46,028 bases of DNA, from the NCBI GenBank assembly GCA_028820505.1, contig JAPPIT010000174.1:1-46028 (forward strand), written 5' to 3'. The position numbers and the translations under genes are program-made. The stretch comes from Defluviicoccus sp. Lineage in GTDB: Bacteria; Pseudomonadota; Alphaproteobacteria; MPNO01. Position 1 is the stretch's first letter, and each line of letters begins with the position of its first letter. A model generated the notes under the pieces. It worked only from the letters and a program-made list of their open reading frames with translations. It was not told the origin of the DNA and did no database searches. This document shows, piece after piece, positions 1 to 46,028 of this stretch.

Positions 1-164
1 CAGGACGCGAAATAATCCGGCAAATCCGACCTCAGACAATCTGCGAAACAACACTTGTCCTGAACCCGGGTCGAACTAACGCCCTCGCCCGCGTCGGACA
101 GCCCCGGCCACAGCCACAACATCGCGGCCAGTGGGAGCCACAGGGCCGTGCGGCCACGTCTCAT
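1..164 (-). CDS. Exported protein of the conjugation operon, N-terminal part only
   Basis: An ATG at 164 opens a frame that stays open to the window edge (54 codons). Its start overlaps the TGA of the upstream gene as ATGA (161-164), like most junctions in this operon. The N-terminus (Arg-rich, then about 15 hydrophobic residues and an LSDA-type cleavage region near residue 25) looks like a signal peptide, and a Cys cluster KCCFADC follows at about 37-43. In R64-type plasmids other tra genes follow traK here, but I cannot assign this fragment to a family. That it is a real gene is supported by coupling and the signal peptide; the function is unknown. Confidence 0.55.
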   Translation of the reverse strand, partial: MRRGRTALWLPLAAMLWLWPGLSDAGEGVSSTRVQDKCCFADCLRSDLPDYFAS

Positions 165-736
165 TCGCCCTCTTCCTTTTTCGGCAGGCGATGCATCACC
201 GAAAGGACGTCTCCCACGCGCTCCGCGGCCGGCGGGTGTGGCATGTGCGACAGTCCCACCAGCAACGCGGCGCATGCCTCGTCGAACGTCCGGTTCCGGA
301 ACTCGTGCGACTGCTCGATGCGCCAGCGGCGGTCCGTCAACACGACGATCTCGACCCCGGCACTCTCGCCCCACCGGGCCAGCACCTCGGCCAGGGTTTC
401 GCCCGCCCGCACGCGCCAGCTTCTTCGCCCACGATCCGCGCTGACCAGCTCGACGCGCGCGGGATCGAGCCCCGCGGGCCGTACATGCAGCTCGTTGCCA
501 TGCAGGTCGCCGGCCAACCCCAGGCCCCACAGCAGGCTCCGCCAGTCCGGATAGCTCCGCTCCACCGGAGCGGATCCGTCCACCCTCCGGTCGAGCCGGA
601 CCTTCATCCCCGCCGGCGCCAACCGTCCCAGCGTCCTCACCAGGCTCCGCTCGTCCCCCACGGCCGTGAACGAAGGACGCTCCGAGGCCGGCGCCACGTA
701 ACGGAATCCGGCGACGGCATCCGCGTGGAGCAACAT
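161..736 (-). CDS. TcpQ-domain periplasmic protein (PilL-like)
   Basis: About 191 residues. The C-terminal half (from SWRVRAGETLAEVLARW to LLVGLSHM) matches the pattern of the TcpQ/PilL C-terminal domain: an amphipathic 'tL.evL.rW' helix, a beta segment 'veivvltdrrwr', then 'tFdeAcaaLl'. TcpQ proteins partner with the secretin of type IVb pili. I placed the start at the ATG that overlaps the icmT stop (TGATG, 734-738); a GTG lies one codon upstream. In-frame codons before it would encode a good signal peptide (LRFALALLCGFW), so the true start may be further upstream at an unusual codon. This is the second TcpQ domain in the operon; the other is fused to the prepilin peptidase. Confidence 0.65.
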   Translation of the reverse strand: MLLHADAVAGFRYVAPASERPSFTAVGDERSLVRTLGRLAPAGMKVRLDRRVDGSAPVERSYPDWRSLLWGLGLAGDLHGNELHVRPAGLDPARVELVSADRGRRSWRVRAGETLAEVLARWGESAGVEIVVLTDRRWRIEQSHEFRNRTFDEACAALLVGLSHMPHPPAAERVGDVLSVMHRLPKKEEGE

Positions 737-1020
737 CACCCAAAATCCACAAAGCAGCGCGAGCGCGAACCGAAGAGCGCCGGCCGCTTCCCCGCCGCAC
801 GGGCGCGCAAGGCCCGGATCGCCGCCGGCAGGCGGTAACCGCGAACTTCGGCGATCCTGAAGCCGATCACCGCGGCGACCAGCCCGACGGAACTCCACCA
901 CGTGGGCCAGAGCACCCAGAACGCCAACACCGCCAACACGCGGGCATCGAACCCATAGATGCGCACCGGCCGCATCGTGTCCCGCCAGCGAAGCTCCCCT
1001 TCCACCGCAACCTCCCGCAC
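736..1020 (-). CDS. icmT: IcmT/TraK-family inner-membrane protein of the type IVB secretion channel
   Basis: 94 residues, the usual size for IcmT/TraK. The N-terminal 'LRWRDTMRPVRIYGFDAR' followed by a hydrophobic stretch (about residues 27-55) and 'RGYRLPAAIRALRARAAGKRPA' follows the family pattern (W-R-.-.-.-P-.-.-.-.-D-A, membrane segments, then a basic cytoplasmic tail). IcmT is an inner-membrane component of Dot/Icm and IncI transfer systems. It lies 28 bp after dotB, the same order as traJ-traK in R64. Family assignment is by remembered motif resemblance. Confidence 0.8.
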   Translation of the reverse strand: MREVAVEGELRWRDTMRPVRIYGFDARVLAVLAFWVLWPTWWSSVGLVAAVIGFRIAEVRGYRLPAAIRALRARAAGKRPALFGSRSRCFVDFG

Positions 1021-1048
1021 TCATGCACAGCCATCCCGCCGCGCAGCG

Positions 1049-2176
1049 CTACCGGGCATCCCTGCCGCCCTGGAGTCCCGCCGCCGCCCGAATGCGCCGA
1101 TAATCCGACTGGCCCATGGATCCCTCACGGAACGCCCTTTCAGCCGCTCCAAGGAGATCCGTGCCGGCATCCGCGAGCCGGTCCGAAATCGTCCCCGGCC
1201 AGGCACGCTGCGGCCGCTCGAGAAGCGCGCTCTTGAGCTCCGAATCGAACACCAACCACTCGCGCAGCGCCGTTCGCCCGCCGCCCGGATCGGCGACGAG
1301 CACCTGCGTCACCACCAGGTGCAGCACGTCGACCAGCGCCGCGCCGCGCTCGTCCCGCTCCTCCGCCGGGAATTCCGCGAGCATCCGCCTGATAGTCGCC
1401 GCCACGCCCGTCGTATGCGCCGTGGAATAGACCGCGATCCCGTAATCCGCCGCCCGCACCACGGCTTCCACGGTTTCGCGGTCCCGCGCCTCGCCTACCA
1501 GCACCGCGGCCGGACGTCGCCTGAGCGAGGACCGCAAGCCTTGCGCAAACGTCGAGAAATGACGCGGGATTTCGGCCGAGGACATCAGCGCCGCGTTGCC
1601 GCCGATGCCGTCGAACACGTACTCGATCGGCGCCTCGAAGCTCTGGATGCGTCCCGACCCGTTCTCCAGCAGCCGCCTGGTCCCCGCCGCGAGAAGCGTG
1701 CTCTTGCCCGACCCCGGAATCCCCGTCACCAGGGTCAGCCCCGCGCAGAGCTCCCAGGCGCTGACGATTTCGGGCTCGATCCCGAGCTCGTCCAGCGTCG
1801 GCACCGCCTCCGGCATAACCCGCAGCGTGATGCTCACCGCGAACGCGTGATCGACCTCCGCCGGGGAAATGTTCACCCGGAAGCGCCGCCGCCGCAGTCG
1901 GTCCCGCTGTACCGTTTTCGAGCAGTCGATCGCTTCGCCCGAGCGGAGAATGCTTACCCCGGTCTCGTTGAAGAGCCCCTCGACCAGCATCTCCATCTCG
2001 GTCCGGCCGAGCACCGCGGACGTCGCGCGTCTCAGCTTCCCGTCCACCTCCACGAACGCCGGCGAACCCGTTTGCATCGCGACGTCCGACGCTCCCGACT
2101 CGGCCGCCCACACGAGGAAATCATCCAGCCTCTCCGCCGGAAAAGCGTGTTGCGCCGGCTCCCACAACCCGCTCAC
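1049..2176 (-). CDS. dotB: DotB/TraJ-family secretion ATPase
   Basis: 375 residues from a GTG at 2176 that overlaps the dotC stop (GTGA); GGAGGAC lies 6 bases upstream of it, which decides the start over the longer open frame reaching 2437. It is a PilT/VirB11-type hexameric ATPase: Walker A GIPGSGKST at 152-160, Asp box EAPIE at 181-185, Walker B region VLVGEARDRET at 225-235, and His box STAHTTG at 251-257. DotB energises the type IVB coupling/secretion complex at the inner membrane, and TraJ is the R64 counterpart. The dotD-dotC-dotB-icmT order is the diagnostic traH-I-J-K block. Confidence 0.93.
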   Translation of the reverse strand: MSGLWEPAQHAFPAERLDDFLVWAAESGASDVAMQTGSPAFVEVDGKLRRATSAVLGRTEMEMLVEGLFNETGVSILRSGEAIDCSKTVQRDRLRRRRFRVNISPAEVDHAFAVSITLRVMPEAVPTLDELGIEPEIVSAWELCAGLTLVTGIPGSGKSTLLAAGTRRLLENGSGRIQSFEAPIEYVFDGIGGNAALMSSAEIPRHFSTFAQGLRSSLRRRPAAVLVGEARDRETVEAVVRAADYGIAVYSTAHTTGVAATIRRMLAEFPAEERDERGAALVDVLHLVVTQVLVADPGGGRTALREWLVFDSELKSALLERPQRAWPGTISDRLADAGTDLLGAAERAFREGSMGQSDYRRIRAAAGLQGGRDAR

Positions 2177-2988
2177 GGCCCGTCCTCCAGCAGCAGGCGC
2201 CATCTCGACGTCTGCGGAACCAGCCTTGCCCGCTCGCCGAGCCTGGCGAACGATTCCTCTATGCGCATCACCTCGCCGCCGCCCGAGACGTCCGCATCGC
2301 CCACCCTGACCACGGGCGCCGTCGCCATGCGCGCAAGGTTCAGCCGGCGCCAGAGAACGATCCCCTCGAAATCCCTGCCAAGCCGGTCGAGATCGGCGGC
2401 GAAGATGTCGTCGGCCAGCATCACACCGCGCCGCCATCCCTCGGCGACCCAGACGCCCCAGCTCTTCCGCTCCTCGCGATCCCGCGGATACAGCACCGAA
2501 ACCGGCGCCTCGGCCTCCGCCCAGCGCCGCATCAGGTAATCCCGCCAGTCCGGAGGCGAGCTCACCAGCCGTTCCGACGCGAGGATTCTCACCACCCGCC
2601 GCGCCAGCGCCGCCTGCGACCCGTCACGGCCCAACCGGAACGCGCTCTTCGTCTCCGCCGCCACCGGCGGCATCACCGAGAAGCCGCCCTTCGTGAGCAG
2701 CAGGTCCCTGAACCGGAAAATCCGCGACAGCTGCGCCGCATGCCGCTCCAGCATGCGGTTGATCTCCCAGCCTCTCCGTGCGAGCCCGGCGCGCGCTCCG
2801 TATCCGATCGCAGCCGACCGCATCGCCGAGAGGCGCTTCTCCTTCGCGAACGACACGTCGAGCTGCCGCGAGGGCGCGGCATCGCGCACCTCCCGCAGGC
2901 CGGGAGGCGCTTTCTCCGCCAAAGCCGTGGTCGGGAACAGGAAAGCCGACGCAGCCGCCAGCCCGAGAACCAGCGCCTTCCGTCTCAC
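2173..2988 (-). CDS. dotC: DotC/TraI-family outer-membrane core protein
   Basis: 271 residues from a GTG at 2988 overlapping the dotD stop. The sequence has the DotC core pattern: 'RSAAIGYGARAGLARRGWEIN' followed by 'L.R..A.QLSRIFRFRDLLL...GFSVMPPV' and a C-terminal 'ADDIFAADLDRLGRDFEGIVLWRRL'. DotC with DotD delivers the DotH secretin-like core to the outer membrane. In Legionella DotC is a lipoprotein; here the signal peptide (about 1-24, ending TTALA) has no lipobox Cys, so lipidation appears lost. Confidence 0.85.
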   Translation of the reverse strand: MRRKALVLGLAAASAFLFPTTALAEKAPPGLREVRDAAPSRQLDVSFAKEKRLSAMRSAAIGYGARAGLARRGWEINRMLERHAAQLSRIFRFRDLLLTKGGFSVMPPVAAETKSAFRLGRDGSQAALARRVVRILASERLVSSPPDWRDYLMRRWAEAEAPVSVLYPRDREERKSWGVWVAEGWRRGVMLADDIFAADLDRLGRDFEGIVLWRRLNLARMATAPVVRVGDADVSGGGEVMRIEESFARLGERARLVPQTSRWRLLLEDGP

Positions 2989-3467
2989 TTCCCCGCTCCC
3001 GTCCAGTCGAGGAGCACCAGACCGCGCTCCGCATCCACCATCACCGCGGCCGCCGCCCCGGCCTGCAGCCCCACGTCCCGCAGCACCATGACCAGCGGCC
3101 GCCGCTCCGACCTGATCTCCACCATCACGGGCTTCACCGGCCGCTTGCCGGCGATTTCGAAGCGGTACCCCGCCGCCTCGGCAAGCTTCCGCGCGGCTTC
3201 GTCAACCGGGCCGATCCACTCGAAATCGACGCGCTTCAGAAGCCCCTGCGGCACGATCCTCGGGATCTCACCACCGCCCGCCGGATTGCCTTCGAGCGCC
3301 GCCAGCCTGGTTACCGCCGTCTCTGCCCGAAGCGCGGCTTCCATCAACATGGCCTCGGCCACGTCGAGCTTCGGCATCTCGGGCTCGGCCGACCGCGTCG
3401 CGAAACAGGCGGACAACGCAACTCCAGCGCACAGCAGCGCCCCGGCCTGCCCCATGCGCATGCCCAT
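2985..3467 (-). CDS. dotD: DotD/TraH-family lipoprotein
   Basis: 160 residues from the ATG at 3467, which shares its A with the preceding TGA (TGATG). A short N-terminal signal ends in lipobox LSAC with Cys21. The C-terminal domain (about 75-155) has the DotD pattern: 'VDFEWIGPVDEAARKLAEAAGYRF', then 'GKRPVKPVMVEI' and 'LRDVGLQAGAAAAVMVD', a secretin N0-like fold. DotD is an outer-membrane lipoprotein of the type IVB core complex. The open frame extends upstream to 3710, but the coupled ATG and lipobox make 3467 the likely start. Confidence 0.88.
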   Translation of the reverse strand: MGMRMGQAGALLCAGVALSACFATRSAEPEMPKLDVAEAMLMEAALRAETAVTRLAALEGNPAGGGEIPRIVPQGLLKRVDFEWIGPVDEAARKLAEAAGYRFEIAGKRPVKPVMVEIRSERRPLVMVLRDVGLQAGAAAAVMVDAERGLVLLDWTGAGK

Positions 3468-4879
3468 CACCGTCCCGCCTCCCGCACCACGAGGTAACGG
3501 TTCGCGTGCGCGCTCACCAGCAGCACGCGCGACACCTGCGGATCGGAAAACAGCCCGTCGACCGCCTTCAGGAACGATCCTTCGAACGCCGCTGCGGCAC
3601 CGACCGAGAAGTCCCTCCCGGTCCGCCAGTCGACCTTCCACTCCGCCTTCGCCGCCCAGCTTTCGACCACGCCCCGAAGTGTCTTCTGCGACACGGGATC
3701 CACTTCCCACTTCTCGACGACCGGCGCCTCCGCGACCGCGGCAACGACGCTCTCCGCACCGGCCGGATCATCCGCCTTTGCCTCTGAACCCGACTCCTCC
3801 GGAACATCACTCTGGACATTGACCGCCACGGATCCCTCCCGAGGCGTTTCCCCGGGCAAGTCTCCCGCCTCTTGCCGCTCGCTGTCCGATTGGGCCGGCA
3901 GGGCACGGTCTCCCGCCGGCCGTTCTGCCGCCCCGAACACACGTCCAAGCCACGCCCAGACCCGCTCCACGGGACCGCCAGGAACCGGCGCCTCCGCCGT
4001 TGCGACCGCAGGAGCGCCCGGCCAAGCCGAATCCCAGTAGCGGTAGAAGACCAGGCGACCGTCCGCCCATTCCCACGCATATCCAGCGCGCGAAGCCACG
4101 CTATCCAGAACCGCCGACAGCTCCCCCTCATCGCCCGGCAACACCGGGTCCGGCTCCGGCAAACGCACCGTGCCGCCGGCCACGCGAGCCGGTCGCTCCT
4201 CGATCGCGGTCTCGATCCCCGCGGCGCGCCCGATCGCCGCCACCAGCTCCTCGAAGGGCAGGGGGCCCGTCCCCTCCAGGCGAATCCGCTTCCCCGTCAA
4301 TTCGTCCGGGAGCGCCGGTTTCGCCGGCAGCAATTCCGTCGCCACGATCGCCACCGGATAGTCGCCCGCCGGGGCCTTTGCTTCCGCCGACAGGGCGGCC
4401 CCGGCATTCACCCCCAGGAACACGACGGCGGCACCGGTCGCGAGCCCGGGTCCAGCCGGCAGGTAGCCCCGTGTGAGCGGCCGGCCGCGCCGCGTCTGGA
4501 GACAGGCCATGTGCAGCAGCGCCACCGAACATCCGAGCACCAGCGCCCAGAGAAACGCCCGCAACCCCAGGATCCCGCCGACTGCGCAGAGCAGCACGGC
4601 ATCCCCCGGATAGATCGGCCAGCGCCGGCCCGCCGCGTCGGCAAGCAGGATCAGGACAAGCGGCATTCCCGCTCCGAGTGCGGCACCGACCGCGTGCATC
4701 GCCCAGCCCGTGCCGAGAAGCGCCATCCCGCCTCCAAGCCCCAGCCAGATAATCCCCGCCGCCATCAGCAGAACGACCAGGTCGAGGCGGATCACCATCC
4801 TCCGCGCATCCACCACGGCAATTCCCGCAAGTGCCCCAAGCACGCCGACGCCGCTCAACGTTCCCGCCAGACCGTTCAC
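3467..4879 (-). CDS. Fusion of a type IV prepilin peptidase with a PilL/TcpQ periplasmic domain
   Basis: 470 residues from a GTG at 4879, with GGAGGA 5 bases upstream inside the preceding gene. The open frame reaches 5362, but that upstream part shadows the neighbour and is not protein-like. Residues 1-158 are a multi-pass membrane domain with the two Asp of the aspartyl prepilin-peptidase core: Asp24 in AVVDARR and Asp93 in YPGDAVLL. Residues about 173-285 resemble a secretin-type STN/N0 domain, 290-390 is an acidic linker, and 398-468 is a TcpQ/PilL C-terminal domain ('TLRGVVESWAAKAEWKVDW'). In R64 these functions are separate proteins, PilU and PilL. It should cleave the PilS and PilV-like leaders and dock to the PilN secretin. 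Confidence 0.78.
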   Translation of the reverse strand: MNGLAGTLSGVGVLGALAGIAVVDARRMVIRLDLVVLLMAAGIIWLGLGGGMALLGTGWAMHAVGAALGAGMPLVLILLADAAGRRWPIYPGDAVLLCAVGGILGLRAFLWALVLGCSVALLHMACLQTRRGRPLTRGYLPAGPGLATGAAVVFLGVNAGAALSAEAKAPAGDYPVAIVATELLPAKPALPDELTGKRIRLEGTGPLPFEELVAAIGRAAGIETAIEERPARVAGGTVRLPEPDPVLPGDEGELSAVLDSVASRAGYAWEWADGRLVFYRYWDSAWPGAPAVATAEAPVPGGPVERVWAWLGRVFGAAERPAGDRALPAQSDSERQEAGDLPGETPREGSVAVNVQSDVPEESGSEAKADDPAGAESVVAAVAEAPVVEKWEVDPVSQKTLRGVVESWAAKAEWKVDWRTGRDFSVGAAAAFEGSFLKAVDGLFSDPQVSRVLLVSAHANRYLVVREAGR

Positions 4880-5235
4880 GACATTCCTCCAACGGTCCGG
4901 CCGAATGTCGCCGGCAAGACGTCGCACCAGTGCCCGACCTCGCGGCACAGCGCCTCGTCCAACGACGCCGGCGCTTCCCCGCTCCCCCCTCGAAGCCGGT
5001 TCCATCTCAGCAACGCCTCCTGGGCGTCCTTCAGCTCCTTGAGCATGCGGATCTCGGACCGCAACGCCTCGATCGCATCGTGCGCCTGCCCCCTCGCCGC
5101 CGCCGCCGGCGTCTCGATCACCGCGCCGTCCTGACCGGCCGCATTCATGGGCGATGCCGCCATGCCGGCGACCACGAGCAACTTCCCAACCGCAGCCACG
5201 CACCGTTCCATCGGCATCGCTATTCGCTTCAGCAT
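4876..5235 (-). CDS. Small exported coiled-coil protein of the pilus operon
   Basis: 119 residues. The ATG at 5235 lies 7 bases inside the end of pilV. An N-terminal signal segment (about 13-36, ending MNAAGQ) is followed by an Ala/Glu-rich heptad-like helix (about 45-80: 'AHDAIEALRSEIRMLKELKDAQEALLRW') and a short C-terminal part with two Cys (C96 and C103). The position between pilV and the prepilin peptidase suggests a periplasmic accessory role. In R64 the lytic transglycosylase PilT lies between pilS and pilU, but this protein is too short and has no transglycosylase motif. I do not recognise the family. Confidence 0.6.
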   Translation of the reverse strand: MLKRIAMPMERCVAAVGKLLVVAGMAASPMNAAGQDGAVIETPAAAARGQAHDAIEALRSEIRMLKELKDAQEALLRWNRLRGGSGEAPASLDEALCREVGHWCDVLPATFGRTVGGMS

Positions 5236-6419
5236 CCGACGCAGGTCCCCACCACCAGGCTCGAAAAGCCCGCGTTGTCGGCTTCGACGCGATTCCTCGC
5301 CCGCACGCTTCCAGAGCTGAGAGCGCCCACCACGTCCACGGTTCCCGACACGTCGACCTCATCCGCGGTCAGCGACGCCGCACGGGCCGTCCCCGACGAA
5401 AGCTGCCCGGCGACGGTCGCGCTCCCCGTGCCCACCGAACCCGCGAATACCGGCCCGGAGACCGTCGCACTGCCCGCCGACAGGCTCCCCGACGTGTCGA
5501 ACGACGCCGCGCTTGCCTGTCCGGTCGCCACCAGCGTCCGGGCACGGACTTCGCCCGAGAAGATTCCCGAAGCCGCGTCGAGAGCACCGGCCACTCGCGC
5601 AGTGTCCGTGTTGAGCCCCCCAACCACCGTCGCGATTCCCTCGATCCGCCCCGAGCCGCCGATCAGCAGATCGGCCGTGACCCGCAGACCGCCGCCCACG
5701 TCCAGATCTCCCTCAAGCGTCATCGTCTGCGCCTCGAGATCGCCGACCCCGGTCACGTCATGCCCGTCCATGTCGAGATCGGTCTCCATCCGGTTCGCAC
5801 CGGCGAGCCCGGCCACCGCGCCGCGATAGAGATAGTCCCCGAACACCGACTGCCGATCGTGCCGCGTCAGCACCCCGATCGCCCGCAGCGCGGGCGCGCC
5901 GCCGTGATCCGACCGGAAATCCGCGACCGGCACCCTCAGAGCCGGCCCCCGCAGCTCCGGCGGGTTCACATCGGGCGGCACCACCCCGATCCGCGCATCG
6001 CCGCGAACCCCCAGCACCGCGCCGGAGGGAAACCATCCGTCGCCGGCAGCGACGTCGTGCGTCACCAGCACGTCGAGCACCCCGGCCGACGGCGAACGGG
6101 TGAGAATCCTCAGCCGCCGTCCCATCGCATCCCGACCGTTCGGCGCGAATCCGGGCGCCAGCACGCCGGCGCTCCGCACCGTCGCCAGCGTCGCCTCCTC
6201 CGGCGCTGCCGCGAGCCGCGCCTCGAAGGATCCCTCGACCCATGACCCGACCGCGTCCGACAGCGCGACCGCTTGCGCACCGGCCAGCTTGACGACGCGC
6301 TCGCGCGCCCTCTGCTCCAGCCACTCGAACCCGGCCGCCACGAACACGCCGAACACGACCAGCGCCAGCATCGCCCCGAACAGCGACATCCCCGCGCTGT
6401 AGCGCCTTGCCCTCAACAT
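5229..6419 (-). CDS. pilV: PilV-like type IVb minor pilin / tip protein
   Basis: 396 residues from the ATG at 6419; an in-frame ATG at 6428 directly abuts the G-run, so the second ATG has the better ribosome-site spacing. Basic leader RARRYSAG is followed by MSLFGAMLALVVFGVFVAA, a prepilin cleavage site and hydrophobic helix. Residues about 30-200 resemble the shufflon-type PilV N-terminal domain. From about 200 to the end there are repeated short beta-strand motifs rich in Gly/Ala/Ser/Thr/Val, like a beta-helical shaft. The protein ends in GTCVGC. In R64 PilV is the pilus-tip adhesin whose C-terminus is switched by the rci shufflon; no shufflon segments or recombinase are seen here. Confidence 0.72.
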   Translation of the reverse strand: MLRARRYSAGMSLFGAMLALVVFGVFVAAGFEWLEQRARERVVKLAGAQAVALSDAVGSWVEGSFEARLAAAPEEATLATVRSAGVLAPGFAPNGRDAMGRRLRILTRSPSAGVLDVLVTHDVAAGDGWFPSGAVLGVRGDARIGVVPPDVNPPELRGPALRVPVADFRSDHGGAPALRAIGVLTRHDRQSVFGDYLYRGAVAGLAGANRMETDLDMDGHDVTGVGDLEAQTMTLEGDLDVGGGLRVTADLLIGGSGRIEGIATVVGGLNTDTARVAGALDAASGIFSGEVRARTLVATGQASAASFDTSGSLSAGSATVSGPVFAGSVGTGSATVAGQLSSGTARAASLTADEVDVSGTVDVVGALSSGSVRARNRVEADNAGFSSLVVGTCVGC

Positions 6420-7657
6420 CCGTTGCATCCCCCCGGCGATACCGTGAGCGTCCTGGTTATCCGCGCGGAGGGGCCGAAGATGTCCCCGCTCGCGTCGATC
6501 CTCTGCGCCACGACCCCCGACGCATCGAGATTGCCCGCCCTGACCGTCCCCGCGTCCATCGACGACGTGTCGAGAACCCCGTTCACCCGCAGATCCTCCG
6601 CCACCATCCGCGTCGCGGACCGCAACTCCGTCACCCCGTCGAGCGCTCCCCCGATCACGAGCAGCGACGCATCAACCGAACCCAGCGTCGAGAAGGACCC
6701 CGCGCCGATCCTTCCCCCGACCGCGCGCACCGTGTTGCCGCGCAATTCCCCGGCAAACCGGCCGCTCCCCCCTGCAAAGTCGCCTGTAGCCGTCAGGTTG
6801 CCGGGATTGATGGCATCGCCCGTCACGTCCACGGCACCCGCCACCAGACACGGATCGGCGGGTGAACCGACACACGGGGCCCTGGATTCCTGTCCGGTCG
6901 ACCAATTGACGCCGACCGCATCCCCCGCCACCGTCGCCGACCCCTCGGACGAGACGTCCGCCAGGCTCTCGGCCCGAATGCCCTCTACTGCCGCCGCACC
7001 GTCTATGTCCCGACGCGTGCCGCCGCCGTCCTCCAGGACCAGCTCCGCTTCCATTCGCGTCGCCCACGGCCGGCCCGGCTGCGCCCGCCGGAACAGCGCC
7101 TCGTCCTCGTAAGACAGCGCCAGGTCCGCTGTCGCGAACAGCGCACCCGCCGGCACTGCCGCCCCACGCGCGGCTCCGACAGCAGCCTCGTGCACGGACA
7201 TGGCCCCGCCGGTCGAACCGCCGATCCCGACATCCACCAGCCCGGCACCGAAAGCACCCGCCCTGGCGGCAGGCCTCGCGTCCGCCGGCAGCACCAGGAC
7301 AGCCCACGCCATCGGCACACCCGGCGCCGGGCCCGATCCATCCGACATCACGCCCAAAGTGAGGTCCGCCGACACGGGAAGCCCGGCGGGCGCCCCCGGC
7401 AACGCCGCCGGCGAGACAGCGAACCCGTCGGGATCCGCGGTCAGCGCGGCGCGGTAGTCGGTTCGCATGGTCGCCCTGTGTGCCGCCTGCAGCCACATCG
7501 CGAAGACCCGCCCTGTCTCCGCCTGGAGCTCCCGCCGCTTCCGGTCCGCGTCGCTCTCGTGCCAGGCCGCGAGCAGCACCGCCGAAAGCGAAATCATGAA
7601 CAGCACCGACACCAGCGCCGCCGCGCCCCGAAGAGCCCTGCGCGGTACACCCATCAT
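6413..7657 (-). CDS. Second PilV-like minor pilin / tip protein
   Basis: 414 residues. Its ATG at 7657 overlaps the pilS stop (ATGATG). A basic N-terminus and hydrophobic helix (about 12-31) give a pilin-like or signal-anchor start (LRG then AAALVSVLF), without a clear consensus cleavage box. After a globular region (about 40-230) come repeated beta-strand-like motifs (about 245-405: 'GSGRFAGELRGNTVRAVGGRIGAG'), ending in PGGCNGC. Layout and ending mirror the pilV neighbour, so the two look like diverged duplicates. It is probably a minor pilin or tip/adhesin subunit. The first Met is the coupled one; a second ATG lies one codon in. Confidence 0.6.
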   Translation of the reverse strand: MMGVPRRALRGAAALVSVLFMISLSAVLLAAWHESDADRKRRELQAETGRVFAMWLQAAHRATMRTDYRAALTADPDGFAVSPAALPGAPAGLPVSADLTLGVMSDGSGPAPGVPMAWAVLVLPADARPAARAGAFGAGLVDVGIGGSTGGAMSVHEAAVGAARGAAVPAGALFATADLALSYEDEALFRRAQPGRPWATRMEAELVLEDGGGTRRDIDGAAAVEGIRAESLADVSSEGSATVAGDAVGVNWSTGQESRAPCVGSPADPCLVAGAVDVTGDAINPGNLTATGDFAGGSGRFAGELRGNTVRAVGGRIGAGSFSTLGSVDASLLVIGGALDGVTELRSATRMVAEDLRVNGVLDTSSMDAGTVRAGNLDASGVVAQRIDASGDIFGPSARITRTLTVSPGGCNGC

Positions 7658-8253
7658 CCGAACGTGAACCCCAGGTCGACGGTCTCATCCGCATCCGCAT
7701 CCACGTCGCAGCCCGTCGTCACCTCGTCCCGCGTCACCGGGGCGGCCTGCTCGCCACCGCCATCGCCGCCAAACTGGATGTCTACAATTCCCGTGCGCGC
7801 CCGTGTCCGACCCACGAACAAGTCGGCCAACGCCCCGCAACTCTCCGCGTCCAGATCCTCGAATGTGATCCTGTAGAGCGTCGCGCCGTCTCCTTCGGGA
7901 TTTCCCACCACCGTGACCGCGCCCCCGAATCCGGGCTGGATCGCTTCACCCACCAGCGCCTTGTCCGGCACCCCTCCGCGCGCGACCAGAGTGGGCACCA
8001 GATCCGTGTCGTCCGCCCCGTAGTTCGGATCTCCCGCGTAGATCTTCTGGACGTTGGCCCGCAGCGTATGAAGCAGCAGCGCCGCTTCGTTGCGCTGCCT
8101 GTTCTCCTCCGCGGAATTGAAGAAATCGATGGCTCCCACCACCGCCACGCCCGCGACCAGCATTCCAAGCATCACCTGGAAAATCGTGATCCCGCGCCTG
8201 GACCCCGTTGCCAGGCGCCGGCCAAGACCGGGCTTCGCCAACAGGCCGTTCAT
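7654..8253 (-). CDS. pilS: PilS-like type IVb major pilin precursor
   Basis: 199 residues. A 21-residue basic leader ends in SRRG; cleavage before Ile22 would expose ITIFQVMLGMLVAGVAVVGAI, the N-terminal pilin helix. The mature region 'NVQKIYAGDPNYGADDTDLVPTLVARGGVP' follows the PilS/type IVb pattern, and Cys139/Cys182 can form the C-terminal D-region disulfide. Position +5 is Gln rather than the usual Glu. It sits between pilR and the PilV-like genes, as expected from R64 apart from the missing pilT. It forms the thin mating pilus, needed for liquid mating in R64-type systems. Confidence 0.85.
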   Translation of the reverse strand: MNGLLAKPGLGRRLATGSRRGITIFQVMLGMLVAGVAVVGAIDFFNSAEENRQRNEAALLLHTLRANVQKIYAGDPNYGADDTDLVPTLVARGGVPDKALVGEAIQPGFGGAVTVVGNPEGDGATLYRITFEDLDAESCGALADLFVGRTRARTGIVDIQFGGDGGGEQAAPVTRDEVTTGCDVDADADETVDLGFTFG

Positions 8254-8268
8254 CCCCTGATCCTCCGT

Positions 8269-9345
8269 CTAGACAAAGCCGGTATCGGCAGCCTTCATCA
8301 TCCCGAACATCCCCAGCACCGCGATCGCCACCAGCAGCGCCGCCAGCGCCATCAAGACGCCGCTGAGCAGCGCCGTTCTTTGCCGCAAGATCCGCTTCGC
8401 CCGTGTCGACCACCGCGCCACGAAGCCCGCGAGCTTCGCTTCCCATCCCTGGTTCGTTTCCAACGCGGCGACCACGCCGACCAGCGAGGGATCGGGGAAC
8501 CCTTGCCCGCACTCCACCATCGCGCGCCCCATTCCGCGCCCCGCCCTCATCCGCGTCTCGATCGCCTCGATCCGGGAACGCGTGTAGCGCGATGACGCGG
8601 CCTTCAACCGCGCGAACGTCCTGTCGTTCAGGTCCACGCCCGCGCCCAGGAACTCGATGACGACGAACAAGAACGCCGACCCCGCGATTGTCCGATAGAG
8701 CGAAAAGGGCGCCACCCGGTCCGCCAGGACCCGGCCTCTTCCGGTCCAGTTCAGAGTCAGCAGAGCCAGGATGACGGCCCCGACCAGGCTCCAAACCACG
8801 ATCCAGACATCGTTCTCGTAGACCCAGAGCGACGCATCGCCGAAGAGCTGCGCCGGCAGGTCCCAGCGCTCGCGCGGCGCCACGCCAAGCATCGCAGGCA
8901 CGAACAACAGGCCCGAGAGCCACAGCGACGTCAGGATTCCGACCACCAGCACCAACGGCATTCCGAGCGCGCTCCACACAGCCGCCGACTGCTCCGCACG
9001 CGCCTCGGAGATCCGTGCGGCCGCCGCGAACAGCCCCGTGGCGTCCACGCGCCCTTCAGCCTGCAGAAGCATCGCCTCGCTCGCCGGCACCCAGCGCGCG
9101 ATCTCCTCCTGAAATCGGCTCTCCCTCAGCGCATCGCTCCATTTCTGAAGCACCCACGCCCGGCCGCCCTGACCCTGATCGCGACACGCCCCGATCGTCA
9201 CCCGCAGCGCCGTCCCCATGTCGAGTCCGGCCTCCATCAGGTCCGTCATCATGTTCCAGACGTCCACCCGGGCCGCCGTGCCCAGCACCGCGAGAGCCGC
9301 CGTACGCCGCGCCAGCTTCCCTACAAACCCCAGCAGCCTCCTCAT
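8269..9345 (-). CDS. pilR: PilR, GspF/PilC-type inner-membrane pilus assembly platform protein
   Basis: 358 residues from the ATG at 9345, which overlaps the pilQ stop as ATGA; the open frame to 9603 is not protein-like. Two repeats of the T2SS-F domain are visible: residues about 30-120 ending in a hydrophobic stretch, and about 235-320, with membrane helices near 125-150, 180-200 and the C-terminus (ALLSGVLMALAALLVAIAVLGMFG). It anchors the PilQ ATPase and organises pilin insertion. Immediately downstream of pilQ, as in R64. Confidence 0.85.
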   Translation of the reverse strand: MRRLLGFVGKLARRTAALAVLGTAARVDVWNMMTDLMEAGLDMGTALRVTIGACRDQGQGGRAWVLQKWSDALRESRFQEEIARWVPASEAMLLQAEGRVDATGLFAAAARISEARAEQSAAVWSALGMPLVLVVGILTSLWLSGLLFVPAMLGVAPRERWDLPAQLFGDASLWVYENDVWIVVWSLVGAVILALLTLNWTGRGRVLADRVAPFSLYRTIAGSAFLFVVIEFLGAGVDLNDRTFARLKAASSRYTRSRIEAIETRMRAGRGMGRAMVECGQGFPDPSLVGVVAALETNQGWEAKLAGFVARWSTRAKRILRQRTALLSGVLMALAALLVAIAVLGMFGMMKAADTGFV

Positions 9346-10964
9346 GCCGCAACGCTCCGAGGCATCGCGGGGAACTCCGCCCCGATAAGCTCCGGCGACG
9401 CGCCCTTCTCCAGCGCGTCCCTCGGATCGCACCGGCCCTCGATTACCGCCTGCCAGATCCGCGCACCGATCGGCACCCCGCCGAGCTCGCCGATCCAGTA
9501 ATCCCGCGCGCCGGCCGCATCCTCGGCCTTGACGAAACCCAGATACGCGGGATCCGGGCGAATGATCTCGCACACCGCGGTCCGGCCTCCGTAGCCGCGC
9601 CACACCGCCGCCGCGATCTCGTTATCCTCCTCCCTCCGGCATCTCCCGCAGCCCTCCGGATTGCGGTAGCGAACCCTCTCGAAGCCCCGCAGGCGCTCCG
9701 CCAACCATGCCGGCATCCCCTCCGGCACTGCCTCCATGCGGCACTCCTCGCACAGCAGCGAGAGCAGCGTCTGCTTCATCAACAGCTTGATCAGATCCGG
9801 GCGGCAGATCTCCGAGGGCCGCACGCCCATGTCGAGCAGGCGGAACAGGATCCCGTTGGCGTCCGCCACGTGAATCGTCGTCCACACCTGATGACCGGTC
9901 GCGATGAACTGCAGCACCTCGCGCGCCGCGTGCCCGTCGCGTATCTCGCTCACCATCCCCACCGCCGGATGCACCCTCACGAAATGCATCAGGGCCCGCG
10001 TGAAATTCTCGCCGCGCTCCTCGCCCGCGCCTGTCGTCGGTACCGCGATCTGAATCGCCCCCGGCAGCTCGTACTCGACCGGGTCTTCAACCGTCACCAG
10101 GTTGAGCTCGCCCCCGTGCTCCTGCTGCTGCAGCGTCAGATTGGCCGCCAGCGTCGTCGACTTTCCATCGCCGGTCGATCCGCCGAGAATGATGCCGCCC
10201 GACATCGACGATCTGAGCTCGGCGAACATCGCCTCGTCCTCGGCCGAGAAGCCAAGCGAGCGCAGCGTCGTCCCGGGCGCCAGCTGATCGCGGTAGAAGA
10301 CCCTGGCGACCATGTGATCGCCCTCCGGTTCATGCGGCCCCCTCTGACAGCGCAGCCCCGATACACCCTGCGGCAGCACCACGCCGTCGCCATGGCGAAC
10401 CGAAAAACCCTGAAATGCCTGCCGCTGGTATGACGTCTGACCGGTTCCTTCCTCCTTGTTGTGAAACAGGAACCCCGCCAGCTCCCGGCCCTGCGCCTCC
10501 GTCAACCGCTCTCCCAGCGGACGTTTCCTGTCATTCGCGATCACCGAAACACGGCACGCCCCGCCCTCGACCTCGAGCACCAGGTCCGAGGCACGCGCCG
10601 CCGCCGCGGCGGCTACCAGCCGTCTCAGCCGCAACGCGAGCTGCGAATCCCCCTCGCCATCGACCCCGCCTCGCACCGCTTCCCAGAGACCGGCAACCTC
10701 CTCCAGCGAGCCCTTTTCCTGCACCAGCGGATCCGGGATGGCTCGCTCGCGCCGCAGCCGCTGCAGCGACGTCCTGAGCTGCGGATCCAGCTCGTAACCC
10801 TCGGCGATCACGCAGCGCCCATCCGAGAACACCGCACACACGCGGCGGAAGTGTTCGTCCATGCCATCGCTGTCGACCAGCGTCGGGACAAGCAGCGGCG
10901 CCTCCGGCTCACGCGCGCCGGCAGCCCCGCCGTCCCGCTTCCTGCCGAACCCCGGAAGCCTCAT
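9342..10964 (-). CDS. pilQ: PilQ, GspE/PilB-type pilus assembly ATPase
   Basis: 540 residues; ATG at 10964 overlaps the preceding stop. Walker A GGSTGDGKST at 261-270, Asp box TVEDPVEYEL at about 291-300, Walker-B region GMVSEIRDG at about 336-344, His box TGHQVWTTIHVADANG at 356-371, and a zinc-type tetra-Cys arrangement CEEC (405-408) and CGRC (439-442), all typical of pilus-extension ATPases. The N-terminal 230 residues are a shorter variant of the regulatory domain. It powers pilus extension with PilR. Confidence 0.92.
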   Translation of the reverse strand: MRLPGFGRKRDGGAAGAREPEAPLLVPTLVDSDGMDEHFRRVCAVFSDGRCVIAEGYELDPQLRTSLQRLRRERAIPDPLVQEKGSLEEVAGLWEAVRGGVDGEGDSQLALRLRRLVAAAAAARASDLVLEVEGGACRVSVIANDRKRPLGERLTEAQGRELAGFLFHNKEEGTGQTSYQRQAFQGFSVRHGDGVVLPQGVSGLRCQRGPHEPEGDHMVARVFYRDQLAPGTTLRSLGFSAEDEAMFAELRSSMSGGIILGGSTGDGKSTTLAANLTLQQQEHGGELNLVTVEDPVEYELPGAIQIAVPTTGAGEERGENFTRALMHFVRVHPAVGMVSEIRDGHAAREVLQFIATGHQVWTTIHVADANGILFRLLDMGVRPSEICRPDLIKLLMKQTLLSLLCEECRMEAVPEGMPAWLAERLRGFERVRYRNPEGCGRCRREEDNEIAAAVWRGYGGRTAVCEIIRPDPAYLGFVKAEDAAGARDYWIGELGGVPIGARIWQAVIEGRCDPRDALEKGASPELIGAEFPAMPRSVAA

Positions 10965-12925
10965 CGTGCACCTCCCGTCTCCGGCAACGGCGGCAGACCC
11001 TCAGACACGGGCGCTCCGACCGCACCCGGCGCCGGCACGGCGACCGTCGGCCGGGTTTCCCCGCCCGCCGCGACCGGCTTCAGCCGCACGCCGCGCCGCC
11101 AATCCCACGGATTCACGAACTCCCCCCGGTGCACCCCCTTGGCGGCATTCCTGGCCCGGTTCTCATGCGGCACGTAGTCCTTGGCGAAGCGGCGATAAGC
11201 CAGCGCCCAACCCTCCGCCACCATCCAGCCGTTGATGTCCTCGCCGCGCTCGAAACACACGCCCAGCACCCGCCCGTAAGCGTCCTTTCCGCGCCGCTCG
11301 CACTCGACGTTGCCGGCCCGCGCCCGCAGCGCCGCCGTCGCAAGACCGCCGCAGCTCCACCAGCGCCCGCCGGCCCGGCAGCGCTGCCGGCTCTCGGGCG
11401 CATCGATGCCCCACAGCCTCACCCGGACACTCGCTACATCCAGCGTATCGCCGTCCAGCACCCGCCCCTTGCCGGCCAGGCGCGACTCCGCGACCGTGAC
11501 AATTTCGGGCGTTGCTCGCTCCTCACCCCGTTCGCCGCTTGCCTCCTGCGCCATCTCCGAACTCCCCGACGCGCCCGCCTTTCCAGCCCATGGCAACAAT
11601 CCCAACCCGGCAACCCGCACCCCCGGAGGATGCCCCGCGATCCGCTGCACACGCCGATTTCCCGGAAGAACATCGCCCTCGCCGACGAACCACACGCGCC
11701 GCCCGTCGGTCACGCCCGCGACCAGCGCGCCCTTTCGGCCGAGCAAGGAAAACCAGCTGAAACGCCGCACGGAAACCGCAGCCGGTTTTCCTGCCGCGCC
11801 GTTCCCTGCCTGCTTGGAAACCACGACCTTGGGCCTCTCGACCGCACCCTGCGGCGCCGGCGCCACCACCACCGGGTCAGGCACGTCCCCGCGTTGCTTC
11901 CTCGCCTGCGGCTCGGGACGGTCCGATTCGAGGTCCACCCCCACGAGCTGCGCCACGCTCCGGATCCCCCTGCGCGCCCTGCGGGGACTGCGTTTTTCCC
12001 TTGCCCTCGCAAGCGCATCCTCGATCTGCCCCTCCGCCTTCAACAGATCCGCAACCACGCTTTGCCGCTCCGCGCACAACGCGATCGTCTCCTTCTCGAT
12101 CGCGATCGCGGACACGACGTCGCTTCGTTCGGCAGCCTCCGACAGCAGCCGGTGAAGGACATCCTTGGGACACCCGTCCCGCGCTCGTGTGACCACTCGG
12201 TCGCGCGCGGTCTTCCGCCTCAGCGCCTCCAGCGGCGCCACCACCGGACCGACCACCGCCGGCCCTTCGAGCGCGGGCGACCAACCGAGCTTCGAGGCGA
12301 GCGACTTCCACTCGTAAGTCGCGACGTCCTTCAACCCCTCGACCTCGATGTGAAGCCGACCCTTCGACCACCACCAGCGACCTGAGGCGACCCCGCCCTC
12401 CTTCAGCCCCACCTGCAGCAACCCGGCCTTGCCGAATTCGAACGCCACGCTGTCGCGACCGAAGAACGGCAGCCCCACCGGCGCCTTGTTTCCCATCACC
12501 CAATCCATCAGCCGGAACGCAGCAAAACGCTGCCCCGTCCGCTTCCACGGACTCACGCCACTTGCGACCAGGGGCCACTCGACCGGGGACGACTGTTCCC
12601 ATTCGACCCGCACGCTCCCCCCGACACCCGATGCCACGAAATAGCCGACATCCGTGACCTCGCCATCGTCTTCGATCTTCCAGATCTCAGGTCGGAATCG
12701 CGCAGCGACAATCACCCGAAATTCTCCCGCGGGGTTCCGCACGACATCGCCGCTTCGAATCGCGTCGGGGTCGCTTTCCGCACCCCATTTCGCCTCTTGC
12801 ACGCGCGCGCCAACGCGGTGCTCGCCGACCTCTGCACCCACCGTCTGTCCCCAAGCTCCCGCCGCACAGCCCAGCGCAAGGACAAACGCCACAAGCCCGC
12901 AGCCTCGGCGATTACCCTTGCCCAT
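10961..12925 (-). CDS. Exported PilP-like protein fused to a staphylococcal-nuclease domain
   Basis: 654 residues. Signal peptide about 1-26 (ending GAWGQ). Residues about 50-215 form a domain shared with the next upstream gene (both have W-K-.-.-D-D-G-E-V and T-G-Q-R-.-.-A-F-R-.-M-D). Residues about 255-310 are an acid/base helical segment, and about 387-440 (FSWFSLLGRKGALVAGVTDGRRVWFVGEGDVLPGNRRV) has the GspC/PilP homology pattern. Residues 485-620 are a SNase-type nuclease: DGDT 491-494, RLWGIDAPE 503-511, DAYGR 548-552, so equivalents of SNase Asp21, Arg35, Asp40, Glu43 and Arg87 are all present (D493, R503, D508, E511, R552). It occupies the pilP slot between pilO and pilQ. The likely location is the periplasm, and the nuclease is probably active. 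Confidence 0.75.
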   Translation of the reverse strand: MGKGNRRGCGLVAFVLALGCAAGAWGQTVGAEVGEHRVGARVQEAKWGAESDPDAIRSGDVVRNPAGEFRVIVAARFRPEIWKIEDDGEVTDVGYFVASGVGGSVRVEWEQSSPVEWPLVASGVSPWKRTGQRFAAFRLMDWVMGNKAPVGLPFFGRDSVAFEFGKAGLLQVGLKEGGVASGRWWWSKGRLHIEVEGLKDVATYEWKSLASKLGWSPALEGPAVVGPVVAPLEALRRKTARDRVVTRARDGCPKDVLHRLLSEAAERSDVVSAIAIEKETIALCAERQSVVADLLKAEGQIEDALARAREKRSPRRARRGIRSVAQLVGVDLESDRPEPQARKQRGDVPDPVVVAPAPQGAVERPKVVVSKQAGNGAAGKPAAVSVRRFSWFSLLGRKGALVAGVTDGRRVWFVGEGDVLPGNRRVQRIAGHPPGVRVAGLGLLPWAGKAGASGSSEMAQEASGERGEERATPEIVTVAESRLAGKGRVLDGDTLDVASVRVRLWGIDAPESRQRCRAGGRWWSCGGLATAALRARAGNVECERRGKDAYGRVLGVCFERGEDINGWMVAEGWALAYRRFAKDYVPHENRARNAAKGVHRGEFVNPWDWRRGVRLKPVAAGGETRPTVAVPAPGAVGAPVSEGLPPLPETGGAR

Positions 12926-14057
12926 CGTTCCACCCCGTCTCGTCCGCGAATTTCCGCCAGGGGTAGCGGTATTCCCGTCCTCCCACCCACAACGCGACGG
13001 TCCCCTCCGTAAGCCACCATCCGCCCTGCACGCCCCCGCCTATCAGTTTTCCGCCTTCCAACAGCCTCACCGTCTGAACCCCGCCACCGTGCAGTTCGAC
13101 GGAAAACGTCGCGCCCCTTGAGGCGAGCTCATCCATCATCCTGAATGCCCGATACCGTTGCCCGGTCGAGCGCAGCGGAAAGGGATAGCCGACGTAATAG
13201 GACGTCACGGACCCGGACGGCGCCCACCTCGCAACGATCACGGTTCCGTCGCGGACAAGCTCAAGCGTCCCGACCCCCGCAACCTCTCCGTCGTCGCCGA
13301 GCTTCCACAATTCGCCGTCCAATTCCCGCAGGACAACGACCCGTCTCTCTCCGTTTACGTCCTCGACGATCATTCCCTGCATTTTCGCGACGGCTTGTCG
13401 AAGCTCGTCGAGCGTAAGCGTCGGTTTGCCGTTCGTGTCTCCCAGCCCAACGGCCCCGGGAAACGCGTTCCGCCATCCCGGATGGCGAACAACGGCCCGT
13501 CCGTTCTTCCGCGCGGAGCTCCATGACAATGACGTCATGACCGCCCCTACTTCCACGCTGGAAGGCAGCTTTAATCCCTCACACACACTGAGCAACGCAC
13601 GAGGCCAGCTCTGCTCGACCCAACCGTCGGCTATTACCGCCCATCTTTTTTTCTTGCGATTAAACCGCTCACCATGCAGACGCCCGCTGCGGCCGTCATA
13701 AATCAACACCATTCCGTAGCTGCTAACCCGTCCTTTCACGGGCCGTACCAGCGCGAGCTTCGTCCCCCCGATACCGATCCCCACCTCCCACCACCAGTTC
13801 TCACCGGTAGCGAAAAATTTCTTGTCCTTTCGTCTCGTCCAACATCCCTGAACGCTTCCGTCGGCCGCGAAATGCAGAGCGCCGACTTTTCCCTGCCGCT
13901 CGAATAACCAGATCCGACCTGACAACAGCGATCGAAAAAACTCCGGCCCGTGCGACGAGAAATTCATCGGCCTCGGACGGACCTCATCCTGCGCGTTAAC
14001 GGTGGAGCAGAGAGTTACGCTCAATACTCCGCTCAACAACAACCTCAGCAACCTCAT
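12912..14057 (-). CDS. Exported protein paralogous to the N-terminus of the PilP-nuclease fusion
   Basis: 381 residues from ATG 14057, placed directly before a signal peptide (LLRLLLSGVLSVTLCSTVNAQ); a GTG at 14075 is possible. The C-terminal half (about 205-381) matches residues 60-215 of the following protein (WKLGDDGEV...TGQRYRAFRMMDELA...GGWWLTEGTVALWV), and the N-terminal half appears to be a further diverged copy (FAADGSVQGCW...NWWWEVG). It overlaps the next gene by 14 bases. I do not recognise the domain; W/G-rich beta strands suggest an exported beta-sandwich. A structural role in the pilus machine is inferred from position only. Confidence 0.6.
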   Translation of the reverse strand: MRLLRLLLSGVLSVTLCSTVNAQDEVRPRPMNFSSHGPEFFRSLLSGRIWLFERQGKVGALHFAADGSVQGCWTRRKDKKFFATGENWWWEVGIGIGGTKLALVRPVKGRVSSYGMVLIYDGRSGRLHGERFNRKKKRWAVIADGWVEQSWPRALLSVCEGLKLPSSVEVGAVMTSLSWSSARKNGRAVVRHPGWRNAFPGAVGLGDTNGKPTLTLDELRQAVAKMQGMIVEDVNGERRVVVLRELDGELWKLGDDGEVAGVGTLELVRDGTVIVARWAPSGSVTSYYVGYPFPLRSTGQRYRAFRMMDELASRGATFSVELHGGGVQTVRLLEGGKLIGGGVQGGWWLTEGTVALWVGGREYRYPWRKFADETGWNDGQG

Positions 14058-14101
14058 GCCGGTTACCCCCACCACCTTTTGGCCCGGTCTAAACTTGGTC
14101 C

Positions 14102-15454
14102 TCAGCAGCCACCGTCGCCGCCGTCGCCGCCGCCACCATCGCCTCCCATGGAGCCGAGACCGTCATCGCTGGGATCGGCTGTTTCACTACCAAGCCCATC
14201 GCCACCCACCGCAGCATCCTCTCCGTCTCCCAGACCGCCTTCCGCTTCGCTATCGCCTTCTTCACCGCCAAAATCACCACCATCGCCACCACCGTCATGC
14301 GGATCATCCACGACGATCAGCACGCAAGCCGATGTGTCCGAGATCCAGTTACTGACTGACACCCCCCGCTGAACCGTAGGGGCGCTGTCCCATTCGAACT
14401 GGGCGTAACGATCCCTGTGATTGCGGCACCTCTCCGCGGTGCCCGTGTATCCGGACGGACAACTCCTCGCCTCGCACTCCGGTCGTTCCACGAACCAGAT
14501 CCGCGGTGTCGGCAACGACTCCGCGGTTCCCGACACCGGCGTCACCGGAGTCGACGGTCCCGTCGTGCAGGTCGAGAACAGCATCGACCAGGTGCCCGAG
14601 GTCCCGCCTTGCGTTACACGCTTCTGGCGTGTCCAGATCTCGTAGCCCTGCTCGATCCGGCCGTTGACCAGGTACGTGCATGCCCGGTTCTGCGTTTCCT
14701 GCACCTCGTAGTCCGAAGCGCAGAGATCGACCGCGATGCTCCAGGGACCGAATGTCTCGCTCACCACCCGATCCCGGCTGTCGACCTGCTCCGTCACGAG
14801 CCGCCGCTCGACCCTCTCGGGCTGTACCGGATCCAGCCCCTCCGGCCGATGCATCCCGACCGGACACGTCGCGGGCTGCGTCTCCCACCGCGTCCTTGCG
14901 CGCGTCACGGTCCACGGATCGAGCACGCGGCCCGCCAGCGCCGCCCGTCCGGACGGCACCAGAGCGCTCATGCAGCTTGGCAGCGCGATCGTCGGCCGAC
15001 CCTCGCCGCCATGCGCAACCCCGCTCTCCAGCCAGTGCAGCCCGCGCCTCTCCCCGCCATACATTCGGGGCGCCATCTGCACGCTCCGATGATCCTCTCC
15101 CAGACCCATCACCCGCTGGGAACCGAGATACACAATCAACGTGCCTGGTAACTCCGGCGGGTCCGACGCGTTCTTGCAGTACCGCGCCCGCACCCCTCTA
15201 TCGGTCCAGCTCTGGACCCACCCCGTCGAGGCCGGCGGCACGTCGGTCCACAACGCGTTCTGCCCGTTCGGTCCGAGCACCGCGGCCGACGACCCCCTCA
15301 GGATGAACTGCTCCAGACGGTGATACGCCGTCTTCAGCGCGTGAGCATGCGCCCGCGCGTTTACCGCGTGCGCATCGTCCAGACCCGTCTGACCCTTCGC
15401 TTGCGGCGCCGCAATCGCCAGCACCGCAACAATCGTTATCGCTAGCCGTGTCAT
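14102..15454 (-). CDS. Novel exported Cys-containing protein with a Gly/Asp-rich C-terminal tail
   Basis: 450 residues from the ATG at 15454, overlapping the pilO stop as ATGA; the open frame upstream to 15991 is the antisense-frame shadow of pilO. Signal peptide about 1-21 (IAAPQAKGQ). The body (about 22-385) contains at least nine Cys, compatible with disulfides, and an SCPSGYTGTAERC-like segment near 350. From about residue 386 the tail is almost only Gly, Asp, Glu, Ser and Ala (for example GGDGGGGDGGDGGC at the very end), with no Lys or Arg, and ends in Cys. No family recognised. Its place next to pilO suggests an extracytoplasmic pilus component. Confidence 0.65.
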   Translation of the reverse strand: MTRLAITIVAVLAIAAPQAKGQTGLDDAHAVNARAHAHALKTAYHRLEQFILRGSSAAVLGPNGQNALWTDVPPASTGWVQSWTDRGVRARYCKNASDPPELPGTLIVYLGSQRVMGLGEDHRSVQMAPRMYGGERRGLHWLESGVAHGGEGRPTIALPSCMSALVPSGRAALAGRVLDPWTVTRARTRWETQPATCPVGMHRPEGLDPVQPERVERRLVTEQVDSRDRVVSETFGPWSIAVDLCASDYEVQETQNRACTYLVNGRIEQGYEIWTRQKRVTQGGTSGTWSMLFSTCTTGPSTPVTPVSGTAESLPTPRIWFVERPECEARSCPSGYTGTAERCRNHRDRYAQFEWDSAPTVQRGVSVSNWISDTSACVLIVVDDPHDGGGDGGDFGGEEGDSEAEGGLGDGEDAAVGGDGLGSETADPSDDGLGSMGGDGGGGDGGDGGC

Positions 15455-16683
15455 TCGATGAACCTCCTCACAGCGGCAAATGCCGATTCCCTGATCTTCA
15501 CCGGCTTCTCGCGCCGGCCCTCCAGCACCCACCCATCGCCCGCTCTCGCGAGCCGGGTGAGCTCGAAACCGTTCAACCCTTCGAACAGCCCTCTGATTTC
15601 CGAAAGCGGCTCCTCCATCACGATCCGGATCGTGCCGCCCTTGTCCGAATGCTCGATCTTCGACGCCCGCAAGCCGAACCGCCGATCGACCAACCCGCGC
15701 ATTGCGAGCCGTGACGGCATGGAGCCCGCCGCCTCCACCGCAACCGGAGGCAGCTCCACAACCATCCACGCCCGCGCACCGTCCACCTGCGCCTCGAATC
15801 CCCCTCCGCCCCGAGTGCGTTTCCACGCCGAGAGGTGCCTCTCGACCACGCTTCTGTGGAGCGACTCTTCCTCGCCACCGTTCATGCGCCACTTGACGAT
15901 CATCGCCGGCCGGTCCTTCAACGCTGGCCTGATCGCGATCAACGCCCTCTCGGCGAACTTCGCGGTGCATTCGAGATTGGCGACATTCCACCCGGGGATC
16001 CCTGGCGTGTAACGCCGCATCGCTTCACGGCAGCCCTGGATAAACGCACCGGAATCGATCACCGCGGCGATCCGCGGTTCCTTCCCCTTCTCCGGAAGCG
16101 CAATCGGGTCCGGCGGCGGAAATACCCACCTGATGATGTCCGACCGCATCACCCAAATGGCGACCACCGCCGCCGCCAGCGACAGCCCCGCCGCTGCACC
16201 CACGGCCGTTCGCTTCGTCACCCCGGCCAAGGGGACGGCCTTGAGTCCCGCGACACGCTCGAGCCCCTTGACATCGATGCTCTTGGCGCCTTCCAGCACG
16301 CCGGCCGAGGCGTAGAAGGCCCAGCCCGCCTTATCGAGACCGTCGAGAGCGCGGCGGCCGTCCTCGAGCTTTTCGAAGACCCGATCCCCGTCGGACAGGA
16401 TCACCCCGTCATTGACCTGGACCAGCGCGCACCCGCCGAAATCGCCGATCAGCAGCACCATCCAGCGGTCCTCGGGAATCGCTTCGTGCAGCGCCGCCGC
16501 GAGCACCGGCATCCCTGCCGCATACCTTTCGGACCCCCGTGCGTAACCCGTCTGGTCGCCGTGATGCGCGTACCACTCCGACTTCCCGCGCCGCGCCTCG
16601 TACGCCGTCTGTGCGGCATTGGCGCGCGGCAGCCAATCCAGGCCCGCCGCCCAGGCAATGCCGTCGATTTCGATAACGCTCAC
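15451..16683 (-). CDS. pilO: PilO-like type IVb pilus assembly protein
   Basis: 410 residues; ATG at 16683 overlaps the pilN stop. A cytoplasmic N-terminal domain of about 170 residues carries PilO-type motifs (AWAAGLDWLPR near 10-20, VLLIGDFGGCALVQVNDGVILSDGD at about 75-100). A single membrane segment lies at about 175-200 (AVGAAAGLSLAAAVVAIWVM), and a periplasmic region continues to the C-terminus. In R64-type systems PilO follows the secretin PilN and bridges cytoplasm and periplasm. Assignment rests on layout, motifs and gene order. Confidence 0.78.
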   Translation of the reverse strand: MSVIEIDGIAWAAGLDWLPRANAAQTAYEARRGKSEWYAHHGDQTGYARGSERYAAGMPVLAAALHEAIPEDRWMVLLIGDFGGCALVQVNDGVILSDGDRVFEKLEDGRRALDGLDKAGWAFYASAGVLEGAKSIDVKGLERVAGLKAVPLAGVTKRTAVGAAAGLSLAAAVVAIWVMRSDIIRWVFPPPDPIALPEKGKEPRIAAVIDSGAFIQGCREAMRRYTPGIPGWNVANLECTAKFAERALIAIRPALKDRPAMIVKWRMNGGEEESLHRSVVERHLSAWKRTRGGGGFEAQVDGARAWMVVELPPVAVEAAGSMPSRLAMRGLVDRRFGLRASKIEHSDKGGTIRIVMEEPLSEIRGLFEGLNGFELTRLARAGDGWVLEGRREKPVKIRESAFAAVRRFIE

Positions 16684-18272
16684 AGCTCGGTCTCGCTCGT
16701 TTCCGACACGCCGAGCGGCTCGCCCACGTCGGCCGTCACCAGAAGCACCTGCTCCTGCCGAAACCCGCTCGCCCGCCTGTGACCGTCCGGGAGCGGCACC
16801 TTCTCATCGAAAGTCCCGCCCAGATCGGAAGTGCCCACGCGATCCGTGAACCCCGCCACGATCAGCGTCTCGCCCCGCCGCAAACGCTGCGTCGCCTGAA
16901 CGCCGCGATCCGCATAGACCGGGAGCTGGATCTGCGCCTGGCTGGTGCCGAACACGGCGAACGTCGGCCTGTCCCTGAGCGAGGCCACGAGCCGCACCAG
17001 GACCTCGTCGGGCGCGGTGATCCTGGCCGTGTACGACAATGCGAACCCGGAGCTGACCTCGCCCGGCTTCAGCGTCGTCTCGCTGCCCGTCTCGGTCGTC
17101 TTGGTGCTGATTTCCTTGAGATAGGCCGTCTTCAGGAGCTCGTAGAACTGCGCCGGCTTGCCGTTCAAACTGGGCACGTCGGCCGAAAGCACCCGCGACG
17201 TCGTGCCAACGCTCTGCAGCGCGCGCAGCGTCGCCGAGAATGTGTCCGTATCGGCTGCCGCCCCCTCGGGCGGACGCACCACCGCGATGCTCCCCGCCCC
17301 GATGTCTATCTGAAGACGCTCACCGAAAATGCGGTCTATCAGCGCCGCGATCCCGACCTCGTAATCCGCTTCCCGCTGCAACCGCACCACGTAGACATGC
17401 GCCGAGATCGTAAGCGGTCGCAGAACCACATGGCTTAGATGCCGGAGGTATCCCCTTACTTTGCGGATCACGTCCGGCGTCCCCGCAACCGTGACCGACG
17501 CACTCCCGGACGAGACCGCCAGCTCCGCATCCGCACCGACCAACTGTTCCAGCTGACCCCGGATCTCGGGCCACGGATTGAACTGGGCCCGCGTTGAGAG
17601 CGCCTGCCGCGCCGATCCGGCCGCTCCTTCGCCACTTGCCCGATCGCGCGTCGCCGTCTGCGCCGAATAACTCTGACTTCCAGCCAGCGCGTTGATGCCG
17701 AACGTCACCGTCTTGCGGCGAACCACCTCCACGCGGCCTTCCAGGTAACGCCACTCGTAGCCACCGGCCGCGCTCCACGCATCCAGCAGGCGACCCAGCG
17801 GTCCCGTCCAGATACCCGCCGCCGGCGTCCAACCGTCTCTCAGCCCGGAAACGAAGCCGACACCACCAGTCTCGCCGCTTGCCCGGCCCAGCAGCCGCAC
17901 CTCGAGCTTCGCCGCCGCCTCGATTCGCGACGCCAGAACCTCATCGGTTTCGATATCGGAAAGGGGGAGCGTTACCGCATCCGCTCCCTCGAATTCAGGC
18001 GGCAGACCTTCCCGGTCTTCCCGCTGAACAGGCTCTATGCCGAGCCACGGACGCTTCGATACGCGAACCGAAGACCATCTCGGCTCGCCCTTGCCAAGCA
18101 GCTTGGCGAGCTCCTGCGATACCTCCTCAGCCTGGTCGCGGGAACTCTTCTCCAGCTCGGAGACCGGGCCGCACGACGCCGCCAACATGCTGGCGACTGC
18201 AAAAATCGCCGCGCAAACCCTTCGAATCTTGCAGCTTGACACCGAAACGCGCACGGATAATGCTCCGAACAC
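16680..18272 (-). CDS. pilN: PilN-like outer-membrane secretin lipoprotein
   Basis: 530 residues. The N-terminus carries a lipoprotein-type signal ending LAASC. Residues about 85-190 are an STN/N0-like domain (GPLGRLLDAWSAAGGYEWRYLEGRVEVVRR). The C-terminal half is the secretin beta-barrel domain (about 300-525: LNGKPAQFYELLKTAYLKE, later VQATQRLRRGETLIVAGF). It forms the outer-membrane pore for the thin pilus and is the first gene of the operon. ATG 18272 is used; a GTG at 18254 has a GGAG at good spacing and may be the true start. Only about 30 bp separate the start from the tRNA-derived core, and I see no convincing sigma-70 promoter in that gap. Confidence 0.87.
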   Translation of the reverse strand: MFGALSVRVSVSSCKIRRVCAAIFAVASMLAASCGPVSELEKSSRDQAEEVSQELAKLLGKGEPRWSSVRVSKRPWLGIEPVQREDREGLPPEFEGADAVTLPLSDIETDEVLASRIEAAAKLEVRLLGRASGETGGVGFVSGLRDGWTPAAGIWTGPLGRLLDAWSAAGGYEWRYLEGRVEVVRRKTVTFGINALAGSQSYSAQTATRDRASGEGAAGSARQALSTRAQFNPWPEIRGQLEQLVGADAELAVSSGSASVTVAGTPDVIRKVRGYLRHLSHVVLRPLTISAHVYVVRLQREADYEVGIAALIDRIFGERLQIDIGAGSIAVVRPPEGAAADTDTFSATLRALQSVGTTSRVLSADVPSLNGKPAQFYELLKTAYLKEISTKTTETGSETTLKPGEVSSGFALSYTARITAPDEVLVRLVASLRDRPTFAVFGTSQAQIQLPVYADRGVQATQRLRRGETLIVAGFTDRVGTSDLGGTFDEKVPLPDGHRRASGFRQEQVLLVTADVGEPLGVSETSETEL

Positions 18273-18301
18273 GAACGGCTCTGCTTAGGGCGACTGCGGT
18301 T

Positions 18302-18321
18302 AAATCCCGCCCCCGCAACCA
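18302..18321 (+). other. Putative att site: 3' end of an initiator tRNA (fMet), without the rest of the gene
   Basis: AAATCCCGCCCCCGCAACCA fits, base for base, the 3' end of a bacterial initiator tRNA: T-loop AAAT, T-stem CCCGC, acceptor CCCCGCA (its last A facing the unpaired C1 typical of tRNA-fMet), discriminator A, then CCA. The bases before it (ACTGCGGTT) only partly continue the T-arm and no 5' tRNA half lies upstream, so this is a fragment. Such displaced tRNA ends mark where an integrase inserted an element into the tRNA 3' end. The conjugation operon on the left ends here, so I read it as one border of the ICE. Confidence 0.7.
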
Positions 18322-18324
18322 CAA

Positions 18325-18362
18325 AAAAGCCCTTGAAAACATTGATGTTTTCGGGGGCTTTT
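18325..18362. terminator. Strong bidirectional rho-independent terminator after the tRNA fragment
   Basis: 18325-18340 (AAAAGCCCTTGAAAAC) pairs with 18347-18362 (GTTTTCGGGGGCTTTT), 16 bp with two G-T pairs, around a 6-base loop ATTGAT. On the plus strand it ends in TTTT and fits the native tRNA terminator. On the minus strand it ends in GGGC followed by six T, so it would also stop transcripts heading into the pil operon. Confidence 0.85.
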
Positions 18363-18381
18363 CATTTGCAGGATGGTCGAT

Positions 18382-18409
18382 TTGGCCAGTTGGCAAACTA
18401 TTGGCAAAC
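18382..18409. repeat. Phased TTGGC direct repeats beside the att border
   Basis: TTGGC occurs at 18382, 18390 and 18401, and the longer TTGGCAAAC is repeated exactly at 18390-18398 and 18401-18409 (11 bp apart, about one helical turn). The position 60-90 bp from the tRNA core is where integrase arm-type or regulator sites are often found; the function is unproven. Confidence 0.4.
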
Positions 18410-18769
18410 ATTTTGTTTCGAACGGGAGGCGACGCATGCGCCCCCGTTTCACCGAATCTCTGGGCCGGGTAGGCGAGGTCGTTGCCGAGCCTCGTCCCCC
18501 ACAGAGGTTTCAGCTCATGGCATCCTCCTCTCCAGGGCTTGGCTTGGCGCTATAACCGTTCGGACGTTGGGGTGATGATTCCGTCAGCCCCTGACTTTGC
18601 CCGCCGCGCCCGTTGGCGCAGCGGAGCGTCTTGGCAGAGAGCCTTGGCGATTCGCTGGAGAGCGTCCCCAGTGGACGTCGGACGGCACGGCGCGTTGCAA
18701 TGCGCTGGGGTGCCTCATGGAGTGGGTGGCGTGGCCGATGCCCATCGGCGTGGATCACTGGAATGCGAG
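18410..18769. other. Intergenic region between the att border and the first unknown gene
   Basis: No convincing gene. A long open frame covers it on the plus strand (from 18482), but its translation is rich in Arg, Ser and Trp without structure and merely runs into the real start at 18770. The promoter for the 18770-20190 pair is presumably here; I see no clear -35/-10 pair. Confidence 0.5.
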
Positions 18770-19618
18770 ATGACAATGGTGACTGAATTTGGCCGCTACC
18801 GCGCCGGCATGGCCGGGCTGCTGGACGAAGCGGTCCGTGAGGTGGGCAAGACCGAAGAATGGCTCGATGTCGCGGTGAACGGAGACAAGGCATCGCCGCA
18901 GGCTGTCCTCAAAGAGGATCCGATGGGCGCCTATCGACCGTATTGCGCACTGCTGCTTCACAAGGCACGGCTGCACATGGTCGCGATGCTTCGCGCCAAC
19001 GAACGGAACAGCATTCACTCTCTCGCTGTCCAGATGCGGCCGATTCTCGAATGTGCCGGGCAGGTCGTCCACATCTTCCACAAGTTGATGGTCGAGCCCA
19101 ATAGAGAAGCCGGGAGCCGGGCGGTGCTCGAGTACGCCAACGCAGATTACTACCAGTCCATCATCGGGCTAACGAAAGGCGACGTAGGTCACGCACAGCT
19201 GCTCAAGACGATCTTGGAGGCGAGCACGATGTGGGCAATGAACGTGCAAAGATTCCGGCGCCTGAGGCAAACGAACAAGGTGGCCATGCTTCAGGGCGGT
19301 GAAGCCTGGTACAGATTCTTGAGCGACCGTTTCTGTCATGGCAAGGCGGACTTGCGGGGACCCGCCTGGCGGGGAGGCGTCGGCTCTATCGGCTCGTGGG
19401 ATGACTTCACCTTCGCGGGTTTCATGGATTATCTGGTGGGGCAGGCGGCTATCATGAACCTGTATGCAACGCTGTGCCCGTTGGATGGAGTCGTGGCAAA
19501 GGAACGGATCGAGGCATCCCAGGCGCGCCTGGAGCAAGTACGCGCCGCGTCCCGTTCACTTCGGAACGGCGCGGTGTCGGAGATCGAGAAGCTCAGAAAG
19601 GGCAGCCAGGACGAATGA
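18770..19618 (+). CDS. Helical protein of unknown function
   Basis: 282 residues from ATG 18770 (MTMVTEFGRYR); another ATG lies two codons in. The sequence is predicted mostly alpha-helical, with 'ALLLHKARLHMVAMLRANERN' and 'MRPILECAGQVVHIFHKLM' near 50-110, reminiscent of DUF5677-like helical proteins; I am not confident of this. There is no signal peptide or membrane segment, so it is probably cytoplasmic. Its TGA overlaps the next ATG (ATGA 19615-19618), so the two are coexpressed. It lies just outside the att border and next to an IS, typical of accessory cargo. No function assigned. Confidence 0.6.
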   Translation: MTMVTEFGRYRAGMAGLLDEAVREVGKTEEWLDVAVNGDKASPQAVLKEDPMGAYRPYCALLLHKARLHMVAMLRANERNSIHSLAVQMRPILECAGQVVHIFHKLMVEPNREAGSRAVLEYANADYYQSIIGLTKGDVGHAQLLKTILEASTMWAMNVQRFRRLRQTNKVAMLQGGEAWYRFLSDRFCHGKADLRGPAWRGGVGSIGSWDDFTFAGFMDYLVGQAAIMNLYATLCPLDGVVAKERIEASQARLEQVRAASRSLRNGAVSEIEKLRKGSQDE

Positions 19619-20190
19619 AGAGTCGCGCGGAATCGGCCTGCCCGAAACCGGAAGAGATGCGGGCTGAGTGCGAAAGCTACCGCGACGCGCTGCGCGAGTT
19701 GACCAGGATTCATTCGAAGATCGATGCGCCGCACCGCATCATGGGGGAAGGCGAACCGGAATGGATCGGGCGCCTTCGGAAGATATGCCTCCATGCGGTG
19801 GCGATAACCGAATGGGAAATCGAGGCCGATGTCGAACATGTGATGGCACCGGAGCTTCGGGCCGCATATGAACAGATGGCCCTCGTTTGGCAGTCTCTGC
19901 CAGCCGAATACCGGATGACAGATTTGGACGGTGACTGGTGGAGCAGGGAAGCGAGAAGCGGGATGCTGGCGAAGTACGACCATCCGACAGGCATGAGTTT
20001 GACACACACGGCCGGATGGGGCGGTTTCGGCGACCGCAACTTGAAAAGCGATGTTGAGCTCGCCTATTGGCTGGGGTCTCTCGGGCTCGGATACGGACAA
20101 GCGCTCCTTTACCTGGCACAGGTGCTGCAGGTTTCAGATGATGTCGAGTTGGAGATATCCAGGGTGGTCGCCAGCGCGGGAGCGCGATGA
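19615..20190 (+). CDS. Second protein of the unknown pair
   Basis: 191 residues from the ATG overlapping the previous stop. It is acidic, helical and soluble, with 'RKICLHAVAITEWEIEADVEHV' at about 53-74 and a C-terminal 'SDVELAYWLGSLGLGYGQALLYLAQVLQVS' at about 145-174. No recognisable catalytic motif or transmembrane helix. Coupling to the upstream gene suggests that both act together, perhaps as a complex. Codon use is less GC-extreme than in the flanking clusters, which would fit acquired DNA. Confidence 0.55.
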   Translation: MKSRAESACPKPEEMRAECESYRDALRELTRIHSKIDAPHRIMGEGEPEWIGRLRKICLHAVAITEWEIEADVEHVMAPELRAAYEQMALVWQSLPAEYRMTDLDGDWWSREARSGMLAKYDHPTGMSLTHTAGWGGFGDRNLKSDVELAYWLGSLGLGYGQALLYLAQVLQVSDDVELEISRVVASAGAR

Positions 20191-20531
20191 CGACCGGTAG
20201 ACACGCGGCGGATGGCTGGGCCAAGACTTCGGTCGTACCTGCATGGGGCAATCGCAATCACTGCGCAGTGCCGAGAGTTCGAGCACAGCAGCGAATACGG
20301 TTCTCGCGGAGGATACCGACCGCTTAACGCCCGTATGGCGCTACCGTCATGTATTGGCGCGGCTGGCCGGATAGCGCGCAATGTTCGCCGCCGCGCCGGT
20401 TGTGCTATTGCTCAACCGCAACTCCCCGCAGTCCGGTCCACACGGTCCCAGCGAAGGTTCAGGATCTCACCCTTGCGGCTGCTGGCCAGGAGTCCGGTCA
20501 GAAGACGTGGGCACGTCCCTCAGGCACCCTA
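20191..20531. other. Non-coding stretch before the insertion sequence
   Basis: I see no gene-like frame, tRNA or strong hairpin. Short open frames have Arg/Ser/Pro-rich, non-protein-like translations. The last two bases (TA at 20530-20531) are one copy of the IS target duplication. Confidence 0.5.
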
Positions 20532-20554
20532 GAGCGTATCCGTTTTAGACCGAA
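20532..20554 (+). repeat. IS630 left terminal inverted repeat
   Basis: Begins GAGCGTATCCGTTTTAGACC right after the TA at 20530-20531 and matches the complement of 21559-21581 at 19 of 23 positions. Confidence 0.85.
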
Positions 20555-21210
20555 GCGTATCCTGCGTTTTGGATGTAGTTGAGGCATTCGTTGGGTTGGA
20601 TTGTGTCGATGAGTTGTCCGAGGTATTGCGAGGCGTCTTCGGGGGTGCGTTTCTGGGCGTCGCGCATCCAGTGCTTGATCTTTGCGAAGGCTTGTTCGAC
20701 GGGGTTGAGGTCGGGCGAGTAGGGCGGCAGGAACCGGAGCTTTGCGCCGGCGCCGCGGATCGCCTGCCTGACCGGTCTTCCCTTGTGGCTTCCGAGGTTG
20801 TCGAGGACGACGATGTCGCCCGGCCTCAGGGTGGGGACGAGGAACTGTTCGACCCAGGCCTGGAAGCACTGGGCATTGATCGGGCCGTCGAAGACGCAGG
20901 GGGCTGTGAGCCCGTCCGAGCGCAGCGCGGCGAGGAAGGTCATGGTGCGCCAGCTTCCGTGGGGTGCGAACCCCTTGAGGCGCCTGCTCTTGTCGGCCCA
21001 GCCGCGCAGCGGGGCCATGTCGGTCTTGATCCCGTTCGGCGGCTTACGCGGCCTTCGGCCACGGTCCGCCTCCAGCCGGCGCTTGAGGGTCTGCCACCGC
21101 GCCCGCTTGCGGGCCACCGCGTCGCGCGTCTGCTCAAGGGCGAACAGGATTTTTTTGGCGCAGCCCCTTGCGTCTGAGAAACCGCCAGATCGTGTCGCGG
21201 CATACCGCAA
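20545..21210 (-). CDS. IS630 transposase, DDE catalytic part (second frame)
   Basis: Carries the IS630 DDE core: first Asp in [10 protein letters not shown], second in [11 protein letters not shown], Glu in [17 protein letters not shown]. It overlaps the helix-turn-helix frame. The open frame reaches 21210, but meaningful sequence begins at the A7 run (21150-21156, as T on the plus strand). It has no good start of its own, so it is most likely expressed by frameshifting from the upstream frame. Confidence 0.85.
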
Positions 21211-21490
21211 TCCCTTGCGCCGCCAGCAGATCCTGCAGCCGATCGATCGTCAGATGCGGCGTCTCGCCGACCAACCCGCGAAGCAGGTCCCGATGCGGCT
21301 CCAGAAGCCAGCTGCGGTGGCCGCCAACCTTGTCCGGCGCCACGCTCCCCGTCGCGCGCCAGCGCGCAACCCATTTGGGAACCGAGGACACGCTGACACC
21401 GTAACGCGCCGCAACCGAGCGGATCGGCTCCCCCGCCAAGTGGGCCCGGACAACGCGTTCGCGAAGGTCATCGGAATAGGGTCGGGTCAT
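21134..21490 (-). CDS. IS630 transposase, DNA-binding part (first frame)
   Basis: 118 residues beginning [33 protein letters not shown]..., the helix-turn-helix typical of IS630 transposases, continuing to the linker '[30 protein letters not shown]'. The frame ends just after a run of seven A (minus strand). A +1 (or -2) slip there joins it to the DDE frame; with six A the frames would be continuous. This can be programmed frameshifting or a disabling one-base insertion. Confidence 0.85.
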
Positions 21491-21558
21491 CCATGCTGGC
21501 CTCCTTCACCAGTGGCCAGTTTGAATCACATTCCCTAACCAATTGGAATCAAAAAAGA

Positions 21559-21581
21559 TTCCGTCTAAGACAGATATGCTC
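21559..21581 (-). repeat. IS630 right terminal inverted repeat
   Basis: Reads on the minus strand GAGCATATCTGTCTTAGACG and pairs with the left repeat; TA follows at 21582-21583. Confidence 0.85.
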
Positions 21582-21583
21582 TA

Positions 21584-21988
21584 GGGTACACTTCTGCAAA
21601 GGAGCGGGCACAGGAGGAAGTGTCATACAGTGTTGAAATATAGTTGTATTTTCACAGGTTTGGCCGTGATTGACGATCGTGTCCCGGGATGTGGTGTGGT
21701 GTAAGAGCCTGTCGCACAGCCGTATTTCCGCACTCAACATCGTCCCACCACGACCGCTTGTGAGAAATCCGGATCAGGGCTCGGTCCAATGTTGGCGCAT
21801 AATCGGTTTTCCGGCCGAGCAGGGATCGTTGCGGCACCGCGCTCCGACCGTTGGCGAGCCGATTGCCCGGCGAGTGGCGGTCGGCCCGCCTTTCAACCCG
21901 CGTTTGCCGGCCTTGCATGCCGCTCGGTAATATCGTGGCGGCACGCTGGACAGCGACGCCGCGGGAAGACCGTGAAGGCGCCCCCGAA
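21584..21988. other. Intergenic region upstream of the catabolic cluster
   Basis: No gene-like frame. Presumably it carries the promoter of the plus-strand cluster. TTGACG at 21669-21674 could be a -35 box, but no good -10 follows at normal spacing. Nothing else recognised; no regulator gene lies beside the cluster within the window. Confidence 0.4.
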
Positions 21989-23113
21989 ATGAAATTCAAC
22001 TACTTCCACCTGATGCCGTGGACCGACATCGAGGAGGTGGATCAGGACTGGCCGGTCGCCAACAAGAGGTTCGTTCCCGACCGGGCGACGGCGCTCTACG
22101 AGACATATATCGACACCATGGTGTACGCCGAGGAATGCGGGTTCGACTGGATCGGCTGCAACGAGCACCATTTCAGCCCCTACGGGCTGATGTCGAACTG
22201 CAACCTCATCGGGACGGTGCTGATCCAGCGCACCGAGCGGGCGCGCATCGCCATGTTCGGCAACCTGGTGCCGCTGCTCAATCCGATCCGCGTGGCCGAG
22301 GAATACGCCATGCTCGACGTGATGTCGGGCGGCCGGCTGATCGCGGGCTTCATGCGCGGCATCCCGCATGAATATGTCGCCTACAACGTCGCGCCGAGCG
22401 AATCCTGGGAGCGGCTGGAAGAAGCGTCCGAGCTGATCCTCAAGGCCTGGACCGAGCCCGAGCCCTTCGGCTGGGAAGGGAAGCATTACAAGTACCGTGC
22501 CGTCTCGATCTGGCCGCGTCCGATCCAGCAGCCCCACCCGCCGATCCTGATGTCGGCGAGCAGCCCCGAATCCGCCCGCTTCGCCGCGCGCCACCGGGCG
22601 AAGATGGGGATGGTGATGCTGACCGATCTCGACGCCGCGAAGGACTGCATCCGGATCTACAAGGAGACCGCGCGCGAGCACGGCTGGGAGCCCGCGCTCG
22701 ACGACATCCTGATCGGCGCGCATACCTGCGTCGCCGAAGACGACGAGGAGGCCCGGCGTCATCTCGGCGGCGGGCTCGACTATTTCTATCACGTGCTGTT
22801 CGGCGGCCCGCGGACGGCGCAGCGCTTGGTCATCCAGAAGACGCGGTTCTACGAGGACGAGGCCAACCGCAGGAACATCGGCACCAGGCTCGCGGCCTTG
22901 CGCGGCACCACCATCGAGGAGCGCGTCGACCGGGGGCTGGTGCTGTGCGGCACGCCCGACCGGGTGGTCGAACAGATCCGGCATCTGAAGGCCGAGCTCG
23001 GCCACGGCGTGATGAACATCAACATGAAGATCGGCAACATCCCCAACGCGGTGGTGCGCCGAAGCATGACGCTGTGGGGCGAGCATGTCGCACCCGCGGT
23101 GCGCGATCTCTGA
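21989..23113 (+). CDS. Luciferase-like flavin-dependent monooxygenase
   Basis: 374 residues from ATG 21989; the open frame to 21851 is non-coding. It is a bacterial-luciferase (LLM) TIM barrel: 'VYAEECGFDWIGCNEHHFSPYG' (about 45-66), 'NLVPLLNPIRVAEEYAMLDVMSGGRLIAGFMRG' (about 91-123), 'SWERLEEASELILKAW' (about 138-153), and a C-terminal 'LVLCGTPDRVVEQIRHL'. These enzymes use FMNH2 or F420 and O2. First gene of a long co-directional cluster; RutA and the pyridine-ring-opening PyrA belong to the same superfamily, so ring opening is a possible role. Substrate unknown. No dedicated flavin reductase is visible nearby. Confidence 0.85.
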   Translation: MKFNYFHLMPWTDIEEVDQDWPVANKRFVPDRATALYETYIDTMVYAEECGFDWIGCNEHHFSPYGLMSNCNLIGTVLIQRTERARIAMFGNLVPLLNPIRVAEEYAMLDVMSGGRLIAGFMRGIPHEYVAYNVAPSESWERLEEASELILKAWTEPEPFGWEGKHYKYRAVSIWPRPIQQPHPPILMSASSPESARFAARHRAKMGMVMLTDLDAAKDCIRIYKETAREHGWEPALDDILIGAHTCVAEDDEEARRHLGGGLDYFYHVLFGGPRTAQRLVIQKTRFYEDEANRRNIGTRLAALRGTTIEERVDRGLVLCGTPDRVVEQIRHLKAELGHGVMNINMKIGNIPNAVVRRSMTLWGEHVAPAVRDL

Positions 23114-23142
23114 CGGGGTTCCTGGCGGCGAAGAGGCACGAC

Positions 23143-23928
23143 ATGGCGTTTGACGAACATCGCGTCGACCTGTCCGGCGGTCCGCTGACCTATCGCGTCG
23201 CGGGCGAGGGACCGCCGGTCATCCACATGCACGGCGCGTCGGGGTTTCGCGAGACCGCCGCGCTGGCGGCGCTGGCGGGTTCGTTCCGGATCTACGCGCC
23301 GGTCGCGCCGGGGTTCGACGATACGCCAACCCATGCGGACCTTGCTTCGATGGAGGCGCTCGCCCGGCTCGACGCCGAGTTCGCCGATGCCGTCATCGGC
23401 GAGACGACGGATGTCGTCGGACACTCCTTCGGCGGCTGGCGGGCGGCCTGGTACACGGTTCTGCATCCAGAGCGAGTGGGTCAACTGGTGCTCGAATGCC
23501 CGTCCGGATTTCGCGAAGACGGAGACGGCGGGTTGCCGTCCGATGCCGCGGAATTGCAGCGCCGGCTCTACGCCCACCCGGAGAAAGCGCCGCCCGAGAC
23601 CAAGCCCGAGCCCGTGCTGTCCCGCAACCGGCAAACCCCCGCCCAGTTTCACGGCGGCAAGGCGATGGACGAGGCGCTGGTCGAAAGGCTCGGCGAGATC
23701 GAAGCGCTGACGCTGATCCTGCACGGCACCAGGGACGGCGTCGTCCCGGCCTCCGGCGCGCGGCTGCTGAAGAGCCGCATTCCGCGTTCCTTCCTGATCT
23801 ACGTCTATGACGCCGCGCACGCCATCGAGGTGGATCAGCCCGAGTTTTTCGTCGGCCTGGTCACGGACTTCTTCGCCCGGGGCGAGGCTTTCCTGGTCAA
23901 TCCGGGGGTCGGCGGCAGGGCGGCGTGA
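23143..23928 (+). CDS. Alpha/beta hydrolase 1
   Basis: 261 residues from ATG 23143. Catalytic triad visible: nucleophile Ser95 in GHSFGG, Asp198 in LHGTRDGVVP, His226 in DAAHAIEV; oxyanion strand HMHGASG at about 28-34. Cytoplasmic, no signal. It follows the flavin monooxygenase by 30 bp and likely hydrolyses an ester, amide or ring-cleavage product of that enzyme (compare RutD or N-formylmaleamate deformylase-type hydrolases; inference only). Confidence 0.85.
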   Translation: MAFDEHRVDLSGGPLTYRVAGEGPPVIHMHGASGFRETAALAALAGSFRIYAPVAPGFDDTPTHADLASMEALARLDAEFADAVIGETTDVVGHSFGGWRAAWYTVLHPERVGQLVLECPSGFREDGDGGLPSDAAELQRRLYAHPEKAPPETKPEPVLSRNRQTPAQFHGGKAMDEALVERLGEIEALTLILHGTRDGVVPASGARLLKSRIPRSFLIYVYDAAHAIEVDQPEFFVGLVTDFFARGEAFLVNPGVGGRAA

Positions 23929-23965
23929 AGTCCCGCACCGGTGCCTGTGCGATACGGAGACCGTC

Positions 23966-25033
23966 ATGGCGCAGGTCCTGAATTACGAAATCGCCTGCCT
24001 GCAGACGCGGTCGCGCGCGGTCTCGCTTGACGAGGAGCAGCGCGACCGCGACATCCGCGAGAACATCGCGCGAATCGGCGAGATGATCGACTATGTGACC
24101 GCGTTCGGGAATTCCGAGGTGCGCCTGGTGGTTCTTCCCGAATATTCGATCAACGCGCGCTGGCAGAAGCTCGATCTGGAGGACTGGTTCAAGCTCTGCA
24201 CCACGATCCCCGGACCCTACACCGAGCTCCTGGGCGAGAAGGCGAAGCAGCGGAATGTCTTCATCGCCGCCAACCTGTTCGAGGTGCATCCCCAATTTCC
24301 CCGCCGGTTCTTCAACACGTCCTGCCTGATCGACCCGTCCGGTGCCGTCATCCTCAAACACTGGAAGAACAACAACAACGCGTGGGTGTTCCCCTACACC
24401 ACGCCGTCCGACATTTATTCCGAGTTCTGCGCCAGGTTCGGACGGGAGAACCTGTTCCCGGTTGCCCGCACCGAGATCGGCAATATCGGCCTGATCACCT
24501 GCGGCGAGCTCGGTTTTCCGGAGAACGCGCGCTGCACGATGATGAACGGCGCCGAGATCCTCGCCCATCTGACATCCGAGCCGCACAACATGAGCCACGG
24601 CGACGTGTACAACTGGGAGGCCTACCGCATGACGCGGGCCTACGAGAACAAGTGCTACCTCGCGGCGGCCAATATCGGCATGTACGAAGGCGCAACCCGC
24701 GGGCTTCACGGCAGCCACGGGGATTCCGGCATCTACTCTTTCGACGGCGGGTGCATCAACAGGATCCGGGGCGCCGGCGAGGCGACGATCAAGGCCCCGG
24801 TGGACCTGAACGCCCTGCGCCGGGCGCGCGCCAAGCCGTTTCATCCCGTGACCATCCGGGCCGAGATGTACGCCAGGGAGTACGAGGCGTCCGTCGGCTG
24901 GCCGAATGACGGCTTCGCCGACAAACCCATAGAGAGCATCGAGGAGACCAGGGCCCAGTTTCGCCGTCTCGTCGAGGAGCGCCGCGCGAGGGGGATCGAC
25001 ATCGCGCCCCGCGAGTGGCCGGAGGACGATTGA
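23966..25033 (+). CDS. Nitrilase-superfamily amidase
   Basis: 355 residues from ATG 23966 with GGAGA upstream; the open frame to 23807 is a shadow. The Glu-Lys-Cys triad is present: Glu59 in VVLPEYS, Lys131 or Lys134 in LKHWKNNN, Cys179 in LITCGELGFPE. The extended 'NLTSEPHNMSHGDVYNWEAYRMTRAYENK'-type region (about 201-230) matches aliphatic amidase / carbamoylase-like branches. It hydrolyses a C-N bond (amide, carbamoyl or nitrile), so a nitrogen-bearing intermediate is likely in this pathway. Confidence 0.85.
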   Translation: MAQVLNYEIACLQTRSRAVSLDEEQRDRDIRENIARIGEMIDYVTAFGNSEVRLVVLPEYSINARWQKLDLEDWFKLCTTIPGPYTELLGEKAKQRNVFIAANLFEVHPQFPRRFFNTSCLIDPSGAVILKHWKNNNNAWVFPYTTPSDIYSEFCARFGRENLFPVARTEIGNIGLITCGELGFPENARCTMMNGAEILAHLTSEPHNMSHGDVYNWEAYRMTRAYENKCYLAAANIGMYEGATRGLHGSHGDSGIYSFDGGCINRIRGAGEATIKAPVDLNALRRARAKPFHPVTIRAEMYAREYEASVGWPNDGFADKPIESIEETRAQFRRLVEERRARGIDIAPREWPEDD

Positions 25034-25126
25034 TCCCGCCGCCTGCCGCCGAACCTGTTCAGAAATCGCGAAAGACCTGTATCATTCCCGCCAGATCGCG
25101 ATTCGAGGCGGCGCCAAGGAAGGACA

Positions 25127-26311
25127 ATGCGGGCCGGATACCGGGTCATCGACGTCGACAGCCACGTGACGCCCTCTCTCGAGGTGCTTCATCGCCACGC
25201 CGATGAGGGGCTCAAGTCGCGCTGGGACGAGTTCGCGCCATTTGTGCGGACCATGAATTCGCCGCCCGGGCGCGGCCACCCGGAGGAACCCTGGACGACG
25301 CTCAAGATCAACCCGATCCCCTATGACCGCGTCGCCGGCCGCAAGGGGGATTCCGGAGAAGCTGAGAAGGGTGGCGCCGGCGCGCTGGCGGGACGCGTGC
25401 GGAACATCGCCAAGGAGACCTGCAGCCCGCGGATACAGCACGACAACAGCACCGGCCGGCTGGCCGACATGGACCGGGAGGGGGTCGACGTCAACTGCCT
25501 GATCCCCGGCACATGGGCGTCCGCCGCGACCGCGCTCGACCCTTCCCTCGCCGTCGGTCTCTACGGCGCCTATCACGAATACATGGCTGCGTTCTGCGCC
25601 GCCGATCCGGATCGACTCAAGGGCCTGTTGCTGGCCCCGGCCGCCGACGTGGATTGGGCGGTGGCCGAGATCCGGCGCCGCGGCGGCGAGAAATGGGTGT
25701 CCTGCGTGTGGCCCGTGCTGCCCGAGGGTACCCCGATCGACGACCCCGACCACGAGCCGATCTGGCAGGCGATGAACGATTTCTACCTGCCGATCATGCA
25801 TCACAGCTTCTTCTACGAGCCGCCCTACTTCCCCGGTTACCGCGACATCTGGGGCAACGCGGCGGTCGCCCGCGTGGCCGCCCACCCCTGGGGCGCGCAA
25901 CGGCTTCTGGCGTATGTGATCTGCGGTGGAATCCTCGACCGCTATCCCGACATCAAGGTCGGGTTTTCGGAGACCGGGCACGGCTGGCTGCCGTACTGGG
26001 TGCTGCGCCTGGACAGCCAGGTCGAATATGTCGGCGGCGCCGTGCCGCCGCTCGATATGAAACCCTCCGACTACGTTCGCGCGGGGCGCGTCTTCTGCGC
26101 GATCGAGACCCATGAGGGTCCCGATATGACCAAGGCGGTGATCGACGTGCTGGGCGACGGCTGCCTGATGTACGCATCCGACTTTCCGCATCCGGAGTGC
26201 GACTGGCCGCGCTCGGTCGACAACGTGCTCGCCTGGTCCAATACGATCGGACCGGAGGCCATGGCAAAGCTGCTCGCCGGCAACGCCGACCGGTTTCTGA
26301 GGATGCTCTGA
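25127..26311 (+). CDS. Amidohydrolase-family (Amidohydro_2) hydrolase or decarboxylase
   Basis: 394 residues. N-terminal 'RVIDVDSHVTPS' (D..H replacing HxH), 'MHHSFF' (about 224), 'GFSETGHGWLPYWVLR' (about 280-295) and 'LMYASDFPHPECDWP' (about 345-359) give the metal-binding pattern of the ACMSD / gamma-resorcylate decarboxylase-type branch. A zinc-dependent decarboxylase or hydrolase on an aromatic or muconate-like acid is likely. Starts 93 bp after the amidase in the same direction. Confidence 0.83.
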   Translation: MRAGYRVIDVDSHVTPSLEVLHRHADEGLKSRWDEFAPFVRTMNSPPGRGHPEEPWTTLKINPIPYDRVAGRKGDSGEAEKGGAGALAGRVRNIAKETCSPRIQHDNSTGRLADMDREGVDVNCLIPGTWASAATALDPSLAVGLYGAYHEYMAAFCAADPDRLKGLLLAPAADVDWAVAEIRRRGGEKWVSCVWPVLPEGTPIDDPDHEPIWQAMNDFYLPIMHHSFFYEPPYFPGYRDIWGNAAVARVAAHPWGAQRLLAYVICGGILDRYPDIKVGFSETGHGWLPYWVLRLDSQVEYVGGAVPPLDMKPSDYVRAGRVFCAIETHEGPDMTKAVIDVLGDGCLMYASDFPHPECDWPRSVDNVLAWSNTIGPEAMAKLLAGNADRFLRML

Positions 26312-26342
26312 TGACGGCATGCCCGCAAGGCGGCGGGATATC

Positions 26343-26756
26343 GTGAACTACGATCGTGCGCTTGAGATCATGCTGCAGGCCAAGCAGGTCGGCAGCGACC
26401 ACGGCCTTGAGGTCAGCGTCGCCGTGGTCGACGCCGCCGGCCATCCGGTCCTGGTCGCGCGCGGCCGGGAAACCGCGTGGCACGGCCCCTACATGGCGAC
26501 CGGCAAGGCGCGGCTGTCGGCGGCGTTCCGCAAGCCTACCGACGCCCTGATGGAGCAGTGGAAGGACCGGCCGATGTTCCCGCTCAGCCTGACCGAGGTC
26601 ATCCCCGGCGGGGTGACGCTGAATGCCGGTGGACACCCCATCTTCGAGGGCGAAGACTGTATCGGCGCGATCGGCATCGGCGGCGGCTCGCCCACGAATG
26701 ACGGCAAGATCGCCCGTTTGACGGTCGAGGCGATCGGCGGCCTGCCGCCGGCCTGA
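26343..26756 (+). CDS. GlcG/HbpS-family protein
   Basis: 137 residues from a GTG at 26343 (VNYDRALEIM, matching the usual family N-terminus, with AAGGCGGCGG upstream); an ATG at 26319 is possible. Pattern: 'EVSVAVVDAAGHPVLVARGRE', 'YMATGKARLSAAF', 'GGVTLNAGGHPIFEGEDCIGAIGIGGGSPTNDGKIA' typical of the GlcG/HbpS domain. These small proteins bind heme or cofactors, or act as accessory proteins in catabolic operons; the role here is unknown. Confidence 0.83.
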   Translation: MNYDRALEIMLQAKQVGSDHGLEVSVAVVDAAGHPVLVARGRETAWHGPYMATGKARLSAAFRKPTDALMEQWKDRPMFPLSLTEVIPGGVTLNAGGHPIFEGEDCIGAIGIGGGSPTNDGKIARLTVEAIGGLPPA

Positions 26757-26769
26757 GCGAGGAAGACCG

Positions 26770-27084
26770 ATGTCGTCCTACGAACTCAACAAGGCGATCC
26801 ACCATATCTACATCGATCGCGACCGGACGATGGCCTTCCGGGACGGCGATTTTGCGATCCTCGACCGCTTCGAGCTCGACGAGGACGAGCGCGCGGCCTT
26901 GATCGGGCGGGACTTCCCGCTTCTATGGGCGATGGACGTGCACCCGGTGCTGCTGTTCCATCTCTCGGCGGTCCTCAACCCGCGCGAGTGGTATGTCAAG
27001 GAGGTGGTTCCGAAGATTCGGGACATACCCAATAGCTGGTACGACTACTACAGCCCGCCCCGGGACGCGGGACAGGGGGGGTGA
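26770..27084 (+). CDS. LigA-like small subunit of an extradiol dioxygenase
   Basis: 104 residues: 'YELNKAIHHIYIDRDRTMAFRDGDFAILDRFELDEDERAALIGRDFPLLWAMDVHPVLLFHLSAVL', a match to the LigA (protocatechuate 4,5-dioxygenase alpha) domain. Its TGA shares an A with the ligB-like ATG (TGATG 27082-27086), so the subunits are translationally coupled. Confidence 0.8.
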   Translation: MSSYELNKAIHHIYIDRDRTMAFRDGDFAILDRFELDEDERAALIGRDFPLLWAMDVHPVLLFHLSAVLNPREWYVKEVVPKIRDIPNSWYDYYSPPRDAGQGG

Positions 27085-27920
27085 TGGCGAACACCGTCTG
27101 CGTCATCGCGTCGACCCACAATCCGCGGATCTTCTGGAACCGCGACAACGCCGACGAGCAGGATCTTGCGGAGCTCGAAGACGCCTTCGGCGTGCTTCGC
27201 GCGGGGCTCGCCGAGGCCGCGCCCGATGCGATCGTCGTGGTCGCCAACGACCATCTCGACAATTTCTTCTTCGACAACCTGCCGTCCTTCGCGGTGGGTA
27301 CGGGCCCGGTCGCCGAGGGGCCGTTCTGGTACGAATCGGAGATCATGCACCTGCCGTCCTATCGCTGCGCGGTGCATCAGGAGCTCGCCCAGGACATCCT
27401 GCGGCGAGGCGCGGAGAACGGCATCCCCTTCTCCCAGGTCCACGAGTTCACCATCGACCACGCCTTCACCCTGCCGCTCTCCTATGTGCGGCCGGAACAG
27501 GACATTCCGATCGTCCCGATCATCTCCAACGCCTTCGGCTATCCGATCCCGAGCACAAGGCGCTGGTTTGCGCTGGGCGAGCTGATCGCGGAGGTCATCC
27601 GCGCCCGCCCGGCCGACGAGCGCATCGCGGTAATCGGCTCGTTCAACCTCACCGTCGAGGTGGGCGGCCCGAAGATGGGCAACTACAACCAGGACTTCAA
27701 TCGCTGGGTGATCCAGCAGATGAGCGACGGCGCCAAGGATACGATCCTCGACTCCCTCTCAGTGCCCAGGCTGATCCGGGAGGGCAACTCGACCGCGGAG
27801 TTCCTCAACTATGTTACGGTTCTCGGCGTGGTCGCCGACCGCAAGCCCGATTTCATCCGCCACAAGCCGGTGCGCGGTGTCGGTACGTGCCCGGTGGCGC
27901 TCTGGAAGGCTGCCGCCTGA
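27084..27920 (+). CDS. LigB-like catalytic subunit of a class III extradiol dioxygenase
   Basis: 278 residues from ATG 27084 (a GTG lies one codon upstream). Fe(II) ligands appear as His12 (ASTHNPR), His57 (ANDHLDNFF) and Glu239 (NSTAEFLNY). A conserved His126 sits in IDHAFTLPL. At the position of the LigB catalytic base His (in GGLSHQ of family members) this protein has GSFNLTVEVGG, so that His is replaced. The pair with the small subunit suggests cleavage of a dihydroxylated aromatic ring, but the lost base may mean altered chemistry. Confidence 0.8.
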   Translation: MANTVCVIASTHNPRIFWNRDNADEQDLAELEDAFGVLRAGLAEAAPDAIVVVANDHLDNFFFDNLPSFAVGTGPVAEGPFWYESEIMHLPSYRCAVHQELAQDILRRGAENGIPFSQVHEFTIDHAFTLPLSYVRPEQDIPIVPIISNAFGYPIPSTRRWFALGELIAEVIRARPADERIAVIGSFNLTVEVGGPKMGNYNQDFNRWVIQQMSDGAKDTILDSLSVPRLIREGNSTAEFLNYVTVLGVVADRKPDFIRHKPVRGVGTCPVALWKAAA

Positions 27921-27936
27921 AACCGAAGAGAGTCGC

Positions 27937-28329
27937 ATGGCGCTCGTCAAGCAACCGATCCACACCGATGCCGCGCCGACGCCGACCGGGCCTTTCAACC
28001 AGGCCATCCGCATCGGCAATCTGGTGTTCACCTCGGGCCAGGCCGGCCGCAACCGCGAGACCGGCGAGATGGGCGACATCCGCGATCAGGCGCGGCGCTG
28101 CATCGGCAATATCGAGGCGATCCTGGCCGAGGCCGGCGCCTCGCTCGCCGACGTGGTCAAGGTGACCGTCTATCTTCGCGACGCCGAGGATGCGGCGGCC
28201 TTCGACGACGAATACCGCAAGCTGATGCCGGAGCCGCTGCCGGCCCGCTCGTCGGCCTATGTCGGGCTGAAAAATCCCGACATGCTGGTCGAGATGGAGG
28301 CCGTCGCGGTGCTGCCGGAGCAACCATAG
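27937..28329 (+). CDS. RidA-family protein
   Basis: 130 residues from ATG 27937; the open frame to 27811 overlaps the ligB-like gene in another frame. RidA/YjgF pattern: 'GPFNQAIRIGNLVFTSGQAG', 'ADVVKVTVYLRD' and a C-terminal 'PARSSAYVGLKNPDMLVEMEAVAVLP', with the catalytic-type Arg in PARSSA. RidA proteins hydrolyse reactive enamine/imine or aminoacrylate intermediates; RutC is the member used in pyrimidine degradation. Its presence supports a nitrogen-containing intermediate. Confidence 0.88.
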   Translation: MALVKQPIHTDAAPTPTGPFNQAIRIGNLVFTSGQAGRNRETGEMGDIRDQARRCIGNIEAILAEAGASLADVVKVTVYLRDAEDAAAFDDEYRKLMPEPLPARSSAYVGLKNPDMLVEMEAVAVLPEQP

Positions 28330-28343
28330 GGAGACGGATCGCA

Positions 28344-29189
28344 ATGCCGATGGTGCAGCTGCGCAGCGGGCTCAACATGTATTACGAGATCCACGGCGAG
28401 GGCGACCCGCTGGTGCTGATCGCCGGCACCGGCTCTCACCTGCACAAATGGCACCTATACCAGGTTCCGTTCTTCAGCCGGCACTACCGGACCGTCGTCT
28501 TCGATCACCGCGGCACCGGCAAGTCGGACAAGCCCGACATCGAGTATTCGATCCCCATGTTCGCCGAGGATCTGTGCGACCTGCTCGATGCGCTCGGTCT
28601 CGCCCGGGCGCATATTCTGGGGCATTCGATGGGTGGACAGGTGGCTCAGCAATTCGCCATCGACTACCCCGACAAGACGCACGGGCTGGTGCTGTCCGAG
28701 ACCGGGTCCGGACCGTTCCCCGGCTACGATTTCCCGCGCGGCATCCCGCTCCAGACCTGCCTCACCTTCGCCAGGGTGGACGGTTCGGTCGCCGAACGGC
28801 TCAAGGACTCCCATCTCGGCGAGTTCTGGTACACGCCGGAATTCCGCGAGAACAATCCGGAGATCATGGAGAAGATCCTCGAGCTCGCGATGATGGAACC
28901 GCCACCCCTCAAGCCCTATCTGCGCCACATCATCGCACGCCAGAACCACAACGTGACTGACAAGCTCGACCGCATCGTCGCACCCACGCTGATCGTCGTC
29001 GGCGACGAGGACCGTTTCGCCGAGGGCACGGGCGACTTTGTCAAGCAGACCCGCCACCTTCACGGCAAGATCAAGGGCTCGAAGTTCTTCATGGTGCCGA
29101 ACGCCCGCCACGGCGTGTTCTGGGAGCACCCGGAGCTCGTGAACTCGACCATCCACGCGTTTTTGAGCGAGCTTGAGGAGGACACGTGA
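28344..29189 (+). CDS. Alpha/beta hydrolase 2
   Basis: 281 residues from ATG 28344. Nucleophile Ser95 in GHSMGG, Asp221/Asp223 in VGDEDRFA, His256 in ARHGVFW; HG-type oxyanion region LIAGTGSHLHKW. It is distinct in sequence from hydrolase 1. A meta-cleavage-product hydrolase or lactonase-type step after ring opening would fit the dioxygenase genes just before it, but this is inference. Confidence 0.85.
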   Translation: MPMVQLRSGLNMYYEIHGEGDPLVLIAGTGSHLHKWHLYQVPFFSRHYRTVVFDHRGTGKSDKPDIEYSIPMFAEDLCDLLDALGLARAHILGHSMGGQVAQQFAIDYPDKTHGLVLSETGSGPFPGYDFPRGIPLQTCLTFARVDGSVAERLKDSHLGEFWYTPEFRENNPEIMEKILELAMMEPPPLKPYLRHIIARQNHNVTDKLDRIVAPTLIVVGDEDRFAEGTGDFVKQTRHLHGKIKGSKFFMVPNARHGVFWEHPELVNSTIHAFLSELEEDT

Positions 29190-29235
29190 GAACGGGTTGA
29201 CCGGTCCGGCCGGCAACCGATCCAGGGAGGAAACA

Positions 29236-30330
29236 ATGACATTTCGCCACACAGCAACCGCGCTGCTGCTTGCGGGAGCCGCAGCGCTGATCTCCGCGCC
29301 AGTTGGCGCCGACATGCTTTCTCAGCTCGTCTCGGGCGCAAAGAAGGAGTCGTCGCTCCGCGTGACGCTGCACCCGACCATCACGCCGGATACCGCCAAG
29401 AAGGTGGCCGCCGCGTTCAACGCGGCCTATGGGCTCTCGATCGACGTGAAGCCGGACCTGACCGGGCGCTATTCCGGCAAGGCCGCCAAGGGCGCCATCG
29501 AGTACAAGAGCGGCGGCAAGCCGTCCTATGACGTGATGGTGCTGAACGAGAGCGCCTTCATGACGCTCGCCGCGGCCGATGCGCTGGTCAAGATCGACGG
29601 CTGGCAGGATATGCTGCCCAAGGGCACGAATCCGGCCAAGGCGAGCCCCGGGCCCATCGCCGGGATCGGTTTCAAGTGCTGCGACCTTTACTGGGGCTTC
29701 TCCTACAACCCGGACAAGTTCGACAGCGCCAAGCTGCCGCTCTCGATGAAGGATCTGGGCAGCGCCGGCAAGGCCGCCATCACCCTGTTTGCAAGCAACA
29801 TCACGACCGCGATCCTGAAATACGACGCTGCCACGCTGGTCGGTTACGCCAAGGCCTGGGGGGCGGCCAAGGTCAAGCGTCTGCACCCCACCGCGATGGC
29901 CCAGCGGGTGGCGCTCGGCGAGTTCGCGCTGGGCGGCTTCCAGTCGACCGAACAGTTCCTCGATGCCACGCAAAAGGGCGCCAAGCTGTCGATCGCGATG
30001 TTCAAGGACTTCGTGCCCCACGGCGTCCTGCTGCACGCCGTCCGCAAGGGCACCGAGAGTCCGAACGCGGCCAAGCTGTTCGTCATGTGGACGACCGGGC
30101 GCGACGCCATCAAGGCGATGAGCGAAGGCAACAATCTCGGCAACGCCGATTACGGCGGCAACGAAGCGATAGAGATCGCGCGGCGTGAATCTGAGAAAGT
30201 CGGCGTGGTCCCCGCGTCGTTCTTCGATTCGGCCGAGAACTACGGGAAGCTCCAGTGGCTGGCGACCAAGGCCGGGAAGAAATTCACCGGCCAGATCGTC
30301 CGCGGCATCAAGGGCACCAAGAAGAAGTAG
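29236..30330 (+). CDS. Periplasmic substrate-binding protein of an ABC importer
   Basis: 364 residues from ATG 29236 with GGGAGG upstream. Signal peptide about 1-25 (PVGAD). It is an extracellular solute-binding protein of the iron/polyamine/phosphonate (family 1-like) type: 'SLRVTLHPTITPDTAKKVAAAFNAAYG', 'KPSYDVMVLNESAFMTLAAADALVKIDGW', 'GFSYNPDKFD'. Followed by a double permease and an ATPase, making a complete importer, probably for the pathway substrate. Confidence 0.85.
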   Translation: MTFRHTATALLLAGAAALISAPVGADMLSQLVSGAKKESSLRVTLHPTITPDTAKKVAAAFNAAYGLSIDVKPDLTGRYSGKAAKGAIEYKSGGKPSYDVMVLNESAFMTLAAADALVKIDGWQDMLPKGTNPAKASPGPIAGIGFKCCDLYWGFSYNPDKFDSAKLPLSMKDLGSAGKAAITLFASNITTAILKYDAATLVGYAKAWGAAKVKRLHPTAMAQRVALGEFALGGFQSTEQFLDATQKGAKLSIAMFKDFVPHGVLLHAVRKGTESPNAAKLFVMWTTGRDAIKAMSEGNNLGNADYGGNEAIEIARRESEKVGVVPASFFDSAENYGKLQWLATKAGKKFTGQIVRGIKGTKKK

Positions 30331-30399
30331 TGCGGCTCGCGTAGCGGCGTGCGGCTCCTGGCCCGGCAGTCCGCACGCCACCTCATCCTCAAGCCGCCA

Positions 30400-32178
30400 A
30401 TGGGACGAACGATCGTCGAGGTCGCAGGCGGCCGCGGACCCAGGAGGCCGTTCCTGACGCGCGGCGACGGCGCCGTCGATGCCGGGGAATGGTCGCTCGG
30501 CATCGTCGCTTGGCTCGTCGCGCTGTTCATTCTGCTCCTGATGGCGATCGTCGTCTGGATGAGCACGCTGCCGGGCCTTCCCGGCGATCCCGGCTTCACC
30601 GTCGAGAACTACACCGACGTGTTCGAGGACGGGGTGATTTTCGATGCGCTGATCAACAGCTTCCTGATTGGCGTCGGAACGGTCGCCGTCAACATGCTCT
30701 TCGCCGTTCCGCTCGCCTGGCTGGTCCACCGAACCGACATGCCGGGCAAGCCCCTGGTCGTCACCCTGGTGGCGATCAGCATCCTGATCCCGGGCTTTCT
30801 GAAGGCGATGGGCTGGATCCTGGTGCTGAGCCCCGATATCGGGTTGCTCAACAGCCTGTATGTCGAACTCACCGGCGCGGCGGAAGCGCCGTTCACGATC
30901 TACGGCATCGGCGGGGTGGTGTTCATCCAGGGGCTCATGCTGACGCCCGCCATGTTCTTCCTGATCTCGGGCAGCATGATCGCGCTCGACCCCGCGCTGG
31001 AAGAGGCGGCCCAGATGTCGGGCGCCAGCCGCCGGCTCACCATCGCGCGGGTCAGTTTTCCGCTGATCCGACCCGCCGTCTTCGCCGGCCTGATCTACAA
31101 TTTTATGACCGCGGTCACGCTCTACGAGATCGCGGCGCTGTTGCTGGACGAGGATACGGCGGTCCTTTCCACCGAGCTCTTCCTCTATGTCCGATCGGCT
31201 GGCGGGTCGATAGAGCTCGGCTACGCCGCGGTCTACGGTGTGATCATGATGGCCTTCGCCGTGTTCGCGCTCTGGTTCTACGGCCGCGCGATCCGCAAGG
31301 CGCACCGCTTCGCCGTGGTCACCGGCAAGGGCTATCGCCCGAAATTGGCGGAGCTCGGGCGCTGGCGGTGGGCTGCCATCGGTTTCGTTGCTTTCTACGT
31401 CGCGCTGTCGGAGCTGCTGCCGCTGGTGATGCTGGTCTGGATGTCGCTGTTGCCCGCGCTCACGCAGTTCTCGGTGAGCGCGCTCGGAGCGATCTCGTTC
31501 GCCACCTATGGCGGGCTCTGGGGCCAGCTCGGTGGCTGGGAGCCTCTGGTCAACACCGTCGTCATGATTACCGCGACGCCCGCCCTAGTGGTCGGCTTCT
31601 CGCTGGCGATGTCCTATGTCACCGTGCGGTCCCGTCTCCCCGGTCGGCAATTGATCGATACCGCAGCAATGTTGCCGCACGTGATTCCGGCGATCACGTT
31701 CGCCTTCGCCTTGATCGTTTTCGGAATCGCGCTGAGCCGTTTCACGGGACTTCAGCTGTCCGGAACGATGGCGATGATCGTTGCCGCGCTGGTGGTCTAC
31801 CGCATCCCCTACTGCACCAGGGTAACCAACGCCGCGCTGCTGCAGATCCATGCCGAGATCGAGGAAGCGGCGCGTATGTGCGGCGCCAACACGATCCAGA
31901 TCCTGCTGCGCATCGTGGTGCCTTTGATCAAGTCCTCGCTTGCCTACGCAGCGCTGTGGATCGCGCTGCTGGTGCTCCGCGAGGTGACCATCCCGCTGAT
32001 GCTGGCGAGCCCCAGCAACATCGTGCTGTCGGTCCGCATTTGGACGCTGTGGGAGACCGGCCAGTACGGTGCGGCGTCGGCGCTCGGCGTGGTGATGTTC
32101 ACGGTATCGGGTGCGCTGTTGCTGATCGTTCAGCGGTTTTTCCGGGCGCAGGGACTGTTCGAGACGCGGGGCAATTGA
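30400..32178 (+). CDS. Double-domain ABC permease (FbpB-like)
   Basis: About 592 residues. Two binding-protein-dependent permease domains are fused in tandem; each has an EAA loop: EEAAQMSGASRRLTIARVSF (about 205) and EEAARMCGANTIQILLRIVV (about 490). Around 10-12 hydrophobic helices. The start is uncertain: ATG 30400 is used, and GTG 30349 is also open, with no strong ribosome site at either. It works with the binding protein and ATPase on either side. Confidence 0.85.
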   Translation: MGRTIVEVAGGRGPRRPFLTRGDGAVDAGEWSLGIVAWLVALFILLLMAIVVWMSTLPGLPGDPGFTVENYTDVFEDGVIFDALINSFLIGVGTVAVNMLFAVPLAWLVHRTDMPGKPLVVTLVAISILIPGFLKAMGWILVLSPDIGLLNSLYVELTGAAEAPFTIYGIGGVVFIQGLMLTPAMFFLISGSMIALDPALEEAAQMSGASRRLTIARVSFPLIRPAVFAGLIYNFMTAVTLYEIAALLLDEDTAVLSTELFLYVRSAGGSIELGYAAVYGVIMMAFAVFALWFYGRAIRKAHRFAVVTGKGYRPKLAELGRWRWAAIGFVAFYVALSELLPLVMLVWMSLLPALTQFSVSALGAISFATYGGLWGQLGGWEPLVNTVVMITATPALVVGFSLAMSYVTVRSRLPGRQLIDTAAMLPHVIPAITFAFALIVFGIALSRFTGLQLSGTMAMIVAALVVYRIPYCTRVTNAALLQIHAEIEEAARMCGANTIQILLRIVVPLIKSSLAYAALWIALLVLREVTIPLMLASPSNIVLSVRIWTLWETGQYGAASALGVVMFTVSGALLLIVQRFFRAQGLFETRGN

Positions 32179-32179
32179 G

Positions 32180-33292
32180 GTGTTGGAAGCCGCCGGCCTG
32201 CACAAGAGCTTCGAGACCGCCGATGGCCGTGTGACTGCCGTGGACGATGTGACCTTCTCGATCGCCGCCGGTCAGGCGTTCACCCTGCTCGGCCCGTCGG
32301 GCTGCGGCAAGACGACGGCGCTGAGATGCATCGCCGGGCTGGAGCGCCCGGACGCCGGCGTCATCACGCTCGATGGGGCGGAACTGTTCAACGCCGAGAC
32401 CGGAACCTCCGTCCCGCCGGACAGGCGCGGCATCGGCATGGTCTTCCAGTCCTACGCGATCTGGCCGCATATGAACGTGTTCGACAATGTCGGATTTCCC
32501 TTGCGGATCGGTCGTCGTCCGCGCTCCGAGATCCGGGATCGGGTGGGCTGGGCGCTCGACATGGTCCAGCTCGGCGGTTTCGCGGAGCGCGACTCGACCC
32601 AGCTCTCCGGCGGCCAGCAGCAACGCCTCGCCGTCGCCCGTGCGCTGGTGCAGGAACCCAGGTTGCTTCTGCTGGACGAGCCGCTCAGCAATCTCGATGC
32701 GAAGCTGCGGGAAGAAATGCGCGACGAGCTCAAGCGGCTGCAAGCCGCGCTCGATCTCACCATGCTCTACGTCACCCACGACCAGACCGAGGCGATCGTG
32801 CTGTCCGACCGGATCGCGGTGATGAGCGAGGGGCGCATCCTTCAGGAAGGACCGCCCCGAGAGATTTACGCGCGGCCTCGCTCTCCGTTTGTCGCGGGTT
32901 TCGTTGGCAGCAGCAACCTGATGGAGGGGGTCGTGACGGAGAGCCTGGGCGAAGGGCGGTTCCTGATCGAGACGGATTGCGGATCCATCGGCGCGACCTC
33001 CACCGCCGGGCTGCGCCGGAACGAGAGCGTCCTGGTCTCGTTGAGGCCGGAACTCATCCATCTCACCGCCGCCCGCCCGCCCGGCGGTGCCGACGGCACA
33101 GTCTGGGAAGTCACTGTCGAAGGGAGCAGGTTCTTCGGCGATTCCACCTATTATGACGTGATGTGCAGACGTAGGCCGCTCCGGGTACGAGCCGGGCCTC
33201 ATGCCGGCTTCGACCCTGGTAGCCGGGCGTACGCGGTGATCGCCACGGCGGACTGCGTCTGCGTCCCAACCGGAGATGCGGATCATGGATGA
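32180..33292 (+). CDS. ABC importer ATPase (PotA/FbpC-like, with TOBE domain)
   Basis: 370 residues from a GTG at 32180 right after the permease stop. Walker A GPSGCGKTT at about 38-46, Q-loop FQSYAIWPHMNV, signature LSGGQQQRLAVARALV, Walker B LLLLDEPLSNLDAKLREEM, His switch TVTHD-like 'YVTHDQTEAI', and a C-terminal TOBE domain (about 240-350). It energises the importer formed with the preceding two genes. Confidence 0.9.
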   Translation: MLEAAGLHKSFETADGRVTAVDDVTFSIAAGQAFTLLGPSGCGKTTALRCIAGLERPDAGVITLDGAELFNAETGTSVPPDRRGIGMVFQSYAIWPHMNVFDNVGFPLRIGRRPRSEIRDRVGWALDMVQLGGFAERDSTQLSGGQQQRLAVARALVQEPRLLLLDEPLSNLDAKLREEMRDELKRLQAALDLTMLYVTHDQTEAIVLSDRIAVMSEGRILQEGPPREIYARPRSPFVAGFVGSSNLMEGVVTESLGEGRFLIETDCGSIGATSTAGLRRNESVLVSLRPELIHLTAARPPGGADGTVWEVTVEGSRFFGDSTYYDVMCRRRPLRVRAGPHAGFDPGSRAYAVIATADCVCVPTGDADHG

Positions 33293-33716
33293 AGACCGAC
33301 GCCGCTCCATCGAATGGGACTGCACCCGCACGCTGACCGGCTTCATTAACGCCCTCGATGCCGGAGACTACGAGACCATGGCCGGACTGATGGCCGAGAA
33401 CGGCGTCTGGGTACGGCCGGGCGGTGATGCGACCGGGCCGGCGGGATTGCTCGAAGCCATGAAGGAACGGCCCCGTGACCTGATCATCCGGCATGTCATC
33501 TCGAACGTCCTGATCGAGGTGCTCGACGACGACAACGCGACGGGCATCACCTATCTGACGGTGTACCGCCACCACGGTCCGCCGCCGGAAAACGGCCCGG
33601 CACGCCTCGACGGAGCCCATATGGTTGGTGTCTCGTACAACCGTCTGGTGCGCGAATCCGGAGCCTGGAAAATCGGCGAAAAGCGAACCTGCCGGATTTT
33701 CGATGCACAGGCATGA
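33285..33716 (+). CDS. SnoaL/NTF2-like protein
   Basis: 143 residues from ATG 33285, whose GGAG sits about 9 bases upstream; an ATG at 33276 is too close to it. Cone-shaped NTF2/SnoaL pattern: 'RTLTGFINALDAGDYETMAGLMAENGVWVRPGG', 'IRHVISNVLIEVLDDDNATGITYLTVYRHHG', 'YNRLVRESGAWKIGEKR'. The start overlaps the ATPase stop. Such proteins act as isomerases, dehydratases or small hydroxylation partners; the substrate is unknown. Confidence 0.78.
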   Translation: MDEDRRRSIEWDCTRTLTGFINALDAGDYETMAGLMAENGVWVRPGGDATGPAGLLEAMKERPRDLIIRHVISNVLIEVLDDDNATGITYLTVYRHHGPPPENGPARLDGAHMVGVSYNRLVRESGAWKIGEKRTCRIFDAQA

Positions 33717-33772
33717 ACCTCGCCTGACGGTTTCAGCGGGCGGCGCGGGCCAAGCCTGAAGAGGGGCGGAAC

Positions 33773-34852
33773 ATGAAGGAAAAGGCCAGTCGCGGCCGTT
33801 TCTTCGAGGATTTTCGCCTGGGCGAGGAATTGATCCACGCGACACCGCGCAGCGTGACTCAAGGGGATGCGGCCCTCTATTTGGGACTGTATGGCTCACG
33901 ATTTGCAGTCAATTCATCAGATACCTTCGCGCGGCGCCTCGGTCTCGCGGCCGCCCCGCTGGACGATTTTCTGGTCTTCCACCTCGTCTTCGGGCGGACC
34001 GTGCCGGATGTGTCGCGCAACGGTGTTTCCAATCTCGGCTACGCGGAGGGCCGTTTCGGCGTCCCGGTCTACCCTGGAGACACCCTGTCCGCGACATCGC
34101 GGGTGATCGGGCTCCGCCAGAACCGGAATGGCGAGACCGGCATCGTCTATGTGCGGTCTCGAGGCGTTAACCAGGACGGGGATCCGGTGGTTGAATTCAG
34201 CCGCTGGGTTATGGTGCGAAAACGCGACCGGGAAGCGCCGGCGCCCGAGACCGTGGTGCCCGAACTCGACGAGTCGGTTGACGCCGAGAACCTCGTCGTG
34301 CCCGAAGGGTTGGTGGCGGCGGATTACGACACCCGGATGTCAGGCTCCGCGCATCTCTGGGAAGATTATGAGCCGGACGAGCGGCTCGACCATGTCGACG
34401 GGATGACGGTCGAGGAATCCGACCAGGCCATGGTCACCCGCCTCTACCAGAACAACGCCCCGGTCCATCTCAACGCGCACATGATGGAAACCAGCCGTTT
34501 CGGCCGTCGCATCGCGATGGCGGGTCACGTGATCAGCATTGCCCGGACCCTGTCGTTCAACGGCCTCGGCAATGCGTTCCGCGTCGCCGCTTTCAACGGT
34601 GGCCGGCATGTCGCGCCGGTCTTCGCCGGGGACACGCTGTACGCATGGTCGGAAGTACTGGAGAAATCGCCGCTTCCCGTGCGCGACGACCTGGGGGCGC
34701 TACGCCTTCGCACCGTCGCCGTGAAGGATCGTGATTGCGCCGATTTTCCGCTCAGGACTCCCCACGGCGATCACGACCCGGCGGTGGTTCTCGAGCTGGA
34801 CTACACCGTTCTCCTACCGCGCCGGGCCGAGCCGGATCGTTTCTCCGGGTAG
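33773..34852 (+). CDS. MaoC-like double-hotdog acyl-CoA hydratase
   Basis: 359 residues. Two hotdog halves: N-terminal 'GRFFEDFRLGEELIHATPRSVTQGDAALYLGLYGSRFAV' and 'YPGDTLSATSRVIGLR', then 'YQNNAPVHLNAHMMETSRFGRRIAMAGHVISIARTLSFNGL' and 'VFAGDTLYAWSEVLEK'. The layout is that of mesaconyl-CoA / MaoC double-hotdog hydratases. It hydrates an enoyl-CoA and therefore fits downstream of the acyl-CoA synthetase encoded further along. Confidence 0.82.
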   Translation: MKEKASRGRFFEDFRLGEELIHATPRSVTQGDAALYLGLYGSRFAVNSSDTFARRLGLAAAPLDDFLVFHLVFGRTVPDVSRNGVSNLGYAEGRFGVPVYPGDTLSATSRVIGLRQNRNGETGIVYVRSRGVNQDGDPVVEFSRWVMVRKRDREAPAPETVVPELDESVDAENLVVPEGLVAADYDTRMSGSAHLWEDYEPDERLDHVDGMTVEESDQAMVTRLYQNNAPVHLNAHMMETSRFGRRIAMAGHVISIARTLSFNGLGNAFRVAAFNGGRHVAPVFAGDTLYAWSEVLEKSPLPVRDDLGALRLRTVAVKDRDCADFPLRTPHGDHDPAVVLELDYTVLLPRRAEPDRFSG

Positions 34853-34945
34853 CTGTTCATCGGCGAGCGGGAGGCACTATACTTTTCGGGCGGAAACGAG
34901 GAGAGCGATGAAATCGCCGGTTTTCGCCTGCCAAGGGAGGGTTGC

Positions 34946-35734
34946 ATGGCACCGAGCGAGCTGGACGCCGGCGCGCCGATCTACGGGCCGAGCCAAATCA
35001 CCGAAGAAACCTTTAGCGATACCCCGGACGAGTATCAGGAGTTGGTGCGCTGGGTGGTCGGGCGGCAGCTTCTGGAGGAGCTGTCGGCGGCGTGCATCTT
35101 CGCCAAGGCGGCACCCCTGTTCTACCACGAAGGTCCGGAGAAGGTTCGGTATTGCATACATCTGGCCGAGGAGGAGGTCGGGCACTGCCGCGCGGTCGCC
35201 CGGATCCTTCCCGGGATCGGCCTCGACTACAGCCTGTTCGCCAACCACGACAGGCCCTACGCCCAGGACTTCCACGGCGATCCCGATTTTCCCCAGAGCT
35301 GGGAAGACGTTCTCGTCTTCAATTGGCTTGCGGAGGAAAGCGGCCGGTTGTTCCTCTGGTCGATGCGGGATACCAGCTACGCGCCCTATGCGAACGTGAA
35401 CCGGGCGATCATCGCCGAGGAGGAACGCCACGCCGAAGGCGGTCCGACGCACCTGATCCGGCACATCGAGGAGAACGGGGACGCGGCGCGCGAGAAGGTC
35501 CAGGAAAGCGTCGACGAGTGGTTCCCCAAGGCCATCCGGCTCCTCGGCGTGCCGCGCAGCGCGAAGCAGCAGAAGTTTCACTACTACGGCCTCAAGGCCG
35601 AGGATACCGAGGAACAGCTGCCGCTCTGGCTCGATGCCGTCTTGCCCTATGCCGACCAGCTCAGGCTGAGGGTGCCGACGGCCGGGGAAATGCGCGCCAG
35701 CGGCCTGGTCGTGCCCTCGCAGATCGATTGGTGA
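34946..35734 (+). CDS. PaaA/PaaC-like diiron protein
   Basis: 262 residues; ATG 34946 has GGGAGG upstream. Four-helix ferritin-like fold with diiron ligands: Glu44/45, E77xxH80 (EEEVGH), Glu130/131 (LAEESGR), E159xxH162 (EEERHAE). This is the pattern of the phenylacetyl-CoA epoxidase subunits PaaA/PaaC. No PaaB, PaaD or PaaE reductase genes lie alongside, so it is either an orphan oxygenase served by another reductase or a non-epoxidase diiron enzyme. The adjacent acyl-CoA synthetase suggests a CoA thioester substrate. Confidence 0.82.
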   Translation: MAPSELDAGAPIYGPSQITEETFSDTPDEYQELVRWVVGRQLLEELSAACIFAKAAPLFYHEGPEKVRYCIHLAEEEVGHCRAVARILPGIGLDYSLFANHDRPYAQDFHGDPDFPQSWEDVLVFNWLAEESGRLFLWSMRDTSYAPYANVNRAIIAEEERHAEGGPTHLIRHIEENGDAAREKVQESVDEWFPKAIRLLGVPRSAKQQKFHYYGLKAEDTEEQLPLWLDAVLPYADQLRLRVPTAGEMRASGLVVPSQIDW

Positions 35735-35767
35735 CGATGGGATAGTCGGCCGCACTGGCACGGGATC

Positions 35768-37642
35768 ATGAACATCACCGGCGCCACGGCGGAACGGGCC
35801 AGGGAGGCCTGCGATAGGCTGAGCCGGTCGACAGTTCCCGAAATCTTCGCCGAGCGGGTCGCGGAGTCGGGCGATGCCATCGCGCTCCGCTACAAGGAGG
35901 AAGGCCTCTACCGCGAGCTCGGCTGGGCGCGGTATCAGGCGCGCGTGAAGGCGGTCGCCGCGGGGCTGGTGTCGCTCGGGCTCGCCCGCGGCGACAGGCT
36001 GGCGATCATGGGCGATCCCACCGTCGAGTATCTCCTCGCCCACATGGCCAGCATTTTCGCCGCCGCCATGCCCTTCGGCATCTACCCCACATCCTCCCCC
36101 AGCGAGGTGGCCTTTCAGCTCCGGAAAGGCAGGGCGAGGATCGTCGTGGCCGGCGATCAGGAACATCTGGACAAGGTGCTGGGGGCCGAGGCGACGGCAG
36201 GGCGGCGGCTCGTCGACCGCATCGTCCTGATCGATTGCCGAACCAGGTTTCTGTACGACGATCCGCGTATACTGCCTTTCGTCGAGCTCGAAGAACGGGG
36301 CGACGCCGACGACAAAGCGGCTCGGGAATGCGAGGCGCGGATCTCTGGCCTCGATGCGGAGTCTCCCGTCGGGCTGATCTTCACATCCGGCACTACCGGC
36401 GACGCGAAGGGCGCCATGTTTACCCACGGGGGGATGCTGGTGGGTCTCGGCTATTGCCTCTTCCGTGCGATGCCGGAACTCGCTGAACGCCCGCACCGTG
36501 TGGTCACCCATCTTCCCCTGGCGCACGGGATGGGCCAAGGGTTGAGCCTGTTCATCCCCCTCTTCGCCGACGTCATCCAGCACATCCCCGAGCGGGGGCA
36601 GACCCTGGGTGCCCTGCTGCGCGAGGTCCGTCCCACCTCGCTGCTGGGCGTGCCCCGCATATGGCAGAAGTTCGGCTCCCAGATTTCGACCGCCGTCGAG
36701 ATGTCGGGAGGCCTGCGGCGCAGGCTCTTCAAGCTGGCGGAGCGAACCGGGCGCGAGCGCGCCCGCCGTCTATGGGAAACCCGCGCCCGCCATGCCGGGC
36801 CGTTCCTGGAGCTCCGGTACCGGCTGCTGCATGCCGTCATGATCTGGCCGGCGCTCTACAAGACAGGAATGGCCCATCTCGTCGGCGGCTCAAGCGGTGG
36901 CGCCCCCTTGCCCGAAGGCGTGCAGGAACGCTGGCAGGCCTGGGGAATTCCGCTGCGCAACTTTTACGGCACCACCGAGGCCGGGGTAACCTCGCTTCAG
37001 GACGCGCCTTGGCCGCGTCCGGAAGACCCGTTGCAGACGATCTATCCGAACGAAGTCATTGCCGGGAAGGATGACGAGATCATCGTCGCGGGGCCCGGAA
37101 GCTTCTCCTGCTACTGGGAGGAGCCCGAGGAGACCGCCTCCGTCCGGGCCGAGAACGGGGCCGTGTCGACGGGAGATATCGCAGCCTTCCGAGCCGACGG
37201 CGGCCATCTGATCGTCGACCGCAAGAAGGACATCCTGATCACCAGCGGCGGCAAGAATATCGCCCCAGCCCTGGTCGAGAACGCTCTCAAGACGTCGCCC
37301 TATATCAGCGAGGCGATCATCTTTGGAGACAACCGCAAATACGTCACCGCGCTGATCGAGATCGACTTCGACACCCTGTCCCATTGGGCGCGCACTAACG
37401 ACGTTCCCTATACGGGCTTCAAGAGCCTGGTCGAGAACGACAAGGTGATCGGCCATGTGGGAGGGGAGATAACCCGCGCCAACGAGCTGCTGGCGCGGCC
37501 CGAGCAGATCAAGTTCTTCCGTATCCTGCCGAAGGAACTGGACCCCGAAGAAGGAGACACAACCCCAACGCGCAAAGTCAAGCGCGCACTCGCTTACGAA
37601 ATGTTCCAGCACCTTGTCGAGGATATGTATGCGGAAGCCTGA
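35768..37642 (+). CDS. AMP-forming acyl-CoA synthetase (long-chain type)
   Basis: 624 residues. P-loop-like motif TSGTTGDAKG at 206-215; 'GGSSGGAPLPEGVQERWQAWGIPLRNFYGTTEAG' (A5 motif FYGTTEAG), A8-like 'VSTGDIAAFRADGGHLIVDRKKDILITSGGKNIAP', and a C-terminal 'DPEEGDTTPTRKVKR'. It belongs to the FadD15/long-chain acyl-CoA synthetase branch. It activates the acid product of the pathway to its CoA ester. It is the last gene before a gap with two hairpins. Confidence 0.88.
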   Translation: MNITGATAERAREACDRLSRSTVPEIFAERVAESGDAIALRYKEEGLYRELGWARYQARVKAVAAGLVSLGLARGDRLAIMGDPTVEYLLAHMASIFAAAMPFGIYPTSSPSEVAFQLRKGRARIVVAGDQEHLDKVLGAEATAGRRLVDRIVLIDCRTRFLYDDPRILPFVELEERGDADDKAARECEARISGLDAESPVGLIFTSGTTGDAKGAMFTHGGMLVGLGYCLFRAMPELAERPHRVVTHLPLAHGMGQGLSLFIPLFADVIQHIPERGQTLGALLREVRPTSLLGVPRIWQKFGSQISTAVEMSGGLRRRLFKLAERTGRERARRLWETRARHAGPFLELRYRLLHAVMIWPALYKTGMAHLVGGSSGGAPLPEGVQERWQAWGIPLRNFYGTTEAGVTSLQDAPWPRPEDPLQTIYPNEVIAGKDDEIIVAGPGSFSCYWEEPEETASVRAENGAVSTGDIAAFRADGGHLIVDRKKDILITSGGKNIAPALVENALKTSPYISEAIIFGDNRKYVTALIEIDFDTLSHWARTNDVPYTGFKSLVENDKVIGHVGGEITRANELLARPEQIKFFRILPKELDPEEGDTTPTRKVKRALAYEMFQHLVEDMYAEA

Positions 37643-37700
37643 CCCGACAGTGCGTCGGGTGAACCCAGCGCCGGCCCTCATCCCGGGAGGGAGAGGGCCC
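37642..37700 (+). promoter_or_regulatory. Two hairpins between the acyl-CoA synthetase and the Liv-type binding protein
   Basis: ACCCGAC at 37642-37648 pairs with GTCGGGT at 37654-37660, directly at the synthetase stop. GGCCCTC (37673-37679) pairs with GAGGGCC (37693-37699). Neither is followed by a T run, so they may be processing, stability or weak termination elements that separate two transcription units. Confidence 0.5.
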
Positions 37701-37723
37701 CCGAACAACGGGAGGAAACAGTC

Positions 37724-38932
37724 ATGAAACGCAAGTCCATATCCGCTGTGGCCGCAATTCTGTGTGCAACGGGCTTGGCTACCGGCTTCGCCGCGCCGGC
37801 CGCGGCGGACAGCTACAAACTGGGCTACATCACCGATCTGTCGGGTCCGTTCGTGGACACGTTCAAGCCCGTCCTGCAGGGCTTCGAGCTCTACATGAAG
37901 CGGGTCAACGCGGCGGGCGGCATCAACGGGCGCAAGGTGGAGATCGTTGCCCGCGACGACCAACTGAACGCCCAGCGCGCCGCGGCCCATGCCCGCGAAC
38001 TGATCAGTGGCGAAGGCGTGAACAGCCTCTGGGCGATGAGCATGTCGAGCACGCTTCCCGGTATCTACAAGCTGGCAAAACGTCACAAGGTGCCCGCGAT
38101 ATCCTCCGTCAGCGCTATCGGCATGACCCTGCCGCCGGCGCACGACTACGCCTATTCGACGGGCAATCCCTTCAATGTCGCGGGCGAGGTTGCCGGCAAG
38201 CTTGCCGAACAGCTCTTCCCCGGCAAGGGGCGGATGACCTGCGTCACCATCGAGTCTGCCGGCGGATTCGCCGCATGCGCCCACACCGAGGCGTCGTTCA
38301 AGGATCGGGGATTCACGGTGGAAAAGGTGTTCTTCTCGCCGCGCAAGGTCGAGTTCGGACCGCTGGGTCAGAAGATCGCCGGAACCGAGCCGCAGCTCGT
38401 CGTCACCCATCTGCCGCCGCGGCTGACCGAGGGTGTGATGATCCATACCCGCGCCGGCGGCTACAAAGGCCCGATGATGTTCAACAATGTCAGCATCAAC
38501 GAGGCGGGGCTCATCCAGGGTGTGGAGAAAGCCGGCGTCTCCGAAGGCGTGTACACGTTCTCACGCTATACGCTGGCTCATGAAGAGACGCCCGAACTGG
38601 CCGAGATCAAGGCGACGGCGAAGAAATTCGGGATGGACCCCGACAAGATCGCGGTCAACCACGTGATCGGCTGGGTGAGCGCCAGGCTCGCCGAGGCCGC
38701 GTTGAAGAAATGCGGCTGGCCGTGCTCCGGCGATGCCCTGAACAATGCGCTGGACGACATTTCCGTCGACATGGGACAGCTCACGGGCGGGCCGATCACC
38801 TTCAAGGGCAACGACCATCAGGGCATGTCCTGGTGGAAGGTCTACAAGTTCGATGGTGCCTCCAAGAAGTTCAAACCCGTTACCGACTGGGTGGCTGCTC
38901 CGAGCACGCTCCAATACAAGATCAAGAACTGA
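37724..38932 (+). CDS. Branched-chain-amino-acid-type (Liv) substrate-binding protein
   Basis: 402 residues. Signal peptide about 1-28 (AAPAAAD), then 'SYKLGYITDLSGPFVDTFKPVLQGFELYMKRVNAAGGINGRKVEIVARDDQLNAQRAAAHARELI', the periplasmic-binding-protein type I pattern of Liv/urea/aromatic importers. Strong GGAGG ribosome site. In catabolic clusters such binding proteins commonly carry aromatic acids, so this need not be an amino-acid transporter. It starts the second importer of the cluster. Confidence 0.88.
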   Translation: MKRKSISAVAAILCATGLATGFAAPAAADSYKLGYITDLSGPFVDTFKPVLQGFELYMKRVNAAGGINGRKVEIVARDDQLNAQRAAAHARELISGEGVNSLWAMSMSSTLPGIYKLAKRHKVPAISSVSAIGMTLPPAHDYAYSTGNPFNVAGEVAGKLAEQLFPGKGRMTCVTIESAGGFAACAHTEASFKDRGFTVEKVFFSPRKVEFGPLGQKIAGTEPQLVVTHLPPRLTEGVMIHTRAGGYKGPMMFNNVSINEAGLIQGVEKAGVSEGVYTFSRYTLAHEETPELAEIKATAKKFGMDPDKIAVNHVIGWVSARLAEAALKKCGWPCSGDALNNALDDISVDMGQLTGGPITFKGNDHQGMSWWKVYKFDGASKKFKPVTDWVAAPSTLQYKIKN

Positions 38933-38961
38933 GCTGCGGCGCGAGGCTGACCTTTTCTGGA

Positions 38962-38986
38962 ACCTGGGCCGGTCTCCGGCCCAGGT
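38962..38986 (+). terminator. Perfect hairpin after the binding-protein gene
   Basis: ACCTGGGCCGG (38962-38972) and CCGGCCCAGGT (38976-38986) form an 11-bp stem with a TCT loop, 30 bp after the stop. No T tract follows, so rather than a simple terminator it is likely an mRNA-stabilising or attenuating element that keeps binding protein in excess over the membrane components. Confidence 0.6.
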
Positions 38987-39049
38987 CCCCCTCGACGGCG
39001 ATCGAAGCATGGTCTGAGCGGATGAGGTGACACGGGCGGGAGTGCCGCG

Positions 39050-39907
39050 ATGCTGCAGGTGATAACCGTGCTCGAGATCGCCGGCGTCTATGCGTTGTTG
39101 GCGCTCGGCCTGGTGATGATCTATCGCACCAGCCGGGTGCTCAACCTGGCGCAGGGCGAGCTCGCGATCATTTGTGCCTACGTTGCCGCGGTAACCACCG
39201 GGGCCGGTCTTCCCTGGTTTCTGGCGATTCCCGTCACATTGGCCACGGGCGCCATCGCGGGTGCCGTCATCTACGTCTCCACAATGCGGCCGATCCTCGG
39301 CGAGTCGCCCGTCGTGGGCATCATGACGACAGTCGGGGTCGCCATCCTGATCCGCGGGGTCATGGTCATCGCCTTCGGCGGCGATACCACGATGCTGGAT
39401 TCGCCCTTCGGAGAAGCCGTCGTTCTTGCCGGGGTCGAGGTTGGCCCCGAGCACCTGGTGGTGCTGGGCGGGTCGTGGGGCTGTGTATTGCTGATCATCC
39501 TGTTCAATTTCTACTCCAGCACCGGCCTCCTGATGCGCGCCGTCAGCGACGACGTCACCCTGTCGGCGCAGCGCGGAATCGACGTCGATCGCATCGTCGG
39601 CATCGCATGGGTTCTGGCGCTTGTGGTGGGCGCGGTGGCCGGATACCTGCATGGGCAGCGCGCCCTGATTTCGACCGCGGCGACGCTGATCGGCGTCAAT
39701 GCTCTGATCGCCGCCTTCATCGGCGGAATGGACAGCTTTCGCGGCGCCATAGTCGGCGCACTGACAGTGGCGGTGGTGGAGTTCGTCACCATTCAGCTCG
39801 TTGAGTCCCATTGGGCGGAGATCGCCCTGGTCGTCCTGATGCTGGTTGTGCTCACGTTCCGCCCCTGGGGGCTGTTCGGCACCGTAGAAGAACTGGAACG
39901 GGTGTGA
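39050..39907 (+). CDS. livH: LivH-type ABC permease
   Basis: 285 residues with about eight hydrophobic segments; 'LVMIYRTSRVLNLAQGELAIICAYV' near the start is the LivH signature region, and 'RAVSDDVTLSAQRGIDVDRIVGIAWVLALVVGAVAGYLHGQ' the cytoplasmic coupling region. Substrate unknown; it pairs with the next gene. Confidence 0.9.
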   Translation: MLQVITVLEIAGVYALLALGLVMIYRTSRVLNLAQGELAIICAYVAAVTTGAGLPWFLAIPVTLATGAIAGAVIYVSTMRPILGESPVVGIMTTVGVAILIRGVMVIAFGGDTTMLDSPFGEAVVLAGVEVGPEHLVVLGGSWGCVLLIILFNFYSSTGLLMRAVSDDVTLSAQRGIDVDRIVGIAWVLALVVGAVAGYLHGQRALISTAATLIGVNALIAAFIGGMDSFRGAIVGALTVAVVEFVTIQLVESHWAEIALVVLMLVVLTFRPWGLFGTVEELERV

Positions 39908-40992
39908 ACGCCGGCCGGGCCAACGCGGCGCGTCGGCCGCCCACACTTCCGACGCGCATCACCCACCGGATCGAGCTGTTCCGCGGCCGCGAGTGGGTGT
40001 GGCTCGGCGCCGGCGCGGTCGCGGCTCTCGCCTGGCCGATGCTGGTCACTCAGCATTGGCTGCACATCACTAACCTGTCGCTGATCGCGGTGATGGGGGC
40101 GGTGGGCCTCAACCTGCTGACCGGGAATGCGCGGTTGGTCTCGCTCGGTCAGGCGGCATTCCTCGCCATCGGGGGCTTCTCCGCCGGCGCCATGTCCCAC
40201 CATTTCGGAACGCCGTTCTGGCTGAACCTGATCGTCGCCACGCTGATGGGCGGGCTCTTCGGACTCATCGTCGCCATCCCGTCGCTGAGGCTGAAGGCGC
40301 TCTATGTCGCCATCACGACCTTGGCGCTCCATTTCGGCGTGACCGCGGCGTTTGCGGTCTATCTGGCCCGCGTCATTCGTTCGGAAGGCATATTGATCGA
40401 TCCCCCGCAATTCGGCTTTTTCGAGCTCTATGACGCCGCGCCCTGGTATTACTTCCTTCTGCTGATTGCAACGCTGGTCGTTATCGGCGCGCTCAACCTG
40501 CAGCGCAGCCATCTGGGACGGCGCTGGGTCGCGGTGGCGGACCACGAGGTGGCGTCATCGGCGCTCGGGATTTCGATCCACCGGGCCAAGCTCTCGGTCT
40601 TCGTGATCACCTCCATGCTGGTATCCTTCGCCGGCTGCCTCGGCGCCTATTACGAAGGCGTCGTGACCGAGGGCTTCTACGACCTCCATCTCGCCATCGC
40701 CTACTTGGCGATGATCATCGTCGGCGGTCTGGGAAGCGTGCTGGGCTCGATCCTCGGCGCCTTCCTGATCACCCTGATGCCCTACGGGCTGGATCTCCTG
40801 CTCAAGTTCGGAGGCGTCAAAATCTCCGCGGGCTCGATCAGCGGACTGCACTCCGTGCTCTACGGTGTGCTGATCGTGGGATTCATGCTCTTCGAGCCGC
40901 TCGGGCTGGCCGAAATATGGCGACGGGTAAGAGACTATTTCATGCTCTGGCCGTTCAAGTACCGGCCGCTGGACCAGTTGAGGCAAAGATGA
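39904..40992 (+). CDS. livM: LivM-type ABC permease
   Basis: 362 residues from a GTG at 39904 that overlaps the livH stop (GTGTGA). 'LSLIAVMGAVGLNLLTGNARLVSLGQAAFLAIGGFSAGAM' is the LivM N-terminal pattern, and 'AVADHEVASSALGISIHRAKLSVFVITSMLVSFAGCLGAYYEG' the coupling loop. About eight to nine membrane helices. The C-terminal tail is cytoplasmic. Confidence 0.9.
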   Translation: MNAGRANAARRPPTLPTRITHRIELFRGREWVWLGAGAVAALAWPMLVTQHWLHITNLSLIAVMGAVGLNLLTGNARLVSLGQAAFLAIGGFSAGAMSHHFGTPFWLNLIVATLMGGLFGLIVAIPSLRLKALYVAITTLALHFGVTAAFAVYLARVIRSEGILIDPPQFGFFELYDAAPWYYFLLLIATLVVIGALNLQRSHLGRRWVAVADHEVASSALGISIHRAKLSVFVITSMLVSFAGCLGAYYEGVVTEGFYDLHLAIAYLAMIIVGGLGSVLGSILGAFLITLMPYGLDLLLKFGGVKISAGSISGLHSVLYGVLIVGFMLFEPLGLAEIWRRVRDYFMLWPFKYRPLDQLRQR

Positions 40993-41798
40993 CCGAGCCC
41001 CTTCTGGTTATCGAACAGCTCGAAGTTGTCTATGGCGACGTGGTGCGCGCCATGCAGGGCGTCTCCCTCTCGGTGGCCGAGGGGGCCATCGTCGCGCTGG
41101 TCGGTCTGAATGGCGCTGGCAAGACCAGCACTTTGCGGGCGATCTCGGGCTTTCTGCCGGCCGAGAAGGCGGAAATCACCGACGGCGCAATCCGCTTCGC
41201 CGGTCGGTCCATCCGGGGTCTGCGACCCGACCAGACAGCACGGATGGGAATCGCCCTGGTACCGGAGCAAGACAAGGTCTTCACAACGCTCAGCGTTCAC
41301 GAAAACATCGAGATCGGTTGGCGCGGACGGCGTTCGACGGAAGGAAGCGATCCGAAGGTCACCCTCTCCAACGTCTATGACCTCTTTCCGCTGCTCGCCG
41401 AAAAGCGAGACCGTCGTGCCATCCTGGTCTCGGGCGGGGAACGGCAGTTGACCGCCATAGCCGCGGCGTTGCTGAGCCAGCCCCGCCTGATGATGGTCGA
41501 TGAGGTCTCGCTCGGCCTGTCGCCGGCGATGGCGAGCCTGGTGCTGTCCAGGCTCAAGGATCTCAACCGCGAACTCGGTCTCACCCTGCTGATCGTCGAT
41601 CAGAACGTGCGCGCCGCGTTGGAAATAGCCGATCACGGCTACGTCATGGAGAACGGCCTGATCGTCTATGACGGCACGGCCGATACTCTGATGGGCCACG
41701 GCGACGTACAGGAATTCTATCTCGGCGTTAGCGGCGACGAACGCCAGAGTTACCGGGACGTGAAGCAGTACCGAAGGACACGGCGGTGGTGGGGATGA
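40989..41798 (+). CDS. livF: LivF-type ABC ATPase
   Basis: 269 residues; ATG overlaps livM (ATGA). Walker A GLNGAGKTST, 'GIALVPEQDKVFTTLSVHENIEIG' typical of LivF, signature VSGGERQ (variant of LSGGEQQ), Walker B LMMVDEVSLGLSP, His switch LIVDQN (Gln/Asn in place of the usual His, as is common in LivF). It has a C-terminal extension after the usual end. Confidence 0.9.
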   Translation: MTEPLLVIEQLEVVYGDVVRAMQGVSLSVAEGAIVALVGLNGAGKTSTLRAISGFLPAEKAEITDGAIRFAGRSIRGLRPDQTARMGIALVPEQDKVFTTLSVHENIEIGWRGRRSTEGSDPKVTLSNVYDLFPLLAEKRDRRAILVSGGERQLTAIAAALLSQPRLMMVDEVSLGLSPAMASLVLSRLKDLNRELGLTLLIVDQNVRAALEIADHGYVMENGLIVYDGTADTLMGHGDVQEFYLGVSGDERQSYRDVKQYRRTRRWWG

Positions 41799-42559
41799 CG
41801 ACGGAATCGCGGCTCGAAGTCCGGGACATTCATCTCAGTTTCGGCGAGATCAGGGCGTTGCAGGGCGTGGATGTGGACGTCCCGTCCCGCGGCATTACAG
41901 CCCTCATCGGACCCAACGGGGCAGGGAAGACGGCCCTCCTGAACAGCGTCAGCGGGATTTACAGGCCGCAGTCGGGTCGGGTTCTGCTGGACGGAGAGGA
42001 TCTTGTCGGCCTGCCGCCGCATGTGGTTGCCAAGGCGGGTGTGGGGCGAAGCTTCCAGCATCTCGAGCTGTTCGCCCGATTGACGGTTACCGAGAACCTG
42101 CTGGTCGCCCGCGACTTTCTGTTCTCCGGAAATCCCGTCTCGGCGATGGTGTTCTACGGTTCGGCACGCCGCCAGGAAATGCAACATCGCGCGGCCGTGG
42201 AATCGATCATCGATTTCTTCGAACTCTGGCCCTATCGAGACGTGCCGGCCAGGGCGCTCCCCTATGGCGTGCAGAAACTGGTCGGGTTCGCGCGCGCCAT
42301 GGCATCGGAGGCCAAGCTCTTGTTGCTCGACGAGCCGGGCAGCGGCCTCACCCGCGACGAGAAGGAAGATCTCGCGCGGTTTCTCCTCAGGCTGCGCGAC
42401 GACCGAAGAATCCCGATCCTCTGGATCGAGCACGATCTGGACATGGTGCTCGATCTGGCGGACCACATTTATGCGCTTGACCTTGGCCGCGTCATTGCGT
42501 CCGGCGATGCCGACGCGATCCGCGACAACGCGGCCGTCGCCGCGTCCTATGTCGGCTGA
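41795..42559 (+). CDS. livG: LivG-type ABC ATPase
   Basis: 254 residues from ATG 41795, overlapping the livF stop; upstream GTG codons are possible but the G-rich ribosome site favours this ATG. Walker A GPNGAGKTALL, 'VGRSFQHLELFARLTVTENLLVARDFL' (LivG pattern), signature LPYGVQKLVGFARAM, Walker B LLLLDEPGSGLT, His switch WIEHDLD. Confidence 0.9.
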   Translation: MTTESRLEVRDIHLSFGEIRALQGVDVDVPSRGITALIGPNGAGKTALLNSVSGIYRPQSGRVLLDGEDLVGLPPHVVAKAGVGRSFQHLELFARLTVTENLLVARDFLFSGNPVSAMVFYGSARRQEMQHRAAVESIIDFFELWPYRDVPARALPYGVQKLVGFARAMASEAKLLLLDEPGSGLTRDEKEDLARFLLRLRDDRRIPILWIEHDLDMVLDLADHIYALDLGRVIASGDADAIRDNAAVAASYVG

Positions 42560-42591
42560 ACGACGTTGCCAACCCAGCGGGAGATGAAGCG

Positions 42592-43023
42592 ATGAGACTG
42601 AGGGAAGTCAGCATGGTGGCGGCGGACTGTGACCGGACGGCGGGACAGCTGGCGCGGCTGCTGGACTGCGAGGTCTCGGAGGCGGTGACATGCCCCCAAC
42701 CGCCCGTTCAGTCGCGATTTGCAAGCCTGCGATGCGGACCGGCGACGCTCGCCGTCATGGAGAGCACCGCACCCGGCAGTCCGATCGATCGCTTTGTCGA
42801 CGCGCGCGGCGATGGTCTGTTCTCCATCACGTTCGAGGTCGATGACATCGAAGCGGCGATGGCGCATTTCCGCGACTGCGGTGCGGAATTCGTGTGCGAG
42901 GAACCGGTGCGACTCACGGACTATTCCACCGGGTTCGACACCTATCGGGAGTGCCTGGTCAATTTCACCCATCCCCGGACGACGGCGCGGATCCTCATTG
43001 AGTTGCAGGAACTGCGGAAATAG
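42592..43023 (+). CDS. VOC-family (glyoxalase/bleomycin-type) protein
   Basis: 143 residues; GGAG precedes ATG 42592. 'MRLREVSMVAADCDRTAGQLARLLDCE' and 'SITFEVDDIEAAMAHFRDCGAEFVCEEPVRL' show the two beta-alpha-beta-beta-beta modules of the vicinal-oxygen-chelate fold. Possible roles are an isomerase, epimerase or ring-cleavage enzyme. No clear function; it lies between the transporter and the molybdoenzyme. Confidence 0.72.
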   Translation: MRLREVSMVAADCDRTAGQLARLLDCEVSEAVTCPQPPVQSRFASLRCGPATLAVMESTAPGSPIDRFVDARGDGLFSITFEVDDIEAAMAHFRDCGAEFVCEEPVRLTDYSTGFDTYRECLVNFTHPRTTARILIELQELRK

Positions 43024-43041
43024 GCGCGTTTCGAGGACGCC

Positions 43042-45078
43042 GTGACCAGATCGTTCTGCCGCATCTGCGAGCTCGGCTGCGGATCTGTCGTTGAGGTCGA
43101 GGACGGCAACGTCACCGTCGGCCCCGACCCGCAGAACCCCTATTCGAAGGGCTATTTCTGCGTGAAGGGACGGTGGGCGGGGGCCGTCGAAACGGATCCA
43201 GACCGGCTGGATTCGCCTTTGCTTCGGTCTGGCGGTCGGCTCGCCCCGGTTTCCTGGGCGGAGGCGATCGAGAGCGTCGCCGCGAAGCTGCGGGGCGTGG
43301 CCGCGGCGCACGGCCCCCGGTCCATTGCGGTATTTTCCGGAAACTCGGCGGCCTATTCGGGGCATTTGAGCCTCGCGGTGCGAAACCTCATGGCAGGGCT
43401 GGGCACCGATACGCTCTTTACCGCGCTCACGGTCGACTGCATCGCCCGCTATCACGTTGCCGCCGAGGCCATGAACCTGATGTATGCGGTCCCCGTCCCG
43501 TTCTACGACGCGGTTCCCGGCATGCTCCTGATGGGCTCCAACGCGACCGTGAGCCAGTGGAGCCCGGGCGGAAGCACGCCCGGCGGGGCCAAGGTGGCGC
43601 GCGACCTCCGTGCGCGTGGCGGCTGGCTCGGCGTCGTCGACCCTGTCCGCCACCAGATCGCCGATCTGGCCGACGATCATCTGGCCATACGCCCGGGGAC
43701 CGACGCGGTTTTTCTCGCCGCGTTGCTGCATTTCGTATGGAGCGAAGGACATGTCGCGCGTGACTACGTGGCAAGACACTGCCTCGGTCTGGAAGATGTC
43801 GTGGCGGTGTGCGGGGAATGGAGCCCCGGCGATACCGCCGCCGTCTGCGGGCTCGAAGCTGCGGACATCCAGAGAGTGTTCGAGCGGGTGGTCTCTCGCC
43901 CGGCGGTCGTACTCGACCGTTCCGGCCTGAGTATGGCGCCGAACGCCACCGTCACTGCCGGTCTTGCCCTGGCAGTCAACGCATCACTGGGCCGACTCGA
44001 CATCGAAGACGGTTTGTTCGTCCCCGACTATTCGGTGGTTCGGGGAAGAGCGATCCGCGGCAGACCCGACGGGGTACGCTACGGACGGGAATGGCCCAGC
44101 GCCCTCATGTCGGAGGCGATTCTCGGCACGGATACCCTTCGGAAGCCGGCCGATCTCCCAAGGGTCAAGGCGCTCATCGTCGTCGGAGGCAACCCGGCCC
44201 GGAGCCTGCCCAATTCCGGACGCGTCGCGGAGGCCTTGTCGGCTCTCGATCTGCTCGTGGTCGTCGACATCTATCCGACCGATACGACGCGATTCGCGGA
44301 CGCTGTGCTGCCCGGCAGCGGTCATTACCAGCGTCCCGATTTCAACCTGCTGAGCGCCGGGCTCACGCCCCAGCGCTATCGAATATGGACCGAAACCGCC
44401 TTGCCCCTTCGCGGCGACCAGCGCGAGGAGTTGTGGATCGCGAACCGCCTCGTCGCCGCCTTCCATGGCAGGGATGTCGATGGGCAGCCCGGGACGTTCC
44501 GCGATTCCTTGGCGAACTGGGGCCAGGCAGGACCCGAATGGACGGGTGGAGTCGTCGGTGTCACGCGCTGCGGCAGATATCTCAAGGAGGGGTTTCCGAC
44601 GCCCTCCGGCCGCATCGAGTTCGACCGTCCCTGGACCGAAGGGATAGGCGCCGCGCTGCGTTCAGCTCGCGCAACTCCGCCTACGGACGCCTGCGTGCTC
44701 GCCGTCGCTGGTCGCCGCCTCTCCCACGCGGTCAACTCGTTCCTCCACCACATCCCGGAAGCTGCAGCACGCGGCAATCCTGCTCTAATTTCGCCCGCCA
44801 ATGCACAGGCTCTGGGATTGACGGCGGGAGACCGGGTGCTTGTCGAGGGTCCGGGTGGCACTACGGTTGCAGTGCTCGCAGTAAGCAAACGCGTGCCCGA
44901 TGGCTCCATAGTGCTGGCCCACGGATGGGGTCACCGAGACCTGGAGGGCATGTCTCACGTCCGGAAGCAATCGGGCGCAAACGCCAACGCGCTCACCAGC
45001 GGCGAGGATATCGACGCCCATTGCGGCATGCCGGTCTATCAGAGCCATCTCGTTCGAATTAGCAAGACGACTGGGTGA
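43042..45078 (+). CDS. Molybdopterin oxidoreductase (DMSO-reductase family)
   Basis: 678 residues from a GTG at 43042 preceded by GAGGA. An N-terminal [4Fe-4S] site is formed by Cys6, Cys9, Cys13 and Cys40 (CRICELGC...YFCVKG), followed by the large molybdopterin domain (for example 'MLLMGSNATVSQWS', 'IVVGGNPARSLPN') and a C-terminal MoCo-dinucleotide domain ('LISPANAQALGLTAGDRVLVEGPGG', 'ANALTSGEDID'). A possible Mo ligand is Cys133 in VDCIARYH. There is no Tat signal, so it is cytoplasmic. No Fe-S or membrane partner genes adjoin, like acetylene hydratase or transhydroxylase-type single-subunit enzymes; the substrate is unknown. Confidence 0.85.
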   Translation: MTRSFCRICELGCGSVVEVEDGNVTVGPDPQNPYSKGYFCVKGRWAGAVETDPDRLDSPLLRSGGRLAPVSWAEAIESVAAKLRGVAAAHGPRSIAVFSGNSAAYSGHLSLAVRNLMAGLGTDTLFTALTVDCIARYHVAAEAMNLMYAVPVPFYDAVPGMLLMGSNATVSQWSPGGSTPGGAKVARDLRARGGWLGVVDPVRHQIADLADDHLAIRPGTDAVFLAALLHFVWSEGHVARDYVARHCLGLEDVVAVCGEWSPGDTAAVCGLEAADIQRVFERVVSRPAVVLDRSGLSMAPNATVTAGLALAVNASLGRLDIEDGLFVPDYSVVRGRAIRGRPDGVRYGREWPSALMSEAILGTDTLRKPADLPRVKALIVVGGNPARSLPNSGRVAEALSALDLLVVVDIYPTDTTRFADAVLPGSGHYQRPDFNLLSAGLTPQRYRIWTETALPLRGDQREELWIANRLVAAFHGRDVDGQPGTFRDSLANWGQAGPEWTGGVVGVTRCGRYLKEGFPTPSGRIEFDRPWTEGIGAALRSARATPPTDACVLAVAGRRLSHAVNSFLHHIPEAAARGNPALISPANAQALGLTAGDRVLVEGPGGTTVAVLAVSKRVPDGSIVLAHGWGHRDLEGMSHVRKQSGANANALTSGEDIDAHCGMPVYQSHLVRISKTTG

Positions 45079-45519
45079 CCCAACGAGGTGCGCGCTGGTT
45101 ACCGAGTTCAGCACGGCGCACAGACACAGGGCCAGGAGCCAAGGGTTCCGTTTCACCAGCACCCTAGTCGGCAGCGGCGGGGACGTCTTCGACTCCGTTT
45201 CGGCTCCTTTCAGCGTCACTTTCTGTGAATTTCGATCGCCGGTATCGTCGGGTTGGGGCCAGCTTTCTGTTGGGTTATGCACGCGGCATCCCGAGGCGGA
45301 TTGCGAGCGAAACCGCAGGATCTCACGGAACACCGCTTCCGGGCAGCGCGACGGTTACCCGGCTACGCAGTCGAGCGGGCCGAACGGGGGCCGCAGTGCG
45401 CATACCGGCGGATTGGAACTCGACGAAAGCGGGGTTGGGTTTAAACTAACCGGCGCTGTCGGTCATGAGCGGTCCGAACCAGAGCGCGCATGCATCGTCG
45501 AACAGATGGGAGACAGGCA
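45079..45519. other. Intergenic region after the molybdoenzyme
   Basis: No convincing gene. Open frames here have Arg/Ser-rich, unstructured translations. There may be the remains of older rearranged DNA, but no inverted repeat or known IS fragment is identifiable by eye. A ribosome site (GGGAGACAGG) precedes the next start. Confidence 0.45.
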
Positions 45520-45987
45520 ATGTCCCTGGCGTTGGCCTGCTTTTCGCACAGCCCGCTCCAGCTCGGTCATGCGGTACCAGCCGATCGGGCGGCACATGAC
45601 GGATGGACGTGTTCGATCGCGACTCTCGCGGCGTGGGTCCGCAGCTACGATCCCCAGCTGGTCGCCGTCTTCTATCCCGACCATTTCAACGGCTTCTTCT
45701 ATCGGGCGATGCCGTCTTTCTGCATTGGGACCGACGCCCGGGGCGGCATCGACTGGGGCATCGAACCCGGCCCGCTCGACGTGCCGGAAGCGATTGCATC
45801 GGATTGCATCCAGGCCGTGCGCAAGGCGGGGATAGATGTCGCGGTGTCCCGCCGGATGTTGGTCGATCACGGCGTGACCCTGCCGCTCAACGCGTTCTGC
45901 GGCGGGCTATCGGCGCGGCCCTGTCTCCCCATCATGGTCAACTGCAACGCGCCGCATTTGGCGGTCGTTCCGGTTGACGCGCCTTGA
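45520..45987 (+). pseudogene. Truncated MhpB-like extradiol dioxygenase
   Basis: 155 residues from ATG 45520 match the N-terminal half of 2,3-dihydroxyphenylpropionate 1,2-dioxygenase (MhpB): Fe ligand His10 (CFSHSPL), ligand His55 (YPDHFNGFFY), 'MPSFCIGTDA' and 'VDHGVTLPLNAFCGGLSARPCLPIMVNCNAPHLA'. MhpB is about 310 residues; this frame ends at TGA 45985-45987, before the region with the catalytic His and the Glu ligand. The downstream bases to the window edge do not resume the family sequence in any frame I checked. Likely a broken gene. Confidence 0.65.
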
Positions 45988-46028
45988 CGTGCGGGTTGAG
46001 ATCGTTCCTGCATTCCTTGCAACCGGCG

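Follow-up and report, generated by a model that had tools for sequence, protein, structure and literature searches.

How can a conjugation operon be transcribed if its first gene starts close to the border of the element that carries it? This question is raised by the window analysed here, a whole contig (C21, 46,028 bp) of an alphaproteobacterial MAG (G000; 228 contigs, 3.6% contamination). Its pil-tra cluster spans positions 161-18254 on the minus strand and runs off the contig start, while the part of the window beyond 18321 does not belong to the element. An earlier note on this DNA had suggested that the operon depends on a promoter across the element junction, supplied by the other end upon excision. 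Based on sequence comparisons, we assign a probability of about 0.72 to this reading: pilN would be promoterless in the integrated state and connected to a promoter only in the circle.

Results and discussion

The first gene and the transfer system

The features of this region are listed in Table 1. The pilN gene is real; its product matches the TIGR02520 and Secretin profiles with 132.7 and 23.6 bits, respectively, below the cut-offs of 287.65 and 27.5. Two starts had been offered for this gene, 18272 and 18254. The latter aligns with the CTG/TTG starts and Shine-Dalgarno sequences of four other copies (C48, L105, L109, L110) and is the likely start, whereas 18272 gives the longest open reading frame and was rejected on the same alignment. 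The proposed closeness of pilN to the attachment core is borne out, at a distance of 54 bp from the 13-bp core instead of 30 bp. C48 and G001 show about the same distance, and the spacing between Shine-Dalgarno sequence and core is 41-42 nt in three copies of subfamily A. A nearly identical pilN start to that of the Defluviicoccus copy was also seen on a contig binned as Acidobacteria (L104), which is probably mis-binned.

Table 1. Coordinates of the features at the element border and in the pil-tra operon (window positions)
Feature	Position	Strand	Remarks
TraJ/DotB-like ATPase, MPF_I gene, same operon as pilN	1049..2437	-	TIGR02524 264.6 bits, TIGR02525 228.9 bits, both below cut-off
PilV-like adhesin, shufflon-type constant region	5229..6428	-	PF04917 24.4 bits, below cut-off
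PilS-like type IVB pilin	7654..8253	-	PF08805 and PF05307, ~35 bits, above cut-offs
PilQ-like ATPase (T2SSE), pil operon	9342..10964	-	PF00437 147.8 bits
pilN, type IVB pilus secretin-like lipoprotein, first pil-tra gene	16680..18254	-	likely start GTG 18254
Outward promoter-like site TTGACA-N17-AATGCT, overlapping pilN start	18236..18264	+	9/12 match; would face repC in circle
Shine-Dalgarno sequence CGGAG of pilN	18263..18267	-	read from aligned sequences
Attachment core GCCCCCGCAACCA, tRNA-fMet 3' end	18309..18321	+	repeated at other border, G000:C212 613-625
Predicted intrinsic terminator, bidirectional, host tRNA-fMet locus	18325..18363	both	outside element; T-run toward pilN
Host-side flank common to empty site G001:C95	18364..18442	+	87% over 136 bp including core and terminator

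All reading frames from pilN to traJ are open within the window. Between them, a long ORF of the pil operon (10961-12925) ends in a C-terminal Staphylococcal-nuclease-like domain (PF00565); in G312, the part matching this domain seems to be a separate gene. The element was recovered in pieces over several contigs, with gaps between them. Homologues of TraM/DotI, TraN/DotH, TraO/DotG, and TraQ are encoded on C44 and partly also on C170, while TraY/DotA, TraW, and a coupling protein were found in a distant copy (G312:C117). Several of these transfer-gene matches lie below the curated cut-offs, and whereas C170 was placed after C48 by synteny, C44 was given to the window's element by elimination alone. 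DotH/TraN genes occur twice in G000 and are absent from G002, the genome with the empty ubiG/lysC site. The MPF_I class calls for at least four MPF_I-specific genes, and TraO is not among the listed markers (PMC3158045); our tally comprises TraM/DotI, TraN/DotH, and TraQ on C44, tied to the element by elimination, plus TraO, with TraY and TraW in G312. Together with TraJ/DotB in the window, the combined pil and Dot/Tra homologues support a transfer system of probable MPF_I type, as the earlier note had claimed. As regards the criteria for an ICE, T4SS genes were found, a coupling protein is encoded in G312, and defined borders as well as an empty site are present. A relaxase was not found on the recovered, incomplete element.

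Directly upstream of traM/dotI, a DsbG-like thiol-disulfide protein is encoded (L169 79-783). C44 has inverted copies of a 55-bp sequence at its two ends (L169 ends). The same sequence also ends C212 (L154 end) and is perhaps a repeat or the end of an insertion sequence. We rejected these common ends as a link between C44 and C212, since they are inverted repeats found at either end of C44 and are no proof of a connection.

Both borders of one insertion

The earlier note had described the border as an att site in a tRNA-fMet gene, with an fMet-like core at 18302-18321. Only the 13-bp stretch 18309-18321 is common to both borders; a longer 20-mer at the core occurs in a single copy in G000. The border was defined by an alignment in which the site G001:C95, the left border on C212, and the right border in the window coincide on CCCCCGCAACCA. 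On G001:C95, the 13-mer, the hairpin, and the right flank (up to 18442) are arranged as in the window, and a different mobile element, of the DUF2285 type (judged from the translation), ends ahead of the core. The start of G000:C212 matches this very end (76% over 626 bp), followed by the core and then by different DNA. Therefore, the empty site is represented by G001:C95. A single insertion, placed in tandem after another element, has one of its borders on C212 and the other in the window. We regard the identification of the border and of both ends of the insertion as near certain from this alignment. Some loci of the fragmented MAG have near-identical counterparts on contigs binned elsewhere (L104), as would be the case if the border were an assembly or binning artefact; but the independent left border and the empty site both match the border, and the 41-42 nt spacing from Shine-Dalgarno sequence to core recurs at another site, so that this explanation is largely refuted and carries a negligible probability.

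The role of the tRNA has to be revised. Neither ARAGORN nor Rfam detected a tRNA gene within the window, which holds a 3' fragment only. As read from C212 and L036, this fragment is a stump left by another ICE and would predate the arrival of the present element. Since the fMet end was already a stump and sister copies reside at other sites, the tRNA is incidental. In G004, two tRNA-fMet 3' fragments, each starting at the anticodon stem, lie beside ORFs that read like tyrosine integrases (L037, L042), which marks the tRNA-fMet locus as an insertion hot spot. Paired 8-mers that differ by genome were observed to the right of the fMet terminator (TGGCAAAC..TGGCAAAC, TGGGAATC..TGGGAATC, and GTCAACAC..GTCAACAC; window 18391-18409, L036, L037, L040, L041, L042); they resemble arm sites of other elements using this locus. 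Further along the right flank, a DDE_3 transposase gene is located at 20545-21210.

The hairpin with a T-tail pointing toward the operon was confirmed, with strong predicted folds on both strands (minus strand, 18319-18368: -18.5 kcal/mol, z -4.1; plus strand, 18322-18372: -22.9 kcal/mol, z -5.3). The arrangement is not due to chance: congeners carry GGTTCAAATCCTGCCCCCGCAACCA with the same kind of hairpin, and on G001:C133 such a hairpin follows an intact tRNA-fMet gene that is preceded by 5S rRNA. Judged from these comparisons, the putative terminator is a property of the insertion site and not a part of the element. None was seen at the insertion sites of the other copies, and therefore insulation is possible for this copy only.

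The repC end and the recombinase

The opposite end of the element was found on C212 (L154). An intact tRNA-fMet gene, recommended by the earlier note as a guide together with the integrase, is absent from G000's own assembly; the end was located through the empty site of a second copy and repC. Inward from the core, C212 carries a structured antisense-RNA-like gene with a terminator, repC (PF03428, PF11800), parA, parB, a gene for a large serine recombinase, and a Toprim/DUF7146 gene. The assignment of parA was made by position and translation, and the match of parB is weak. C212 encodes an intact RepC and an intact recombinase. Within the element, at L133 (13767-14726), a further, partial repC-like gene adjoins the serine recombinase gene and suggests a past replicon duplication.

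The recombinase contains the Resolvase, Recombinase, and zinc-ribbon domains (PF00239, PF07508, PF13408). A large serine recombinase is found in the same place on C212, on C135, in G004, and in G389, the homologue on G389:C205 being 34.6% identical over 514 aa. This protein is a candidate for the recombinase of the element, in the role of the integrase expected by the earlier note. A tyrosine integrase was rejected as the driver: none of the 60 Phage_integrase matches in G000, many of which form close pairs or triples per contig reminiscent of recombinase-in-trio arrangements, falls into the window, C212, or the corresponding arm (C135 1-34 kb).

Sister insertions at other sites

G000 contains a second pilN on C48 (66% identity), which is inserted between ubiG and lysC. 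This intergenic region is uninterrupted in G002, and the repC side lies next to ubiG in G000 (C135), G001 (C105), and G004 (C159). More distant copies are found in G312 and G389 (pilN 47% and 42%, respectively), within an EamA gene and an amidohydrolase gene. When the flanks are joined at one common dinucleotide (AA and AG, respectively), the reading frames of both disrupted genes are restored, which makes excision geometrically exact. Both dinucleotides are flanked by symmetric 8-bp arms, 10 bp away, and this predicted crossover pattern is what a serine integrase leaves. The symmetry is claimed for G312 and G389 only, as a palindromic attP in the window's own subfamily did not stand out from shuffled sequences and was discarded. 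Regarding circular relatives, two plasmid records with RepC matches lack the back-to-back pilN-repC layout, and the IMG/VR scans gave no relative of pilN or of the recombinase.

In G312 and G389, 50 bp separate the pilN start from the central dinucleotide. Over the five paired insertions, which represent four kinds of site, its distance to the crossover is always 50-54 bp. This retention of the architecture argues against a dead remnant, for which the geometry would be irrelevant in the window's copy; so do the open frames from pilN to traJ and the intact RepC and recombinase on C212. Contig breaks fall within the element, its middle part and a relaxase were not recovered, and repeats border C212 and C44, all of which would fit a remnant, but on balance we consider it improbable.

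Promoter-like sites at the two ends

Consensus scans of 18000-18500 detected no inward σ70-like promoter leading into pilN. The earlier note had named a promoter within 18254-18322 as evidence against its proposal; at a looser cut-off, 18141-18330 likewise contained no inward site. The same holds for the pilN ends of L105, G312, and G389, and C48 has a weak 8/12 match only. At the opposite end, C212 carries an outward promoter-like sequence (698-669; TTGACA-N18-TAGGCT) 43 bp from the core, which would be directed at pilN only in the circle. An outward σ70-like site is present at all repC ends (6/6), between the antisense-RNA terminator and the border. It reads TTGACA-N18-TASGCT in C212, C135, G001, and G004, and TTGACT-N17-CACAAT in G312 and G389; the local sequence thus differs between the two subfamilies and the outward site is retained in both. 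Comparable matches occur in 2.6% of AT-matched 130-nt windows, and the six ends are not independent, since four are close homologues. All promoter calls are consensus matches with 3-4/6 in the -10 hexamers, and promoters in Alphaproteobacteria deviate from the E. coli consensus. The repC ends showed no promoter-like site directed inward.

When both ends are joined, pilN and repC come to lie on either side of the attachment site, back to back. In the integrated state, the outward promoter at the repC end would read flanking DNA and leave pilN without a promoter. Excision, probably by the serine recombinase, would generate the circle, in which this promoter would read through a leader of ~104 nt (~37 nt, the 13-bp core, and 54 bp) up to the pilN start. 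The promoter across the joint would thereby switch on the pil-tra operon and couple transfer-gene transcription to excision. In this copy, the tRNA terminator of the site would also stop read-through from the right flank, the part of the original proposal that does not extend to the sister copies. We favor this circle-dependent expression because five paired insertions, covering four kinds of site, have the same architecture, and because the outward site is present at 6/6 repC ends and none points inward at the pilN end of the window.

Alternatively, pilN could be transcribed while integrated, either from host DNA next to the element or from a promoter near the border that the scans did not recognise, one using another sigma factor or an activator; the outward site would then produce a second antisense RNA of the replicon or express a host gene such as ubiG. 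Consensus scans miss non-σ70 promoters, and at ubiG/lysC the element parts ubiG from the lysC-side DNA, so that a host promoter could face pilN and the outward site faces ubiG. But the copies occupy different sites (tRNA stump with terminator, intergenic, inside genes) and share no common host promoter, and all repC ends retain the outward site irrespective of the DNA that flanks the element. We therefore consider this explanation unlikely, though it is the strongest competitor of circle-dependent expression. As an observation in its own right, the insertion may have replaced the promoter of ubiG, toward which the outward promoter-like site of the element is directed (L133 19802-19890; L135; L136).

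Circle-dependent expression could extend to replication. The outward site overlapping the pilN start (Table 1) has counterparts in C48 and L105 and weaker ones in L109/L110, where a TTGACA lies at the pilN start in a different reading frame. Its -10 hexamer is poor, and poorer still in G312 and G389. With the pilN promoter on the repC end and a repC promoter on the pilN end, reading across the core, a single recombination could turn both conjugation and plasmid-style replication off in the integrated state and on in the circle. We put forward this reciprocal switch tentatively, at somewhat less than even odds. If true, it would explain how a plasmid replicon is kept in a chromosome without firing.

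Comparison with known systems

In the alphaproteobacterial repABC-type plasmids, RepC replicons share with the element the RP-C and RP-C_C domains, the ParA/ParB neighbours, and a structured antisense-RNA-like gene upstream of repC. In contrast to these plasmids, the gene order is repC-parA-parB, and repC starts at the border and in the circle would stand back to back with pilN; the closest plasmid RepC is ~30% identical. The recombinase has the domains of CcrB/XisF-like large serine recombinases, and the insertions in G312 and G389, which are exact at a single dinucleotide between symmetric arms, are likewise in agreement with these enzymes, but the protein scores far below both family cut-offs. 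With IncI/R64-type (MPF_I) and Dot/Icm systems, the element has in common the type IVB pilus genes pilN, pilS, and pilV, TraJ/DotB, and homologues of TraM/DotI, TraN/DotH, TraO/DotG, TraQ, and TraY/DotA. It differs from IncI/R64 in being chromosomally integrated and in residing in Alphaproteobacteria; in a 2011 survey, chromosomal MPF_I systems were essentially only Dot/Icm (PMC3158045). A limited literature search returned no description of RepC, a serine recombinase, and an MPF_I system (IncI/Dot-Icm-like) combined in Alphaproteobacteria.

The closest functional parallel is Tn916, in which Porf7 is joined to the transfer genes only upon excision and the terminator T1 insulates the operon (PMC11658703). 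In Tn916, and as predicted here, the integrated transfer genes lack a promoter, the main promoter lies at the other end and is reached across the circle joint, and a terminator is found at the end of the operon (PMC11658703). But Tn916 is a Gram-positive ICE that owns its terminator T1 and the antiterminator canT, whereas the present element has a site-borne terminator, a RepC replicon, an MPF_I system, and a serine-type recombinase candidate. It would thus work like Tn916 but stand outside the Tn916 family, with genes of other families and a terminator that is host DNA. If this is true, an unrelated lineage within the Alphaproteobacteria also ties the expression of its transfer genes to excision, as Tn916 is known to do.
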